The notes under the pieces: model-generated
The model's input: the letters and a program-made list of their open reading frames with translations, nothing else
Told to the model about the DNA's origin: nothing
Database searches by the model: none
From: an uncultured Rhodospirillales bacterium
Lineage (GTDB): Bacteria > Pseudomonadota > Alphaproteobacteria > ATCC43930 > CGMCC-115725
Reading direction: 5' to 3'
Length of the DNA: 64,000 bases
Assembly (NCBI GenBank): GCA_903828515.1
Contig: CAIKMD010000002.1
Coordinates: forward strand, 1 to 64,000
Position numbers and translations under genes: made by a program
In this document: piece after piece, positions 1 through 64,000 of the stretch
Numbering within the stretch: position 1 is the stretch's first letter
Layout: every line of letters begins with the position of its first letter

Positions 1-483
<483 letters not shown>

Positions 484-619
484 GTTCGTCCTTTGCCACG
501 CAAGTGGTGAAGACGGCCTGTTGCTTGCAGCACAAAACCCCGCAAACTCAGAGCCTCGCAGACTTCGATATTCTTCTCTTCTCACAATCTCCAATATCTC
601 TAGCCAGCGTGGCTTCGCT

Positions 620-739
620 GGTCTGGTGGTTATAGCGAGGGACCTAACACCCGATCCCATCCCGAACTCGGCCGTGAAAACCCTCTGCGCCAATGGTACT
701 TCGTCTTAAGACGCGGAAGAGTAGGACGCTGCCAGATCT
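620..739 (+). rRNA. rrf: 5S ribosomal RNA
   Basis: The 5' end GGTCTGG (620-626) pairs with CCAGATC (732-738) to form helix I. The conserved internal stretch CCCGATCCCATCCCGAACTCGG is present, as is the GGTACTTCGTCTTAAGACGCGG region. Length of about 120 bases is normal. It lies about 135 bases after the 23S gene, as expected for one rRNA transcript. Confidence 0.95.
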
Positions 740-847
740 GCCAAGCCACGCACCTGAGATTTGAGTTACTCCATCGATTACTTGTCCCGCCGCTACCCGA
801 CCGCGCATATCGGACTTCTGCCGGCCAGGACGGCGATCAACGGTTGA

Positions 848-924
<77 letters not shown>

Positions 925-932
925 GATACATC

Positions 933-965
933 AAACCCGCCACGGTTTCCGTGGCGGGTTTTTTG
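933..965 (+). terminator. Rho-independent terminator of the rRNA/tRNA unit
   Basis: The stem AACCCGCCACGG (934-945) pairs with CCGTGGCGGGTT (949-960) across a 3-base loop and is followed by a run of T. It starts 9 bases after the CCA end of tRNA-fMet, so it most likely ends the rrn transcript. Confidence 0.9.
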
Positions 966-1027
966 TTGTCGGCGGTAAGCGTTGGACCGTCGCGTCATCG
1001 CTTGGGCGGGCGAACGATGATCGACGC

Positions 1028-2008
1028 TCAGTGCGATCCGGGCAGGAACTTCTCGGTCATGTATTTCGAGACGTCGGGCTCTTCGGGCAGCAGATTGATG
1101 TCGACGAAAGCGTGGCGTAAAGCCTCGAGGCCGTCGGCAGGGAATTTCCCGTCGGATGACATGGACGACATCACCGAATCGTAATTGCGCTCTTCGACTT
1201 CCTGGGAGAAGCCGTCGATCTTGCGCGCCATGGTCACCGTCTCGGCACGGTTGGCGCGCATCCAGGCGATGGTCTCGTACCAGCCTTTGAGGAACGCGCG
1301 CAGCGCGTCGGGTCGCTCGGCGATCAGCTTGTTCGAGGAATAGGCCACGTTCATCAGGAAGTTGTTGACGATCTGCGACGCCGGGATGAACAAGCGCCCG
1401 CGATTTTGCGTCTCGAACTGCCAGCCGAGCGCGGCATTGCCCATCACCGCATCGATCTGATGGGTTGTGAGCGCCGCGGTCTGAGCGAGGGAATCGGATC
1501 CGACGGTCACCAGGGTGAGATCGTCGCGCTGCCAGCCTTGCTGTTGTGCCAGACGCAGCACCAACCATTGCGTCACCGACCCCATCGTCGAGATGCCGAT
1601 CTTCTTGCCTTTGAGGTCGGCGATCGTGTGGATCGGCGAATCGGGGCCGAGCACCAAGCCATAGATGCCGGCGCCCACCATGACCGCGCCGACCGCTGTC
1701 TCGGGCGAGCCTTTGACCAGGAAGGCGAGGTCGGTTCCGGCGCCGAGACCGATATCGATCGCACCCGCCAGCATCGCCTGATGCAACTTGGCACTGCCTT
1801 CGAGCACTGACATCTGCACGTCGAGGCCGTTCTTTTCGTAGATGCCCTTCTCGATGCCGATGTTGAGCGCGTCGAAGGTGAACCCGCTGGCCGAACTGCG
1901 TGCGACTGCCAGCTTTTCCGCCGCCATGCCCGACGTCGTGCCGCAAACAAGCAGAGTACCCAGAGCAAACGCCCCCGCTGCCCAGCCGAATTCAAAACGT
2001 TTTGCCAT
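1028..2008 (-). CDS. ABC transporter substrate-binding protein, NMT1/SsuA/TauA-like
   Basis: A 326-residue periplasmic binding protein. An N-terminal signal peptide (residues 1 to about 28, hydrophobic core AAGAFALGTLLVC, ending SGMAAE) is followed by an NMT1/THI5-like fold typical of aliphatic sulfonate, nitrate or thiamine-precursor uptake. The ATG at 2008 is chosen because AGGAGAGG sits 6 bases upstream and the signal peptide starts there; the frame is open further upstream but that part runs into a tRNA relic. No permease or ATPase gene lies beside it, so the ligand is unknown and the protein must work with components encoded elsewhere. It is the only gene between tRNA-fMet and the tRNA-like repeat at 2057-2109, which suggests a small inserted segment. 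Confidence 0.85.
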   Translation of the reverse strand: MAKRFEFGWAAGAFALGTLLVCGTTSGMAAEKLAVARSSASGFTFDALNIGIEKGIYEKNGLDVQMSVLEGSAKLHQAMLAGAIDIGLGAGTDLAFLVKGSPETAVGAVMVGAGIYGLVLGPDSPIHTIADLKGKKIGISTMGSVTQWLVLRLAQQQGWQRDDLTLVTVGSDSLAQTAALTTHQIDAVMGNAALGWQFETQNRGRLFIPASQIVNNFLMNVAYSSNKLIAERPDALRAFLKGWYETIAWMRANRAETVTMARKIDGFSQEVEERNYDSVMSSMSSDGKFPADGLEALRHAFVDINLLPEEPDVSKYMTEKFLPGSH

Positions 2009-2056
2009 AACCTCTCCTTTTGCCCGCACCGTACAAAAAAGCGCGGTCCAGTGAAA

Positions 2057-2109
2057 CTCGTCAGGCCTGTAACCCGAAGGTCGCAGGTTCAAATCGCGTC
2101 CCCGCACCA
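2057..2109 (+). pseudogene. tRNA relic: degenerate copy of the 3' part of tRNA-fMet
   Basis: Aligning 2057-2109 with tRNA-fMet 871-924 gives about 46 identical positions of 54, with seven substitutions and one missing base. It keeps CTCGTCAGG, GAAGGTC, GCAGGTTCAAAT and GTCCCCGCACCA. The 5' acceptor strand and D arm are absent or unrecognisable, the TpsiC stem is disrupted (GCAGG against CGCGT) and the anticodon triplet reads TGT. It is therefore a nonfunctional remnant. A tRNA 3' end repeated on both sides of one gene is what an old site-specific integration or a tRNA-mediated duplication leaves behind. Confidence 0.75.
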
Positions 2110-2125
2110 AATTAGACGTCTCGGC

Positions 2126-2160
2126 AAGGCCCGCGGTCGAAAGACCTTGGGCCTTCTTTA
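2126..2160 (+). terminator. Rho-independent terminator after the tRNA relic
   Basis: AAGGCCC (2126-2132) pairs with GGGCCTT (2149-2155). An inner stem GGTC/GACC is closed by a GAAA tetraloop (2139-2142). The T-rich tail CTTTATT follows on the plus strand. It sits 16 bases after the CCA of the tRNA relic, so it looks like the former terminator of that tRNA unit. Confidence 0.8.
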
Positions 2161-2192
2161 TTGTTTGAGATTGTTTGAACGTCGGTCCGGCG

Positions 2193-3017
2193 TCAGGTCG
2201 GTTTTGCGTCGGCCTCGGGATGGAAGAGTTTTTCGCCTTCGAGCGTATAGGCGCCGATCGCGGCCTGGCCTTCTTTTGATACCAGCCAATCGGCGAATTT
2301 CTTGGCCAGATCGAGCTTGGCCTTGGGGTGAAGCTTCGGGTCGAGTTCGATCACGTCATAACGATTGAGCAGACGCAAATCGCCTTCGAGCGTGATGATC
2401 AACGTCGCCCGGTTCTTGAAACTGATCCAGGTACCGCGATCGGCCAGGGTATAGGCGTCGAGCCCGGCCGCCGCGTTAAGCGCCGCGCCCATGCCGCCGC
2501 CGATATCCTTGAACCACGGTCCGGCCTTGGTCGGATCGAGGCTTGCCATCTTCCAGATGCGTTTTTCGAGCGCGTCGGTGCCGCTCTTGTCGCCGCGCGA
2601 GACAAACGGCGCGCCGGCATTCCAGATGTTCTTGAAGCCGGCGACGACATCGTGGCCGCCGATCAGCTTCGCCGGATCCGCCTTCGCGCCGACGATGATG
2701 AAATCATTCCAGGCGAGTTCACGCCTCGTGATGCCGTGGCCCTCTTTCATGAACAGGTCCTCGGCGTCGGGATCGTGGACCAGCACGAGGTCGGCATCGC
2801 CGCGCCGTGCGGTGTCGAGCGCCTGACCGGTACCGAGGGCCACGACATGGACGTCGATGCCCGATGTCTTCTTGAAGAGCGGCAGGATCTGTCCGAGCAG
2901 GCCGCTATTGTCGACCGACGTGGTCGATGCCAGGACGATGAAGGGATCCTCCGCGCGGGCAACCCCGCCCAACAGAATCAGGGCGGCACAGACGAAAAAA
3001 ACGAAGCGGCTTTTCAT
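2193..3017 (-). CDS. tupA: Tungstate-type ABC transporter substrate-binding protein TupA
   Basis: A 274-residue periplasmic binding protein for tungstate or a related oxyanion. The signal peptide ends at VARAED (about residue 23). The mature start LASTTSVDNSGLL matches the TupA hallmark TTS...DSGLL, which binds the oxyanion. The ATG at 3017 has a strong GGAGGAAA ribosome binding site, and its ATGA overlaps the stop of tupB. Tungstate against molybdate cannot be separated by eye. No TupC ATPase gene follows before the next terminator or gene. Confidence 0.88.
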   Translation of the reverse strand: MKSRFVFFVCAALILLGGVARAEDPFIVLASTTSVDNSGLLGQILPLFKKTSGIDVHVVALGTGQALDTARRGDADLVLVHDPDAEDLFMKEGHGITRRELAWNDFIIVGAKADPAKLIGGHDVVAGFKNIWNAGAPFVSRGDKSGTDALEKRIWKMASLDPTKAGPWFKDIGGGMGAALNAAAGLDAYTLADRGTWISFKNRATLIITLEGDLRLLNRYDVIELDPKLHPKAKLDLAKKFADWLVSKEGQAAIGAYTLEGEKLFHPEADAKPT

Positions 3018-3712
3018 GGTCGTTTCCTCCGGTCGGCGATGGCAAAGGCGGCGCCGTTCAACGCGATGCTGATGGTAATCAGCACCAGACCGAGCGCAAG
3101 CGCGAACGGCAAATTGCCCATGCTGGTCTGCAGCGCGATCGCGGTCGTCATGGTGCGGGTGAATCCCGCGATATTGCCCCCCACGATGATGATCGCGCCC
3201 ACTTCTGAAATGGTCCGGCCGAACCCGGCCAGCAGCGCCGTCAGCAACGGAAGCCGCGCGAGTTTCAGCAATTCCGGAATGATTTCGGCTCTGGTGGCGC
3301 CGGCCATCTGCAAGCCGTCGCCATAGAGCGCCCACATCTCCTCGGCGGCGCGATGCACGATCGCGGTAACGATCGGCGTCGCGAGCACGGTTTGGACGAT
3401 CACCATCGCGGGGGGCGTGAAGAGCAGTCCCCACGCGCCGAGCGGTCCCGCGCGCGAGAAAAGGATATAAGCCGCGAGCCCGACGACGACCGGCGGCAAT
3501 CCCAGCAACGAATTGGCCAGGAGCACCAGAGCGCGTCGGCCCGGAAAGCGAAACACGGCCAAAGCCGCGCCGGCGACCGAGCCCAGGACACCCGCGATCA
3601 GCGCCGCGGCGAGGCTCACGGTCAGCGAGAGGCGAATGATCGCATAAAGTTCGGCGTCGCCACTGAGGATGAGCCTCAGGGCGAGGGCGACCGCATTGGA
3701 AAAATCATCCAT
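3014..3712 (-). CDS. tupB: Tungstate-type ABC transporter permease TupB
   Basis: A 232-residue inner-membrane permease with about five hydrophobic segments. The EAA-type loop, which contacts the ATPase, reads LQMAGATRAEIIPELLKLARLPLLTA around residues 135-160. Length fits the TupB family. It is transcribed just before tupA with a 4-base overlap (3014-3017), so the two are translationally coupled. The cognate ATPase must come from elsewhere, since the next gene on this strand upstream is unrelated. Confidence 0.85.
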   Translation of the reverse strand: MDDFSNAVALALRLILSGDAELYAIIRLSLTVSLAAALIAGVLGSVAGAALAVFRFPGRRALVLLANSLLGLPPVVVGLAAYILFSRAGPLGAWGLLFTPPAMVIVQTVLATPIVTAIVHRAAEEMWALYGDGLQMAGATRAEIIPELLKLARLPLLTALLAGFGRTISEVGAIIIVGGNIAGFTRTMTTAIALQTSMGNLPFALALGLVLITISIALNGAAFAIADRRKRP

Positions 3713-3810
3713 TGCCTCTTCATGCCCGATTTACCCGATTTTGTCAGGCGTTCACGGCAGGACGGGGCGAGGCCTTAAGAAGCTTCGGTATGCGCGACGG
3801 TGTTTTGACG

Positions 3811-5184
3811 CTACTCAGCGGCGGAACGCGGCGAGGTTACGGACCTTTCCCCGAATTCCCGCAAGGCACGCAGCATGGAGGCAAGGCTGGCGCTGCGGAG
3901 GGGAACGTAGGGTTTGCCGGCCTGCTGGCACAGGCGTTTCAGTGTCAGAGCCGCTGGATGGCTGATGCAGTCGACCGGGAAGAAGGCTACCTGGGCGCGG
4001 CTGACGAGGCCGGGCAACAAATCGGCACGCTCCTCGATACCGCCATCGTGATGAACCAATTCGCCGGCTGCTTGTTCGACGACGGAGCGGAGCCGGGCGA
4101 CCTGATGCGGCCGCCCACCGACATAGAGGATCACAGCGCCGGCGAGGTCGAGGCTCTCGGCCGGTTCTTCCCCGATCTGGGTCGATGCAAGTTGTTCCTC
4201 GACAGCTTCGATCTCGGCCCGCAAAGCAAGAACCTCTTCCTCGAGCGCAAGCCGGGAGCGTTCGTGCCTGGTATTTGCGGCCGTGAGGTCTTCGGCACGC
4301 TTTTCGGCGCGTTCCCGCCGCAACACTTCGCGGTCGAGCAGCTTGCGCAGATCGGCGATCAACGCGTGGAGTGTGACGATTTCCGATACGCTACCCAAAG
4401 CGGATGATGTCGCGACCGCGCTGTGTCGCTCGATTTGCACCGAGAGGGCCGCATTGAGTTCACGAATCTTTGCATCACGCGAAACGATACCATCGCGCAA
4501 TTGCGTCTGTTGGCGCTCCAATCGTTCTTCGAGCGCGGCCTTTTCTTCTTCGAGCTGGTGGAGGCGGCGAATATCCGCACGGTTGGCGGCCCCGACCAGA
4601 TGCGACAGCATGTGGACGTCGCCGAATATCTGCCGGACGAGTCCGTCGCTTGTCTTCGGATGGGTCATGGTCGCCCAATAGGCGCCGGGGATTTCGCCCG
4701 CGTGGCGCGCCTCGGTCCACAGCACGCGCAACTCCTCGACATTTTTCGCCGGTGCGAAATGATGGATCGCGGCGGCGTGGCGACGGTCGAGCGCCTTCTG
4801 AATCTGCTTGGCCAAGAGGTCGCGATGATTGATAGCGGATACCGCGATCGTGTGGAGATCGTGATCCGTCGGATTTTCGGTGGCCCCGCTATGGAACTTG
4901 CGCACCAGCGCGCGCAATTCGCCGGCGGTAAGGCAGGTGCCGATGATCGAGCAATGCAAGGACGAACCGAGATCCCAAATCTTGCGGCGCGCTGTGACTT
5001 CGGCCTCGACCGGCGACGGGCCGCCAGCCAGTACAGGCAGCGTTTTGTCGACGCGAACGAACGCGGTCGATGCGGTCGCGGCAAAGCGCAGGCTACCAGG
5101 CGGGGAAGCCGCCCTCGTGCCAAGCATTAACTCCCAGGATTTCGATGCGAGGTCCGGTTTCATCTGGCGCTCGATATATTCCAT
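3811..5184 (-). CDS. DUF2325 domain-containing coiled-coil protein
   Basis: 457 residues. The C-terminal 100 residues (from about AVILYVGGRPHQVARLRSV) match the DUF2325 pattern: a beta strand with GGR, then HHDGG, then a conserved C-x-SH segment (VDCISHPA) and a final KRLCQQAGKPYVPLRS. Residues about 205-330 are rich in E, R and L heptads and should form a coiled coil. The N-terminal part has a CSIIGTCLTAGELRALVRK motif seen in the longer DUF2325 proteins. The biochemical role is unknown. The ATG at 5184 is used; an in-frame ATG eight codons in (MKPDL) is also possible. Confidence 0.75.
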   Translation of the reverse strand: MEYIERQMKPDLASKSWELMLGTRAASPPGSLRFAATASTAFVRVDKTLPVLAGGPSPVEAEVTARRKIWDLGSSLHCSIIGTCLTAGELRALVRKFHSGATENPTDHDLHTIAVSAINHRDLLAKQIQKALDRRHAAAIHHFAPAKNVEELRVLWTEARHAGEIPGAYWATMTHPKTSDGLVRQIFGDVHMLSHLVGAANRADIRRLHQLEEEKAALEERLERQQTQLRDGIVSRDAKIRELNAALSVQIERHSAVATSSALGSVSEIVTLHALIADLRKLLDREVLRRERAEKRAEDLTAANTRHERSRLALEEEVLALRAEIEAVEEQLASTQIGEEPAESLDLAGAVILYVGGRPHQVARLRSVVEQAAGELVHHDGGIEERADLLPGLVSRAQVAFFPVDCISHPAALTLKRLCQQAGKPYVPLRSASLASMLRALREFGERSVTSPRSAAE

Positions 5185-5410
5185 AAGATATAGCGATAGT
5201 GCCAGATTTCATGCCGCCGAGTCAAAGCGGTCAATTCAACCGCCCGGTGCCTGGGCGATGAGCGTTTTTCACCCTCTGAACGGGCAATTTTTCCGATCAT
5301 TCGCAACGCGCAGGGCGGCTTTGATGAGCGTCCAGCCCACTTTGCGATAAAGACGCCATGCCCTAGGATCGGCGCCTTGGCGGCCGGAAATCGCGAGCAT
5401 CGAGGAATTC

Positions 5411-5653
5411 ATGTCTGATCAAACTGGGACGGTCGGGATTGTCTGTCCGACCTGCCGCCAACACAATCGGCACAATCTCGGTTGGCTCAAAACCGTTCCG
5501 GCTTGGGACTGCTCGTTTTGCGGTGCCGCCCTGGAACTCGACTATGCCGATTTGACGAAGTTTCTGAGCGACGACAAGGCCGACGGCGCCGAATTCATCG
5601 CGCGGCTGTCGCCACGCAATACGCGCGGCATTACCACGCGCCGTACCCGATAA
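5411..5653 (+). CDS. Small zinc-ribbon protein
   Basis: 80 residues with two cysteine knuckles, CPTC near residue 12 and CSFC near residue 34, spaced as in a zinc ribbon. The C terminus is basic (TRGITTRRTR). A GAGG ribosome binding site lies 6 bases before the ATG. The gene stands alone between the leftward DUF2325 gene and a Rieske oxygenase gene. A nucleic-acid or protein-binding role would fit but is not shown. Confidence 0.65.
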   Translation: MSDQTGTVGIVCPTCRQHNRHNLGWLKTVPAWDCSFCGAALELDYADLTKFLSDDKADGAEFIARLSPRNTRGITTRRTR

Positions 5654-5804
5654 CGGCTCGCCGTCCGACGGGCCTCCGTGCCACGTGATGCCCAAGCAGC
5701 ATCGGAACGGCAATAAAACGATATTTGACGGATCGACGGAACGGGCCGACTCTCTTTGCCAAGGTGCGCAATGTCGCGCCGGCGTTTAAGAGAGGGAAGC
5801 CCGC

Positions 5805-6971
5805 ATGAAACAATCCGAAAACGAGCTTTTGACGCGGGTCGGTCCTGGCACGCCCTGTGGCGAGATGCTGCGGCGCTATTGGTGGCCGATCAAAGTCGCC
5901 GAGCATCTCGGGCCGGGGCCGGAGATCGTCAAACTCCTCGGCGAGGAGTTCGTCCTGTTCCGCGCGGGTAACGGAACGCTCGGCCTGCTCGATAAGCATT
6001 GCTGTCACCGCAACGCATCGCTGGAATACGGCCGGGTCGAGGAACAAGGCCTGCGCTGCTGCTACCACGGCTGGCTTTACGGTACTGATGGCAAATGCCT
6101 CGATCAGCCCTGTGAACCCGCCTCCAGCGACTTCAAGAACAAAATCCGCCAGGGTGCCTATCCGGTGCGCGAGATATCGGGCTTTGTCTTTGCCTATATC
6201 GGGCCGAGGCCGGCGCCGGAATTCCCGAATTACGATCTGCTCTTCGATCCGAACTGCAACAAGATCGTGCAAGCGCGGGACATTCACGGCAACTGGTTGC
6301 AGCGCGTCGACAACATGCTGGATTCACTGCACGTCATGGCGCTGCATGCGAGCGTCTATCCCGAACTCGCGATGGTTCGCCCCGATATCTGCGACTGGCA
6401 CGAGCGCGATTACGGCATCGAGATGAATCTCGAATATCCCAACGACGTGAAGGACCGGCATCATTACGCGTTTCCAGCGATCAACCGCGTCCATGTCTGG
6501 CGGGTCGGCAGCGAGCCGTTTCAGTTCATGCAGTTCGTCACCCCGCTCGACGATTTCCACAACATCTCGTTTCAGATCTGGGGGTCCGACAATGCGAAGC
6601 CGCCTTACACGACCCGGGCGGCCAAGTTCCGCGCGAGTGAGGTTGGCAATATCCGGCGGATCGAGGATGGCTGGTGGAACATCTGGGACCGCGATCAGGA
6701 TGACGCAGCGATCGAAAGCCAAGGGCTCATTTCGGATCGTACCAACGAAAACCTCGCTACCTCGGATCGCGGCATCGTCATGATGCGCGCCATGGTCAGG
6801 CAGGCCATCGAAGACGTGAAAAACGGCAAGGATCCGAAACACGTCATCCGCGGCGACAACCCCCGAATCCGGCTCGAGGCTTTCAAGACCAATCTCGGCG
6901 ACGATGAGGGTGGGGTGCGTAATCCCGAACTCGGCAAGAAACTGAAAGTGGAGCCGCGCTTCGCCTTCTGA
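5805..6971 (+). CDS. Rieske [2Fe-2S] aromatic ring-hydroxylating oxygenase, alpha subunit type (copy 1)
   Basis: A 388-residue oxygenase component. The Rieske cluster ligands are C66-x-H68 and C85-x-x-H88. The mononuclear iron motif D-x2-H-x4-H is D173, H176, H181. Such enzymes insert oxygen into aromatic or heterocyclic rings, or demethylate, using electrons from a separate reductase. No beta subunit or reductase gene is adjacent, as in the single-subunit phthalate/vanillate class. It is very similar to the 388-residue protein encoded on the opposite strand at 11228-12394, and the two flank a transporter block. The ribosome binding site is GAGGGAA. The substrate is unknown. Confidence 0.9.
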   Translation: MKQSENELLTRVGPGTPCGEMLRRYWWPIKVAEHLGPGPEIVKLLGEEFVLFRAGNGTLGLLDKHCCHRNASLEYGRVEEQGLRCCYHGWLYGTDGKCLDQPCEPASSDFKNKIRQGAYPVREISGFVFAYIGPRPAPEFPNYDLLFDPNCNKIVQARDIHGNWLQRVDNMLDSLHVMALHASVYPELAMVRPDICDWHERDYGIEMNLEYPNDVKDRHHYAFPAINRVHVWRVGSEPFQFMQFVTPLDDFHNISFQIWGSDNAKPPYTTRAAKFRASEVGNIRRIEDGWWNIWDRDQDDAAIESQGLISDRTNENLATSDRGIVMMRAMVRQAIEDVKNGKDPKHVIRGDNPRIRLEAFKTNLGDDEGGVRNPELGKKLKVEPRFAF

Positions 6972-6975
6972 TGCT

Positions 6976-8727
6976 TCAGGAATTCGCGATGAATTCCCGC
7001 CGCCGCATGACCACGCAATAGATCGCGACGATGGGCAGCATCAGGAACAGCATCAGGAATGCCAGCGCGGCGGCATCTCCAAGCCCGCCCGACAGCCAGA
7101 GGTTCCAGATCACCACCGGCAGCGTGATGTTGTCGCGCGTGGTTAGAATGACCGCGAGGGTCAGTTCGCGGAAGGTCAGCAGGGCGATCCACAGCCAGGC
7201 ATAAAGCAGCGTCGGCGCGAGCAGGGGTGCCACGATGCGGCGCAGGACGCCGCCGGTCGTGGCGCCCCCCATCTGGCCGGATTCTTCAAGCTCGCGATGA
7301 ATCTGAATCATGCCGCTATTGGTCATCCGCGTTCCATAGCTGGTGCGCGCGACGATGAAGACCGCCAGGAGAATCCAGATTGTGCCGAAAATCGGCACCA
7401 CTGGTTGGACTACAAAAAGGGTGATCAGAAGCACGCCGACGCCGAAGACGATGCTGGGCACGGCATGGGGCAGAAAGGCGATGAAATCGAACCATGAGCG
7501 GCCGCGAATGCGCGAGCGCAGCACGATCCACGAGAAGGCGAGGCTCAACGCCAGCGTCAGGGTCGGCACCAGAACCATGAGGATGCCGGTATTGAGAATT
7601 CCCTCGCCGACCATATCGCGCGGCAAACGCGCGTAACGGGCGAAGGACATGGTCGCGAACGCCGCTGTCGACGGCAATTGGAAATAGGGAAGCAGCGAGG
7701 CCCAGGCCAGCAACAGGATCGGCACGAGCTTGCTGGCGCAGAGATAGAAACCGATAAAAGCCCAGGCGACGTACTTCATCGCGCCGAGCGATAGCAGGGC
7801 AGGCCGGTATCCTTTGCCGCGCACGACCTGATAGCGATGCGCGCGAACCTGCATGCGCCCATACCACCAGCTGAAGAACCCGGCGAGCGCGATCAACACG
7901 GTCGACAGCGCCGCGACCAGACCGTAATTCGGCAACCCGTTATTGGGGTTGAGCTGGAGGACCAGGTAGCTCGAGAAAGTGAAGATGCGGTTTCCCCAGC
8001 CGATGATCGCCGGCACGTCGAAGGCCGAGAACCCGATGGTGAAGATGTAAATCGCGGCGGCGAGAACCCCCGGCCATGCGAGCGGTATCGTCACGGTTCG
8101 CAGAACGCGGCCGAAACTCGCGCCCGACATCTGCGCCGCTTCCTCGAGTGCCGGATCCGCCGAGCGAAAGACGGCGGCCGTCATGATGAAAGCGACGGGC
8201 GCGAGGTCGAGACCTTGTACCCATCCCATGCCCATGACGGTCGCGACGTTCAAAGGTGGCCCGCTGAGGCCAAAAGTCTGCTGGAGCCAGACATTGAGCA
8301 AGCCGATCCGCGGATGGAGCAGGAACAGCCATCCCATGGCGGTGGCGAATCCGGGAATGGACAATCCGATCGCCATGAAGGTGAAAAGCACGGATTTGCC
8401 CGGGAAGTCCGTCCGCTCGACCAGCCAGGCCGCCGGCAAGCCGAAGGCGAGGGCGACCACCAGCGTGACGAAGGCGAAATAGAACGTGTTGACCAGCACG
8501 CGATAGGTGAACGGATCGAGGAAGGTCGTCAGGTAATTGGACAGGGAATAGGTCGACGCGGGATCTCCTACGCCGCCGGTCCTGAAGCTGAGCCAGACGA
8601 TGACGGCGAGGACCGAGAGGATGATCACGCTCGCGAATGTCGCCGCGATCAGGAACAGGGCGGGCCAGGGATCGCCCGTTTTCCGTGTGTTAAGCCGCCA
8701 TAGGGGCCTGACCGATGTGAGCGCCAT
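6976..8727 (-). CDS. Fused ABC transporter permease, ferric-iron/polyamine type
   Basis: 583 residues with about twelve hydrophobic segments arranged as two homologous permease halves, like FbpB/AfuB. Each half carries an EAA loop: EAAQMSGASFGRVLRTVTIPL near residue 195 and EESGQMGGATTGGVLRRIVAPL near residue 480. It is the last gene of a leftward set: Rieske oxygenase, two binding proteins, permease. No ATPase gene is present in that set. Despite the family name, the neighbours suggest an organic substrate. It ends 4 bases from the convergent Rieske gene. Confidence 0.88.
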   Translation of the reverse strand: MALTSVRPLWRLNTRKTGDPWPALFLIAATFASVIILSVLAVIVWLSFRTGGVGDPASTYSLSNYLTTFLDPFTYRVLVNTFYFAFVTLVVALAFGLPAAWLVERTDFPGKSVLFTFMAIGLSIPGFATAMGWLFLLHPRIGLLNVWLQQTFGLSGPPLNVATVMGMGWVQGLDLAPVAFIMTAAVFRSADPALEEAAQMSGASFGRVLRTVTIPLAWPGVLAAAIYIFTIGFSAFDVPAIIGWGNRIFTFSSYLVLQLNPNNGLPNYGLVAALSTVLIALAGFFSWWYGRMQVRAHRYQVVRGKGYRPALLSLGAMKYVAWAFIGFYLCASKLVPILLLAWASLLPYFQLPSTAAFATMSFARYARLPRDMVGEGILNTGILMVLVPTLTLALSLAFSWIVLRSRIRGRSWFDFIAFLPHAVPSIVFGVGVLLITLFVVQPVVPIFGTIWILLAVFIVARTSYGTRMTNSGMIQIHRELEESGQMGGATTGGVLRRIVAPLLAPTLLYAWLWIALLTFRELTLAVILTTRDNITLPVVIWNLWLSGGLGDAAALAFLMLFLMLPIVAIYCVVMRRREFIANS

Positions 8728-8779
8728 CTGAACGCTTTTCTTCAGCGGTTGTGACGGCGCATTCGTTCGTCAACCGCGC

Positions 8780-9880
8780 TCATTGTTGTTTGGTCAGCAT
8801 TTCGACGATCTTGGTCTGGGCGGGAATGGTCTCGGGGTGTTGTTTCCACCAGGCGATGGTGAACTCGCGGAAGGTGATGCCCTGTTTTTCGTAATCGGCG
8901 ATGACCTTGTGCATGTGGGAATCAGGAAACGTATCGAGATCCGTGTTGCTGGTTTTCCACTGAATATCCTGTCCCTCCGCGGTGAGCAGGTAGGTGGTGA
9001 AGAGGATGCCCGCATTCGGATGCGCGGCGTTCTTCGGAATGAACATGTAGTAGTAACGGCGGCCGGCGAAATCCGTGGGCACGGCGAAATTGACCGGCGC
9101 GCCGGCCCGTGCGTAATTGTCCCAATCCCGCCCGCCGCAATCCATGGCGAATCCCGCGAACTCCCCGGAGGCGATGCGTTCCAGTTCCTGGCAGCCGACG
9201 AGGCCGGAGATTTGTCCCGAGAATTTTTTGGCGAAATCCAATGCCTTTTCGGGCCCCCAGACATCGTTCGCCGAGAGGAGATCGAACGCCGCCCCGTAGG
9301 GTGTCGTGCCCAGCTTGCCTTTCCATTCCGGCCGCAACAGGTCCATAAGACTGGTCGGTTTCATCGGCGCGAGCTTGGTGTTGTAGACGATGCCGCCGGG
9401 CAGCGTGGTGAGGATGCGGACGACCATGCCGTCGGCCTCGACGAAGTGGTCGTCGAGACGACCGGGCAGCAGCGAAGCCCAGGTCACGGGCATCGTCATG
9501 TTCTTCGCCACGGCGGTGACCATGTGGATGGTGGTGCCGAGAAACGCGTCGGCGGGCGCGGGCTGTCCCGAGGACTGGCTGACGGCGACCTTATTCAGCA
9601 ACTGCGGGACCGACGAAGCATCGGGCGTGATGCGCGCGACGATGTTCGTGCCAAACATTGCGTTCATGCCGCTGATCTCTTTGGTCATGCCGTCGACGCC
9701 GCCCAGCAAGCCGCCGGACAGCGAGCCGGCCCAGACGTCGAGCCGCCCCTCCTTGTTGGCTTCGGCGATGATCTTGCTCAGCGCCGGGCTCGGCTCGGCT
9801 GCGGCCGCTGAACCCGCGATCATCGTCAGCAACAGGATGGCGATACAGCGTGAGAGGCATTCGATCGATAGGCTGGTCAT
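8780..9880 (-). CDS. ABC transporter extracellular solute-binding protein (tandem copy a)
   Basis: 366 residues with a signal peptide ending GSAAAAEPS (about residue 28). It belongs to the AfuA/FbpA/PotD-like solute-binding fold. It is strongly similar along its full length to the protein encoded at 9913-11016: shared stretches include MNAMFGTNIV, LPGGIVYNTKLAP and VIADYEKQGI, and both end MLTKQQ or LLTKQQ. The gene begins 32 bases after that paralogue and 52 bases before the fused permease gene, so all three are likely cotranscribed. Ligand unknown. Confidence 0.88.
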   Translation of the reverse strand: MTSLSIECLSRCIAILLLTMIAGSAAAAEPSPALSKIIAEANKEGRLDVWAGSLSGGLLGGVDGMTKEISGMNAMFGTNIVARITPDASSVPQLLNKVAVSQSSGQPAPADAFLGTTIHMVTAVAKNMTMPVTWASLLPGRLDDHFVEADGMVVRILTTLPGGIVYNTKLAPMKPTSLMDLLRPEWKGKLGTTPYGAAFDLLSANDVWGPEKALDFAKKFSGQISGLVGCQELERIASGEFAGFAMDCGGRDWDNYARAGAPVNFAVPTDFAGRRYYYMFIPKNAAHPNAGILFTTYLLTAEGQDIQWKTSNTDLDTFPDSHMHKVIADYEKQGITFREFTIAWWKQHPETIPAQTKIVEMLTKQQ

Positions 9881-9912
9881 GCGAGCTTATCCCCGTCGAT
9901 CCGGTGCGATGT

Positions 9913-11016
9913 CTATTGTTGCTTCGTCAGCAGGTCGACGACCTTGGCCTGGGCGGGAATGACTTCGGGATGGAGCTTCCACCAGGCGAGGGTGAATTCG
10001 CGGAACTTGATGCCCTGTTTCTCGTAATCCGCGATGACCTTGCGCATCTGCGAGTCCGGGAAAGTATGAAGATCGTAACTGCCGGTTTTCCACAGGATGC
10101 TCTGGCCTTCCGTGGTCATCAGGTAGGTGACGAAGAGTTTGCCGGCGTTGGGGTGGCCCGCATTTTTCGGGATGACCATGTAGTAGAAGCGTTGCGCCGC
10201 GTAGTCCGACGGCACGACGAACCCGACCGGTGCGCCGGCTTTGTCGTAGCGCACCCATTCGCGGCCCGAGCAGTCCATGGCGAAGACCAGGAACTCGCCC
10301 GAGGCGACGCGCTCGAGTTCGGGGCAACCGATAAGCCCCGAAACCTGCTTGGAAAACTTGCGCGCGAAATCGAGTGTTTTTTCCTCGCCCCACATGTCGG
10401 TTGCCGACAGAAGCTCGAACGACGCGGCATAGGGCGTCGACGCAATCTTGCCGGTCCAGACGGGCTTTAGAAGGTCCATCAGGCTGGTCGGCTTCTCGGG
10501 CGCGAGCTTCGTGTTGTAGACGATGCCACCCGGAAGCGTCGTGAAGACGCGCACGGCCAGCCCATCGGCTTCGATCGTATTGTCGTCGATGCGGCCGGGC
10601 AGGAACGTCTTCCAGGCGGCCGGCTGAACCATGTTCTTTTCGACCGCGGTGACGATATGAACGGTCGTGCCGACGAAGGCATCCGTCGGTGACGGCTGGC
10701 CGGCGGCCTGCGTCACGCCGATCTTGTTGAGAAGCTGGGGAACCGATCCCGGGTCGGGCGTCAGGCGCGGTACGATGTTCGTGCCGAACATCGCGTTCAT
10801 GCCGGCAACTTCCTGGGTAACCCCGTCGATGCCGCCGAGGAGGCTGCTGGCCCATTGCAGATCCAGCCGGCCTTCCTTGTTTGCGTCGGCGATAAGCTGC
10901 TTCAGCGCCGGGCTCGGCTCGTCCGCGCGCGCGATAAACGGCGATGCGACCAAGAGCGCCATGGCGCAAGCGATGGCGCCGCATTTCACATAAAGGCCGA
11001 TCGACGTTTCCGTCAT
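9913..11016 (-). CDS. ABC transporter extracellular solute-binding protein (tandem copy b)
   Basis: 367 residues with a signal peptide (hydrophobic CAMALLVASPFIARADE). It is a full-length paralogue of the next protein on this strand (8780-9880), from a tandem duplication. Two binding proteins for one permease usually widen the ligand range. The start ATG at 11016 is preceded by GGGGGAGACGCC. Upstream, 11017-11227 separates it from the Rieske gene; that gap holds only a short inverted repeat TTGGC/GCCAA near 11045-11060. Confidence 0.88.
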   Translation of the reverse strand: MTETSIGLYVKCGAIACAMALLVASPFIARADEPSPALKQLIADANKEGRLDLQWASSLLGGIDGVTQEVAGMNAMFGTNIVPRLTPDPGSVPQLLNKIGVTQAAGQPSPTDAFVGTTVHIVTAVEKNMVQPAAWKTFLPGRIDDNTIEADGLAVRVFTTLPGGIVYNTKLAPEKPTSLMDLLKPVWTGKIASTPYAASFELLSATDMWGEEKTLDFARKFSKQVSGLIGCPELERVASGEFLVFAMDCSGREWVRYDKAGAPVGFVVPSDYAAQRFYYMVIPKNAGHPNAGKLFVTYLMTTEGQSILWKTGSYDLHTFPDSQMRKVIADYEKQGIKFREFTLAWWKLHPEVIPAQAKVVDLLTKQQ

Positions 11017-11227
11017 GGCGTCTCCCCCGCATCATCTCGTGGCATTGGCTTTCACGCCAATCATTCGCTTCCGGCGCGTCGCGCCGTTGCCATCAAGCGC
11101 AAAGATACGGCAAAAGCCCAAGCCTGCCAAACAACTCAGACACGCACCGCGTTGGTGTGGACCGCCCGACGCGCCAATCGATGCGACGCGTCGGGTTCCG
11201 TCTTTTCGTGTCGCCCGTTTCGCCGGA

Positions 11228-12394
11228 TCAGACTTCGAACGGCTGCACGACTTTGAGCTTCTTGGCCAACTCGGGATTGCGAATGCCGCCGGTGCCGTCG
11301 CCGAGATTGGTCTTGAACGTCTCGAGACGAATGATCGGGTTGGCGCCGCGGATGACGTGTTTGGGGTCCTTACCGTGCTGCACGTCGTCGATGGCCTGTT
11401 TGATCATCGCGCGCATCATGACGACGCCACGGTCCGACGATGCGAGATTTTCATTCTCCCGGTTCGTGATCAATCCCTGGCTCTCAACGGCCGCGTCGTC
11501 CTGATCGCGGTCCTGAATGTTCCACCAGCCGTCTTCGATCCGCTCGAACTGGTTCAGCTCGGTCGAACGATATTTGCCGGCCTGGATGGTGTAGGGCGGC
11601 TTCGCGTTTTCCGATCCCCAGATCTGGAACGAAATGCATTTCAGGTCGTCGACCGGCGTCACGAACTGCATGAACTGATAGGCTTCGCGGCCGACCCGAT
11701 AGACGAGAACCCGATTGATCGACGGGAACACGTAATGGTGTTTGTCGTTCACGCCGCCGGGATATTCGAGATACATCTCGATGCCGTAATCGCGCTCGTT
11801 CCATTCGCAGATGTCCGGACGGACCATCGCAAGTTCGGGATAGACGCTGGCGTGCAGCGCCATGACGTGAAGCGAATCCACCAGATTGTCCGCGCGTTGC
11901 AGCCAGTTGCCGTGAATGTCGCGTGCCTGCACGATCTTGTTGCAGTTCGGCTCGACCAGCAGGTCGTAGTTCGGGAATTCCGGCGCAGGCTTCGGTCCGA
12001 TATAGGCGAAGATGAAGCCTGAAATTTCGTGTACGGGATAGGCGCCCTGACGCACCTTGTTCTTGAAGTCGCTGGAAGCAGGTTCGCAGGGCTGGTCGAG
12101 GCATTTGCCTTGGGTGTCGTAGAGCCAGCCGTGGTAGCAGCAGCGCAGGCCCTGTTCCTCGACGCGGCCATATTCCAGCGATGCGTTGCGGTGGCAGCAA
12201 TGCTTGTCGAGCAGTCCGAGTTCACCGTTGCCGGCCCGGAACAGCACGAATTCCTCACCGAGGAGTTTGACGATCTCCGGTCCCGCCCCGAGATGGGCGG
12301 CAACCTTGATCGGCCACCAGTAGCGCCGCAGCATATCGCCGCACGGCGTACCGGGGCCGACCCGTGTCATCAGTTCGTTTTCTGCTTTTTTCAT
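11228..12394 (-). CDS. Rieske [2Fe-2S] aromatic ring-hydroxylating oxygenase, alpha subunit type (copy 2)
   Basis: 388 residues, same length and layout as the protein from 5805-6971. Rieske ligands C66-x-H68 and C85-x-x-H88; mononuclear iron D173, H176, H181. The ATG at 12394 is chosen for its GGAGGG ribosome binding site and for the match to copy 1 (MKKAENEL against MKQSENEL); an upstream in-frame start at 12436 would add 14 poorly supported residues. It leads the leftward set that includes the two binding proteins and the fused permease, and lies just after the lysR gene. Reductase not found nearby. Confidence 0.9.
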   Translation of the reverse strand: MKKAENELMTRVGPGTPCGDMLRRYWWPIKVAAHLGAGPEIVKLLGEEFVLFRAGNGELGLLDKHCCHRNASLEYGRVEEQGLRCCYHGWLYDTQGKCLDQPCEPASSDFKNKVRQGAYPVHEISGFIFAYIGPKPAPEFPNYDLLVEPNCNKIVQARDIHGNWLQRADNLVDSLHVMALHASVYPELAMVRPDICEWNERDYGIEMYLEYPGGVNDKHHYVFPSINRVLVYRVGREAYQFMQFVTPVDDLKCISFQIWGSENAKPPYTIQAGKYRSTELNQFERIEDGWWNIQDRDQDDAAVESQGLITNRENENLASSDRGVVMMRAMIKQAIDDVQHGKDPKHVIRGANPIIRLETFKTNLGDGTGGIRNPELAKKLKVVQPFEV

Positions 12395-12494
12395 GGCGTT
12401 TCCCTCCGGCGTGAGCGCTGTCATCAGACGCTGCAACCGGGGTCATTCTCAGGGCGTCGAACCGATCCGTCAAATACCGTATTCGTGGCAGTTC

Positions 12495-12511
12495 GATGCC
12501 AAACAGGCATC
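12495..12511. promoter_or_regulatory. Candidate LysR-type operator (T-N11-A palindrome)
   Basis: GATGCC (12495-12500) and GGCATC (12506-12511) are perfect inverted arms around AAACA. Within them T12497 and A12509 are separated by exactly 11 bases, the T-N11-A form bound by LysR regulators. A second overlapping inverted repeat, TGGCA-N6-TGCCA, spans 12486-12501. The site is about 100 bases upstream of the Rieske start codon at 12394 and directly beyond the end of the lysR gene. Confidence 0.5.
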
Positions 12512-12527
12512 AAACTTCACGATCGGC

Positions 12528-13478
12528 CTAGACCGGTAAGCGAGGCCGTCGTCGGGCGGGCGCGATATTCTTGCGTGGAGCCGCGGGAGGCCCCGACCGG
12601 GCGACCTGAATCGCATTTTTGACGAACTGGCTGAGAGCCGGCGATAAATCGCCTTTGCGCCAGACCAGATCGACGGCGGTCGGCAGGGAGAGGCCTTTGA
12701 CATTGCGCAGAACGACGCCTTGCGGGACATGCCAGCGCAGCGCGGAACTGACGATGCCGAGGCCCATGCCGACGGCGACGAGGCTCAACACGACGACGCT
12801 ACTCGCCTCCTGCACGATTCGCGGAACGATCTTCAGAGAGACGAACATCGCCATCACGGCGCTGTAGAAGTTCGGATTGATGTTCTGCGCGACGCAGATA
12901 AGGGGTTCTTCCTTCAGGTCGATCAGGCGAATTTCTTTTCGTGCGGCCAAAGGATGTGTGTGCGGCAGCGCCAGGAGAAGGTTCTCCCGGGCCATTTCGT
13001 GATGTTCGAATCCGTCGGTACCGGACGACCGGCTGTACTGAAATCCGGCATCGATGCGTCCGGTGCGCAGCGCCTCGACCTGTAATTGCGATGTCATGGG
13101 CGTGAGAATGATCTCGACATCGGCATAGGCCGCGCGAAAACTACGGATCGCCTGGGTCATGACGTCATGGCCCGACATGGCTTCGCTGAACGCGATGCGC
13201 AAGGTGCCGACCTGGCCACGGGCGCTGCGTTTCACGCGCTCACCGGCAGCCTCGACTTCATCGATGATCCGGTTCGCATCGTGCAGAAGGATACGCCCCG
13301 GCTCGGTCAGGCGGACGCCGCGCGCCAACCGCTCGAAGAGAAGAACCCCGAGTTCGTCCTCCAATGCTTTGACCTGACGGGACAAAGCGGGCTGCGCGAT
13401 CGACAGCGATTTTGCCGCGCGCCGAAAATGCTCGCTTTTGGCAACCGCGATGAAATACCGAAGCTGTCGCAACTCCAT
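12528..13478 (-). CDS. LysR-family transcriptional regulator
   Basis: 316 residues. The N-terminal winged helix-turn-helix reads MELRQLRYFIAVAKSEHFRRAAKSL, then SIAQPALSRQVKALEDELG, the standard LysR signature. The remaining 220 residues form the inducer-binding domain. The C terminus is basic. Gene order suggests it controls the aromatic catabolic genes on the same strand, especially the Rieske gene at 12394, whose upstream region carries a T-N11-A palindrome. The inducer is unknown. Confidence 0.93.
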   Translation of the reverse strand: MELRQLRYFIAVAKSEHFRRAAKSLSIAQPALSRQVKALEDELGVLLFERLARGVRLTEPGRILLHDANRIIDEVEAAGERVKRSARGQVGTLRIAFSEAMSGHDVMTQAIRSFRAAYADVEIILTPMTSQLQVEALRTGRIDAGFQYSRSSGTDGFEHHEMARENLLLALPHTHPLAARKEIRLIDLKEEPLICVAQNINPNFYSAVMAMFVSLKIVPRIVQEASSVVVLSLVAVGMGLGIVSSALRWHVPQGVVLRNVKGLSLPTAVDLVWRKGDLSPALSQFVKNAIQVARSGPPAAPRKNIAPARRRPRLPV

Positions 13479-13555
13479 GGGAGCGACGATATCAAGACGG
13501 CATCACAACGGCAATTATTCGCGTGTTGCGATATCGAAAGGAATAGGCGCCGCGA

Positions 13556-14518
13556 TCAGGCCCAATAACCGAACGTGACGCCGTGTCCGGTACCTGCGAG
13601 GGAACGATAGCAGGGCAGATAGTCCACCAACGTCATTTTGCTCGGCGCCATTGCAGCGGCCACAGCAACCCAATTAAGGATTTCGGGCGTTCCCGGCGCG
13701 CGGTTGAGCCGAGCCCGGGGCAAGCCGCGTAGCGTCTCGGTATCGCCGGCAATGAGGGCGTCGATCACGGTCCGGTCGAGTTCTTCGTCGACGATCTGAT
13801 GGCTGAGGCCGCCCGAGGCGACCAAGCCGACGCGCAGGTCGAGCGGACAGGATTCGATCCGGCGGCGCAGCGCAACGCCGAGATCGTAACAGCGCCGTGA
13901 CGTCGCCTGGTTGGGCAGGTCGCGGCTCAACAATACGGGCAACAGCGGAATCGATTTTCCCCCGAAGAGCCAGTTATAAGCGAACGAAAATGCATCATCG
14001 AGCGCCGCGCCGTCGGGCAGGCGGTCGATGCAGGCCATGTCGAATCCGTCATCGATGAGCGTTTCGATCAGGTGATTGGCGAGGTCGGCGCAGCCCGGCC
14101 TGTCGGTCGTCACGGCTGGCGGCCGTTTCTCCTCGGCGATGAACCTTGCGTCGGGATTGTAGGATTCGTGCGCGCGCTCCATCACCGGGAAGGTCTCCGA
14201 ACGCAGGATGCCGAACACCGGGTGGGGCTCGGCGCTGCGTACCCGATGGACGTTGCTGATCATCACGACGACATCGGGACGCGCCTCGGTAATCCGTTGG
14301 GTCAGCGTGTTCATCGCGGTCTGTGCGGCGGCATGACGTTGCCGCTGAACGTCGATGGTGATTTCCGCCGCGAGACCGGGCTTGGCGACGGCAAGAAGCT
14401 CGCGATAATTGAAGCGCGGATCGCGCGTGTCACCGTCGCCGAGACGCGCCCAGCCTTCGGCCGGACTTTGGATGGTGGGGCCGTGGGAGCTACCGACGGC
14501 AAAGACGATTTTCGCCAT
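13556..14518 (-). CDS. Class III extradiol ring-cleavage dioxygenase, LigB family
   Basis: 320 residues. The N terminus has the LigB pattern VGSSHGPTIQSP. H12 and H62 match the two iron-binding histidines of protocatechuate 4,5-dioxygenase beta subunit (H12 and H61 there). A conserved GGLSHQ segment with H240 lies near the C terminus, with acidic residues D244-E246 after it. These enzymes open catechol-type rings next to the hydroxyls using Fe(II). No separate LigA gene is seen. It follows the LigJ-like gene by 7 bases, so the two are coupled. Confidence 0.85.
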   Translation of the reverse strand: MAKIVFAVGSSHGPTIQSPAEGWARLGDGDTRDPRFNYRELLAVAKPGLAAEITIDVQRQRHAAAQTAMNTLTQRITEARPDVVVMISNVHRVRSAEPHPVFGILRSETFPVMERAHESYNPDARFIAEEKRPPAVTTDRPGCADLANHLIETLIDDGFDMACIDRLPDGAALDDAFSFAYNWLFGGKSIPLLPVLLSRDLPNQATSRRCYDLGVALRRRIESCPLDLRVGLVASGGLSHQIVDEELDRTVIDALIAGDTETLRGLPRARLNRAPGTPEILNWVAVAAAMAPSKMTLVDYLPCYRSLAGTGHGVTFGYWA

Positions 14519-14525
14519 GGTGGCC

Positions 14526-15527
14526 TCAGAGCTTCAGGTTGAAGACTTTCTTCGCGGTGTCGGTAAAGATGTTCTTTTTATCTTTGGCGGTCAGCCAGGC
14601 GATGTTTTCGATCAGAGGACGCGTATCGTCCATCCACTTGCCGGTCTCGGGATCCTTCGCGGTTCCGGCACCCGGCCGCTCGGTGCCGAACATGCAACGA
14701 TCGGGAGTCGCCCAGCGGAACAGCATCTCGAGCGCATCCTGGGTATAGAGGGACGTATCGAAATAAAGCTGGCGCATATTGTCCTCGAACGAGGCGCTGT
14801 CGCGCTTGCCCCTTGCTGCGCGGAAGCGTCCGATCTGATAGGGAATGGCACCACCGCCATGCGAGATGATCAGCTTCAGTTTCGGGAAATCCTTGAACAC
14901 GCGCGATTCCATCAGCGACATGATCGCGATGCTCTCTTCGAGAATGAAGTTGAGCGTGTAGGAATAACGGCCGGCGCGGCAACCGGCGGCATGGACGAGC
15001 GCCGGAACGTCGAGCTCGACGAGCTTCTCATAGAGCGGATACCAGAATTCGCTGCCGAGGCCCGGCGGCTCGGGGGCCGTGTTCTCGTTGGGATCCGGAT
15101 TGAGCAGACAACCGACGAAGCCGAGTTCCTTGACGCAACGTTCCAGTTCGCCGACCCATTTGGCGGGGCCCAGATCCATGCTTTGCGGCAACGAAGCCAT
15201 GCCGAGAAACTTGCCGGGAAAGAGCTGGCATTGACGCGCGGTCAGATCGTTGCACGCCTCGGTAAAGTAGCGCACGACGCTGTCGGGTTTTTCGGAATGC
15301 ATGAGCTGATAGGGGCGGGGCGAGATGATCTGAACGTCGGTGCCGACCTCTTCGAGTTGCTGCAAATGCGATGTGCCGCCATGCACCGGCTTGTTCAGGG
15401 CTGCAATGATCTCGTCGTCGCTGAGCTTCAAGCGGCCACGACCATGACCGCGGCTCGCCAACAGGTTGGCTTTATAAGCGAACAAACCTTCCGGCGCGGA
15501 AAAATGGGCGTGGACATCGATGATCAT
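14526..15527 (-). CDS. Amidohydrolase of the ACMSD family, likely 4-oxalomesaconate hydratase (LigJ-like)
   Basis: 333 residues with a metal-dependent barrel. Metal ligands visible are H6 and H8 (VHAHF), H179 (ALVHAAG) and E283 (FGTERPG). The glutamate in place of the usual aspartate matches LigJ (H6, H8, H178, E284) rather than classic ACMSD decarboxylases. Reaction expected: hydration of 4-oxalomesaconate in the protocatechuate 4,5-cleavage pathway. The ATG at 15527 follows AGGGAG; the frame is open further upstream without a good ribosome binding site. It is first in line before the LigB-type dioxygenase. The exact substrate is inferred. Confidence 0.8.
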   Translation of the reverse strand: MIIDVHAHFSAPEGLFAYKANLLASRGHGRGRLKLSDDEIIAALNKPVHGGTSHLQQLEEVGTDVQIISPRPYQLMHSEKPDSVVRYFTEACNDLTARQCQLFPGKFLGMASLPQSMDLGPAKWVGELERCVKELGFVGCLLNPDPNENTAPEPPGLGSEFWYPLYEKLVELDVPALVHAAGCRAGRYSYTLNFILEESIAIMSLMESRVFKDFPKLKLIISHGGGAIPYQIGRFRAARGKRDSASFEDNMRQLYFDTSLYTQDALEMLFRWATPDRCMFGTERPGAGTAKDPETGKWMDDTRPLIENIAWLTAKDKKNIFTDTAKKVFNLKL

Positions 15528-15697
15528 GCTGGCTCCCTTGGTACGTTGAGCGGCTGCTCCGCTCGACTTCGTTGTTCCCGCTCGTCGTCGACGAGACCTT
15601 GACATACTGCCATTGTAAAATTCAGAGTGACAGACAAAATTGGGAAACGCGCCGCCCAACGCCATTTTCAAATCGTCGCCACGATCGGACCGAGCCC

Positions 15698-16978
15698 ATG
15701 AGCCAAGACGCCGATTACAAACTTTTGGTCGAGACCGACAAAGGCAAGCCCGGCGGCGAATTGCTGCGCCGGTATTGGCAGCCCGTGGCGCTGGTTAGCG
15801 ATCTCGGCAAGCGGCCGTTGTCGATCATGGTGATGGGCGAAGAACTGGTTCTCTTCCGCGACGACAAGGGCAAGGTCGGTCTGGTCGGACGCTATTGCCC
15901 GCATCGCTCGGTCGATCTGTCGTATGGCCGGATCGAGGACGGTGGCTTGCGCTGCCTCTATCACGGCTGGTTGTTCGACGTGAAAGGCCGTTGCCTCGAA
16001 CAGCCGGCCGAACCGGTCGACAGCAAATACAAAGACGAAATCCGACACACTGCCTATCCGTGCCGCGAGGCAGCGGGCACGATCTTTGCCTATATGGGGC
16101 CGGGCGAGGCGCCGCTATTTCCCAATTTTCACTTCCTGTCGGCGCCCGACGCGTATGTCTATCAGACGAAAATCCATCATGCCTGCAACTACCTGCAGGC
16201 CAATGAAGGCAACATCGATCCGGCGCATCTGTCGTTCCTGCATAGTTTCCGCAAGCCTTTGCAGGAGCGCAGCGAGCAGGCCCAGAAGCTGCAGAATGTC
16301 CTGATCCAGAATACGCGTCCGAAGGTCGGCATCGAGCGCACCCGCTACGGCATCCGCATCTTCGCCAAGCGCGCGGCCGAAGCCGGCAAGAATTATGTGC
16401 GCGTGACCAATTTCGTATTCCCCAATCTCGGCTTTTTTGCCGGCGACGGCGGACAGCGCGGCACGGGCGGCTATTCGGTGCATTGGCATGTGCCGATCAA
16501 CGACGAAAGCCACTGGCGTTACGATTTCTACTATCACCGCTCCGAGCCGCTCGATAAAGCCGATCTTGACGCCAAGCAAAACGCGGAAGCCGACGCGACC
16601 TATCATCCGCATCGGACGCCCGAGAACCGTTATCTCCAGGACCCCGAGGAAATGGAGAAGTTTTCGTTTGCCGGCATGGGTCGCAATTTCCCGTCACACG
16701 ACCTCTTTGCGGTCCAGTCGCCCGGCGCGATCCATGACCGTTCGCGCGAACACCTTGCGACCACCGATATCGCCATTGTCGCGATGCGCCGGATGATGCT
16801 CGACGCGATGAAGGGTCTCGAAGAGGGGAAGGAGCCGCCACTGGTGATCCGCAGCCCGAACGAGAACGTCTTCAACGACATCATCGTCATGGGCGCACTG
16901 CTCGACGAGACGCAGGACCAGAATGCCTATTGCGAAGATATCATCCGCAGTGGCGATTTCCACGCGATGAAAGTCTGA
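15698..16978 (+). CDS. Rieske [2Fe-2S] aromatic ring-hydroxylating oxygenase, alpha subunit type
   Basis: 426 residues. Rieske ligands C67-x-H69 and C86-x-x-H89; mononuclear iron D174, H177, H182. The ATG at 15698 is chosen because homologous oxygenases in this window begin at the same point relative to the LLRRYW motif; the ribosome binding site is weak (GGACCGAG). It is longer and more divergent than copies 1 and 2, with extra catalytic-domain sequence around residues 225-330. It is divergent from the LigJ-like gene across a 170-base gap and converges on a binding protein gene 12 bases downstream. Confidence 0.9.
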   Translation: MSQDADYKLLVETDKGKPGGELLRRYWQPVALVSDLGKRPLSIMVMGEELVLFRDDKGKVGLVGRYCPHRSVDLSYGRIEDGGLRCLYHGWLFDVKGRCLEQPAEPVDSKYKDEIRHTAYPCREAAGTIFAYMGPGEAPLFPNFHFLSAPDAYVYQTKIHHACNYLQANEGNIDPAHLSFLHSFRKPLQERSEQAQKLQNVLIQNTRPKVGIERTRYGIRIFAKRAAEAGKNYVRVTNFVFPNLGFFAGDGGQRGTGGYSVHWHVPINDESHWRYDFYYHRSEPLDKADLDAKQNAEADATYHPHRTPENRYLQDPEEMEKFSFAGMGRNFPSHDLFAVQSPGAIHDRSREHLATTDIAIVAMRRMMLDAMKGLEEGKEPPLVIRSPNENVFNDIIVMGALLDETQDQNAYCEDIIRSGDFHAMKV

Positions 16979-16990
16979 ACGCGAAAGGTC

Positions 16991-18088
16991 TTATTGCCCG
17001 CCGAATGCCGCGATGATCGCGGCCTGCAGTTTCGGCCGGACGTTCAGGTACCAGTCCTCGCGATATTGATCGAGATAGACCGCGCCCGGCTTCGGGATGG
17101 TGTAATCCGGCACGCTCGCCACGTGAACGTCGGTCCGCCGGCTGGGGGTGGTCCAGACCGCGCCGTAGATTTCCTGGCCCGGCCGGCTGAGGTACCAATT
17201 GACGAACACGGTGGCCGCATTGGGATGCGCTACGCCCTTCGGCTCCGCGATGATGGAACTGCCGCCGAGCAATGTTCCCGGCCCGTCCGTCATTGTGCCG
17301 ATTTCGAGGCTCTTGATGCCGTTCTGGCGGAAGCTTTCGATATTCGTCGGTAAATCGGAAAGCCCGATCGGATAGGTGCCGCGCGCTGCCCATTCGGCGA
17401 GTTGCCGCCCGTTATTGGCGAGCACCGCGCCCTGGCCGATATAAAGCTGTTTGACGAAATCGATGCCGTAGAGATCGGCAAGGTAAGCAGCGCCGGCCTG
17501 GCCCGCGCCGGGGCTGCGCGGGTCATAGGCGGCGATCTTGCCTTTGTATTCCGGCTTCAGCAGGTCTTTCCAGGTCGTGATCTCGCCGTGCTTGATGATG
17601 TCCGAATTGAACACCGGCCAGCCGAAGACATATTCACCGGCGATCACGAAATACTGTTGCTCGTTGTCGATCCATTTGATGCGGTCCTCTTTCCAGTTCT
17701 TCGCCTCGGTGACGCCGGGCAGCAGGAGCTGGGGTTTGATCGGAGCGAGGAACCCGTCATGCATCATCCCCATCATCGCAGCACCCGTGAAGAACAGGTC
17801 GATGCTGAGATTCTGGGCGCGGATTTCGCGGCTGATGCGCGCGTCGATATCGCGCGGCTCGGCGGTCAGCCATTCGAGGTTGATGCCGGTATCCCGCTTG
17901 AACGCCTCGGCCATGGGACGGCCCAGATCGCCCTGCCCGGCGACCACCACTTTGCCTTCCTTTTGTCCGGCCGCGAGCACGGAATTCCAATCGGCGCCCG
18001 CGCCGTCCTGCCATTCGGCGGCGAGGCTTGGGTGCGCGAAAGCGACCGTGACGAGAGCGAGAAGAACGACGACGCGAAAAATGTTCAT
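16991..18088 (-). CDS. ABC transporter extracellular solute-binding protein (second module, copy a)
   Basis: 365 residues with a signal peptide (MNIFRVVVLLALVTVAFA...SLAAEWQ). AfuA/FbpA-like solute-binding fold; shares WQDGAGADW, KEGKVVVAG and GGSSIIAEPKG with the protein from 18085-19179. The ATG at 18088 overlaps the stop of that gene by ATGA, so they are translationally coupled paralogues. Last gene of the leftward set permease, binding protein, binding protein. No ATPase gene accompanies them. Confidence 0.88.
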   Translation of the reverse strand: MNIFRVVVLLALVTVAFAHPSLAAEWQDGAGADWNSVLAAGQKEGKVVVAGQGDLGRPMAEAFKRDTGINLEWLTAEPRDIDARISREIRAQNLSIDLFFTGAAMMGMMHDGFLAPIKPQLLLPGVTEAKNWKEDRIKWIDNEQQYFVIAGEYVFGWPVFNSDIIKHGEITTWKDLLKPEYKGKIAAYDPRSPGAGQAGAAYLADLYGIDFVKQLYIGQGAVLANNGRQLAEWAARGTYPIGLSDLPTNIESFRQNGIKSLEIGTMTDGPGTLLGGSSIIAEPKGVAHPNAATVFVNWYLSRPGQEIYGAVWTTPSRRTDVHVASVPDYTIPKPGAVYLDQYREDWYLNVRPKLQAAIIAAFGGQ

Positions 18089-19179
18089 TTGCCGATCAGG
18101 TCCACGAGGACTGCCTGGTATTGCCCGAGATAGCGGTCGAGATACCACGCCTCGGTATATTGGTCGACATAGGTCGCGCCGGATTTCGGCACGACATAGT
18201 CGGGAATGCCATCGACGTGAACGTCGTTGCGCAGGCTCGGCACTTTCCAGGTCGCCGAAAATACCTCCTGGCCGGGCCGGCTGGCATACCAGTTGAGGAA
18301 GACGGCGGTGGCGTTGGGGTTCGGCGCGCCCTTGGGTTCGGCGATCACGCTGCTGCCGCCGAGCACCGCGCCGGCGCCGTCGCTCATCTGGCCGATCGCG
18401 AGGTTTTTCACCCCGGCCTGGCGGAAATTCTCGATCTCTGTCACCAAGGTCGCGAGCGCGATCGGGTAATTGCCGCGCTGAACCCATTCGACGAGCTGGC
18501 GGCTGTTATTCGCGATGGTGATATCCTGGGTCCCGAAGAGCTGCTTGATGAAGTCGACGCCGTGAAGATCGGCGAGATAGGAGATGCCGGCCTGTCCCGG
18601 CCCGTTCACGCGCGGATCGAACGAGGCAATTTTCCCTTTGTATTGCGGCTTTAACAAATCGGTCCAGTTCGCGATCTCGCCCGGCTTGATGACGTCGGAA
18701 TTGAGCAGGGCCCAGCCGAAGACATACTCGCTGCCTTCGAAGAGATAGGCGTTCCCCTTATCGACCCATTTCAACTGGCCGCGCGTCCAGTTCTTCACGT
18801 CAGTCACACCCGGCAGGATCAGTTGCGGCTTGATCTCTTTCATGAAGCCGTCATTGACGAACGGGATCATGCCCTGGCCGCCGAAGACGATATCGATGGT
18901 GACCTGTCCCGCCCGCATCTCGCGCGCGATCCGGGTCAGCTGTTCGCGGCCTTCGCCGCCGAGAAAATCGACGGCGATGCCGGTGTCGCGCTTGAACGCC
19001 GCGCTCATCGGCACGGCCATATCCGGGCGGCCGGCGATGACCAGTTTGCCTTCCTTGCGACCGGCCTCGAGCAGCTTTTGCCACTCCGGCCCCGCACCAT
19101 CCTGCCAGTCGGCAGCCCAGCATGGCACCGATGCCAGCACAAGACAGAAGATCAGCGCTCCGAGCGTGCCCCGCCTCAT
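18085..19179 (-). CDS. ABC transporter extracellular solute-binding protein (second module, copy b)
   Basis: 364 residues with a signal peptide ending VPCWAADWQ. It is a paralogue of the downstream coupled protein, sharing WQDGAGPEW, KEGKLVIAG, FKRDTGIAVDFL and GGSSVIAEPKG. It lies 72 bases after the fused permease gene. Ligand unknown. The pair belongs to a different lineage from the pair at 8780-11016, so tandem duplication of the binding protein happened separately in each module. Confidence 0.88.
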   Translation of the reverse strand: MRRGTLGALIFCLVLASVPCWAADWQDGAGPEWQKLLEAGRKEGKLVIAGRPDMAVPMSAAFKRDTGIAVDFLGGEGREQLTRIAREMRAGQVTIDIVFGGQGMIPFVNDGFMKEIKPQLILPGVTDVKNWTRGQLKWVDKGNAYLFEGSEYVFGWALLNSDVIKPGEIANWTDLLKPQYKGKIASFDPRVNGPGQAGISYLADLHGVDFIKQLFGTQDITIANNSRQLVEWVQRGNYPIALATLVTEIENFRQAGVKNLAIGQMSDGAGAVLGGSSVIAEPKGAPNPNATAVFLNWYASRPGQEVFSATWKVPSLRNDVHVDGIPDYVVPKSGATYVDQYTEAWYLDRYLGQYQAVLVDLIGK

Positions 19180-19251
19180 CGTCTTCCTCCCTTGTCGACA
19201 CGGTTACGTTCCGTGCTGCCGGTTATCTTAACCCGATCGGGCTTGTCGCGC

Positions 19252-20994
19252 CTAATTTCCGATTCCGACGCGGTTGCCGATGCGGAACGCGATGACGGTT
19301 ATCACCAGCGAAAGGACGGCGATCAGAATCCCCACGACCGATGCGGATTCGAAGCGCCCGCCCACGGCGAAATCGAACATCAACAGCGACAAAGTACGCA
19401 GGCCGGGCGTTGCGATCAGGACGACGGTGCTGATGTCGCGGATGGTGCCGGCGAAAATCAGCAGGAACACGGAGACGAGCATCGGCGCGATCAGCGGCAG
19501 CGTCACCCGGCGGAAGGTTGCGGTGAACCCGGCGCCGGAGATGCGTGCGGCTTCTTCCAACTGCCCCGATACTTGGCCGAGCGAATTGCGCAGCAACTGC
19601 ACGCCGATCGGCAGTTCCTTGATGAGCAGGGCGAGGACAAGCGGGATGACCGTGCCGTAAAGCCATGATATTCCCGGGATGTTCAGCATGAGGCTTAGCA
19701 GCGTCACGCCGAGGACGAGGCCGGGGATGGCCCAGGGCAGCCAGATGATCACGCTGATCAATCCGCGCCCCCAAATATCGGCGCGGACCAAGGCCCAGGC
19801 GATCAGCGAGAAGACCAGAATACCGATCAATCCGACGGCGGTGCCCAGAAAGATCGAGTTGAACGCGGCGCGCAGAAACCGGTCGTCGCCGAGAACTTCG
19901 CGCCAATGCGCGGTAGTCCAGGCGTTTTCGATGAAGAAAAAGCCGAACAGCTTGGTGAAGGAGCCGAGGATCAGGATCATTAGCGGCAGGAAAATCGCAA
20001 TGACGATGTAGAGGATCAACACGGCTGACGCCGCATAAGCCCACGGGCTGCTGGTCCGTCGTGGTCGCATCCGCACGCCGCGGCCGGTGATCGTCGCGAT
20101 ATCGCCGGTGCGGCTGAGATAGCGCTGATAGACGACAGCGAGAACCAACAGGATGACCAGGAACAGTGAACTCAGCGCCATGGCCTGCGGAAAGAGCGGT
20201 GGTTCCCAATTGATGAGATCGTAGATGCGTGTCGCATAGACGAATATCTTGGCCGGCGTGCCCAACAACTGCTCGACCTCGAACGTTTCGAGGCTTTTGA
20301 TCAGACCGGAAACGAACGCCGTAACGATCGCCGGAACCAGCAGCGGAATGGTAATCCTGCGCAAGGTTCCGGTGATGCCCGCGCCCGCGATATCGGCGGC
20401 CTCCTCATAAGCGGCATCGAGTTGACGGAACGCAGGCGTGAGAAGAATGACCATGATGGGAATCGTGGTCAGCGATAGATGAACCCAGATCATCCCGGAA
20501 ATCGAATAAATCGAGAAGATCGGGCCGTGAACGAATGGCAACTTCTGAAGCAGCGTGTTGAGCAGGCCGTAATGGGCGTCGAGCAGCAAGATCCAACCCA
20601 TGACCATCGGCACGACCGGCAGAAAGAAGCCGAACCACAGCGACAATTCGATGAACCGCCGGCCGGGAATCTGCACGCGGATCAACAGCCACGAAATGAG
20701 GAACGCGGCGATGATCGCGATCGGCACGCGGACCGAGAGCAAAAACGAATAGTAGATCGCGTCGAGGCTGTTCTTGTTGGTGAAGAGATCGTTCCAGCCC
20801 GCCAGTCCGAATTTGAATGGCCGGCCGATCGCCGACACGTCGAAACTCGCGCCGATCACATAAGCGATCGGGGCAAGCGTGACGATGCCGATCGCGAGCA
20901 GCAGCAGAATGCCGAGCCAGATCCGGCGGTCTGGCCGTCGAAACGATGCAGCCGGACGCGGCGGCGCAGCGTTGGTGAGGGGAATTTCGGTCAT
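19252..20994 (-). CDS. Fused ABC transporter permease, ferric-iron/polyamine type (second module)
   Basis: 580 residues with about twelve membrane segments in two permease halves. EAA loops are EEAADIAGAGITGTLRRITIPLL near residue 195 and EEAARISGAGFTATFRRVTLPLI near residue 480. It is the same architecture as the protein from 6976-8727. It lies 41 bases after the LigI-like hydrolase gene, suggesting cotranscription with catabolic genes and hence an aromatic carboxylate or similar cargo. The ATPase is not encoded nearby. Confidence 0.88.
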   Translation of the reverse strand: MTEIPLTNAAPPRPAASFRRPDRRIWLGILLLLAIGIVTLAPIAYVIGASFDVSAIGRPFKFGLAGWNDLFTNKNSLDAIYYSFLLSVRVPIAIIAAFLISWLLIRVQIPGRRFIELSLWFGFFLPVVPMVMGWILLLDAHYGLLNTLLQKLPFVHGPIFSIYSISGMIWVHLSLTTIPIMVILLTPAFRQLDAAYEEAADIAGAGITGTLRRITIPLLVPAIVTAFVSGLIKSLETFEVEQLLGTPAKIFVYATRIYDLINWEPPLFPQAMALSSLFLVILLVLAVVYQRYLSRTGDIATITGRGVRMRPRRTSSPWAYAASAVLILYIVIAIFLPLMILILGSFTKLFGFFFIENAWTTAHWREVLGDDRFLRAAFNSIFLGTAVGLIGILVFSLIAWALVRADIWGRGLISVIIWLPWAIPGLVLGVTLLSLMLNIPGISWLYGTVIPLVLALLIKELPIGVQLLRNSLGQVSGQLEEAARISGAGFTATFRRVTLPLIAPMLVSVFLLIFAGTIRDISTVVLIATPGLRTLSLLMFDFAVGGRFESASVVGILIAVLSLVITVIAFRIGNRVGIGN

Positions 20995-21035
20995 GCGCTC
21001 GTGTTGGCCCGTCTCAGCGGCGGATCATCGGATGC

Positions 21036-21857
21036 TCACGGCGTGAATCCATAGAGCCGCGCCGGATTGTCGACCAGCAATCTCTGGCGATCCGCTTCAT
21101 CGGGCGCGATGAGCGGAATGAGATCGACGAGATCGCGAACGTCGGGATTGAACCGATTGTTGGGATGCGGCCAATCCGTGCCCCACAGCACCCGGCTCGG
21201 CGCCGCCGCGAGCAGGGCATGGATATAGGGCAGGGCGTCATGGAACGGGGGACCTGACGCTGAAATGCGGTCGGCGCCCGAGAGCTTTATCCAGATATGG
21301 TCGCGCTTCGCGAGTTCCAGCAGTTGCTTGAATGCAGGGTCGTCGAGACCCGCGGCCGCGTCGGTGCGGCCCATGTGATCGATGACGACCGGTATGCTGA
21401 TCGCGCGAATGAAATCGAGATGGGCGCGGATGTCCTCCGGCCCAATCAGAAAGTCGACATGCCATCCCATCGGCTTGATCCGTTCAATCAGGCGCAGCAT
21501 CGCGGCGAGGTCGGGCGTCCCGCCATGGCGCGCGGTGAACGGAAAACGCGCGCCGCGAATTCCGGCCGTATGCAAGGCGGCAAGTTCGGCTTCCGACGTG
21601 CCGTCGTCAACCACCGCGAGGCCGCGATAACGGCCGCCGGCCAGCGCGAGCGCCGCGAGCGTGACGGCACGGCTTTCGGGATTGGCCTGCACGATCACCG
21701 CGCGCTCGACGCCCAATGCGCGATGCACGGTAAGAAGCCGATCCCCGCGATGGTCGAGGAAGCGCGGGTCGTCGGCATAGACATGGCAATGCACGTCGCA
21801 TGTGCCGGGTGGCGGCACGAAGCACGGCTTTGGCTTGTCGAGGATGGTCTTGGCCAT
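21036..21857 (-). CDS. Amidohydrolase, 2-pyrone-4,6-dicarboxylate hydrolase-like (LigI family)
   Basis: 273 residues. The metal site opens with H23 and H25 (CDVHCHVYADD); VVIDHMGR and LWGTDWPHP supply the later histidine and aspartate motifs of the family. LigI opens the lactone 2-pyrone-4,6-dicarboxylate in protocatechuate 4,5-cleavage; related family members act on other lactones. It fits the LigB- and LigJ-like genes 6 kb away. The 142 bases upstream hold a 6-bp hairpin GCCTGC/GCAGGC (21977-21992) just beyond the Rieske stop and otherwise nothing clear. Confidence 0.8.
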   Translation of the reverse strand: MAKTILDKPKPCFVPPPGTCDVHCHVYADDPRFLDHRGDRLLTVHRALGVERAVIVQANPESRAVTLAALALAGGRYRGLAVVDDGTSEAELAALHTAGIRGARFPFTARHGGTPDLAAMLRLIERIKPMGWHVDFLIGPEDIRAHLDFIRAISIPVVIDHMGRTDAAAGLDDPAFKQLLELAKRDHIWIKLSGADRISASGPPFHDALPYIHALLAAAPSRVLWGTDWPHPNNRFNPDVRDLVDLIPLIAPDEADRQRLLVDNPARLYGFTP

Positions 21858-22000
21858 CGCTTCCCCCCAGGCTCAAGCCGCACGCATACGGTCGCGTTCC
21901 GGACCGTGTCAACCTTGCCCGCGGCGTTGATACCACGCTTTGAAGCGGGAACAGTCTATGAAATTGGCTTTGCAGCGCCTGCAACCGCAGGCAGTAAGCG

Positions 22001-23215
22001 TCAAACAGCCGGCGGAAATGCTGCCGTTGGGAAAATATCGCTGAACGGGACGTCGTTCGGCGCGGCCTGATAAACCGGCCGAAGGTGAAACGATTTCGGA
22101 TCCGTGCCTGGAATTTCGCGTCCGGCCTGTTCGTCTTCGATGGCGCGCTGGAGATAGCGTCGCAGTTGGACGACGCTGATATCCGAGGTGACGAGGAACT
22201 CGACCGACCGATCGGCGATCAGTCCCATGCTTTCCTGAATGGCGCTGTCCTGGACGCCGATGCCCTTCATGCCGCTGAAGGATTTACCGCTGCGTTGCAG
22301 GGAACGATCGATACCATAATTATTATCGCGATTATGAGCCATGCGGTCGCTGCCGACTTCCTTGACCGCGTGAATCCGGTTTCCCGACGCATAGGCGGAA
22401 AGTTCGTCGGCCGACATCGGTCGATCGGGATGGTACGTCACGCAATAAAGCATCGTGGTTTCGTCATCGATCGGGACCCATATCTGCGACTGAAACAGGG
22501 CCGCTGCAATCAGCTTGTGGAACGGCATCAGCATCGTGTCGGTGGTCCACATCGTCTGGCCGTTCTCGTCCCGGCCATAGGCATAGACGAATCCGGAATC
22601 GGTGGGCACGAATTCGGTATGGGTTGGCAGGGAATAGGATGCTAGCAGATCGCCCTTGTGCAGAAAGCTCAGATGGCTGGAATCGAATCCCCCTTCGAAT
22701 CCCTGGAACCAATTGCATTCGAGCAATTGACGCGTGACCAGGCAATGCGACGCCGGGAGTTCGGTCCATTCGATCGCGGGAAATTCCGGGCGCTGGTCGG
22801 CTGGACCCATATAGGTCCAGATCAATCCGCCACGTTCGATGCAAGGGTAGGCCCGGGCTTTAACGCGTTCCTTGATCGTGCTCGTCGGCGGTTCAGTCGG
22901 CACGTCGACGCAATTGCCCTCCACGTCGAATTTCCAACCGTGATAGATGCAGCGTATGCCGCATTCCTCGTTGCGGCCGAAGAACAGCGATGCCGTGCGA
23001 TGAGGACAAAGTTCCTGCAGCAGGCCGATCCGGCCGAGCGTGTCGCGGAAAGCGACGAGTGGCTCGCCCAGCAGCTTGACGCGCACCGGATCGCAATCCG
23101 GTTCCGGCAACTGCTCCGCCAACAATGCCGGTACCCAATAGCGCCGGATCAGTCCGCCCATCGGCGTGCCCCGTCCGATCCGCGTCAACAATTCGTTTTG
23201 TTCAATCGTGAGCAT
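22001..23215 (-). CDS. Rieske [2Fe-2S] aromatic ring-hydroxylating oxygenase, phthalate-dioxygenase-like
   Basis: 404 residues. Rieske ligands C70-x-H72 and C89-x-x-H92; mononuclear iron D178, H181, H186. The first about 157 residues differ from the protein at 27466-28695 at only about ten positions, while the catalytic part is clearly more divergent. It follows the glyoxalase-like gene by 16 bases. It probably acts as a homo-oligomeric oxygenase needing a separate phthalate-dioxygenase-type reductase, which is not in the window. Confidence 0.9.
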   Translation of the reverse strand: MLTIEQNELLTRIGRGTPMGGLIRRYWVPALLAEQLPEPDCDPVRVKLLGEPLVAFRDTLGRIGLLQELCPHRTASLFFGRNEECGIRCIYHGWKFDVEGNCVDVPTEPPTSTIKERVKARAYPCIERGGLIWTYMGPADQRPEFPAIEWTELPASHCLVTRQLLECNWFQGFEGGFDSSHLSFLHKGDLLASYSLPTHTEFVPTDSGFVYAYGRDENGQTMWTTDTMLMPFHKLIAAALFQSQIWVPIDDETTMLYCVTYHPDRPMSADELSAYASGNRIHAVKEVGSDRMAHNRDNNYGIDRSLQRSGKSFSGMKGIGVQDSAIQESMGLIADRSVEFLVTSDISVVQLRRYLQRAIEDEQAGREIPGTDPKSFHLRPVYQAAPNDVPFSDIFPTAAFPPAV

Positions 23216-23231
23216 GTCGGCGCCGACTTAA

Positions 23232-23669
23232 TTACGGCCGCTCGACCAGTTCGATCTTGTAACCGTCGGGATCTTCGATGAAAGCGATGTTGACGGTGCC
23301 GAATTTCAGCGGTCCCGGCGGGCGCGGAATCTTGACGCCTTCTTTCTCGAGACGTTTGCAGGTGCCGTAAATATCCTGCACGCCGATCGCGAGATGGCCG
23401 AACCCGGAGCCGATCGTATACGGCTCTTTCTGATCCCAATTATAAGTCAGTTCGACGACCGCACTGGCGCTTTGGTCGCCGTAGCCGACATACGCCATCG
23501 TATAGCGAGCTTGTTCGACCTCGCGCTTCTGCAGCATCTTCATGCCCAACAGCCGGCAATAGAAATCGACCGACTTGTCGAAATCGAAAACGCGAATCAT
23601 CGTGTGGAGAAAGCGGAACCGGCTGGTATCGACCGCTACGGCTCCATCGGATTGAACACCTGTATCCAT
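23232..23669 (-). CDS. Glyoxalase I-like (lactoylglutathione lyase family) protein
   Basis: 145 residues. Two vicinal-oxygen-chelate modules are visible: FLHTMIRVFDFDKSVDFYCRLLGM (metal ligand H22) and SGFGHLAIGVQDI (H93), with E74 (VVELTYNWD) and E141 (YKIELVE) as the other ligands. This H/E/H/E site and size fit GloA, which isomerises the glutathione-methylglyoxal adduct. In this operon it could instead handle a catabolic intermediate. It is flanked by a binding protein gene 9 bases upstream and a Rieske gene 16 bases downstream. Confidence 0.85.
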   Translation of the reverse strand: MDTGVQSDGAVAVDTSRFRFLHTMIRVFDFDKSVDFYCRLLGMKMLQKREVEQARYTMAYVGYGDQSASAVVELTYNWDQKEPYTIGSGFGHLAIGVQDIYGTCKRLEKEGVKIPRPPGPLKFGTVNIAFIEDPDGYKIELVERP

Positions 23670-23678
23670 GCGGGTCTC

Positions 23679-25211
23679 CTAGGCTGTGAGCGTCCAGGCG
23701 TAGGGCGCGACCAGACCGGTGCGATACGGAACGTAACGAATCCGTTTGCTGTAGACGACGGTCGCGATGCCCTGGAGCAACGGGCAGGCATAGCCTTGCT
23801 CGACCGTCCAGCGGTCGAACTCGCGATAGCCCGCCATGCGTTTGTCGTAGTTGGTCTCGTCGAGCAGAGCCTGCAGCTTCGGCGTGATGTCGTCGCTCTT
23901 CCAGGCGGAGAACCGACCTTTCGGGTTCATGATCGATCCGGAATAGGATTCCGGATCGTCCGTCGGATTGAACCAATTATAGAGCATGGGTGATTCGAGT
24001 TTGTCGGTGCGCAAGAGCTCGTTGAACTTCGGCAGCTCGATCGCCGTCGCGCTCGCGTCGATGCCGATCTCTTTCCACATCTGGACGATCGTGCGCGCCA
24101 TGTCGAAATCGTTCTGAAAGACGCCGTTCGGCGACAGCAATTCGATCTTAGCAGGGTTCTTGGCGGTGTATCCCGATTTGGCCAGCAAGGCTTTCGCCAT
24201 CTCGGGGCTGTAGGCGAATTTGAAATTCGGATCGTTCGCCGGCGTGCCCGGTCCGGCCCACATGGAAAGGACATCGGCCTTTCCGTTGAAGAACGCTTTC
24301 GACAGGCCGGCCGTGTTGATCGCGTGGTGCATCGCCAGGCGGACATTGGGGTCCTGATAGATACCCTTGTTCACCATGTGGATCATATAGACGCTGCTGA
24401 TCGGATGCAGATTGCCGACCAGACCGGGTATCGCGCCCAGACGCACGACTTCGCGAACCGGCAGATTATGCGCGAAATCGACCTGGCCGGATTGGACGGC
24501 GGCGATGCGCGTGCTGGGGTCCTGCACGATCTGGATGACGACCTGTTTGATCGACGGCGCGCCGCGATAATATTTATCGTGCGCCTCGAGAACGATGCGC
24601 GAGCCGCGCTGATAATCCACCAGTTTGTAGGGCCCGGCGCCGACCGGTTTTTGCATGAAGCCGTCGATGCCGACGGACTCGGTATAACGGCGCGGCATGA
24701 CATAGCCCACGGCCATGAGGCGCTGGGGCGCTGTGATGTATTTGCTGGCGAATTTGAAGACCACCTTGTTGGGCGCGGGCGTCTCCACGGCCTCGACGAT
24801 CTTGCCGAAATTGGCCGCGACCGCGAGGGTGTCGTCCGCTTTGAGACGCGTATAGAAGCTGAAATGAACGTCGTCCGACGTGAGCGGGTCGCCGTTATGG
24901 AACAGCAGATTGTCCCGCAGGGTCAGCTCGAGGACCTGGTTGTTGTTGTCCAGCCACTTGAACGAGCCGAGCCCCGGTTGCAACTGCGCCGTCGGTGTGA
25001 TGTCGAGGAGGGAATCGAACACGCATTTGTAAAGCGACTGCGTGACCGACGTGACGGCGTTCATCGCATCCCAGCTCGCAAGGTCGGTCGGAAAAGCGAT
25101 GCTGATCGCCTTCTCGTTGGCCGCCGATGCCCGGCTCGCCATGATGGTCGGGCTGCCGATAAATGCGGCGCCGATTGCCGCATGTCGAAGAACCCGCCTG
25201 CGGCTGATCAT
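23679..25211 (-). CDS. ABC transporter substrate-binding protein, family 5 (peptide/nickel type)
   Basis: 510 residues. The N terminus MISRRRVLRHAAIGAAFIG has a twin-arginine motif, so export by Tat is likely. The rest is the DppA/OppA-type SBP_bac_5 fold: LRDNLLFHNGDPLTSDDVHFSF, then GAGPYKLVDYQRGS, are family landmarks. It is the first gene of a leftward run that continues through the glyoxalase-like, Rieske, LigI-like and second transporter genes. No matching DppBCDF genes lie next to it; the nearest such set is at 33555-37172. Confidence 0.88.
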   Translation of the reverse strand: MISRRRVLRHAAIGAAFIGSPTIMASRASAANEKAISIAFPTDLASWDAMNAVTSVTQSLYKCVFDSLLDITPTAQLQPGLGSFKWLDNNNQVLELTLRDNLLFHNGDPLTSDDVHFSFYTRLKADDTLAVAANFGKIVEAVETPAPNKVVFKFASKYITAPQRLMAVGYVMPRRYTESVGIDGFMQKPVGAGPYKLVDYQRGSRIVLEAHDKYYRGAPSIKQVVIQIVQDPSTRIAAVQSGQVDFAHNLPVREVVRLGAIPGLVGNLHPISSVYMIHMVNKGIYQDPNVRLAMHHAINTAGLSKAFFNGKADVLSMWAGPGTPANDPNFKFAYSPEMAKALLAKSGYTAKNPAKIELLSPNGVFQNDFDMARTIVQMWKEIGIDASATAIELPKFNELLRTDKLESPMLYNWFNPTDDPESYSGSIMNPKGRFSAWKSDDITPKLQALLDETNYDKRMAGYREFDRWTVEQGYACPLLQGIATVVYSKRIRYVPYRTGLVAPYAWTLTA

Positions 25212-25512
25212 GTTGGATTCCTCGGTTCCGGTTAAGGGGGTCGTCGCTCGATTTCAAACGTCATAAACCTTAGGCGACGGCGGTGCGGCGCCTCTTGATT
25301 GGACACGCACAATCCCTTGCCCCTCCCTGTTCGATCGGGCTGCTCCCCCATGCGGGGCGACTGCCCGCCGGGCTCGCGGCCGGGATTTACTCAGCTTTTT
25401 GGGCGCGGCTGGACAAGTTTCCGAAGGCCAAGTCATTAGTCTTCAAGGACGAATGAGCGCCGGCCCGCTCTCATCGCCCGTGAGGATGACGCAAATCGTG
25501 GCAGGCTCTGAT
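25212..25512. other. Divergent intergenic region
   Basis: About 300 bases between the leftward binding protein gene and the rightward amidohydrolase gene. It must hold promoters for both directions. No convincing sigma-70 or sigma-54 element, strong palindrome or RNA structure was recognised. In-frame ATG codons at 25453 (with AAGGA) and 25486 show that the amidohydrolase start may lie inside this stretch. Confidence 0.5.
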
Positions 25513-26913
25513 ATGACGACGGAAGGCCCGCTCCCGGTCGATTTTCTGATAGCCGGCGCGACGTTGGTGACGATGGATTCGCGTCGTCGCGTCATCAAGG
25601 ACGGCGCTCTGGCGATCAAGGCGGACCGCATTGTTGCGGTCGGCAAGACGTCCGAACTGTCGGCCGCTTACGAGGCGAAGACCAAAATCGACGGTCGGCG
25701 CTTCGTGGTGACGCCGGGTCTGGTCAACAGCCATATCCACATCACCGGCGAGCCCCTGACGCGTGGTTACGTGCCGGACGATACCGATTTCGACGAGAAC
25801 GTCTTTCAATGGCTCGTGCCTTTTCATCGGCATTTCACGCCCGCGGACGAACGGCTGTCGGCGCAACTCGCCGCGTTGGAGATGCTGCGCTCGGGCACCA
25901 CGAGTTTCATCGAGGCGGGCAGCATCAGCGCGCTCGACGAGGTCGCCGACGGGCTCGACGAGATCGGCATTCGCGGTCGCATCGCGCTGAGGAACTGGGA
26001 CCAGTCGAGTACAGACTCTCATTCGTCGCGCGATACCGATGAGGCGATTCGTTTTCTGGTCGACGAACTCGAACGATATCCGGCGCGCGATGGTCAACGC
26101 ATTGCCGCTTGGCCGACGCTGATCGGCCATTCACTTTGTTCGGCAGAACTCTTCCGGGCCGCCAAGCGACTGGCGCTGGAGACCGCCACGGGCGTCACGT
26201 TCCACATGAGCCCGGCGCCGAATGATGCCGAATGGTATCTAAAGCGTCATGGACGCCGTCCGGTCGAATACCTCGCCGATATCGGCGTGCTCGGAAAGAA
26301 CATCGTCATTACGCATCTGGTGCATGTCAGCGAGCGCGAGGTCGCGCTGCTGGCCGAGAGCGGAACCAACGTCGCGCATTGTCCCACTACCGCGCTTAAA
26401 TGCGGTTACGGCATCACCCGCGTCGGGCGATTTCCCGAGATGGTCGCGCAAGGCATCAACGTCGCCATCGGTACTGACGGCAATAACGGCAGCAACTACT
26501 CGGATCTGATGCGTGCGGCCTATCTCGTTGCCGGCGTGTTCAAGGACGCACGCGGTGACGCGAAGCTTTTTCCGGCCGAACAAGTCTTCGCCATGGCGAC
26601 GCTGAACGGCGCGCGCGCGATGGGGTTGGAAAATGAAATCGGTTCGTTGGAACCCGGCAAAAAAGCGGATTTTGTGTTCCACGACACAAACCGTCCCGAA
26701 TGGCGTCCGCTGCTCAACGTCGCCAACCAATTGGTGTGGGCGGCGGACGGGCGCGGCGTTCACAGCGTGTGGGTCGATGGCGTTCGGGTCGTCGATAATT
26801 ATCGCTCGACCCGGATCGACGAGGAAAAGCTTTATGCCGAGGTACAGGTCGCGGGTGAAGAAATCGTCCGGCGGTCCGGTCTGCCCGACCGGGCGAAATG
26901 GCCGACGGTCTGA
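25513..26913 (+). CDS. Metal-dependent amidohydrolase, TrzA/AtzB/guanine-deaminase-like
   Basis: About 466 residues. The metal-binding HxH is H74 and H76 (VNSHIHITGE); ITHLVHVSERE and VAIGTDGNNGSN supply later metal and catalytic residues of the chlorohydrolase/deaminase (subtype III amidohydrolase) family. Members deaminate or dechlorinate purines, pyrimidines and triazines. The start is uncertain: ATG 25513 fits the usual short N terminus before the first beta strand; ATG 25453 has a better AAGGA site. It heads a rightward run with the DUF1993 and Rieske genes, 27 and 15 bases apart. Confidence 0.82.
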   Translation: MTTEGPLPVDFLIAGATLVTMDSRRRVIKDGALAIKADRIVAVGKTSELSAAYEAKTKIDGRRFVVTPGLVNSHIHITGEPLTRGYVPDDTDFDENVFQWLVPFHRHFTPADERLSAQLAALEMLRSGTTSFIEAGSISALDEVADGLDEIGIRGRIALRNWDQSSTDSHSSRDTDEAIRFLVDELERYPARDGQRIAAWPTLIGHSLCSAELFRAAKRLALETATGVTFHMSPAPNDAEWYLKRHGRRPVEYLADIGVLGKNIVITHLVHVSEREVALLAESGTNVAHCPTTALKCGYGITRVGRFPEMVAQGINVAIGTDGNNGSNYSDLMRAAYLVAGVFKDARGDAKLFPAEQVFAMATLNGARAMGLENEIGSLEPGKKADFVFHDTNRPEWRPLLNVANQLVWAADGRGVHSVWVDGVRVVDNYRSTRIDEEKLYAEVQVAGEEIVRRSGLPDRAKWPTV

Positions 26914-26940
26914 TCTTGTGTTCTTGGGGAGAGTCGAACG

Positions 26941-27450
26941 ATGAGCGTCTCGCTGTATGATATTTCCGTGCCCGTCTATCTTCAGTTCCTGACGTCGCTT
27001 TCCGACGTTCTGGGCAAGGCTGCGGCACACGCCGAGGCAAAGAAGATCGATCCGGCTTTTCTCCTCGGCATGCGGCTCTACCCGGATATGTACACGCTGA
27101 CCCAGCAGGTACAGCAGGCGACGAGCTATGCCATCAATGGGGCAGGGCGTTCGGCGGGTGTCGAGCGACCGAATCTCGGGACCGGCGAGACGAGCTTTGC
27201 CGCTTTGCGGGCCCGTCTCGCCAATGCAATCGACTTTCTCAAGAGTCTAAAACGCGAAGATTTCGACGGCAAAGATGTCGTGATCGATTTTCACGGCAAA
27301 GACCGGCATTTCACCGGGCCGAGCTACTTGCTGACGTTCTCGCTGCCGAGCTTCTTTTTTCATTGCACGATCGCCTACGGCATCCTGCGTCATTGTGGCG
27401 TCGAGATCGGGACGAGCGATTTCAGAGGGACGCCTGTCCAGGCCGGTTAG
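26941..27450 (+). CDS. DUF1993 family protein
   Basis: 169 residues, matching the DUF1993 family in length and pattern: SLYDISVPVYLQFLTSLSDVL at the N terminus, FLLGMRLYPDMYTLTQQVQ in the middle and a helical C terminus ending LRHCGVEIGTSDF. The family is predicted to form a four-helix DinB-like bundle. Function unknown. It sits between the amidohydrolase and a Rieske oxygenase gene and is preceded by GGGGAGAG. Confidence 0.85.
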   Translation: MSVSLYDISVPVYLQFLTSLSDVLGKAAAHAEAKKIDPAFLLGMRLYPDMYTLTQQVQQATSYAINGAGRSAGVERPNLGTGETSFAALRARLANAIDFLKSLKREDFDGKDVVIDFHGKDRHFTGPSYLLTFSLPSFFFHCTIAYGILRHCGVEIGTSDFRGTPVQAG

Positions 27451-27465
27451 GAAAGCTGCATCGTC

Positions 27466-28695
27466 ATGCTCACGATTGAACAAAACGAATTATTGACGCG
27501 GATCGGACGGGGCACGCCGATGGGCGGGTTGATCCGGCGATACTGGATACCGGCGCTATTCGCCGATCAATTGCCGGGGCCGGATTGCGATCCGGTTCGC
27601 GTCAAGCTGATGGGCGAGTCGCTCATCGCCTTTCGCGACACGCTCGGCCGGATCGGCCTGCTGCAGGAACTGTGTCCGCACCGAACGGCATCGCTGTTCT
27701 TCGGTCGCAACGAGGAATGCGGTATTCGCTGCATCTATCACGGCTGGAAATTCGACGTCGAGGGCAATTGCGTCGATCTGCCGACCGAACCGCCGACCAG
27801 TACGATCAAGGAACGCGTAAAGGCGAGGGCCTATCCTTGCATCGAACGCGGCGGCCTGATCTGGACCTATATGGGCCCCGCCGAACACCGTCCCGAGTTT
27901 CCCGCGATCGAGTGGACCGAATTGCCGGCGTCGCATCGGCGGATCAGCCGGCGGCTCCAGGAATGTAACTGGCTTCAGGCTCTCGAGGGCGGTTTCGATT
28001 CCACCCATTTGAGCTTTTTGCACAAAGGTGATCTTTCCTTCAGCCATCCCTTGCCGTCGGATTTCGAATTCAAGGTCACCGATTCCGGATTCATTTGCGG
28101 CTATGGACGGGAAATCGACGGACGCATGATGTGGTCGAGCGACACGCTGCTCATGCCGTTTCATAAATTGATCGGCACGGAGCTTCCCGGCGCGCATACC
28201 TGGGTGCCGGTGGATGATGAGACGACTTTGCTTTACAGCGTCGATTACAATCCGGAGCAGCCGCTCAGCGAGGCGCAACATGCGGCCTACGCCTCCGGTG
28301 ATCGGATGCACGCCGTGAATGAAGCCGGCTCCGACCGCATGGCGCAGAATCGCGATAACGATTATCGCATCGACCGTACCCATCAACGCAGCGGAAAATC
28401 CTTCAGCGGCATACGCGGTATCGGCGTGCAGGACACCGCGATTCAGGAAAGCATGGGATTGATCGCGGACCGGTCGCAGGAAAATCTCGGCGTTGGCGAT
28501 CTCGGAATCGTGCAGTTGCGCCGGTATCTGTTGCGGGCGGTCGAGGATTATCAGGCGGGGCGGGATATTCCGGCGCAAGAACCGAAATCCTACCGGATGC
28601 GCCCGCTCTGCTCGTACACGCCAAAAGGCCCGACCATGACCGAAATCATGGATACGCATCTGAAGGCGATGACCGCGCTCGCCATGAGGGCATAG
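27466..28695 (+). CDS. Rieske [2Fe-2S] aromatic ring-hydroxylating oxygenase, phthalate-dioxygenase-like (second copy)
   Basis: 409 residues. Rieske ligands C70-x-H72 and C89-x-x-H92; mononuclear iron D178, H181, H186. The N-terminal Rieske half is almost the same as in the protein from 22001-23215, but the substrate-binding half has diverged, suggesting a duplicated oxygenase with a different substrate. It is cotranscribed with the TrzA-like amidohydrolase, which hints at a nitrogen heterocycle or aminated ring as substrate; that is inference. Confidence 0.9.
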   Translation: MLTIEQNELLTRIGRGTPMGGLIRRYWIPALFADQLPGPDCDPVRVKLMGESLIAFRDTLGRIGLLQELCPHRTASLFFGRNEECGIRCIYHGWKFDVEGNCVDLPTEPPTSTIKERVKARAYPCIERGGLIWTYMGPAEHRPEFPAIEWTELPASHRRISRRLQECNWLQALEGGFDSTHLSFLHKGDLSFSHPLPSDFEFKVTDSGFICGYGREIDGRMMWSSDTLLMPFHKLIGTELPGAHTWVPVDDETTLLYSVDYNPEQPLSEAQHAAYASGDRMHAVNEAGSDRMAQNRDNDYRIDRTHQRSGKSFSGIRGIGVQDTAIQESMGLIADRSQENLGVGDLGIVQLRRYLLRAVEDYQAGRDIPAQEPKSYRMRPLCSYTPKGPTMTEIMDTHLKAMTALAMRA

Positions 28696-28805
28696 CCGAC
28701 ACGGCTCCATTCCGCTTCCGCGGCGCAGATCATGATCTGTGGAACCAATCTCCAGCCTCAGTCTTGAGTCGCACGCGAATAAAAACGGGACATGGAGAGA
28801 ACATC

Positions 28806-29054
28806 ATGAAAATGTGGTCAGGTTTGGCGTTGGGTTCCGCGATGATTTGTCTCGCGGCTTGCGGACAGACGGTCGGCGACCGTGCGTTGAGCGGCGCGGC
28901 GATCGGCGCGGGTTCGGGTGCGGCGATCGGCGCCATCGCGGGTCCTGTCGGGGCCGGCACCGGTGCGGCGATCGGCGCGGGCGTTGGCGCCGTGACCGGC
29001 GCGGCGACCAGCCCGAGCCAGGTCGATCTCGGTCGGCCGGTCTGGGAGCGCTAG
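28806..29054 (+). CDS. Small glycine-zipper lipoprotein
   Basis: 82 residues. A lipoprotein signal with lipobox LAAC puts the lipidated cysteine at residue 19. The centre repeats GAAIGAGSGAAIGAIAGP and similar GxxxG units, a glycine-zipper membrane segment like that of YMGG/OmpA-associated small proteins. GGAGAG precedes the ATG at 28806. Likely a cell-envelope protein; function otherwise unknown. It stands alone before a hairpin. Confidence 0.75.
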   Translation: MKMWSGLALGSAMICLAACGQTVGDRALSGAAIGAGSGAAIGAIAGPVGAGTGAAIGAGVGAVTGAATSPSQVDLGRPVWER

Positions 29055-29076
29055 TCTCCTTCGCCTACCGCATGAG

Positions 29077-29111
29077 GGCCGCGCGCGTTGCGATGTTAAG
29101 CGCGCGCGGCC
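29077..29111. terminator. Strong hairpin between convergent genes
   Basis: GGCCGCGCGCG (29077-29087) pairs perfectly over 11 bp with CGCGCGCGGCC (29101-29111) around a 13-base loop. The right arm overlaps the last codons and stop of the allophanate hydrolase gene. Neither side has a long T run, so it may be a weak bidirectional terminator or a block to antisense read-through. Confidence 0.5.
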
Positions 29112-30919
29112 TTATATGCGCGCCAACCGCCGAACGCCGTAATGTTCTCGGCGGCGACGGCAGCGTAAGCCTCGCATAGAAATCCTTTGACCGTCGTGCC
29201 GTCGGCCAGCGTGATCGTGCCGATGCCGAGCGGCGGGGGAATGGCGGCCACGAACGCGCCGAACGCGATCGTCGGCATTTCCCAAATTTCGAGATCGATT
29301 CCTCCGGCGCCGACTCCGTCGAACACGAGGCCTGGTCGAGCTACCGAACCGTCTGACAAAGCGTAAAGGCTATAGCCGGTCGTGGTTCGTGCCGTGCGCG
29401 CCAGGATTGCGCCGCAGGCCGTGAGTTCATGATTGAGCGGCTGACCGGAAAGATGGGCGCCGAGAACGGCGACGCCGACCGTATCGCGCGTGGGCTCGTT
29501 GAGGATCGTCGGAGACGCCGGCGGCAAGCGGTGGCCGGTGGCGCCGATCGTGGCGGCGTCGAGCGTTCGATGCAGCCGGCCGGCGATGCCGGCAAGCATT
29601 CCATCCATGAAGGCCCGCCCGAACAACGTCACGCCGAAGGGCAGTCCGTTGGTGCGAAACCCCGCCGGAACTGCGACCGCCGATAGGTCGAGCAGATTGG
29701 TGAACGTCGTATAGCGCCCCAGATTACCGTTGAGACGGATCGGATCGGCCATGACCGCATCGATCCGATAGGTCGTGCCCGTGGTCGGCAACAGCATGAC
29801 ATCCATGCGCGACCATTCGACATCGGCCAGACGCGATAGCGCGGCCAGCCGGTATTGGCCCTCGAAGGCATCGACCGCGCTCAACGCACGCGCGCCGAGA
29901 ATGATCTCGCGGGTGACGGCGTTCATCGCATCGGGCGAGATGCGTGCGAAATCCTTGATCGCGGCAAGGCGCTCGGCGACCCAGGGACCGTCATAGAGAA
30001 GCTGACCCGCTTGCGCGAATGGCGTGAAATCGATCGCTGTCTTGATCCCACCGATCGCTTCCAGTCGAAGAACGCTATCGGCAAAGAGCGCCGCAGCCTC
30101 GGTGTCGCCGAAGAACTCAAGGGGCTCGGCGGGTACGCCGAAACGAAACGAGGCGGATATCGACGGTAGGTTGGTAGGGCCGGGCGCGTGACGCGACATC
30201 GGATCGTCGGGATCGAATCCCGCCGCGATACCGGCGACGCGGATGCCGTCCTCGACCGAGCCGGCGAAGACGGAGATGCAATCGAGGCTTCGGCAGGCGT
30301 TGACCAAGCCCCTGGTACTGAGCCAGCCGCGCGTCGGCTTGATCCCGACGATGTTGTTGAAGCCGGCTGGCACGCGGCCCGATCCCGCCGTGTCGGTGCC
30401 GAGAGAAAAGCTGATCCGGCCGTTCGCGACCGCGACGGCTGAGCCCGAACTCGATCCTCCCGAGATGTACCGCTCGTCGAAAGCGGACGATGGCACGCCG
30501 TAGGGTGAGCGGGTGCCGACAAGTCCGGTCGCGAACTGATCGAGGTTCTGCTTGCCGAGACAGATCGCGCCGGCCGCTTCGATCTTCTCGACGACGGTCG
30601 CGGAGCGCGTCGGGACATAGGCAAATCCCGGGCAACCCGCCGTCGTCGGCAATCCGGTGACGTCGATGTTGTCTTTGACGCCAAAGGGAATTCCGAAAAG
30701 CGGCAACGACTCGCCGGCGGCCCGCCGGCGCTTGGCATCATCGAGTCTCGCCATGATCGACGCCAAGGGCGCCACCGTAATCCATACGCTTTGCGTGGCA
30801 TCGGCGCCGATCCGGGCATGGAGGTCGGCGATAATCTGGGCGGGATCGAGCCCCGCGTCGTACGCGGCCGTCAATGACGCGATGTCGAGGGGGCGTTCGG
30901 TATCACACGGTTTCGACAT
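29096..30919 (-). CDS. atzF: Allophanate hydrolase
   Basis: 607 residues, the usual size. The N-terminal amidase-signature domain has the catalytic triad K82 (VKDNID), the cis-serine in GGSSSGS (156-158) and nucleophile S180 (DTAGSGR). Residues about 470-607 form the allophanate hydrolase C-terminal domain (VGVAVLGAHLSGQPLN ... ITAFGGWRAYKA), which sets full-length enzymes apart from plain amidases. It splits allophanate to ammonia and CO2 in the cytoplasm. It is the last gene of the nine-gene leftward operon; its ATG at 30919 overlaps the gntR gene by 17 bases. Confidence 0.93.
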   Translation of the reverse strand: MSKPCDTERPLDIASLTAAYDAGLDPAQIIADLHARIGADATQSVWITVAPLASIMARLDDAKRRRAAGESLPLFGIPFGVKDNIDVTGLPTTAGCPGFAYVPTRSATVVEKIEAAGAICLGKQNLDQFATGLVGTRSPYGVPSSAFDERYISGGSSSGSAVAVANGRISFSLGTDTAGSGRVPAGFNNIVGIKPTRGWLSTRGLVNACRSLDCISVFAGSVEDGIRVAGIAAGFDPDDPMSRHAPGPTNLPSISASFRFGVPAEPLEFFGDTEAAALFADSVLRLEAIGGIKTAIDFTPFAQAGQLLYDGPWVAERLAAIKDFARISPDAMNAVTREIILGARALSAVDAFEGQYRLAALSRLADVEWSRMDVMLLPTTGTTYRIDAVMADPIRLNGNLGRYTTFTNLLDLSAVAVPAGFRTNGLPFGVTLFGRAFMDGMLAGIAGRLHRTLDAATIGATGHRLPPASPTILNEPTRDTVGVAVLGAHLSGQPLNHELTACGAILARTARTTTGYSLYALSDGSVARPGLVFDGVGAGGIDLEIWEMPTIAFGAFVAAIPPPLGIGTITLADGTTVKGFLCEAYAAVAAENITAFGGWRAYKAARA

Positions 30920-31568
30920 AACGCTCGTAGGTGACTTCGACGGTTGTAATGTGCGACCGCATTTCGGCGACGGCGGCATCCTGATTGCGTTGCATGATAG
31001 CGGCAACGACACGGTCATGCTCGGCATGCGATCGCTTCAGGCGTCCGCGCGCGCGAAACTGCGTGCCGCTGAACGGCGATAGCCGGGTTCGCGTCGCGAA
31101 AGTCAGTTCGGCGAGATAGTCGTTGTGACTGCCGACATAAATCAATTCATGAAATTGTTCGTTCATCCGATGATAATGCTTCGGGTCGCCATTCTCGGCC
31201 AAGGCGCCGAGGTCGGCATGCAACGCCTGTAACTGCGTGCGTTCTTCGTCCGTCATGTGCAGCGCGGAGAGACCGGCGCATAACGCTTCAAGCTCGGCGA
31301 GAACGCCGAACATGCCGCGCAGCCGTTCCGGGCTCGGCTTGGCAACGATCGCGCTGCGATGCGGGCGGATTTCGACGAGGCCGGAAGCGGCAAGCTCGCG
31401 AATGGCCTCGCGGACCGGCGTCCGCGACACGCCGAATTTTTGCGCGATCTCGATCTCTTCGAGCGCCATGCCCGGCGAGATGCGTCCGGTCATGATTTCC
31501 TCGCCGATCAGGCTGCGCAACTCGGCGCCCCGTGTCGTGCTGCGCGGTTTTGCGCTGGCGTCAGCCAT
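30903..31568 (-). CDS. GntR-family regulator, FadR/FCD subfamily (operon-internal)
   Basis: 221 residues. The winged helix includes KFGVSRTPVREAIRELAASGLVEIRPHRSAIV (about residues 45-75). The C-terminal all-helical FCD ligand-binding domain has the conserved histidine pattern (MNEQFHELI, HAEHDRVVAAI). Its start overlaps the end of the AtzH-like gene by 8 bases and its end overlaps atzF. The likely targets are the TTGTATRCAA palindromes at 39047-39056 and 39350-39365 in the control region of this operon and the divergent biuret operon. Inducer probably a ureide. Confidence 0.9.
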   Translation of the reverse strand: MADASAKPRSTTRGAELRSLIGEEIMTGRISPGMALEEIEIAQKFGVSRTPVREAIRELAASGLVEIRPHRSAIVAKPSPERLRGMFGVLAELEALCAGLSALHMTDEERTQLQALHADLGALAENGDPKHYHRMNEQFHELIYVGSHNDYLAELTFATRTRLSPFSGTQFRARGRLKRSHAEHDRVVAAIMQRNQDAAVAEMRSHITTVEVTYERYVETV

Positions 31569-31941
31569 CGATCGTGCTCACTTGCGCAGCGACGACGCAC
31601 CAGCCGGTCGGCATGCGCGCCCAGGTTTGCATCTGGCGACCGATCTTGCCGGGCGCGCTCTCGCGGCGAAACAGGATGCTGGTGGTGGCGAAGTCGCGTC
31701 CGAACGTGGTGATGGTCGTGCGCTCGACGTTGCGGTCGAGGCCGGTCGGCGAGCGCCCGCGGCGGAAGGCGCGAATCTCGTCCATGCCGTGCAGATTCTC
31801 GCCACCGCCGTAGCGCACGGTCCGCTTGTCGTCCCAGAACAGGGCTTCCAGTACCGGCACGTCGTTGGCGATCAGAGCGGTTTGATAGCGCGCGAAGGCC
31901 GCCTCGACTTCGGCGACGATTTCCGGCAGATCGATCTCCAT
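31561..31941 (-). CDS. AtzH/HpxZ-like DUF3225 protein
   Basis: About 126 residues, a compact NTF2-like fold of the DUF3225 family: VEAAFARYQTALIANDVPVLEALFWDD and TVRYGGGENLHGMDEIRAFR, then RNVERTTITTFGRDFATT. Members are encoded beside AtzE-type amidases (AtzH in triazine catabolism, HpxZ in oxalurate catabolism). The second of two adjacent ATG codons (31941) is chosen because AGGAGG is 5 bases before it; the first (31944) leaves only 2. It starts 9 bases after atzE. Confidence 0.85.
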   Translation of the reverse strand: MEIDLPEIVAEVEAAFARYQTALIANDVPVLEALFWDDKRTVRYGGGENLHGMDEIRAFRRGRSPTGLDRNVERTTITTFGRDFATTSILFRRESAPGKIGRQMQTWARMPTGWCVVAAQVSTIDG

Positions 31942-31950
31942 CATTTCCTC

Positions 31951-33342
31951 CTAGAGCACGGCCGGTTTTATATGCGCGATGCCGTCCCGTTCCAACACGC
32001 GGGCGACCCGCAGCGCGAGATCCTCGCGCCACGGCGCGACGACGATCTGCACGCCGAGCGGCAGACCCTGATCGAGCCAGACCGGCGCGCAGACGACCGG
32101 GACCCCGATAAACGAAAACGGCTGGGTGAAGATACCGAGATTGGGGCGGACGGCCATCGTCTTGCCGTCGAGCGTGAATTCGCTTTGGCCGATTTTCGGC
32201 GCGCGTGCCGGCGTTGCCGGTGCCAGCACGACATCGACCGTCTCGAAGAGCTGGAGGACCTGCTCGCCGAACCAGCGGCGAAAGCGTTGCGCCTGGATGA
32301 TCCAGGCGTTGGGAATGGCCGCGCCGGCGATCAGCCGGTCGCGCACGGCGGGATCGAAATCGGCCCCGCGCGTGCGCAACCGGTCGATGTGAAGGGCGGC
32401 GCCTTCGGCGGCGGTAATGATATAGGCGGCGGCACGGGCGCGGGCCGCTTCGGGGATCTCAACGATCGTCGAGACATCCAGCGCCTGGGCGACTTTTTCG
32501 ACCGCGGCGAAGACGGCAGGTTCGCCCTGGCGCGCGAAATAGTCCTTGGCGATGGCGATCCGAACACCGCGCAGGCCGTTTTCGATACCGGGGAGGGCAG
32601 GCTCCGGGGCGCGCGTCGTCGTGGCCGGGTCGTCGGCATCGGGCCCCTGCATGGCGTCATAGGCGCGGGCCAGATCGGCGACATTGCGCGCTAGAGGCCC
32701 CAGGTGATCGAGACTATGCACGAACGGAAAACTACCGGCCCGGCTCAGCCGGCCATAGGTGGGTTTCAACCCGAAGACGCCGCACAGCGCCGATGGCACG
32801 CGGATCGATCCGTTGGTGTCGGAGCCGAGCGCTAGTGGCACGAAGCCGGCGGCGACGGCGGCGCCCGATCCACCGGACGATCCGCCGCTCATATGGTCGA
32901 GCGCATGCGGATTGCGGGACGGACCGTCATGGATATTCTCGCCGGTGAAGTCGTAGGCGTATTCGCCCATGTTGAGCGCGCCGACCAGAATGCCGCCCGC
33001 CGCTTCGAGGCGCCGGACGAGGGCGCCGTCACGCGCCGAGGGTGGGCGCTCGCGATTGATTTTCGATCCCGCGCGGGTGGGAAGTCCGGCGACATCGATC
33101 AGGTTCTTGACCGCGAAGGGAACGCCGGCGAGCGGACCCAGCTTCTCGCCGCGGGCACGCCTTTGGTCGATCGCGTCGGCTGTCGCGCGTGCGCGTGCCG
33201 CCACTACATCCGTGAAGGCGTTGACCTTGCCGTCATGCTGCTCGATGCGATCGAGGGTCTGGTCGATGACGGTGCGCGCCGCGATACGCCCGGTGCTGAC
33301 GGCGGCCGCGATCTCACCAGCCGTTGCGTCCACCGCGATCAC
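31951..33342 (-). CDS. atzE: AtzE/HpxY-type amidase, large subunit of 1-carboxybiuret or oxalurate hydrolase
   Basis: 463 residues of the amidase-signature family. Catalytic K79 (PFAVKNLID), cis-serine in GGSSGGS (155-156) and nucleophile S179 (GSDTNGSIR). AtzE needs the small AtzG subunit, and the gene for an AtzG-like protein directly precedes it with a GTGA overlap, the start codon being GTG at 33342. Known members deaminate 1-carboxybiuret to 1,3-dicarboxyurea (cyanuric acid route); the Hpx homologues act on oxalurate. Both outcomes feed ammonia release, so the exact substrate is open. Confidence 0.88.
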   Translation of the reverse strand: MIAVDATAGEIAAAVSTGRIAARTVIDQTLDRIEQHDGKVNAFTDVVAARARATADAIDQRRARGEKLGPLAGVPFAVKNLIDVAGLPTRAGSKINRERPPSARDGALVRRLEAAGGILVGALNMGEYAYDFTGENIHDGPSRNPHALDHMSGGSSGGSGAAVAAGFVPLALGSDTNGSIRVPSALCGVFGLKPTYGRLSRAGSFPFVHSLDHLGPLARNVADLARAYDAMQGPDADDPATTTRAPEPALPGIENGLRGVRIAIAKDYFARQGEPAVFAAVEKVAQALDVSTIVEIPEAARARAAAYIITAAEGAALHIDRLRTRGADFDPAVRDRLIAGAAIPNAWIIQAQRFRRWFGEQVLQLFETVDVVLAPATPARAPKIGQSEFTLDGKTMAVRPNLGIFTQPFSFIGVPVVCAPVWLDQGLPLGVQIVVAPWREDLALRVARVLERDGIAHIKPAVL

Positions 33343-33542
33343 AGGCGGTAGACCGGTGCCGGCTCAATCTCGTCCTCGAGCGGAAACGCGAGGACCAGAA
33401 GGGCCTGTTCTTCCGACACCTTGAGATGCGCCAGCGCGCTCAGGCGCCACGCTGGCAGGACGTGGAATTTCAGCACGGCCAAGGTCGCGTCGAGCAACGC
33501 CTCGCGTTCTTCATCGGTCGACAGCGATCGAAACTGGGTCAT
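33339..33542 (-). CDS. atzG: AtzG/HpxX-like small subunit (DUF4089)
   Basis: 67 residues, matching the AtzG/DUF4089 family in size and in the pattern LDATLAVLKFHVLPAWR followed by an acidic C terminus (FPLEDEIEPAPVYRL). AtzG is a GatC-like partner that completes the AtzE amidase. It overlaps atzE by 4 bases and starts 12 bases after the ABC ATPase gene. The ribosome binding site is weak, so translation may be coupled to the upstream gene. Confidence 0.85.
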   Translation of the reverse strand: MTQFRSLSTDEEREALLDATLAVLKFHVLPAWRLSALAHLKVSEEQALLVLAFPLEDEIEPAPVYRL

Positions 33543-33554
33543 GCCTACGCGCGA

Positions 33555-35249
33555 TTAGACAGGTGGATGGGGAATGGCGTCAATCAGTTCGCGCGTATAG
33601 TCGGCTTTGGGCGCTTCAAGAACCTGCTCGGCGGTGCCTTGTTCCACGATCCGGCCCTGGCGCATCACGATGACTCGATCGCACAACAGGCGGACGACGT
33701 GAAGGTCATGGCTGACGAAGAGGTAGCTCATGCCCAGAGTCGCCTTGAGGTCCTGCAACAGATTGAGCACGACGGCCTGCACCGACACGTCGAGCGCGGC
33801 GGTCGGCTCGTCCAGGATCACCAGTTCGGGCCGCAATGCGATGGCGCGGGCAATGCCGACCCGCGCCTTTTGTCCGCCGGAAAGCTGATGCGGAAACCGG
33901 TCGAGCAGGTTGCCAGGCAAACCGACGAGCCGCGCGAGTTCTTCGACCTGGGTGCGAACGCTGCCTGAGCCCGTGTCTTCGCCCATGCGCAGGATCGGAT
34001 CGGCAATGGCGCGCGCCGCGGTGTAGCGCGGATTGAGGCTGTCGGTGGGGTCCTGGAATACCATCTGGATGCGTCGCCGCCATGCCGAGCCGGCGAAACG
34101 CCGTGCGGGGATCGTGCCGATATCCTCGCCGGCGAAAACGATCTTGCCGGCCGTTGGATCGAGGAGCCGCATCACCATCATCGAGGTTGTCGATTTGCCG
34201 CAGCCCGATTCGCCGACGAGGCCGACGCTTTCGCCGGTGCCGACCTCGAAGCTGATGCCGTCGACGGCGCGAAACGCGCTCGTGTCCTGATCGGATTTGC
34301 GGCCGAAGAACTTGGCAAGTCCACCGCTGGCATCCTGCCGGCGGTATTCCTTCACCAGATTCTCGACCTTGAGGATTGGCGTGCCGCCGAGCGCAACCGG
34401 TGCCGGTGCGATCGGCGGTGTTGCGATTTCCTCGGGAAGAAGGTCGCGCAAGGTGATGCCGGGACGCGGCGTGGCGCGTACCAGTTTGCGCGTATAGCGA
34501 TGTGTCGGCTTCAGGAAGATGGACGTCGATTCTGCTGACTCGACGACCTTACCCTGCTCCATCACGATGACTTTGTCGCAATAGGTGGCGGCAAGCCCGA
34601 GATCGTGGGTGATCAGGATCGTCGACATATTGCGTTCGCGGGTCAACTCGACGACGAGGTCCATGACGGCCTTTTGCGTCGTCACGTCGAGGCCGGTCGT
34701 CGGCTCGTCGGCGATCAGGAGCTGGGGTTTGCAGGCGAGCGCGAGTGCGATGACGATGCGTTGGCACATGCCGCCCGAGAGCTCGAAAGGATAGGCGTGA
34801 TAGCGTTCCTCGGGGTTCGCGATGCGGACCTGGCGAAGAATGCCGATCGCCTTTTCCTTCGCGTCGCGCGACGTCGCTTGAACGTGCTCGATCAGCACAT
34901 CTTCGATCTGTCGGCCGACCTTGCGAATCGGATTGAGCGCCGCGCGCGGGTTCTGGAAGATCATCGATATCTCGCGCCCGCGCAGATCGCGCATCGCGCC
35001 TTCGCTGATCGTCCGCAGGTCGGTACCGCCGAAGCTGACCGTGCCGTCGGCAATCCGGCCGGCGCGATCGAGGATACGCATGACGGCATAGGACGTGACC
35101 GACTTTCCCGAGCCGGATTCGCCCACGATGCCGACGGTTTCGCCTTTGGCGATCGTCAGGCTGACTTTCTCGACCGCCCGCACGGTGCCGCGCCGCGTGG
35201 CGAATTCGACGGTAAGGTTCTGAATGTCGAGGAGGGCTGTATCGGACAT
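33555..35249 (-). CDS. Fused ABC transporter ATP-binding protein, DppD-DppF type
   Basis: 564 residues with two complete nucleotide-binding domains. Walker A motifs are GESGSGKS (first) and GESGCGKS (second); signature motifs are LSGGMCQR and LSGGQKAR; Walker B ends LLIADEP and LVILDEP. It powers the peptide/nickel-type importer encoded just upstream (genes at 35257-38832). The start lies 7 bases after the DppC-like gene. The next gene downstream is atzG, which ties the importer to amide hydrolysis. Confidence 0.93.
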   Translation of the reverse strand: MSDTALLDIQNLTVEFATRRGTVRAVEKVSLTIAKGETVGIVGESGSGKSVTSYAVMRILDRAGRIADGTVSFGGTDLRTISEGAMRDLRGREISMIFQNPRAALNPIRKVGRQIEDVLIEHVQATSRDAKEKAIGILRQVRIANPEERYHAYPFELSGGMCQRIVIALALACKPQLLIADEPTTGLDVTTQKAVMDLVVELTRERNMSTILITHDLGLAATYCDKVIVMEQGKVVESAESTSIFLKPTHRYTRKLVRATPRPGITLRDLLPEEIATPPIAPAPVALGGTPILKVENLVKEYRRQDASGGLAKFFGRKSDQDTSAFRAVDGISFEVGTGESVGLVGESGCGKSTTSMMVMRLLDPTAGKIVFAGEDIGTIPARRFAGSAWRRRIQMVFQDPTDSLNPRYTAARAIADPILRMGEDTGSGSVRTQVEELARLVGLPGNLLDRFPHQLSGGQKARVGIARAIALRPELVILDEPTAALDVSVQAVVLNLLQDLKATLGMSYLFVSHDLHVVRLLCDRVIVMRQGRIVEQGTAEQVLEAPKADYTRELIDAIPHPPV

Positions 35250-35256
35250 GGCGGCC

Positions 35257-36162
35257 TCAGGTCCGGCGCTGTGGGTCGACGATGTCGCGCAATCCGTCGC
35301 CCAAGAGATTGAAGCAGAACACGGCCAGCATCAGGGCCGCGCCGGGGAAGAACGCGATCCACCAATCGCCGGAGACGATGAAGCCCGCGCCTTCGGCGAC
35401 CATGATTCCCCATTCGGGCGTCGGCGGCTTCACGCCCAGCCCGATGAAGGAAAGCCCGGCCGCGTTCAGGATTGCATAGCCCATGGTCAGCGACATCTGG
35501 ACCACCATGATCGGCATGATATTGGGCAGGATTTGCGTCAGCACGATTCGCATTTCGCTGTTGCCGGTCAGGCGCGCGGCCTGCACGAAACCGGAATCAC
35601 GGCGGATATTGGCTTCGGCGCGGGCGATCCGCGCGTAAAGCGGGAAGTTGATGATCGCGGTCGCGATCACGATGTTGGTCACCGTGTTGCCCAGTGCGGC
35701 GACGATGCCCATGGCCAGCACGAAGAGCGGAAAGGCCATGATCGTGTCGGCGGTGCGTCCCACCACCTGATCGATCCAGCCGCCGAAGAAGCCGGCGGCG
35801 ATGCCGGCGACGCCGCCCATCGCGAAAACCAGGGCCACCGAGAAGACGGCGATTGCCATGTCGAGCCGCGTGGCCACGACGACGCGGCTGAACATATCGC
35901 GGCCGAGTTGATCGGTGCCGAACCAGTGTTGCAGGGACGGCGGTTTCAGAGCCGCGGCGGTGTCGCTGGCCAGCGGGCTGTAGGGTACGATCGCCGGTCC
36001 GATCACCGCGCAGATGAGCAGGACGACAAACAAGGCGAAGGCAATGCCGCTGACCGGGTTTTCGGCAAACGTATAGCGGGCATGCTGCAACGTGGCGGTC
36101 GCGCTGCGCATAAACCCGGATGATGTGGCCGTCGGTTCGGCCTCGGTTTCGAGCGCGCTCAT
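35257..36162 (-). CDS. ABC transporter permease, DppC type
   Basis: 301 residues with about six membrane segments. The N-terminal cytoplasmic stretch is followed by the OppC-N pattern (NPVSGIAFALFVVLLICAVIGPAIVPY) and a permease core with the EAA loop VQAARLTGNSEMRIVLTQILPN. Its ATGA start overlaps the stop of the DppB-type gene. It is part of the importer in the nine-gene operon. Confidence 0.92.
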   Translation of the reverse strand: MSALETEAEPTATSSGFMRSATATLQHARYTFAENPVSGIAFALFVVLLICAVIGPAIVPYSPLASDTAAALKPPSLQHWFGTDQLGRDMFSRVVVATRLDMAIAVFSVALVFAMGGVAGIAAGFFGGWIDQVVGRTADTIMAFPLFVLAMGIVAALGNTVTNIVIATAIINFPLYARIARAEANIRRDSGFVQAARLTGNSEMRIVLTQILPNIMPIMVVQMSLTMGYAILNAAGLSFIGLGVKPPTPEWGIMVAEGAGFIVSGDWWIAFFPGAALMLAVFCFNLLGDGLRDIVDPQRRT

Positions 36163-37172
36163 GCTTCGATCCTCACGCGCGGATCGATCACGCCATAGAG
36201 GATGTCGATGAGCAGATTGAGCATGACGTAGAGAATGGCCATCGTCAGGACGAAGCCCTGCACGGGCGCGAAGTCGGATTTGATCAGCGCGTCGACGGCA
36301 TAGGAGCCGATCCCCGGCCAGGCGAATACTTTTTCCACCAGCACGTTCGCGCCGAGCAGAAACGAGAACACCATACCGAGCGTGGTGACGACCGGCAGCA
36401 TTGCATTGCGAAAGGCATAGGTCACGATGACGGCCCGCGTCGAAAGCCCGCTGGCTTTTGCGGTGCGCACGAATTCGGATGACAGCGCCGCCAGCATCGA
36501 TGCGCGGGTCATGCGCGCGATTGGCGCGAGCGCGAACATGCCGAGCGTTACGGCCGGCAGGATTAATTGGGCGAACGCGGCACGGAACGTTTCGAAATCG
36601 CGCGCGATCAGGCTGTCGATCAGGTAGAACCCGGTTATCGAATTGGGCGCGGTACTGAAGACATCAAGGCGTCCCATTGGAGGTGGCGCCCAGCCGAGGC
36701 GGTAATAAAAGAGGTAGACGAGGAGCAAGCCGCTGAAGAAGACGGGCAGAGATACGCCGGCGGTCGCGACGACGCGGCAGAGATGATCGATCCACGATCC
36801 CTGGCGCACCGCCGCCAGGATACCGAGCGGCACCGCGACCACGATGCCGAGAACCAGCCCGGCCAGCGTCAACTCGGCCGAAGCGGGCAACCGGGTCCGG
36901 ATGTCTTTCACGACAGTTTGGCCGGTGCTGAGCGAAGCGCCGAGATCGCCCTTCGCCAGGGCTTCGACGTAACTGACGAACTGCACCGGAAGCGACCGGT
37001 CCAGTCCGAGTTTCTTCTTCACCTCTTCGATTGCCTGGGGCGTTGCGGCGGGTCCCGCGAAGTAAGCGGCAGTGTCGCCGGGCAACACCCGCGTGAGGAG
37101 GAAGGTCACAATGATCACGCCGATGAGCGTCGGCAGCGCCGTCAGGAGACGTCGGGCGATCTGGCTCAACAT
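36159..37172 (-). CDS. ABC transporter permease, DppB type
   Basis: 337 residues with six membrane segments. The start LSQIARRLLTALPTLIGVIIVTFLL is the usual DppB opening, followed by LPGDTAAYFAGPAATPQAIEEVKKKLGLD in the periplasmic part and the EAA loop FVRTAKASGLSTRAVIVTYAFRNA. The ATG at 37172 is preferred over a TTG seven codons earlier, from family start position. It is 34 bases after the binding protein gene and overlaps the DppC-type gene by 4 bases. Confidence 0.92.
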   Translation of the reverse strand: MLSQIARRLLTALPTLIGVIIVTFLLTRVLPGDTAAYFAGPAATPQAIEEVKKKLGLDRSLPVQFVSYVEALAKGDLGASLSTGQTVVKDIRTRLPASAELTLAGLVLGIVVAVPLGILAAVRQGSWIDHLCRVVATAGVSLPVFFSGLLLVYLFYYRLGWAPPPMGRLDVFSTAPNSITGFYLIDSLIARDFETFRAAFAQLILPAVTLGMFALAPIARMTRASMLAALSSEFVRTAKASGLSTRAVIVTYAFRNAMLPVVTTLGMVFSFLLGANVLVEKVFAWPGIGSYAVDALIKSDFAPVQGFVLTMAILYVMLNLLIDILYGVIDPRVRIEA

Positions 37173-37206
37173 GATAAGGCCGCTACGCCGCAACCGGCGC
37201 CCGGTC

Positions 37207-38832
37207 TCACGCTTTCACCATGGCGCGATAATCGAGCCGGCGGTGGAACCAGTATTGATAACCCGTGACGTTCTTCTGCATCGCGACGTTGACATAGGGC
37301 TGATAGAGCGGAACGCGCGGAATGTCGTTGAAGGCCAGCGACACGAACCCTTTGACGTCCTTGTCGTACGTGGCCTTGTCGCCGCTGGCGGCGGACTTGC
37401 GCGCGCCGTCGATCAGCGCGTCCATGTCCTTCGATTGGTAGCTCATGGTGTTGAAGACCGAATTCTGGCCATCGTAGCACCAGTAGAAGAAGTATTCCGG
37501 GTAATCGAGCCAGCCCGAGAAGACATTGGTATAGAGCGGCATGACTTTCTTGTTCAGCTCGGTTCGCCAATTGGCGCCCGGAATCTTGTTGAGCGTTACC
37601 TTGATCCCGATCTGCGCGAGGCTTTCCTGCGTCAACACGCAGATCGGCTCGTTGACCACGGCGAAACCGAGATCGAACGACATCGTGGTCTCGAAGCCGT
37701 TGGGGTAGCCCGCCTCGGCGAGCAACTGCTTGGCCTTCGCGATGTCGGTGTTGTAGCTGTGCGCCTGCGGCCAGGCGACGTCGACCGGCGCATTGGCGGC
37801 CGCACCGAATAGCGGCTTGGCGAGACCGTAGAGCACGGCATCCATGATCTTTTGATAGGGAATGGCGCAAGCCACGGCCTGCCGCACCTTCACGTTGTCG
37901 AAGGGCGGCTTGGTGACGTTCATGCCGATGTACTGGATGCCGTTGCTGTAGGGCGTCGACACGATGCTGACCTTGCCGGCCTGGCGCAGGTCGACGAAAT
38001 CCTTGTTGGGCAAATCGTAGGACACGTCGGCATCGCCGCGTTCCAGAAGCGCGCGGCGGTTGCCGGCATCAGGCACCATCCGCCAGATCACACGCTTGGT
38101 CTTCGGCAGCGGGCCGCCCTTCCAAGTCTCGTTGCGCTCGAAGACGACCTCGGTATCGGGCGTCCATTTGGTGACTTTATAGGCACCGCTGCCGGCGGTG
38201 TTCTGTTTGGTGTATTCGAGGCCCCACGGATCGGTCGCCGTCGCGTTTTTCTTCACCAGCCCCGAATTGTAAATGCCGGGTACGATGACCGCGAGGTCGG
38301 GAACCGTGAGCCGATCCTTGGTCAGATAATCGACGCGAATGGTGTGGTCGTCGACAATGACGAACTGTTCGGCTTTCGTCATGCTGCCGGCCGACATCTG
38401 GAAGGTCGGGAAGCCGCCGACCGTCACGGCGCGGTCGAGCGACCATTTGACGTCCGCGGCGGTGACCGACGTGCCGTCCTGGAAGGTCGCGTCCTTGCGC
38501 AGCTTGAAGGTGACCGACATGTCGTCTGTCTTCATGTCTTCGGCGAGTTCGGGCTTGAACTTGTCGCGATCGTAATACTGCGTGCCGTTCGCCAGCGTCT
38601 TCATCTCGTGGCTGATCAGGCGGTCATAGCAGTTCCAGCTCGCCTCATAGCCGGGCACGTTGGTGCCGACGCCCTGAATGTCGAGATTGTTCGGTCCGCT
38701 CTCGGAAACGATGAGCAGGGTTTCGGATCGCGCGTCCGCCTTGGCGGGCGACCAGATCGCCGGCGCCGCGACGCCGGTGCCGGCGGCCAGCGCGGTAACG
38801 GAAGCGGATTGAAGAAATTTGCGACGGTCCAT
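37207..38832 (-). CDS. ABC transporter substrate-binding protein, family 5, of the ureide operon
   Basis: 541 residues. MDRRKFLQSASVTALAAG is a near-perfect twin-arginine signal, so it should be folded before export. The SBP_bac_5 fold is marked by LRKDATFQDGTSVTAADVKWSLDRA and the middle motif GSGAYKVTKW. It is the first gene of the nine-gene operon and decides the cargo of the DppBCDF-like importer. With amide hydrolases downstream, a ureide such as oxalurate, biuret or a carboxylated form is the likely ligand (inference). GGGGGA lies 7 bases before the ATG. Confidence 0.92.
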   Translation of the reverse strand: MDRRKFLQSASVTALAAGTGVAAPAIWSPAKADARSETLLIVSESGPNNLDIQGVGTNVPGYEASWNCYDRLISHEMKTLANGTQYYDRDKFKPELAEDMKTDDMSVTFKLRKDATFQDGTSVTAADVKWSLDRAVTVGGFPTFQMSAGSMTKAEQFVIVDDHTIRVDYLTKDRLTVPDLAVIVPGIYNSGLVKKNATATDPWGLEYTKQNTAGSGAYKVTKWTPDTEVVFERNETWKGGPLPKTKRVIWRMVPDAGNRRALLERGDADVSYDLPNKDFVDLRQAGKVSIVSTPYSNGIQYIGMNVTKPPFDNVKVRQAVACAIPYQKIMDAVLYGLAKPLFGAAANAPVDVAWPQAHSYNTDIAKAKQLLAEAGYPNGFETTMSFDLGFAVVNEPICVLTQESLAQIGIKVTLNKIPGANWRTELNKKVMPLYTNVFSGWLDYPEYFFYWCYDGQNSVFNTMSYQSKDMDALIDGARKSAASGDKATYDKDVKGFVSLAFNDIPRVPLYQPYVNVAMQKNVTGYQYWFHRRLDYRAMVKA

Positions 38833-38867
38833 GCCTGGGTCCCCCCTGTTTCGTCAGGAAAGCTGTT

Positions 38868-38882
38868 TCAAGACCCGTGCCA
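38868..38882 (-). promoter_or_regulatory. Candidate sigma-54 promoter of the nine-gene ureide operon
   Basis: Read on the minus strand the sequence is TGGCACGGGTCTTGA. The -24 block TGGCACG is perfect and the spacing to TTG is exact, but the -12 GC is GA. Transcription would begin about 24 bases before the ATG at 38832. The mismatch at -12 keeps this tentative. Confidence 0.45.
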
Positions 38883-39046
38883 AGCGTCGGCTCGGGTAAC
38901 CCCGGCTCGCAGGCAGCTTGTGCAAGTCGATGAATCGGCTCGCTATTTATTTTTGCGACGGGATCGTGGGGCGCCGTGCGTTCGATCACGCGGGACGCAT
39001 GCTGCCGATTAGAAAATAAGCGGCGCGGTTATATTGTATGCATTGT

Positions 39047-39056
39047 TGTATACAAG
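39047..39056. promoter_or_regulatory. Candidate GntR operator, copy 1
   Basis: TTGTATACAA is a perfect 10-base palindrome of the type recognised by FadR/FCD GntR regulators. It is preceded by the related half TTGTATGCAT (39035-39044). With the following GATTG it forms the 15-base block TTGTATRCAAGATTG that recurs at 39353-39367. Confidence 0.6.
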
Positions 39057-39167
39057 ATTGAGCAGGCCAACCTTGTGGCTATGCGGGTTAGAGATCGAGA
39101 CGCCGGAGCCGGCGATCGATGGCCTGCGCCAAAATCGGGCAGACCTTTTGCGTCATTTTGTTGCAGT

Positions 39168-39229
39168 CGCTCAAAATTTAGCGAGGGCGACTCCAAACGC
39201 GATTTTTGCCTGCACGCGCGCGTTTGAGC
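39168..39229. repeat. Nested inverted repeats upstream of the biuret operon promoter
   Basis: CAAACGCG (39194-39201) is the inverse of CGCGTTTG (39219-39226) with 17 bases between them. Outside it, GCTCAAA near 39169-39175 is the inverse of TTTGAGC (39223-39229). The block ends about 80 bases before the sigma-54 element, the usual distance for an enhancer-binding activator. The sequence does not clearly match a NtrC site. Confidence 0.4.
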
Positions 39230-39307
39230 GGCATGCAATGAAGATAGGTCTGTGCTGAAACGAATAGTTCATCGAACGTCGTCGGTTCGCCGATGTCAGT
39301 GCGTGTT

Positions 39308-39323
39308 TGGCATGACGCTTGCA
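39308..39323 (+). promoter_or_regulatory. Sigma-54 promoter before the outer-membrane protein/biuret hydrolase operon
   Basis: TGGCATGACGCTTGCA matches the consensus TGGCACG-N4-TTGCA at every position but one, with GG and GC exactly in register. Transcription would start near 39334, about 160 bases before the first gene. RpoN dependence implies an activator such as NtrC and fits genes for nitrogen scavenging. Confidence 0.75.
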
Positions 39324-39349
39324 CCGTCGATCCTGAGATGTTGCATTCT

Positions 39350-39365
39350 ATCTTGTATGCAAGAT
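39350..39365. promoter_or_regulatory. Candidate GntR operator, copy 2, just after the sigma-54 start site
   Basis: ATCTTG (39350-39355) and CAAGAT (39360-39365) are perfect inverted arms around TATG. The core TTGTATGCAAGATTG repeats the block at 39047-39061. At roughly +16 to +31 relative to the predicted start site, a bound repressor would block transcription. Confidence 0.65.
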
Positions 39366-39496
39366 TGCTTGACGACACCGATTCGTTCGCGGTTCAGGGG
39401 ATCGCGGACGCATGCCGGACACACTGCGCCGCACGCAAAAAGACGACAAAAAGTAATCGGGGAGGATCGCCACCACACAAACTGAGGGGGCTATCC

Positions 39497-40378
39497 ATGT
39501 ATAAAGTTTTGATCGCGGCCATCGCCGCGTTGGCCATCGGCGCGGCAGCGACAGAAGCCAGGGCCGCCGATAGCGAACCATCCGCGATCCACGCCTTCGT
39601 GGATCTCTCGTTCAAGAATGCCTACATCACGCCGCGCGGCTTGCTGGTGACGAACAAGGGGCTGACCACGCAGCTCCTGACCGGCCTTGCTTTCGACTTC
39701 TATGACAGTTCCACCGGCATGATCAATAACGTGTCCGGTTCGGCCGGGTTCTGGAACGATTTCGCGACGAACCAAAACGCCGCCAAGGTCGGCTCGTGGA
39801 ATGAGTTCGATTGGTTCGTCGGCGGCAACGTCACCTTCTTCAAGGATTGGACGGCCGGCGCGACCTTCTTGGACTTCCTTAGCCCTCCGGGCGCGTTCAA
39901 GGCTGAAAAGAACATCGAGTTCAGTCTCGGTTTCAACGACAGTCCCTATCTGAAGCCGATATCCTTCCATCCCTACGCCAAGCTGTTCTACGCGATCGCG
40001 GGTGATTCCACGGTGGTACTCGGCAAGAAGGGTGGCACCTACGATGTCGAACTGGGTATGGTCCCGACGATCGACGTCAGCCCGATGGGCATTCCGGTCA
40101 CGTTGACTTTTCCGACCTGGATCACGGTGGGACCGGCATCTTATTGGGGCGGTAAGAGCAATTTCGGCGTCGTCTCGACCGGCATTTCGGCGAAGACCCC
40201 GCTCAGCTTCATCTCGCCGCGTTATGGGAGCTGGTACGTCGATGCCGGCCTCCAGTACTACAACCTGATCAACGGCAAGCTCGTCGCGGCGCAGATCGCC
40301 GACGGCGTCGCGGTGTCGAATACCAAGGGCAACAACAACGTCTTGGTTGGCTCGGTCGGGATCGGCTTCGGGTTCTGA
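39497..40378 (+). CDS. Putative outer-membrane beta-barrel protein
   Basis: 293 residues. A signal peptide ends at ARA-ADS (about residue 24). The mature part is rich in alternating strands with many aromatic and glycine residues ([35 protein letters not shown]) and ends GSVGIGFGF with a terminal phenylalanine, as outer-membrane proteins do for assembly by the Bam complex. The ATG at 39497 follows GAGGGGG. First gene of the biuret operon, so it may serve as an uptake channel. No named family recognised. Confidence 0.7.
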
Positions 40379-40509
40379 CCGCGATGCCGCGCGTTCCGAT
40401 GTCGACGGCCGGTGACCCCGCCGGCGTCGGAACGCGGGCAGAGCGCCATCGCCTCGATCGCATCCCTGGGCACGATTTTTGCTTCGCAACAAGGGCAAAG
40501 GAGGGCGAC

Positions 40510-41184
40510 ATGTCCGTCATCTCCGCCGACCCGTATCCCTTCGATTTCGCAGGGCCGCACGCGGCACTGCTGATCATCGACATGCAGCGCGACTTTCTCG
40601 AACCCGGCGGGTTCGGATCGTCACTCGGCAATGACGTATCGTTGTTGCGCCAGACGATCGAGCCGACGATGAGGCTGCTGGCGGCATTTCGACGGGCGGG
40701 TTTGCTCGTCATTCATACCCGCGAAGGCCATCGCCCCGATCTCTCGGATTTGCCGGCCGCGAAGAAGCGCCGCGGACACGCGAAACTGGCGATCGGCGAC
40801 GCGGGCCCGATGGGACGCGTACTCGTGCGCGGCGAACCGGGGCACGACATCATCCCCGAGCTTTATCCCATCGCCGGCGAGCCGGTGATCGACAAGCCGG
40901 GGAAGGGCGCGTTTCATGCAACGGATCTCGACGCGATCCTCAAGAACCGCGGGGTCGAGCAACTGATCGTCTGCGGTGTGACGACCGAGGTTTGCGTCAA
41001 CACCTCGGTGCGCGAAGCGAACGACCGTGGCTACGACTGCCTCGTCGTGTCCGATTGCGTCGGTTCCTACTTTCCCGAATTCCAGACGATGGGCTTGCGG
41101 ATGATCGCGGCTCAAGGCGGCATTTTCGGATGGGTCGCGCCATCCGATGCCGTGATCGCTGCTCTCGAATCAAACCAAGTCTGA
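40510..41184 (+). CDS. biuH: Cysteine hydrolase of the isochorismatase family, likely biuret amidohydrolase
   Basis: 224 residues. The catalytic triad is D24 (LIIDMQRDF), K129 (IDKPGKGAF) and C162 ([21 protein letters not shown]), with the cis-peptide V157-T158. The [19 protein letters not shown] region resembles biuret hydrolase (biuret to allophanate plus ammonia) and its relative RutB. The gene for allophanate hydrolase, the next enzyme, is in the divergent operon, which supports BiuH. AGGAGGGCGAC directly precedes the ATG. An upstream in-frame start at 40384 has no ribosome binding site. Confidence 0.82.
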
Positions 41185-41197
41185 GGGGGATTATCCA

Positions 41198-42787
41198 ATG
41201 ACCACGGCAACACACGCACCCCGTTGGTGGGTACCTGGCGACTTCAACGCTTTCTTCGGTTTCGGGACGAACATTCTGGTCAACATCCTCGTCCTGACCG
41301 GGCTGCTTCGCTTCGTGCTCAAGATGCCCGACGCGCTGGTGTTCGGCCGCATCCTGCCCGCCACGGGCCTGATGCTCCTGATCAGCACGATCTACTATGC
41401 CTGGCTCGGTTATCGGCTGGCCAAGAAGACGGGGCGCAACGATGTTTGCGCGTTGCCCTCGGGGATCAGCGTCCCGCACATGTTCGTGGTCACGTTCGTG
41501 ATCATGTTGCCGATCCTCGGGCGCACCAACGATCCGGTTCAGGCCTGGGAAGCCGGCCTGACCTGGGTGTTCGTGCAAAGCTTCGTGTTGATGGCGGGCG
41601 GCTTCGTCGCGCCCTGGATCCGCCGCATCACGCCGCGCGCGGCGTTGCTCGGTTCGCTCGCTGGCATCTCGATCACCTTCATCTCTTTGAGCCCGGCGCA
41701 GCAGATGTTCATGACGCCGGCGATTGGCCTCGTCTGCTTCGCGGTCATTCTCGCCAGCTGGTTCGGCGGGGTTCGCTACTACAAGGGCATTCCGGCGGGG
41801 CTCGTGGCGATCGGTGTCGGCACGGTGATCGCCTGGGGCTCGAACCTGTTCGGTCTTCACTACGGCGATCTCAGTCTCGGCGGATTGAAGGATTCATTCG
41901 CCAATTTCGGCTTTGAATTTCCGCTTCCCGCCGTCGGCCACGTGTTTTCGGGATTCAAATTTATCGGCGTGATCCTTGTCACGGCGATCCCGTTCGGCAT
42001 CTACGATCTCGTCGAGGCCATGGACAACGTCGAAAGCGCTTCGGCGGCCGGCGACGCGTTTCCGACCACACAGGTGCTCACCGCGGATGGCGTCGTCAGC
42101 CTGATCGGTTGCCTCATGGGCAATCCCTTCATCAATGCCGTCTATATCGGCCATCCGGGATGGAAGGCGATGGGCGGCCGGCTCGGCTATTCCGCCGCCA
42201 CCGGTATTTTGATGATCGTGCTTACCTGGTTCGGCATCATTTCGCTGATGCTGGCGGTGATTCCGGTGATCGCGATTCTGCCGATTCTGCTCTACATCGG
42301 CATGCTGATCGGCTCGCAGGCATTCCAGGAGACGCCGCCAAGCCACGCGCCGGCGATCGTCCTTGCCTTGGTTCCGCAGATCGCGGCCTGGGGGCAAACC
42401 CAGGTCGACGGTGCGCTCGGTGCGGCGGGAACCAGCGCCGAGGCTGTCGGCATCGACAAGCTGGGGCAGGTCGGGGTGCTCTATCGCGGCCTCGAAATCC
42501 TCGGCGGTGGCGCGACGTTGGGCGGCATCATCCTCGGTTCGATCACTGTCTTCATCATCGAACGCGAATTCAACAAGGCCGCCTATTTCGCGTTGACCGG
42601 AACCGCGCTGACCTATTTCGGCCTCATCCACAGCCAGGCGATCGGGTTCGGCCATTCGCCGACCGTGGCGGCCAGTTATCTCGCGGTCGCGATCGTCCTG
42701 TTTGTCTGCGCCCGCTACGCCGCGCTCGAACCGAAACCGTCGGAAATTCATCATCCGCATGCGATGAGTACGGAACCGGCCGAGTGA
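41198..42787 (+). CDS. NCS2-like (xanthine/uracil-type) permease
   Basis: 529 residues with 12-14 hydrophobic segments. TNILVNILVLTGLLRFVLKMP near the start, CALPSGISVPHMF and AFPTTQVLTADGVVSLIGCLMGNPF in the centre resemble the nucleobase-cation symporter-2/sulfate permease superfamily, in the branch often annotated as xanthine/uracil/vitamin C permease. It starts 14 bases after biuH, so it likely imports the BiuH substrate or a related ureide across the inner membrane. Exact cargo unknown. Confidence 0.85.
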   Translation: MTTATHAPRWWVPGDFNAFFGFGTNILVNILVLTGLLRFVLKMPDALVFGRILPATGLMLLISTIYYAWLGYRLAKKTGRNDVCALPSGISVPHMFVVTFVIMLPILGRTNDPVQAWEAGLTWVFVQSFVLMAGGFVAPWIRRITPRAALLGSLAGISITFISLSPAQQMFMTPAIGLVCFAVILASWFGGVRYYKGIPAGLVAIGVGTVIAWGSNLFGLHYGDLSLGGLKDSFANFGFEFPLPAVGHVFSGFKFIGVILVTAIPFGIYDLVEAMDNVESASAAGDAFPTTQVLTADGVVSLIGCLMGNPFINAVYIGHPGWKAMGGRLGYSAATGILMIVLTWFGIISLMLAVIPVIAILPILLYIGMLIGSQAFQETPPSHAPAIVLALVPQIAAWGQTQVDGALGAAGTSAEAVGIDKLGQVGVLYRGLEILGGGATLGGIILGSITVFIIEREFNKAAYFALTGTALTYFGLIHSQAIGFGHSPTVAASYLAVAIVLFVCARYAALEPKPSEIHHPHAMSTEPAE

Positions 42788-42811
42788 CGGGCGAGAGTCG
42801 CTAGAGCCCGG

Positions 42812-43549
42812 CTATGCGCCGGATATCCGGCCCAGGGCGAGGTCGACTCCGCCCCGGCGGGGGCGCTCGGTCGCCGTGTGAAGAACCCGCGCTTCGTGCA
42901 GCATATGGAGCGTGATCTTGCGGACTTCTTGCTTGCTGTGGGTGATGTGCGCCCGCAACAGCATCACGGCCTGATCGGCCCTGTGACGCAGGATCTGGCG
43001 CAAAAGTTTCGCATGTTCCTCGTAGGTGGCCGCAATGCGTTGCTCTTTGAGGAAATCCAGCCGTCGGATGACGCGAATTTTTTCGGTGACGTCGGCATGG
43101 ACGCGCGCGAGTTCGCGGTTGCCCGCGGCTTCCACCAGCGTCCGATGAAAGGCTTCGTCGAGTTTGGCGACTTCCTTCGCGCTGGTTTCCCGCTGCGCCG
43201 GCGCCACCAGCCAGATCGCCTTGAGGGCTTCGAGGTCGAATTCGCGATCGGACTGGCACAGGCGTTCGACGGCCGCGCATTCGACGACGACGCGCAGGTC
43301 GTAAAGTTCGTCGAAGCGCGCGAAATCGAGCGGCAGGACGCGCCAGCCCGATCGAAACGCGACCTCGAGAAATCCTTCGTGCTTCAGGCGATAGAGCGCG
43401 TCGCGGACCGGGGTTCGCGACACGGCATAACGCTCGGCGATTTCGGTTTCCGTGAAGCGGTCGCCGGGCAACAGGCGAAAATCGGCGATTTCCGCCTTGA
43501 TCCGCACATAGACTTTTTCGGCGAGCTGGTTGACGCGGCGAGCGGCCAT
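42812..43549 (-). CDS. GntR-family regulator, FadR/FCD subfamily (next to the urea genes)
   Basis: 245 residues. Winged helix with ERYAVSRTPVRDALYRLKHEGFLEV near residues 40-63; FCD domain with AKLDEAFHRTLVEAAGN and HAKLLRQILRHRADQA. It is divergent from urtA across 381 bases that hold two palindromes (43719-43730 and 43770-43784), so autoregulation and control of the urea genes are likely. It converges on the permease gene with 24 bases between. Confidence 0.9.
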   Translation of the reverse strand: MAARRVNQLAEKVYVRIKAEIADFRLLPGDRFTETEIAERYAVSRTPVRDALYRLKHEGFLEVAFRSGWRVLPLDFARFDELYDLRVVVECAAVERLCQSDREFDLEALKAIWLVAPAQRETSAKEVAKLDEAFHRTLVEAAGNRELARVHADVTEKIRVIRRLDFLKEQRIAATYEEHAKLLRQILRHRADQAVMLLRAHITHSKQEVRKITLHMLHEARVLHTATERPRRGGVDLALGRISGA

Positions 43550-43718
43550 AAAACGGGAACCCTGCGATGCAACGCACCGGGGCCTCTCTCATCGCACTCG
43601 ATTGCGCGCCCCTGTTCTCGCTCGAAAGATACGCCACGCCGGTGTGAACGCAATCGGAGAAGCGTTGGCGCGTCGCAATTTTACGTCATCACATCGCACT
43701 TTTTCGCTCCGCGCCATC

Positions 43719-43730
43719 CGTTGATCAACG
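43719..43730. promoter_or_regulatory. Perfect palindrome CGTTGATCAACG, candidate GntR operator
   Basis: A 12-base perfect palindrome in the gap between gntR and urtA. TTGATCAA-type sites are common for FCD GntR regulators. It lies about 170 bases before the gntR start codon and 129 bases upstream of the sigma-54 promoter centre. Confidence 0.5.
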
Positions 43731-43769
43731 AAGGTCAATCGGCCCGGATCGGCGTTCGTAGGCACCGCC

Positions 43770-43784
43770 GCCTAAAATTTAGGC
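43770..43784. promoter_or_regulatory. Palindrome GCCTAAAATTTAGGC
   Basis: Seven-base perfect arms (GCCTAAA/TTTAGGC) around a central A. It stands out as AT-rich in GC-rich surroundings and lies about 75 bases before the -24 element of the urtA promoter, where an activator or repressor could act. Confidence 0.45.
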
Positions 43785-43858
43785 AATGTTTTCAGGGTGA
43801 CCGAAACGGGCTCGAAGCGGTCGCACCGAACTCAAGATATTCCGAAGATTCACGTCAT

Positions 43859-43873
43859 TGGCCCGGATTTTGC
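43859..43873 (+). promoter_or_regulatory. Sigma-54 promoter of the urea transport/urease operon
   Basis: TGGCCCGGATTTTGC matches TGGCACG-N4-TTGC with one difference; the GG (43860-43861) and GC (43872-43873) are in exact register. The start site would be near 43885, about 46 bases before the urtA ATG. This fits known NtrC/RpoN control of urea uptake. Confidence 0.75.
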
Positions 43874-43886
43874 GCTGGGCTTTATC

Positions 43887-43907
43887 GGAGCGGGTGTCGC
43901 CCGCTCC
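43887..43907 (+). other. Hairpin at the 5' end of the urtA leader RNA
   Basis: GGAGCGGG (43887-43894) pairs with CCCGCTCC (43900-43907) around TGTCG. It would be almost the first structure in the transcript from the sigma-54 promoter and lies 16 bases before the purine-rich ribosome binding site. It may stabilise the 5' end of the mRNA. Confidence 0.55.
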
Positions 43908-43930
43908 ATCATTGAGAAGGGGGAAGAAGC

Positions 43931-45220
43931 ATGAGAGCCAAGCTCGGTTTGAGGGCATTGATCGCCGCGGGCGGTCTGCTGTGGGCGGCCATGACGCCGA
44001 TGGCCTATGCCGCCGACGATACGATCAAGATCGGCGTCCTGCATTCCCTGTCCGGCACGATGGCGATCAGCGAGGCGACTCTCAAGGACACTGTCCTGAT
44101 GATGGTCGATGATCTCAACAAAAAGGGCGGGCTACTCGGCAAGAAGGTCGAGGCTGTCGTGGTCGATCCGGCATCGGATTGGCCGCTCTTTGCCGAAAAG
44201 GCGCGCGAGCTGATTCAGAAGGACAAGGTCGCGGTCGTGTTCGGCTGCTGGACCTCGGTGTCGCGCAAATCCGTGCTGCCGGTGTTCGAAGAGCTCAACG
44301 GGCTGCTGTTCTATCCGGTGCAGTACGAAGGCGAGGAAAGCTCCAAGAACGTCTTCTACACCGGCGCCGCGCCGAATCAGCAGGCGATTCCGGCGGTCGA
44401 CTACCTGATGAGCAAGGACGGCGGCGAGGTGAAGCGCTGGGTGCTCGAAGGAACCGATTACGTCTATCCGCAGACCACGAACAAGATCCTGAAAGCCTAT
44501 CTACTGGCCAAGGGCGTTCCGGAAGCCGACGTCATGGTCAACTACACGCCGTTTGGCTTCGCCGATTGGCAGACCGAAGTTGCGGCGATCAAGAAGTTCG
44601 GCGGGGCTGGCAAGAAGACCGCCGTCGTCTCGACCGTCAACGGCGACGCGAACGTGCCCTTCTACAAGGAACTCGCCAACCAGGGCATCAAGGCGTCGGA
44701 TATTCCGGTCGTCGCCTTCTCGGTCGGCGAAGAAGAGCTCTCCGGCTTCGATACCAAGAATCTCGTCGGCCATCTCGCCGCCTGGAACTACTTCGAATCG
44801 GTCAAGACGCCTGAGAACGCCGCGTTCATCAAGCAGTGGCACACCTTTACGAAGAACGACAAGCGCACCACCAACGATCCGATGGAGGCGACGTATATCG
44901 GCTTCAAGATGTGGACCCAGGCGGTGGAGCAGGCGGGCACCACCAACGTCGACGCGGTGCGTCAGGCGATGTACGGCCAGAAGGTCAAGAACCTGACCGG
45001 CGGCGTCGCGGTGATGAACTCGAACCATCATCTCTCGAAGCCGGTGCTGATCGGCGAGATCCAAGCGAACGGTCAATTCGACACGGTGTGGCAGACCAAG
45101 GGCGTGATCAAAGCCGACGCGTGGAGCCCCTATCTCCCCGAGGACAAGGGCAAGATCGCCGACTGGACCTTCCCGTGGGCCTGCGGCAATTGCACGGCGC
45201 CGAAATACAAAGCCGATTGA
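43931..45220 (+). CDS. urtA: Urea ABC transporter substrate-binding protein UrtA
   Basis: 429 residues. The signal peptide ends AYAADD (about residue 28). KIGVLHSLSGTMAISE, VDPASDWPLFAEKA and VAVVFGCWTSVSRKSVLPVFEELNGLLFYPVQYEG are UrtA landmarks. It binds urea in the periplasm and delivers it to UrtBC. GAAGGGGGAAGAAGC precedes the ATG. It is separated from urtB by 55 bases containing an 11-bp hairpin. Confidence 0.96.
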   Translation: MRAKLGLRALIAAGGLLWAAMTPMAYAADDTIKIGVLHSLSGTMAISEATLKDTVLMMVDDLNKKGGLLGKKVEAVVVDPASDWPLFAEKARELIQKDKVAVVFGCWTSVSRKSVLPVFEELNGLLFYPVQYEGEESSKNVFYTGAAPNQQAIPAVDYLMSKDGGEVKRWVLEGTDYVYPQTTNKILKAYLLAKGVPEADVMVNYTPFGFADWQTEVAAIKKFGGAGKKTAVVSTVNGDANVPFYKELANQGIKASDIPVVAFSVGEEELSGFDTKNLVGHLAAWNYFESVKTPENAAFIKQWHTFTKNDKRTTNDPMEATYIGFKMWTQAVEQAGTTNVDAVRQAMYGQKVKNLTGGVAVMNSNHHLSKPVLIGEIQANGQFDTVWQTKGVIKADAWSPYLPEDKGKIADWTFPWACGNCTAPKYKAD

Positions 45221-45233
45221 TGTGAGGGTGTGT

Positions 45234-45258
45234 GCCCGGTTCCAGGCTGGAACCGGGC
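45234..45258 (+). other. Perfect 11-bp hairpin between urtA and urtB
   Basis: GCCCGGTTCCA (45234-45244) pairs with TGGAACCGGGC (45248-45258) around GGC. No T run follows, so it is not a standard terminator. Hairpins at this place after a binding protein gene commonly protect the upstream mRNA from 3' decay and give more binding protein than permease. Confidence 0.75.
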
Positions 45259-45275
45259 ATCGCCGGTATCAATTC

Positions 45276-46889
45276 ATGTCTCGCATCGCTTGTTTCATTC
45301 TCGTTTTGGTCGCGTTGATCGGGATGCCGCGTCTTGCGGCGGCCGATCCGCTCGACGATCTTGTGCAGAAACTTGGCGCCGACGATTTCGATACCAAGAT
45401 CGAAGCGGTGAATGGGCTCGCGGCGCTTCCCGATGGCCGCGTCCTCCATGTGCTCAACGAACTTTCGAGCGGCGCGCTTTATACGACGAGCGACCATCAT
45501 GTGGTGGTCGGCGAAGAAAGCGGCGACGGTTACACGACATCCGATCCGGTGGATGGTCATGCTCTGGGCAAGGCCGCGAGCGACGACCTCGACAAGATAC
45601 GCCTCAACAATCGTTTGCGCGGCGCGATCGATTCGGCCAAAGGCGGGCTTCTGCTCTTCAGCGATCAGCGCGACGACCGGCTTGCCGCTGCGGCCGATGC
45701 TCTCGCGCATCCCGATCCGTCGCGGATCGCCGCACTGGTAAAGGCGGCAGTCAATGAAAAGGATTCCGGCGTCCGTGCGGCGATGGAACGCGCGATCGCC
45801 GCCGCGCGACTGACGAGTGGCGACAAAGCAGAACAACTCGCTGCAATCACTGCCTTGTCCGGTAGCTCGGACCGGACGGTCCTTGGTCTGTTGAGCGACC
45901 GTCGTGCCGCAACCGATCTCGATCCGACGGTCAAACAGGCGCTCGATCAGGCGATAAGTTCGATCTCGCGGCGGCTGCAATTGATCGGCATCGCCGCGAC
46001 CATTTTCGAGGGCTTGAGCCTCGGGAGCATCCTGCTGCTCGCCGCGATCGGCCTCGCCATCACCTTTGGCGTGATGGGCGTCATCAACATGGCGCATGGC
46101 GAGATGATCATGCTCGGCGCCTATACGACCTATGTGACGCAACAAGTGTTCACGGCCTTTCTTCCGCCCGGCTGGCTGGATGCTTATCTGGTCGTCGCGG
46201 TGCCTGCTGGGTTCATCGTGGCTGGCGGGGTCGGAATCCTGCTCGAACGCAGCGTGATCCGGTTTCTCTACGGCCGTCCGCTCGAAACCCTGCTGGCAAC
46301 CTGGGGCGTTAGCCTGATCCTGCAGCAACTGGTGCGCACGATCTTCGGCTCGCCCAACAAGGCGGTGGCCAATCCAAGCTGGATGACCGGTGGTATTCAG
46401 CTCTTGGGCGGCGGCACGCTGACCTGGAATCGCATCGTCATTCTGATCTTCTGTTTCGTCGTTCTCGGCGTCCTGGCTTTCGTGCTGCGGCGAACTTCGT
46501 TCGGGTTGCACATGCGCGCCGTCACCCAGAATCGCGACATGGCGGCGGCGATGGGAATCCCGACCGCCCGCGTCGACGCGCTCACCTTTGGCCTTGGATC
46601 GGGCATCGCCGGCATGGCGGGCGTGGCGCTGTCGCAGATCGGCAATGTCAGCCCCAATCTCGGCACGATCTACATCGTCGACAGCTTCCTCGTTGTCGTG
46701 TTCGGTGGCGTCGGAAGCCTGCTCGGCACGCTGGCGGGCGCGATGACGCTCGGCATCGTGAACAAGATTCTCGAGCCGGTGGTCGGCGCGGTGCTCGGTA
46801 AGGTCGTGGTGCTCCTCTGCATCATTCTGTTCATCCAGAAGCGGCCGCGCGGATTGTTTGCGCTCAAGGGCCGCGCGGTGGAGCATTGA
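45276..46889 (+). CDS. urtB: Urea ABC transporter permease UrtB
   Basis: 537 residues. UrtB proteins carry a signal peptide and a long periplasmic N-terminal domain before the LivH-like permease; here the signal is MSRIACFILVLVALIGMPRLAAAD and the permease starts near residue 240 (IFEGLSLGSILLLAAIGLAITFGVMGVINMAHGEM). The ATG at 45276 is chosen because the signal peptide begins there. Overlap and spacing show it is cotranscribed with urtC. Confidence 0.95.
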   Translation: MSRIACFILVLVALIGMPRLAAADPLDDLVQKLGADDFDTKIEAVNGLAALPDGRVLHVLNELSSGALYTTSDHHVVVGEESGDGYTTSDPVDGHALGKAASDDLDKIRLNNRLRGAIDSAKGGLLLFSDQRDDRLAAAADALAHPDPSRIAALVKAAVNEKDSGVRAAMERAIAAARLTSGDKAEQLAAITALSGSSDRTVLGLLSDRRAATDLDPTVKQALDQAISSISRRLQLIGIAATIFEGLSLGSILLLAAIGLAITFGVMGVINMAHGEMIMLGAYTTYVTQQVFTAFLPPGWLDAYLVVAVPAGFIVAGGVGILLERSVIRFLYGRPLETLLATWGVSLILQQLVRTIFGSPNKAVANPSWMTGGIQLLGGGTLTWNRIVILIFCFVVLGVLAFVLRRTSFGLHMRAVTQNRDMAAAMGIPTARVDALTFGLGSGIAGMAGVALSQIGNVSPNLGTIYIVDSFLVVVFGGVGSLLGTLAGAMTLGIVNKILEPVVGAVLGKVVVLLCIILFIQKRPRGLFALKGRAVEH

Positions 46890-46891
46890 CG

Positions 46892-48013
46892 ATGGGCGCC
46901 ACGGCTCTTTTCGATCGTCGCGGTTGGCTCTGGTTTCTCGGCATCGGGCTGGTGCTCGTCGTCGGCGTCCCGCTGCTCAATGCGCTGCCGGTGACGTCGC
47001 CGCTGCACATACCGAATTATCTCGTTCCCTTGTTTGGCAAATACAGCTGCTACGCGCTGCTCGCGCTGAGTCTCGATCTGGTCTGGGGCTATGCGGGTAT
47101 CCTGAGCCTTGGGCATGGTGCCTTCTTCGCGCTCGGCGGCTATGCCATGGGCATGTACCTGATGCGCCAGATCGGTGCGCGCGGGGTCTATGCCAATGCG
47201 CAACTGCCGGATTTCATGGTCTTTCTCAATTGGAAGGAATTGCCCTGGTACTGGTATGGGTTCGATCATTTCGCGCTCGCCGCCGCCATGGTTCTGCTCG
47301 TGCCGGGGCTGCTGGCCTTCATCTTCGGCTGGTTCGCGTTCCGCTCGCGGGTTACCGGCGTTTATCTCTCGATCATCACCCAGGCGCTGACCTATGCGCT
47401 GCTGCTGGTGTTCTTCCGCAACGACACCGGGTTCGGCGGGAATAATGGCCTGACCGACTTCAAGGAAATTCTCGGCTTCGACATTCAGTCGGCGGGAACG
47501 CGCCGTGGCCTTTACATCGCGTCGATTGTCGCGCTGGGCCTGGGCTTCCTGCTCTGCCGCGCAATTGTCTCGTCGAAGCTCGGCCGCGTCCTTCTCGCTC
47601 TGCGCGACGCCGAAAGCCGCGTCCGGTTCTTGGGGTATTCCGTCGCCTACACGAAGCTCTTCGTCTTCACCGTATCGGCCTGCATCGCCGGTATCGCGGG
47701 CGCGCTCTATGTGCCGCAGGTCGGCATCATCAATCCATCCGAGTTTTCGCCGGCCAATTCGATCGAGATCGCCATCTGGGTTGCTGTCGGTGGACGGGGC
47801 ACGCTGATCGGCGCCGTCATCGGCGCGGTTGCCGTCAACCTGATGAAAACCTGGCTGACCGGTTCATTGCCGGAATTGTGGCTCTTCGCGCTCGGCGGAT
47901 TGTTCGTGGTGATGACCTTGCTGTTCCCGAAGGGCGTGATCGGCATGATGGCGCAATGGCGCGCCCGTCGTCGTCCACCGCCGGCCGCGGTCGTGCCGGA
48001 GCCGACATCATGA
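46892..48013 (+). CDS. urtC: Urea ABC transporter permease UrtC
   Basis: 373 residues, LivM-like permease with about nine membrane segments. LDLVWGYAGILSLGHGAFFALGGYAMGMYLMRQ and the C-terminal GRGTLIGAVIGAVAVNLMKTW are family marks. The insertion YANAQLPDFMVFLNWKELPWYWYG is typical of UrtC. The ATG at 46892 follows GGAG; a TTG two codons earlier is less likely. Stop overlaps urtD. Confidence 0.95.
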   Translation: MGATALFDRRGWLWFLGIGLVLVVGVPLLNALPVTSPLHIPNYLVPLFGKYSCYALLALSLDLVWGYAGILSLGHGAFFALGGYAMGMYLMRQIGARGVYANAQLPDFMVFLNWKELPWYWYGFDHFALAAAMVLLVPGLLAFIFGWFAFRSRVTGVYLSIITQALTYALLLVFFRNDTGFGGNNGLTDFKEILGFDIQSAGTRRGLYIASIVALGLGFLLCRAIVSSKLGRVLLALRDAESRVRFLGYSVAYTKLFVFTVSACIAGIAGALYVPQVGIINPSEFSPANSIEIAIWVAVGGRGTLIGAVIGAVAVNLMKTWLTGSLPELWLFALGGLFVVMTLLFPKGVIGMMAQWRARRRPPPAAVVPEPTS

Positions 48014-48783
48014 GCGTCGCGGCAACCCAAGCCCCCGGTCCGGCGCCCGACTCACTCCTCTATCTCGACGGCGTGACCGTCAGCTTTGACGGCTTCAAGG
48101 CGCTCAACAACCTGTCGCTGGTGGTCGGCAAAGGCGAATTGCGCTGCATCATCGGCCCGAACGGTGCCGGAAAGACCACGATGATGGACGTGATCACGGG
48201 CAAGACCCGGCCCGACAGCGGCGCGGTTTTCTTCGGCGGCAACACCGATCTCACGCGTCTCGACGAAGCGCAGATCGCCAATCTCGGTATCGGCCGCAAA
48301 TTCCAGCGGCCGACCGTGTTCGAGAATCTGACGGTTTTCGAGAATCTCGAGCTGGCGCAAAAGAACCAACGGGGCACGTTCAAGGTCCTTTTTTCGACGT
48401 TGCCGGAAACGCAACGCAAAGGCATACGCGCCACGCTCGAAACCATCGGCCTTGCCGATCGTGAAACCGCACGTGCCGGTGCCTTGAGTCACGGTCAGAA
48501 ACAGTGGCTCGAAATCGGCATGCTGCTGATCCAGGACCAGCAATTGCTGCTGCTCGACGAACCGGTGGCCGGCATGACCGATCATGAAACCGAGGCGACA
48601 GCGAAGCTGTTTCTCAGCCTGGCCGGCGAGCGCACCCTGGTCGTCGTGGAACACGACATGGAATTCGTGCGCAGCCTCGCCGCGCGCGTCACGGTGCTGC
48701 ACGAAGGCTCGGTCCTCGCCGAGGGGACGATCGATTACGTGCAGGCGCATCCCGACGTCATCGAAGTTTATCTGGGGCGATAG
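48010..48783 (+). CDS. urtD: Urea ABC transporter ATP-binding protein UrtD
   Basis: 257 residues. Walker A GPNGAGKTT, signature LSHGQKQWLEIGMLL and Walker B LLLLDEPVAGMTDHE, the last being the UrtD form of the LivG family. Its ATGA start overlaps the urtC stop (48010-48013), which decides the start codon. Confidence 0.96.
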   Translation: MSVAATQAPGPAPDSLLYLDGVTVSFDGFKALNNLSLVVGKGELRCIIGPNGAGKTTMMDVITGKTRPDSGAVFFGGNTDLTRLDEAQIANLGIGRKFQRPTVFENLTVFENLELAQKNQRGTFKVLFSTLPETQRKGIRATLETIGLADRETARAGALSHGQKQWLEIGMLLIQDQQLLLLDEPVAGMTDHETEATAKLFLSLAGERTLVVVEHDMEFVRSLAARVTVLHEGSVLAEGTIDYVQAHPDVIEVYLGR

Positions 48784-48785
48784 GG

Positions 48786-49481
48786 ATGCTGACTGCCGAT
48801 GGCATCGATCTCTATTACGGCGCCAGCCACATCCTGCGCGGCGTCAGCATCGGCGCCGAACCGGGCAAGATCACCTGTGTCCTCGGCCGGAACGGCGTCG
48901 GCAAGACCAGCCTGCTTCGCGCCATTGTCGGGCTGCAGGCGATCCGCGCCGGGCGCATCATGTGGGAAGGCAAGGACATTACCGCGCTGCCAACCCATGA
49001 GCGCGCGCGTCGCGGCATCTCGCTGGTGCCGCAGGGCCGCGATATCTTTCCACGTCTGACCGTGCAGGAAAATCTCGAAACCGGCATGGCGCCGCTGCCG
49101 CGCGACAAGCGCTCGATCCCCGAGGAGATTTTCACGCTCTTTCCGGTCCTGCGGAGCATGCTCGGCCGGCGCGGCGGCGATCTGTCGGGCGGCCAGCAAC
49201 AGCAATTGGCGATCGGTCGCGCCCTGGTGATGCGCCCGCGCCTGCTGATCCTCGACGAACCGACCGAAGGAATCCAACCGTCGATCATCAAGGATATCGA
49301 GCGGGTCATTCGCGGCCTGGCGGCGCGTGGCGATATGGCGATCATTCTGGTCGAGCAGTATTTCGAGTTCGCGCGCGATCTGGCGGACCGCTATGTCGTG
49401 ATGGAGCGCGGAGAGATCGTGCTTTCCGGCGAGGCGCGCGATATGGTCGAAACCGATGTCCGTCGCTACCTTACGGTATGA
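48786..49481 (+). CDS. urtE: Urea ABC transporter ATP-binding protein UrtE
   Basis: 231 residues, LivF-like. Walker A GRNGVGKTS, signature LSGGQQQQLAIGRAL and Walker B LLILDEPTEGIQPSI, where EGIQPS is the UrtE form. It starts 2 bases after the urtD stop and overlaps ureD by 26 bases, joining transport and urease genes in one transcript. Confidence 0.96.
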   Translation: MLTADGIDLYYGASHILRGVSIGAEPGKITCVLGRNGVGKTSLLRAIVGLQAIRAGRIMWEGKDITALPTHERARRGISLVPQGRDIFPRLTVQENLETGMAPLPRDKRSIPEEIFTLFPVLRSMLGRRGGDLSGGQQQQLAIGRALVMRPRLLILDEPTEGIQPSIIKDIERVIRGLAARGDMAIILVEQYFEFARDLADRYVVMERGEIVLSGEARDMVETDVRRYLTV

Positions 49482-50334
49482 AGCGTCGCCGCCTGCAGCC
49501 GCCATCGTGCCGGCTGCCTCGCTGCAGCGCGCCCACGGAGAAGCAGAACTTGTTTTCGGCCGACGCGGCGCCGAAACCGTCTTGCGCCATCTTCATCAGC
49601 GCAACCCCTGCCGCATTCTTTTTCCCGATGCTGATGCCGGTGAACCCAAACTCGCCGTGCTGCTGACGACGTCCGGCGGTCTCACCGGGGGTGACGACAT
49701 TCGTATCCGTGTTGCCATGGAAGCGGGGGCAGAGGGAGTGGTGACAACCCAGGCCGCCGAGAAGCTCTATCGCTCGCTCGGCCCGAATACGCGTATCGCG
49801 GTCGATCTGTCGATCGCGGCCGATTCCTGGTTCGAATACCTGCCGCAGGAAACCATTCTCTTCGACAATGCGCGGCTCGATCGCCGCACGTGCGTCGACG
49901 TGGAAAAGAGCGGACGATTTCTCGGCTGCGAAATGGTCGCCTTTGGGCGCGCTGCCCATGGCGAGGCGATGACGAGCGGGCATCTCTTCGACCGGTGGCA
50001 GGTTTGGCGTGACGGCAAACTGTTGTGGTCCGATGCTCTGTTGCTGGACGGAGACATTGCCGCGTCGCTCGCCTCGCCGTTTCAATTTGCCGGCGCCACC
50101 GCCATCGCGACGGCCATCTATGTCGGCCCCGACGCCGAGGATCTGTTGCCGGTTGCCCGCGAACTCGCCCAGTCAACCGAGCACGGCGGCGCCAGTCTGG
50201 TCGGCGGTGTTTTGGTCGCGCGGTTTGTTGATCGTTCGGCGCGTGTCGTGCGTCATGACCTCATGCACTATTTGATGAATCTGCGTCATGCGGCCGGTCG
50301 CGCGGCCGTGCTGCCGCGCATCTGGCACAGCTAG
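49456..50334 (+). CDS. ureD: Urease accessory protein UreD
   Basis: 292 residues. Family marks are LLTTSGGLTGGDDIRI, VVTTQAAEKLYRS, FEYLPQETILFDNARL and the C-terminal HDLMHYLMNLRHAAGRAAVLPRIW. UreD is the platform for the UreDFG complex that loads nickel into apo-urease. The ATG lies inside the end of urtE, so translation is coupled. Confidence 0.94.
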   Translation: MSVATLRYEASPPAAAIVPAASLQRAHGEAELVFGRRGAETVLRHLHQRNPCRILFPDADAGEPKLAVLLTTSGGLTGGDDIRIRVAMEAGAEGVVTTQAAEKLYRSLGPNTRIAVDLSIAADSWFEYLPQETILFDNARLDRRTCVDVEKSGRFLGCEMVAFGRAAHGEAMTSGHLFDRWQVWRDGKLLWSDALLLDGDIAASLASPFQFAGATAIATAIYVGPDAEDLLPVARELAQSTEHGGASLVGGVLVARFVDRSARVVRHDLMHYLMNLRHAAGRAAVLPRIWHS

Positions 50335-50352
50335 GCTTTTGGAACCGCCGCG

Positions 50353-50655
50353 ATGAATCTGACCCCGCGTGAAAAGGATAAATTACTGATCGCGATGGCG
50401 GCCATCGTCGCGCGAAAGCGGCTCGAACGCGGGGTGAAGCTCAACCATCCCGAAGCCATCGCCCTCATCACCGATTTCGTCGTCGAAGGCGCGCGCGACG
50501 GACGCAGCGTTGCAGAGCTGATGCGCGATGGCGCAACGGTCCTTCGGCGCGATCAGGTGATGGAGGGCATTCCGGAAATGATCCACGATATCCAGGTCGA
50601 GGCGACGTTCCCCGACGGAACCAAGCTCGTCACTGTTCACCAGCCGATCCGCTGA
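50353..50655 (+). CDS. ureA: Urease subunit gamma
   Basis: 100 residues, the standard length. [23 protein letters not shown] and [28 protein letters not shown] are diagnostic. First structural gene, 18 bases after ureD. Confidence 0.97.
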
Positions 50656-50666
50656 AGGAAATTGCG

Positions 50667-50978
50667 ATGATCCCGGGCGAAATCATCACGAAGGCGGGCG
50701 AGATCGAACTGAATGTCGGGCGCGCAACGGTCACGCTCGATGTTGCCAATTCGGGCGACCGGCCGATCCAGGTCGGCTCGCATTACCACTTCTTCGAGAC
50801 CAATCCGGCGCTCGTCTTCGACCGCGATAAAGCGCGCGGCTTCCGCCTCGACATCGCGGCCGGCACGGCGACGCGGTTCGAGCCGGGGCAAACGCGTAGC
50901 GTCCAACTCGTCGCTTACGGTGGCGCGGAAATCGTCTACGGGTTTCGCGCCGCGATTTCCGGACCCTTGAAAGGCTGA
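50667..50978 (+). CDS. ureB: Urease subunit beta
   Basis: 103 residues, standard length. [17 protein letters not shown], then [15 protein letters not shown] and [10 protein letters not shown] are diagnostic. Separated from ureA by 11 bases with AAGGAA as ribosome binding site, and from ureC by 4 bases. Confidence 0.97.
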
Positions 50979-50982
50979 GATC

Positions 50983-52695
50983 ATGGCCACGCGAATATCA
51001 CGCGCCGCCTATGCCGGCATGTTCGGCCCGACCACCGGCGATCGGGTGCGTCTCGCCGATACCGAACTCTTTATCGAAGTCGAAGAGGATCGCACGCTTT
51101 ACGGCGAAGAGGTCAAGTTTGGCGGCGGCAAGGTCATTCGCGACGGCATGGGGCAAAGCCAGCGCGGCCGGTCCGAGGGCGCCGTCGATACCGTCATCAC
51201 CAACGCGCTCATTCTCGATCATTGGGGCATTGTCAAAGCCGATATCGGCTTGCGCGACGGGCGCATCTTCGCGATCGGCAAGGCGGGCAATCCCGATATT
51301 CAGCCCGGTGTCGACATCATCATCGGTCCGGGCACCGAGGCGATTGCCGGCGAGGGCAAGATCGTCACCGCCGGCGGCATCGACGCGCATATCCATTTTA
51401 TCTGCCCGCAACAGATCGACGAAGCGCTCTATTCGGGGGTCACGACGATGATGGGCGGGGGCACCGGCCCGGCCGCCGGCACCGCCGCGACGACCTGCAC
51501 GCCGGGCCCCTGGCACATGGCGCGCATGCTGCAGGCGGCCGAGGCCTTCCCGATGAATCTGGGGTTCTTCGCCAAGGGCAATGCCTCGCAGCCGCGCGCG
51601 CTGATCGAGCAGATCGAGGCAGGCGCCTGCGGCATGAAGCTACACGAGGATTGGGGAACCACGCCGGCGGCAATCGATTGCTGTCTTACCGTGGCGGACG
51701 AACACGACGTTCAGGTGCTGATCCATACCGACACGCTCAATGAGTCGGGCTTCGTCGAAGACACGATTGCGGCGTTCAAGGGCCGGACCATCCACGCCTT
51801 CCACACCGAGGGCGCGGGCGGCGGTCATGCGCCCGACATCATCCGGCTCTGCGGCGAGCCCAATGTCCTGCCGTCATCGACCAATCCGACGCGGCCTTAC
51901 ACCATCAACACGCTCGACGAACATCTCGACATGCTGATGGTGTGCCATCATCTCGATCCGAAAATCAGCGAAGACGTTGCCTTCGCCGAAAGTAGGATCC
52001 GGCGCGAGACGATTGCCGCCGAGGATATTCTTCACGACCTCGGCGCGTTCTCGATCATCTCGTCGGACAGCCAGGCGATGGGACGGGTCGGCGAGGTCAT
52101 CATCCGGACCTGGCAGACTGCCGACAAGATGAAGAAACAGCGCGGCCGTTTGTCTGAGGAAAAAGGCGATAACGACAATTTCCGCGCGCGCCGCTACGTC
52201 GCCAAGTACACGATCAATCCCGCCATCGCGCAGGGCATTTCGCGCCATGTCGGCTCGATCGAACCGGGGAAGCTCGCCGATCTCGTTGTCTGGTCGCCGG
52301 CCTTTTTCGGCGTGAAGCCCGATCTCATTCTGAAATGCGGCAGCATCGCTGCGGCGCCGATGGGCGATCCGAATGCCTCGATCCCGACACCGCAGCCGGT
52401 GCATTACCGGCCGATGTTCGCCGCGTTCGGACGTGCCGTCACCGCCAGCGCCGTCACCTTTACCAGCCGCGCCGCCGCCAGTTCGGGGATCGGCAACGCG
52501 TTCGGCCTCGCGCGCCCGATCTTGCCGGTCGAGAACACGCGCGGCGGCATCGGCAAGAAAGACATGATCCTCAACGACGCGACGCCGCGCATTTCGGTCG
52601 ATCCGGAAACCTATGAGGTGCGGGCGGACGATGTGTTATTGACCTGCGAGCCGGCCAAGGAATTGCCGATGGCCCAACGCTATTTCCTGTTCTGA
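50983..52695 (+). CDS. ureC: Urease subunit alpha (catalytic)
   Basis: 570 residues. Dinickel ligands visible are H136 and H138 (DAHIHF), carbamylated K219 (GMKLHEDWG), H248 (LIHTDTLNE) and H274 ([15 protein letters not shown]); the mobile flap carries C321-H322-H323, and the last ligand is the aspartate of [11 protein letters not shown]. All catalytic residues are present, so the enzyme should be active. It hydrolyses urea to ammonia and carbamate. Confidence 0.98.
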
Positions 52696-52699
52696 TCCG

Positions 52700-53182
52700 A
52701 TGCTCCGGGCGCTGCGCTATGAACGCAAAGGACATTGGCCGCGAGGCGCGGCGCGGGGCACGGTCACGCTCGCCTTCGACGAGCGGCATCGCCGCCGTTT
52801 CACGCTGACGACCGACGCGGGCGAGAATTTCCTGCTCGACCTGCCGCGCGCGGCGGTGCTCGATGCCGGCGACGGGCTCGCTCTCGACGACGGCACCTGG
52901 CTCGAGGTCCGCCCGGCCGATGAAGCGTTACTGGAAGTGCATGGCGCGACTGTCGAATTGCTCTGTCGTATCGCCTGGCATATCGGCAATCGCCATTTGT
53001 CGGCCGAGTTTCACGCCGACCGCATTCGTCTGCGCGATGATCATGTGATCGCGGCGATGCTCGAAGGGTTGGGCGCGAAGGTTCGGCGCATCGACGCGCC
53101 GTTCACCCCCGAGCGCGGCGCCTATGACGAGCACGAACACCATCACAGCGACGGTCACGGCCATGATCACCATCACCACTGA
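52700..53182 (+). CDS. ureE: Urease nickel chaperone UreE
   Basis: 160 residues. N-terminal UreE domain (LAFDERHRRRFTLTTDAGENFLLDLPRAA), then the nickel-binding domain with WHIGNRHLSAEF. The C terminus is a histidine-rich nickel tail (residues about 145-160, ending DHHHH). Starts 4 bases after ureC; overlaps ureF by 20 bases. Confidence 0.96.
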   Translation: MLRALRYERKGHWPRGAARGTVTLAFDERHRRRFTLTTDAGENFLLDLPRAAVLDAGDGLALDDGTWLEVRPADEALLEVHGATVELLCRIAWHIGNRHLSAEFHADRIRLRDDHVIAAMLEGLGAKVRRIDAPFTPERGAYDEHEHHHSDGHGHDHHHH

Positions 53183-53848
53183 AGCCGCGCTCTATCGGTT
53201 GATGACGTGGCTGTCGCCGTCCTATCCGGTGGGGGCGTTCAGTTACAGCCATGGTCTCGAATACGCGGTCGAAACCGGCATGGTCGGCGATGCCGCGAGC
53301 CTGCGCGCGTTTTGCGAGGCCGCGTTGCTGACGGGGGCGGGGCGAAGCGATGCCGCGCTTTTCGCGGCGGCATACGAGGCGGCTGCTGTCGATGATTCCG
53401 GCCGTCTCGATGAGATCACTGCTCTCGCCGCTGCATGGCGCGGCAGCCGCGAACTGGCGCTGGAAAGCGAAAGCCAGGGAACGGCTTTTCTGGCCGCGAC
53501 TAGTAAGGCTTGGCCGTCGCCACAACTCGATGCGTTTCGCGCCCGTCATCGGAGACCCGCGCTGTCGATCGCGGTGGCGGTGGCCTGCGCAGCCCATCGG
53601 ATTCCGCTGGCAGCGGCGCTCGCCGCTTATCTTCATGCGTTCGCCGCCAATCTGGTGTCGGCCGGCATACGGCTCATTCCGCTCGGTCAATCGGATGGTC
53701 AGCGCGTGACCGCCGAACTTGAGGCCAGTGTCGCGCAAGCGATTCACGATGCCGGGGCCTTATCGCTCGATGACGTCGGCACGGCGGCGCCGTTGCTCGA
53801 TTGGTGCTCGATGCGTCACGAAACCCAATATACGAGGTTGTTCAGGTC

Positions 53849-53852
<4 letters not shown>
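53163..53852 (+). CDS. ureF: Urease accessory protein UreF
   Basis: 229 residues. [25 protein letters not shown] is the UreF signature, and the C terminus [33 protein letters not shown] is typical. The ATG at 53163 inside the histidine tail of ureE is chosen for the usual distance to the signature; an earlier ATG at 53124 is possible. Acts with UreD and UreG in nickel loading. Confidence 0.94.
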
Positions 53853-54469
<617 letters not shown>

Positions 54470-54517
54470 TATTACCGCGCGTTGACCCGCGATTGATCGC
54501 GGGGTAAAGCGCCCATC

Positions 54518-55681
54518 ATGACAACCGAATTACGCGTCGGCATCGCCGGTCTCGGCTCGGTCTCGGCGCAAATTCTGCCCTGCTTTCGCGATCTCCCTGG
54601 CGTGCGGCTCGCCGGCGCGGCCGATCAGCGCAAGGAGGCGCGCGACCAGTTCAGCAAGAATTTCGATCTGCCGGTCTTTGCGGATGTCGAATCCATGTGC
54701 CGGTCGCAGGATATCGACGTGGTCTGGGTAGCGACCCCCAATACCGTGCATTGCGAACACGCGGTCGCCGCGGCGAATAACGGCAAGCACGTCATCTGCG
54801 AAAAGCCGATGGCGGTGTCACTCGAGCAATGCGACGCGATGATCGACGCAGCGCAGAAAAACGGCGTTCGCCTGCTTCAGGGCCATTCGAAGATCTACGA
54901 CGCGCCGATCCGCGCCATGCGCGAGGTGGTCGCCAGCGGCCGTATCGGTCGCATCATCCAGATCGACAGTTGGAATTTCAACGACTGGTTGCAGCGTCCA
55001 CGCCTTGCGTCGGAGGTCGACACCAATCTCGGCGGCGGGCTGGTCTACCGCCAGGGGCCGCATATGGTCGACATCGTGCGCTACATCGCCGGCGGCCTGG
55101 CGACCAGCGTGCGCGCGGTCACCGGACGCCATGATCCGCATTTCAATACCGAAGGCAACTTTACGGCACTGATCGAGTTCGAAGGCGGCGCTGCCGCTTC
55201 GCTCGGCTTCAATGGTTACGGCTATTTCGACGTCACGGAACTGACCTGGGGAATCGGCGAGGGCGGTCAGCAACACCCCGATCCGCGATTGAAATCCCGC
55301 AAGCCGCGCCGCGCCGGTCCGATGGAGGCCGATGACAAGTACCGCTATGTCGCTGACACCGCGCCGGGCGAAGTCTATGCGCGTGGCCGACGCATGCCGT
55401 TCTTTGGTTTGACGGTGGTGAGTTGCGAGCGCGGCGCGATCCGTCAATCGCCGGACGGGCTCTATCTCTACACCGATACCGGCTGCGAGGAGTTGCCGGT
55501 CGCGCGCGGGCACGGCCGCGCCACCGAGTTGGTGGAATTGCGCGACGCGCTGGCCGTGGGGCGGCCCGTCTTTCCCGACGGAACATGGGGCCGTGCAACC
55601 CTTGAGGTCTGCCTCGGCATGCTCCAATCCTCCCGCGAGCGCCGCGAAATTTCCCTCATCCGCCAGGTCCCAAGCGTCTGA
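54518..55681 (+). CDS. Gfo/Idh/MocA-family NAD(P)-dependent oxidoreductase, possibly a dihydrodiol dehydrogenase
   Basis: 387 residues. N-terminal Rossmann fold with GIAGLGSVS, and the family motif CEKPMAVSLEQCDAM. The C-terminal part has GRIIQIDSWNFNDWLQRPR and GGLVYRQGPHMVDIVRY. This branch includes phthalate 4,5-cis-dihydrodiol dehydrogenases; shorter relatives include LigC. A partner Rieske oxygenase is encoded 2.8 kb downstream. The dihydrodiol role is inferred from family and context. Confidence 0.82.
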   Translation: MTTELRVGIAGLGSVSAQILPCFRDLPGVRLAGAADQRKEARDQFSKNFDLPVFADVESMCRSQDIDVVWVATPNTVHCEHAVAAANNGKHVICEKPMAVSLEQCDAMIDAAQKNGVRLLQGHSKIYDAPIRAMREVVASGRIGRIIQIDSWNFNDWLQRPRLASEVDTNLGGGLVYRQGPHMVDIVRYIAGGLATSVRAVTGRHDPHFNTEGNFTALIEFEGGAAASLGFNGYGYFDVTELTWGIGEGGQQHPDPRLKSRKPRRAGPMEADDKYRYVADTAPGEVYARGRRMPFFGLTVVSCERGAIRQSPDGLYLYTDTGCEELPVARGHGRATELVELRDALAVGRPVFPDGTWGRATLEVCLGMLQSSRERREISLIRQVPSV

Positions 55682-55779
55682 TTTACCGCACGGATCGCCG
55701 CCTCGAAGGGGGCGGGCCGGTTGTTTGTAGCGGCCCCGGAAGCCTATGATGCTGCCGTTCCGGGCGGGAGAAATAGTTG

Positions 55780-57285
55780 ATGCATGATACGGAGTTTTTG
55801 CACGAACACGGCGAGGAGGCGCCGAACGAAGAGCAGCGGGCCGCGTTGGCGGCGTATATCTGGAGCCAGGAACACGTCGAGCTCAAGACCGTCGGCATCG
55901 ATATCGGCAGTTCGACCTCGCATCTCCTTTTCGCCAAAGTTTTGTTGCAGCGTCATAGCCAGGGTCTGTCGAGCCGCTTTGTCGTCGTCGATCGTCAGAT
56001 CCTGTGGCGTTCGCGGATCAGGCTGACGCCGTTTCTGCCCGACGGAACCATCGACGCGCACGGCCTGGCTCACTTCATCGAAGACAGTTACGAAGAGGCC
56101 GGCTTCCGGCGCAGCGACATCGATAGCGGCGCGGTCATCCTGACAGGCGAAGCGATCAAGCGGCGCAATGCGCGCGCGATCGATGAGTTGTTCGCCGGCG
56201 AGGCGGGAAAATTCGTCTGTGCGACCGCGGGACATATTCTCGAGTGCCGGCTTGCCGCGCATGGGTCGGGTGCGGCGCGCCTCTCGCGCGACCGCGACCA
56301 ATGCGTGCTCCATATCGATATCGGTGGCGGCACGACCAAGTTGGCGCTGATCGATCGCGGCACGGTCCTGAGTTCGGCCGCTTTTGCCATCGGTGGCCGG
56401 CTCGTCGCTGTCGATTCCGATCGCGAATGGACGCGGGTGGATGATTCGGCAGTTCTCGTCGCCAAGGAGCTGGGGCTTCCCACCGACCCGAAGTCGCTGT
56501 CCGATCCGAAGACGCGCGAAGCCATTGCGAACCGGATGGCGGTAATCGCGGCCGATCATATTCTCGGTGCGCCGCTCGACTCTCTGGGTACGGCACTGAT
56601 GCTGACCGAAGGCTTGCGGCGCACGGTGACGCCGGCGGCGCTGACTTTTTCGGGGGGAGTCTCCGAGTACATCTTCGGCAGCGAGGAGCGGGAATACGGC
56701 GACATCGCCCTGCCGCTTGCCCGCGCGCTGACCGCCGAACTCAGCCGCCGTAGCGATCTTGCGCTGGTCGATCCCGGCCAGCGCATCCGCGCTACCGTGA
56801 TCGGCGCTTCGCAGTTCACCATCCAGGTCAGCGGCAAGACGATTTATCTGTCGGACCCGGTCATCCTGCCGGTTCACGGCATCCCCGTCGTCCATGTCGG
56901 CCGCACGGCCGAGGAACATCCGGATGAACTCGCCGAGGCGGTCCGCCGTGGCCTTACCGATCTCGATCTCGAGCCCGATTCGCGGGTGGCGATCGCGTTC
57001 TCGTGGCAGGGCGATCCCGACTATCACAGCCTCGCCGCTACCGGTCGCGCGCTCGTTGCCGCCCTGGCACCCACCGGCGCGCGGAACGAGCCGCTGTTTT
57101 TGATGATCGACGGTGATATCGGCCGCACCATCGGCCGGCTGCTGAGCGAGGAACTGGATCTGCCGGGACCTTTGGTATCGATCGACGGCGTTCAGCTTCA
57201 GGATCTCGATTACGTCGATGTCGGCGAGCTGATGACCCCGCCCGGCGTGGTTCCGGTCGTGATCAAGTCCCTCTTGTTTTCGTGA
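55780..57285 (+). CDS. eutA: EutA-like ethanolamine ammonia-lyase reactivating factor
   Basis: 501 residues, close to EutA length. Actin-like ATPase motifs are VGIDIGSSTSHLLF near residue 38 and LHIDIGGGTTKLAL near residue 184; GASQFTIQVSGKTIY and the C-terminal PVVIKSLLF are EutA marks. EutA releases damaged cobalamin from ethanolamine ammonia-lyase (EutBC) using ATP. No eutBC or other B12-enzyme gene is in the window, so this copy is an orphan or serves a different lyase. The ATG at 55780 follows GGGAG. Confidence 0.82.
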   Translation: MHDTEFLHEHGEEAPNEEQRAALAAYIWSQEHVELKTVGIDIGSSTSHLLFAKVLLQRHSQGLSSRFVVVDRQILWRSRIRLTPFLPDGTIDAHGLAHFIEDSYEEAGFRRSDIDSGAVILTGEAIKRRNARAIDELFAGEAGKFVCATAGHILECRLAAHGSGAARLSRDRDQCVLHIDIGGGTTKLALIDRGTVLSSAAFAIGGRLVAVDSDREWTRVDDSAVLVAKELGLPTDPKSLSDPKTREAIANRMAVIAADHILGAPLDSLGTALMLTEGLRRTVTPAALTFSGGVSEYIFGSEEREYGDIALPLARALTAELSRRSDLALVDPGQRIRATVIGASQFTIQVSGKTIYLSDPVILPVHGIPVVHVGRTAEEHPDELAEAVRRGLTDLDLEPDSRVAIAFSWQGDPDYHSLAATGRALVAALAPTGARNEPLFLMIDGDIGRTIGRLLSEELDLPGPLVSIDGVQLQDLDYVDVGELMTPPGVVPVVIKSLLFS

Positions 57286-57316
57286 TCTTCGAAGAAATCG
57301 CGTAAGGAGATATTCC

Positions 57317-58447
57317 ATGACCGACCAGGTTTCGCCCCGTTATCGCATCGATTCCTATGCCGATTGGATCAAGGACGAAGCCATTCCCGTGATCGAGGAT
57401 TACGGCATCGATCTGTTCTCGGTGCAGACGCAGCCGTGGGCGCGCTATGGGATGAAGGGCGCGGCCTGTCATCTCAAGGGACGCGGCGATTTTGCCAGCA
57501 TGTTCCTCTTCGAACTCGCGCCCGGCGGATCGTCGGCGCCGCAGCATCACCTCTATGAGGAAGTGGTCTACGTGCTCGAGGGTAACGGTAGCACCCAGAT
57601 CGAATTCCAGGACGGCGTCAAACGCAGCTTCGAGTGGGGCGCGCGCAGCATGTTCGCGATCCCGCTCAATTCGAAATATCGCCACTTCAACGGCAGCGGC
57701 CAGAAACGCGCGCTGATGGTCTCGACCACCAACATGCCGATGGTGATGAATCTATTTCACAACGAGAACTTCATCTTCAACTCGAACGCGGTGTTCGCCG
57801 ACCGCATGGGAAAGGACGAGTATTACGCCGGGCAGGGCGATCTCGTCATGATTCGGCCGGGCAATCACATGTGGGAGACCAATTTCGTCCCCGATCTCGA
57901 GAATCTCGAACTCCACGCCTGGGAGGATCGCGGCGCGGGCAGCTCGAACATCATGTTCGTCCTCGCCGACAGCTCCATGCATGCGCATATCTCGGAAATG
58001 CCGCCGGGTACTTATAAGAAGGCGCATCGCCATGGTTCGGGCCGCCATGTCATGTGCGTCGTCGGCACCGGGTTCTCGCTGCTCTGGTTCGAAGGCCAAA
58101 AGGATTATCTCCGCATCGACTGGAAGCATGGTGTCGTATTTCCGCCGGCGGACAAACAGATCCATCAGCACTTCAACACCAGCAACCGCTCGGCGCGCTA
58201 TCTCGCGACCGGCGTCGGCGGCATTCGTTATCCGCTGCTGACTTCGTCGCGACGTTCGGCCGGCGCCGATACGAGCGGCAAGCAAGCCGTGTCACTGAGC
58301 ATGAAACTGGGCGGCGACCAGATCGAATACGAGGACCAGGATCCGAAGATCCATCCGCTCTGGCTCAAGGAAATGGCGATCCACGGCGGCACGCCGAAGA
58401 TGCAGAAATACTTCCCGGACGACGGCACGAAGTCGGCGGCCGAATAG
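57317..58447 (+). CDS. Bicupin protein
   Basis: 376 residues with two cupin barrels. The first has FELAPGGSSAPQHHLYEEVVYVLEGNGST (residues about 68-96), the second EMPPGTYKKAHRHGSGRHVMCVVGTG (about 232-257); both keep the histidine-glutamate/histidine metal motifs in part. Similar proteins include ring-cleaving dioxygenases such as gentisate 1,2-dioxygenase-like enzymes and noncatalytic cupins. AAGGAGATATTCC precedes the ATG. It follows the EutA-like gene by 31 bases. Confidence 0.78.
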   Translation: MTDQVSPRYRIDSYADWIKDEAIPVIEDYGIDLFSVQTQPWARYGMKGAACHLKGRGDFASMFLFELAPGGSSAPQHHLYEEVVYVLEGNGSTQIEFQDGVKRSFEWGARSMFAIPLNSKYRHFNGSGQKRALMVSTTNMPMVMNLFHNENFIFNSNAVFADRMGKDEYYAGQGDLVMIRPGNHMWETNFVPDLENLELHAWEDRGAGSSNIMFVLADSSMHAHISEMPPGTYKKAHRHGSGRHVMCVVGTGFSLLWFEGQKDYLRIDWKHGVVFPPADKQIHQHFNTSNRSARYLATGVGGIRYPLLTSSRRSAGADTSGKQAVSLSMKLGGDQIEYEDQDPKIHPLWLKEMAIHGGTPKMQKYFPDDGTKSAAE

Positions 58448-58480
58448 TCGGCCGCGTCGGTCGACGGTGTTTCGCGACGC

Positions 58481-59689
58481 CTATTTCGCCACGACGTCCG
58501 CGTGCTTGCGGACAAGGTCGAGAGAATTGTCGTAACGCGAATCGAATGCGCTCAGCGGCTTGTGTTCGCGGTGCAGATCGATCATCGGTTCGTTCTCGGC
58601 CCGATCGCGAATGACCGCCATCGGCTCCAAGCCGCGTGCGACCAGATCCATCTGTTCGTTCAGGAGCTTGTGATAAAGCACAACACCGCGGTCGCTGGTC
58701 GCGAGATTTTCGCGCGTGCGGTCCATGATCGGGCCTTGGCCGATCCAGGCCAGCGCGTCATGCGACAGGATGGCGTTGACCAGCAGCTTGCCGTTGTCGT
58801 CGAAGACCTTGCTGTGCTTGACCGCGATCGGTTGCGGCGCCGCACCCGGTTTGCGTTTCTGCGCGCGGTAGACGAGTTGAACCGTGTGCGTGTCGTCGAT
58901 CGGAATGCGGATTTGCAGATTCGGCGCATCGACGCCGCCCTGCGCGAGGATGTTCGGGAAGAGCAGCGGATGTCCGATCGTCCAGTCATCGGCGGTCTCG
59001 GGTTCGCCTTCGAGCAGGCGCCGCTTCATGATGCCGTATTTGAAAACATCGAACGCGATCTTGCGATGCCGCGCCGGATTCATCCCCGGCGGCAGGCCTT
59101 CCTTCTTGCGCAGGTAGTTGCCGTATCCGGCGTGCAGGAACTCGAAATGCACGGGGTCCGCCGAATTGTCCATGCACTGCAGCCAATTGCACGGCAGCGT
59201 GTAGATATCGATGACGCGGTCGAAATCCTCCCGGACGAGCACGTCCCAGCGCGGCAGCAAGGGCCGCGGCTCGGGACCGAAATAGGCCCAGACCAGCCCG
59301 CCCAAAGCCTCGACAGGATAAGCCTTGATCTTGATTTCGTTCTTGAAACACGATTCGGGATGGGCGACGTCTTCGAACGGTTGCTCGAGGCAGCCACCCT
59401 TGGCGTTGAACAGCCAGCCGTGATAGGCGCAGCGCAGGCCATTTTCTTCGGGGATGCCGTATTCGAGCGAGAGGAGACGGTGAGGGCAACGTTCGTCGAT
59501 CAGGCCGTATTCGCCGCGTGTCGACCGGAACAGCGTGAGGTCCTCGCCGAACCAGCGCACACGCTGCACCGGTTCCTTGGCCAGTTCGGCCTCGGTACCG
59601 ACCGGATGCCAGTAACGCCGCAATAGATTACCCATCGGCGTTCCCGGGCCGACCCGCGTCAGGCGATCGTTTTGTTCCTGCGTAATCAT
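58481..59689 (-). CDS. Rieske [2Fe-2S] aromatic ring-hydroxylating oxygenase, alpha subunit type (sixth)
   Basis: 402 residues. Rieske ligands C68-x-H70 and C87-x-x-H90; mononuclear iron D178, H181, H186. GGAGG lies 6 bases before the ATG. It belongs to the same phthalate/vanillate-type group as the five others but is a separate lineage. It converges on the bicupin gene and is near the dihydrodiol-dehydrogenase-like gene. The 245-base gap to the MarC gene shows no clear promoter. Confidence 0.9.
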   Translation of the reverse strand: MITQEQNDRLTRVGPGTPMGNLLRRYWHPVGTEAELAKEPVQRVRWFGEDLTLFRSTRGEYGLIDERCPHRLLSLEYGIPEENGLRCAYHGWLFNAKGGCLEQPFEDVAHPESCFKNEIKIKAYPVEALGGLVWAYFGPEPRPLLPRWDVLVREDFDRVIDIYTLPCNWLQCMDNSADPVHFEFLHAGYGNYLRKKEGLPPGMNPARHRKIAFDVFKYGIMKRRLLEGEPETADDWTIGHPLLFPNILAQGGVDAPNLQIRIPIDDTHTVQLVYRAQKRKPGAAPQPIAVKHSKVFDDNGKLLVNAILSHDALAWIGQGPIMDRTRENLATSDRGVVLYHKLLNEQMDLVARGLEPMAVIRDRAENEPMIDLHREHKPLSAFDSRYDNSLDLVRKHADVVAK

Positions 59690-59934
59690 GCGCGTCCTCC
59701 GTCAGTCGCCATCTTATAGAGCGCATACCGCGCGTCAAATCCGGTATCGTTCGAACGGCCGTGGCACGACCAAAGTATATCCATATTCGCGTTCCGTACC
59801 TACGCCGAAACAGCCCGGTTCGGGCACGAACGAGGCCATACGCGGCGGCTTGTCCGGCAACTGGCTATGCCGCAGGCTTTTGCCTAACCTCGATGAGGTT
59901 CGTGTGCCGCTGTGACGGCGAGGCCTGCATCTCC

Positions 59935-60558
59935 ATGCTCGAGAAAATCGTCTTCAGCTTCGTGACGTTTCTGGTCATTCTCGATCCGGTCGGCGTCGCC
60001 GTGATTTTTGCCGGTCTGGCGCATGACATGCCGGCCGATGTTCGTCGCCATACGGCATGGCGGGCCACGATCATCGCGAGCGTCCTGGTTTTGGCGTTCG
60101 CTGTCGTCGGCGAACCGCTCATGCGTGCGCTCGGCATTTCGGTTCCTGCATTCCGCATTGCCGGCGGGATTCTGCTTTTCTTGCTGGCAACCGACATGGT
60201 TTTTGCCCGGCCATCGGGAATCCGTAACCCGACGGGGCCCGAGCAAGCCGAGGCGGCGCAGACCCGCGATATTTCGGTTTTTCCGCTGGCCTTTCCCTTG
60301 TTGGCTGGCCCGGGCGCGCTGACATCGGTGGTGCTTTTGATCGGACGTGCACCCGATATGGCAACCACCGCCGGGATCATCGCGTCGCTGCTCGCCGTGC
60401 TCGGGCTGACGCTGGGCGCGCTGTTGTTGGCTGATCGGGTTGCCAAATTACTCGGTCTGACCGGGGCGAATGTCGTTGGGCGCGTTCTCGGCGTGTTGCT
60501 TGCCGCACTGGCGACTCAATACGTCGTCGATGGCGTGACGGAATTGATCCAGCGATGA
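59935..60558 (+). CDS. MarC-family integral membrane protein
   Basis: 207 residues with six membrane segments. FVTFLVILDPVGVAVIFAGL at the start, then RAGL-like AFRIAGGILLFLLATDMVF and FPLAFPLLAGPGALTSVVLL are the MarC/UPF0056 pattern. Function unclear despite the historical link with multiple antibiotic resistance. The ATG at 59935 is the family start; the frame is open upstream without a ribosome binding site. Confidence 0.88.
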   Translation: MLEKIVFSFVTFLVILDPVGVAVIFAGLAHDMPADVRRHTAWRATIIASVLVLAFAVVGEPLMRALGISVPAFRIAGGILLFLLATDMVFARPSGIRNPTGPEQAEAAQTRDISVFPLAFPLLAGPGALTSVVLLIGRAPDMATTAGIIASLLAVLGLTLGALLLADRVAKLLGLTGANVVGRVLGVLLAALATQYVVDGVTELIQR

Positions 60559-60604
60559 CCGCGCGACGTATAATCCGATTTCGAGTTGACTCAGGAGAAG
60601 ACGA

Positions 60605-61183
60605 ATGAGGCTCGCGCGATTGAACCCCGAAGATATGACCCCACGCCAGCGCGAGGTTCACGACCGCATCGCCGGCAAGCGGGGCAAGGTTCGGGGTCCC
60701 TATCAAATCTGGCTGCAAAGTCCCGAGCTCTGCGATCGGCAGGAGGCGATGACGTCATATTGCCGGTGGGAATGTTCGCTGCCGGAAAAGCTGCGCGAGT
60801 TCGGCTTGCTGATTGCGTCGCGCGCCTATGACGCACAATATTCGTGGAACGCCCATGTCGATGCGGCGACGAAATTGGGCATAGCCCCGGACGTCATTCA
60901 GGCGATTGCCGAGAAGAAGAAACCCAACTTCATTCAGGATGACGAACGGGTTTACTACGAATTCGCGATGGAGTTGCTCGATACCCACTTTGTCAGCCAG
61001 AAGACCTTCGACAAAGCGGCGGCCCTTTTCGGCAAGCAGGGTGTGGTCGACATCGTGGCAAGCATCGGCGCCTTCGTGACGCTGGCGATGTGCCTCAACA
61101 CGTTCGAAGTCGATCTTCAGCCTGAGCGCGCGGCGCCGTTCCCCGATATTCGGGGATTCGCGCCGGCCTCGTCCAAGACCTGA
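60605..61183 (+). CDS. Carboxymuconolactone decarboxylase-family protein
   Basis: 192 residues, the AhpD/CMD helical fold: LNPEDMTPRQREVHDRIAG, then LLIASRAYDAQYSWNAHVDAATKLGI. The CxxC of peroxidase-type AhpD is replaced (QYSWNAH), so a redox role is unlikely and a decarboxylase or lactone-binding role is more fitting. CAGGAGAAGACGA precedes the ATG. It converges on the LLM-family gene. Confidence 0.82.
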   Translation: MRLARLNPEDMTPRQREVHDRIAGKRGKVRGPYQIWLQSPELCDRQEAMTSYCRWECSLPEKLREFGLLIASRAYDAQYSWNAHVDAATKLGIAPDVIQAIAEKKKPNFIQDDERVYYEFAMELLDTHFVSQKTFDKAAALFGKQGVVDIVASIGAFVTLAMCLNTFEVDLQPERAAPFPDIRGFAPASSKT

Positions 61184-61199
61184 ACGGTTCGTTCGGGCG

Positions 61200-62339
61200 T
61201 CAGACCGTCTCGGTGAGGTCGAGCGCCAGTGGATCGCGCGGCGATGGAATGTCCTTGAAACGCGGAATGACCTCGCGCCCGAACAGCTTCATCGATTCTT
61301 CGGAAATGCCGCGGGTCTCGCCAGGCCACTCGCCGAGGAACCGGACCAGGAGATGATTGACGCCGACATCGACCAGTTCCTGAACCTTCTTCGCCACGGT
61401 GTCGGGCGTTCCGGCGATCACGTTGTGCATGTCGCCACCGGCCGCGTAAGCGGCGGCCGCCGCTGCGTTGCCGGGACCACGGCTCATCGCCGGCCCCAGG
61501 ATGGCACCGTATCGTTCGTTGTAAGTCTTGCGTAACGCCAGATGCTCGGCCTTCGCGACTTCCGCCCGCGCCATCGCCTCGGCGTCGGTGTCGGCGACCA
61601 CGACGGCAAGCCAATCGACCGTGCACCAGCGCAGGCAATCCTCAATGATGGCTTGCGAATGGCCCGCTTCGGCGAGCGCCTTGCGATAGATGCGCAGTTG
61701 GTCGCGCAGCGGCGCCTCGGCGCTGAAGCTGCCGACGAAGGCGGGCAATCCCATCTGCGCCGTCTTGACCAGTGAGGCGTTGCGGCTCGCGGTGCGAACC
61801 ACGGTCGGATGGCGTTTGCGATAGGGCGCCGGGCTCACGCGCCGGCGAACCGTGCCGCGATAGGTTCCGGTCTCGAAGACGTACTCCGGGTCGCCGGTCT
61901 TGAAGTCCCACAGGCGCTGCATGACCGCGAGCGTGTCTTCGGCGGCGCGGCCGGAGCGGTGGTACTCGACATCGACACCCATTCCCGCCGGCTCGATCCC
62001 GGCGAAGCCGCTGCCGAGGCCGTAGAGGGTGTGTCCCTTGGTGAGCTGATCGAGCTGGTTCATCGCCTCGACGAGGCGGACCGGATTGTAATAAGGGAGC
62101 GAGAGGACGCCGAAACCGAGATACCGGTCGCTCGGAATCTGCGGCGCGATGTACGAGGCGAACTGGATCGGGTTGCTGTGCCAGGAGCCGCGGAAATGAT
62201 GTTCGGTGAACCACGGATTGAACCCGAGTTCGGCGGCCAATAATGACTGTTCGACGGCGATACCGAGAATCCGCTCGTCGGTTTCCGGCGAGTCTTCGGT
62301 CGCGACATACATGGTCAGGACCATTGTCGAGAAATCCAT
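61200..62339 (-). CDS. Luciferase-like (LLM class) flavin-dependent monooxygenase
   Basis: 379 residues of the bacterial-luciferase fold. ELGFNPWFTEHHFRGS near residues 36-51 and GLGSGFAGIEPAGMG near 107 are family landmarks, as is the C-terminal GVNHLLVRFLGEWPGE. Such enzymes use FMNH2 from a separate reductase to oxidise aldehydes, aromatics or nitrilotriacetate-like compounds. AGGAAA precedes the ATG. It lies 60 bases after the FAD monooxygenase gene, so the two may be cotranscribed. Confidence 0.88.
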   Translation of the reverse strand: MDFSTMVLTMYVATEDSPETDERILGIAVEQSLLAAELGFNPWFTEHHFRGSWHSNPIQFASYIAPQIPSDRYLGFGVLSLPYYNPVRLVEAMNQLDQLTKGHTLYGLGSGFAGIEPAGMGVDVEYHRSGRAAEDTLAVMQRLWDFKTGDPEYVFETGTYRGTVRRRVSPAPYRKRHPTVVRTASRNASLVKTAQMGLPAFVGSFSAEAPLRDQLRIYRKALAEAGHSQAIIEDCLRWCTVDWLAVVVADTDAEAMARAEVAKAEHLALRKTYNERYGAILGPAMSRGPGNAAAAAAYAAGGDMHNVIAGTPDTVAKKVQELVDVGVNHLLVRFLGEWPGETRGISEESMKLFGREVIPRFKDIPSPRDPLALDLTETV

Positions 62340-62399
62340 CGAATTCGTTTCCTAATTTTTCGGGGGGCTCATGGCGCGTATTCTGACACGGCGCGGCCG

Positions 62400-64000
62400 T
62401 CATGGCCACATCGCGCCGCGTACCGTATCGACGATCTGGTAAGCGTCGGCTGCAATGCTGTCGCCGCGCCAGGCGACGTGACCGTCGGGGCGGACCAGAA
62501 CCAGAAGTCGTTCGTACAGTCGGGCGATTTCGGGATCGGCGATATCGACAACGGTCAGGGGCAACCCCGCCTTGCCGCCTGCCTCGATCAGGGCGTCGCC
62601 GGTCGCGTCGCCGAAACGGAGCAGGGTGAAGTCCTTGCCGAACAGATCGAGCGTCGAGCGTTCCGGCGTGATCCAGGCATGGGGCGCGCGGTGGCCTGGA
62701 TGGGCCGTCGGGGTGTAATTGGCAACCTCGAGCGGCGGCGCCGCCGAACCATCCGCCAGCACGAGGGGTGACGGATCGTAGCGATAGCCGAGATGCACGC
62801 CGATCGGCGCGAAATGCTTGATCTTGGGTGGCAAAAGCGCGGCGATCCCGGCGCGCGCGGTATCGCCGCGTGCCCCGTCTTCTTCGAGGTGTTCCGGCAC
62901 CGCAAAGATCGAGGTGCTTTTGTCGTAATTATCGGCGGCCTCGAGCGTATTGAAGAGTCCGACCGGGCGGCGTTCGGCTTCATAGCTTGCCAGCAGATGG
63001 GCGCCGCCCCAACCGGCAAGCCGCGCCTGAATTTTCCAGGCGAGATCGACCGCGTCGCCGATTCCGGTATTCATGCCGAAGCCACCGGTCGGGACGAACA
63101 GGTGACAGGCATCGCCGGCCAGAAAGCATCGCTGCGTTCCATAGCTCTCGGCAACCAATTGGCGCGGCAGCCAGTTCTGCGCTGAGAGCAACTCGACCGC
63201 GATATCGGCGCCGACCGCACGGCGAATGAGGGCGATGGGTTCGCCCGACGCGGTTTCCCCCGGCGCCAGATAGCGGTTGAAAACCCATTCGTCGCCGCCA
63301 TTGATCGTATAAATCACGCCGCCGATACCCGGCGCGAGGACCCAATACATCACGCCGGGTCGCCGTCCGAGGCGCGCATCGAGCGCCGGCGCGCGGAAAT
63401 AGAGTCCCGACGCGTTGCCGAGCGTGCCGCGTCCCGCCAAGGAGATGCCGAGACCGTTTCGCACGACGCTGTTTGCGCCGTCGCAACCGACGAGATAGTC
63501 GGCCGGGATGCTGTCGCGACGCCCTGTCGCGACCTCGACGATGTCGGCCACGACGCCGTCCGCGCTCTCGGTGAATTTATCGAGACGCCAGCCATACCGC
63601 GTCTCGACCGCCGGCAGGGTTGTGACGTGGGAGCGCAGCATGCGTTCGAGCGGCGATTGAGCGGTCCATGTTTTGTAGTAGGGCGAGGCGGCAATTTCGG
63701 GCGTGCCGGCGGCGAGTGTCTTGGCATCGCGCGCGAGTTCGTTGATCGACGGAATCGGAAAACGAAAGACCTCGTGTCCGAGCATCCGGTCCATGTAGAT
63801 CACGTCGAGCGCGCGGTCGCGCGGCACGCCGGCATCGATCGTCTTTTGATCGAGGCCCAGGCGGCGAAAATGCTCCATCGTCCGAACCCCGATGGAAATC
63901 GCGCGCGGATGCGGATGCACGTCGATCAGGGGTTCGATCAACAGGCTGGGGATCCCGCGCCAGGCTAGGTCGATGGCGAGGGTCAGACCGACCGGTCCGG
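62400..64000 (-). CDS. FAD-dependent aromatic monooxygenase (partial, runs off the right edge)
   Basis: At least 533 residues; the N terminus lies beyond the window, since the frame stays open to 64000 with VGLTLAIDLAWRGIPSLLIE, the end of the dinucleotide-binding fold. Later motifs are DYLVGCDGANSVVRNGLG (DG motif) and CFLAGDACHLFVPTGGFGMNTGIGDAVDLAWK (GD motif binding FAD ribityl). Size with the C-terminal thioredoxin-like domain fits MhpA/TfdB/PheA-type phenol hydroxylases. Substrate unknown. Confidence 0.9.
   Translation of the reverse strand, partial: GPVGLTLAIDLAWRGIPSLLIEPLIDVHPHPRAISIGVRTMEHFRRLGLDQKTIDAGVPRDRALDVIYMDRMLGHEVFRFPIPSINELARDAKTLAAGTPEIAASPYYKTWTAQSPLERMLRSHVTTLPAVETRYGWRLDKFTESADGVVADIVEVATGRRDSIPADYLVGCDGANSVVRNGLGISLAGRGTLGNASGLYFRAPALDARLGRRPGVMYWVLAPGIGGVIYTINGGDEWVFNRYLAPGETASGEPIALIRRAVGADIAVELLSAQNWLPRQLVAESYGTQRCFLAGDACHLFVPTGGFGMNTGIGDAVDLAWKIQARLAGWGGAHLLASYEAERRPVGLFNTLEAADNYDKSTSIFAVPEHLEEDGARGDTARAGIAALLPPKIKHFAPIGVHLGYRYDPSPLVLADGSAAPPLEVANYTPTAHPGHRAPHAWITPERSTLDLFGKDFTLLRFGDATGDALIEAGGKAGLPLTVVDIADPEIARLYERLLVLVRPDGHVAWRGDSIAADAYQIVDTVRGAMWP

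Follow-up and report, generated by a model that had tools for sequence, protein, structure and literature searches.

How is an operon for an outer-membrane barrel, a TrtA-type amidohydrolase and a probable permease controlled, and by which signals? The first gene of this predicted operon begins at position 39497 of the window, the 64-kb stretch of DNA that we analysed. An earlier note had placed a sigma-54 promoter and a GntR-like operator at 39308–39365, and had read the pair as a two-input gate: nitrogen limitation through RpoN and an activator, and substrate release of a GntR repressor encoded at 30903–31568.

Regulatory elements of the intergenic region

The following elements lie between the two divergent operons, in the intergenic region 38833–39496.

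39308–39323, plus strand: sigma-54 promoter (−24/−12) TGGCATGACGCTTGCA; exact consensus match, predicted +1 about 39334
39341–39350: weaker dyad TTGCATTCTA, accompanying the operator at 39350–39365
39350–39365: putative GntR-type operator ATCTTGTATGCAAGAT, predicted +17 to +32; dyad match and recurrence in relatives
39125–39141: best candidate for an NtrC-like enhancer, TGCGCCAAAATCGGGCA, statistically weak (equalled in 8 of 100 mononucleotide shuffles)
39031–39060: second putative operator copy (TTGTATGCAT and TTGTATACAA), in front of the divergent operon
38867–38882, minus strand: sigma-54-like box TGGCACGGGTCTTGAA of the divergent operon, degenerate in lacking the GC of −12; the boxes of the orthologous loci L105 and L106 are intact

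The region 39308–39365 is a predicted sigma-54 promoter with a GntR-type dyad at its start site, which confirms the earlier observation. TGGCATGACGCTTGCA has the GG and GC of −24 and −12 at the exact spacing and no mismatch to TGGCAYRNNNNTTGCW (TGGCAYR-N4-TTGCW), the degenerate form that we take to be the sigma-54 consensus. The previous description, one base from consensus with exact spacing, holds against TGGCACG, whereas against the degenerate consensus the match is exact. It is the sole exact match within the window, and 200 dinucleotide-shuffled windows held 10 in all, about 0.05 per window. When up to two mismatches are allowed, the window has 24 matches against a mean of 21.69 in the shuffles; the relaxed pattern is no commoner than chance, and therefore only the exactness of the match is informative. 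The whole genome (4,826,446 bases, 4.83 Mb, in 11 contigs) has 7 exact matches and none to the reversed-pattern control, and it encodes RpoN (PF04552, E 1.8e-66).

With the predicted +1 set 12 bases after the C of TTGC, at 39334, ATCTTGTATGCAAGAT spans +17 to +32, where a dyad had been reported at about +16 to +31. A dyad with 6-bp arms, taken alone, would be a weak indication. At up to two mismatches, ATCTTGTATRCAAGAT occurs at five places genome-wide, and two of the five are in this intergenic region. A repeat search of the region returned one long direct repeat of 30 nt, 39031–39060 and 39338–39367, 77% alike. Each copy holds one of the only two exact TTGYATRCAA dyads of the window and, 12 bp ahead of it, a second, weaker dyad that scores 9 and 8 of 10 in the two copies. 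The element at 39350–39365, a short dyad near TTGTATACAA at a promoter, is a candidate operator. TGGCN7TTGC and TTGYATRCAA stand within 30 bp of each other at 2 places in the genome, the second of which lies ahead of a ring-opening amidohydrolase gene, at none in the reversed-pattern control and at none in 100 shuffles of the window. The strong dyad of the 39308 promoter (+20 to +29) lies further downstream than in the relatives compared. Tandem dyads 12 bp apart were considered as a rule and rejected: at 20 sites the mean −12/+12 scores are 4.6/4.45 against 3.06 of 10 overall, and a score of at least 8 is reached in 5 of the 20, a tendency rather than a rule.

Two elements were absent from the earlier note: the left operator copy at 39031–39060, which precedes the divergent operon starting at 38832, and the degenerate sigma-54-like box before that operon. 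In L105, TGGCACGAACCTTGCG stands just before the start codon of the orthologous solute-binding-protein gene; TGGCACGGGTCTTGAA has the same place in the window and lacks the C of −12.

Genes on the two sides

The genes of the locus are listed from the predicted operon outward.

39497–40378, plus strand: outer-membrane beta-barrel, first gene of the operon (structure model and fold search)
40504–41184, plus strand: TrtA-type (triuret/biuret) cysteine amidohydrolase (sequence comparison, motif)
41198–42787, plus strand: multi-spanning membrane protein, probable permease (conserved in the genomes G286 and G081)
42812–43549, minus strand: FCD-type GntR regulator, favoured repressor of the 39350 operator (PF00392 and PF07729)
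37207–38832, minus strand: family 5 solute-binding protein, encoded first in the divergent operon
33555–37193, minus strand: ABC transporter permeases and ATPase of the divergent operon
33339–33542, minus strand: 67-aa AtzG-like ORF (place and size)
31951–33342, minus strand: AtzE-family amidohydrolase
31561–31944, minus strand: AtzH/HpxZ
30903–31568, minus strand: FCD-type GntR regulator encoded within the divergent operon, preferred candidate for the 39031–39060 operator (PF00392 and PF07729)
29096–31027, minus strand: AtzF allophanate hydrolase (ORF start mechanical, overlapping gntR)

The barrel protein has no Pfam match. Its model has a mean pLDDT of 76, and Foldseek matches such as OmpG, the COG4313 channel and Tsx have TM-scores near 0.5. 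The same family also precedes TrtA-type or urtA genes at four loci (L014, L015, L017 and L118). The third gene product has neither a Pfam nor a PDB match and its structure model is unusable (mean pLDDT 45); we presume it to be NCS2-like. Its Terrarubrum relative is annotated “regulator”. Both regulators carry the GntR winged helix and the FCD domain above cut-off.

The hydrolase at 40504–41184 is predicted to be of the TrtA type. It matches triuret hydrolase TrtA (6XIX, 282.7 bits) better than the biuret hydrolases 6XJM (260.7) and 6AZO (251.9), keeps the catalytic Asp/Lys/Cys, and has the TrtA-type motif DMQRDF..PGGFG..LGNDV rather than DMQTDFCG.GGYVD.MGYDL. Its score with the BiuH model NF050097, 283.3 bits, is below the curated cut-off of 370 and places it outside BiuH. 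Where a locus holds two members of this hydrolase family, one of each type is present in 10 of 11 cases; in L109 the second member is more distant. No second member was found in this genome at E 1e-20.

Carboxybiuret is the product of TrtA (excerpts of PMC7948467), and it is converted by AtzEG with AtzH to allophanate, which passes to AtzF (excerpts of PMC6219798). The locus looks like a urea-oligomer nitrogen-scavenging island, and its gene set probably scavenges nitrogen from urea-like waste compounds. A UrtA gene lies past the GntR gene at 42812–43549, and the translations that follow look like those of more urea-transport genes and of urease genes. A sigma-54-like box, TGGCCCGGATTTTGCG, is found at 43859–43874 (2 mismatches, exact spacing), 57 bp before urtA (43931).

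Recurrence of the layout and the two regulators

Does the layout recur where related genes are found? The three-gene operon is also found in G286, a genome from another family of the class (identities 49%, 78% and 51%), where TGGCACGCGGATTGCT and then ATCTTGGATACAAGAA at +5 to +20 precede it and an ortholog (66%) of the GntR at 42812–43549 lies immediately upstream. In G081, the operon comes with TGGCACGCGAATTGCT and its dyad is at −1 to +9; the divergent GntR there is 37% identical to 30903–31568 and 30% to 42812–43549. The biuret cluster of the Enterobacter ECNIH3 plasmid has TGGCATGGATCATGCT and ATCTTGTACACAAGAA (core +6 to +15), and that of Ideonella has TGGCCCGTCGCTTGCT and CTTGTATACCAG (core −11 to −2); their regulators are 56% and 59% identical to 42812–43549. 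R. leguminosarum and R. tumorigenes also have exact sigma-54 boxes, which precede their cyanurate/biuret operons. A box within one mismatch is missing in 5 of the 9 named loci, two of those stretches being short or not the operon's front. For Klebsiella, the scanned stretch without a box misses the front of the operon, and a box does stand in the similar Enterobacter cluster. In Terrarubrum, the same gene set comes with dyads (best 9 of 10) and no sigma-54 box. L014 has a box before the OMP gene and no operator.

Across the class, 9 of 385 genomes have the pattern pair, at 10 places in all; the control pattern has 3 places, in 2 genomes. Among the 8 places outside this genome, those of G081 and G357 alone look promoter-like on reading; the others are mixed or probably chance. 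In G357 (L112, 9205–9238; also L024), a sigma-54 box and a TTGTATGCAA dyad at −2 to +8 precede an FCD GntR gene itself, which adjoins an amino-acid-type ABC transporter; this is perhaps self-regulation with the same layout in another setting.

Within this genome, a ATCTTGTATRCAAGAT-like dyad directly follows TGGCACCGTGATTGCC at C7:1031, ahead of a ring-opening amidohydrolase gene (C7:1011–2226, L013) near the contig edge. The protein scores over the TIGR02714 cut-off, and 300.7 with the AtzD equivalog model, whose cut-off is 360. At C3:572391 (L012), some 300 bp ahead of a solute-binding-protein gene, a dyad overlaps the −24 element of TGGCATACTTTTTGCG, and on C10 (C10:2261, L008) a weaker dyad has a similar place before a flavin-monooxygenase gene. 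These two promoters, whose dyads score 9 and 8 of 10 and lie beside or over −24, are suggestive only. The ATCTTGTATRCAAGAT-like site at C3:509104 had no sigma-54 box in the scan. Together, the C7 amidohydrolase gene, G286, G081, Enterobacter and Ideonella lend comparative support to the two-signal reading. Relatives of the ring-opening amidohydrolase were tried as further support and set aside: in the 600 bp upstream of 23 such genes (63 bp only for one), the operator CTTGYATRCAAG at up to two mismatches was found in none and a sigma-54 box within one mismatch in 3. Contigs C3, C7 and C10 terminate in similar genes for a flavin monooxygenase and a solute-binding protein, and the assembly therefore seems broken there.

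Which GntR protein reads which operator? At E 1e-35, relatives of 30903–31568 occur in 51 of the 385 class genomes, this one included. At 29 loci of such relatives, YTGYATRCAR lies within 1.5 kb in 11, several of them also with a sigma-54 box. Fifteen regions of up to 20 kb were taken, that of G357 surrounding its promoter pair rather than a relative of 30903–31568. A regulator of this type, urea-oligomer genes, an exact TTGYATRCAA and a sigma-54 box stand together in L103–L109 and L113. L110 and L114 have the site without urea-oligomer genes, L111 has these genes and the box with no exact site, and L100–L102 have no site and no linked gene of the set except weak ATPase matches. The window and the ten regions L103–L111 and L113 contain 17 TTGYATRCAA sites in 263 kb against 0.2 expected, and the control loci (152 kb) contain none; because of this enrichment, the clade of 30903–31568 very probably reads TTGYATRCAA. 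In L103–L108, the exact sites precede the sigma-54 box, at a distance of about 90 to 270 bp from the predicted start, and weaker matches (9 and 8 of 10) overlie −24 in L103 and L104; L109 is left out of this comparison of positions.

Relatives of 42812–43549 are found in 2 of the 384 other genomes of the class sample: G286, with the same operon and operator, and G086, with neither element by the patterns used. No TTGYATRCAA-like site stands in front of 42812–43549. We favour this protein, as the fairly probable assignment, for the OMP promoter and 30903–31568 for the left operator. The earlier choice of 30903–31568 would place it at the 39350 operator, with 42812–43549 controlling other genes, such as the adjoining urea-transporter genes. 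This is a serious but clearly less probable reading, in which the gate itself would be real. It draws on the relatives of 30903–31568 beside TTGYATRCAA sites and urea-oligomer genes in L103–L109 and L113, on G081, where the operon with a start-site dyad has a GntR nearer 30903–31568, and on the likeness of the two intergenic dyads (39031–39060 and 39338–39367). However, the operon and like dyad of G286 lie beside the ortholog of 42812–43549, and the Enterobacter and Ideonella clusters with this layout have regulators of the 42812–43549 clade. The C...G flanks seen at 39350–39365, in G286, in Enterobacter and in Ideonella are rare around relatives of 30903–31568 (1 of 16 exact sites), and the three closest of these relatives (64–66%) have no site within 1.5 kb or in 20 kb. 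Thus, the 39350 operator probably has a cognate repressor other than 30903–31568.

Proposed two-signal control and its known counterparts

Promoter opening: We consider it likely that the sigma-54 promoter and the FCD-GntR operator gate the outer-membrane channel, the TrtA-type amidohydrolase and the probable permease by two signals. RNA polymerase-sigma54 would sit waiting on −24/−12, and nitrogen shortage would activate the enhancer-binding protein, most likely NtrC in its phosphorylated form, that opens the promoter.

Repressor release: When substrate is lacking, the GntR protein, probably 42812–43549, would cover about +5 to +32 and block opening or clearance until it is released by a compound of the pathway, which may be triuret, carboxybiuret or biuret. 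The analysis shows the sequence elements, their rarity and their recurrence; binding, the direction of regulation, the ligand and the operon structure we infer. In this scheme, release needs the pathway compound and opening needs the active enhancer-binding protein; therefore, both signals would be needed. Through the operator copy at 39031–39060, the divergent operon (ABC transporter, AtzE-G-H, GntR and AtzF) may be controlled in a similar way.

The two-input gate of the earlier note is partly supported: the sigma-54 box and the GntR-type dyad at the start site belong to a nitrogen-scavenging locus, the genome encodes RpoN and NtrC, and the pair recurs in operons of related kind. The repressor named there is doubtful. 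Nitrogen control through NtrC we infer; the genome encodes NtrC (719.2 bits, cut-off 558.6), and consensus scans and gapped-palindrome enumeration over 16 upstream regions gave no convincing NtrC enhancer; most of the words returned were rich in GC or derived from the operator. Neither of the genome's two amtB loci offered a usable sigma-54 reference.

Other readings of the promoter have to be weighed. The activator may be another enhancer-binding protein, the global signal then not being nitrogen shortage; the lack of an NtrC-like enhancer in these scans and four further long matches to the NtrC model in the genome fit this, but all the genes served concern nitrogen compounds, NtrC is encoded, and the Ideonella region has GCACACCCTTGGTGC upstream of its box, one mismatch from the palindrome scanned. 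We regard this as unlikely. Less likely still is a GntR protein that is partly an activator or competes with the enhancer-binding protein, the start-site dyad being a secondary site. Most dyads in relatives do lie upstream of the sigma-54 box, with exact ones so placed in L103–L108 and at the divergent operon here, whereas the dyad is at the start site at 39308–39365 and in G286, G081, Enterobacter and Ideonella. A fortuitous −24/−12 match, with the dyad controlling an unseen sigma-70 promoter, is very improbable: chance does yield exact matches at the low rate given above, and Terrarubrum has dyads free of sigma-54 boxes, but no sigma-70-type promoter was found, and the sigma-54/dyad pair recurs at related operons.

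The logic of the gate has a counterpart in Pseudomonas. The HutC repressor of P. aeruginosa, a member of the GntR family, has a footprint that overlaps the sigma-54 site of hutU (excerpts of PMC12977541), and HutC, CbrB and NtrC all bind the hutU region (excerpts of PMC8871633); GntR-repressor/sigma-54 logic is therefore already known. As far as these excerpts go, the likeness extends to a GntR-superfamily site overlapping or adjoining the sigma-54 promoter (here as a layout in the DNA), to NtrC nitrogen control with substrate release, the logic that we propose for the 39308 promoter, and to the HutC operator core TGTA-N2-TACA, which resembles the dyad at 39350–39365. Unlike the hut system with its histidine genes, the present one has FCD-type GntR proteins. 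With the HutC model, the two regulators score 34.7 and 25.6, far under the 220-bit cut-off, and fall outside the HutC subfamily. The effector domain of HutC is presumably of the UTRA type. The gate would thus work like HutC-hutU and not be a member of it.

AtzR is a LysR-type regulator, and atzR reportedly is under sigma-54/NtrC control. The AtzR/atzDEF system of Pseudomonas sp. ADP resembles this locus in a catabolism that ends in AtzE/AtzF and in an inducible operon (excerpts of PMC4362333), and differs in its LysR-type regulator and the lack of a GntR operator. With the TrtA/BiuH urea-oligomer pathway, our locus shares a TrtA-type enzyme, AtzF, and carboxybiuret as the meeting point; those studies, in the excerpts of PMC7948467 and PMC5806882, concern enzymes. 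The words “promoter” and “operon” are absent from the latter, and “regulator” has one match, in a reference. Among the matches listed from the open-licence literature, mostly titles and abstracts, none describes GntR/sigma-54 control of triuret, biuret or cyanuric acid genes.

What appears new is that the known gate logic is carried by FCD-type regulators and a urea-oligomer gene set, in an arrangement that seems real and recurrent. The enzymes for triuret, biuret and cyanuric acid are already characterised, and for the regulation of nitrogen scavenging from these compounds there is now a concrete model that can be tested. The locus is, moreover, a natural setting where a single intergenic region may be shared by two related repressors that act at distinct positions with respect to sigma-54 promoters. 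More tentatively, the urea-oligomer scavenging genes of alpha-, beta- and gammaproteobacteria might share a portable sigma-54 and FCD-GntR module, in which paralogous repressors read near-identical dyads, at the start site (42812–43549 type) or in the enhancer region (30903–31568 type). If this were true, paralogous repressors would block different steps of sigma-54 activation at two divergent operons of one intergenic region.

Two observations stand apart from this argument. The E. coli plasmid pEc673-2 (L054, 9995–17205) carries genes for a TrtA-type cysteine hydrolase, DUF2877, fdrA, DUF1116, carbamate kinase and a cytosine permease, and 78 Escherichia plasmid records have a relative. The window also contains two Rieske-type oxygenase genes, alike by eye and on opposite strands, at 22001–23215 (minus) and 27466–28695 (plus).
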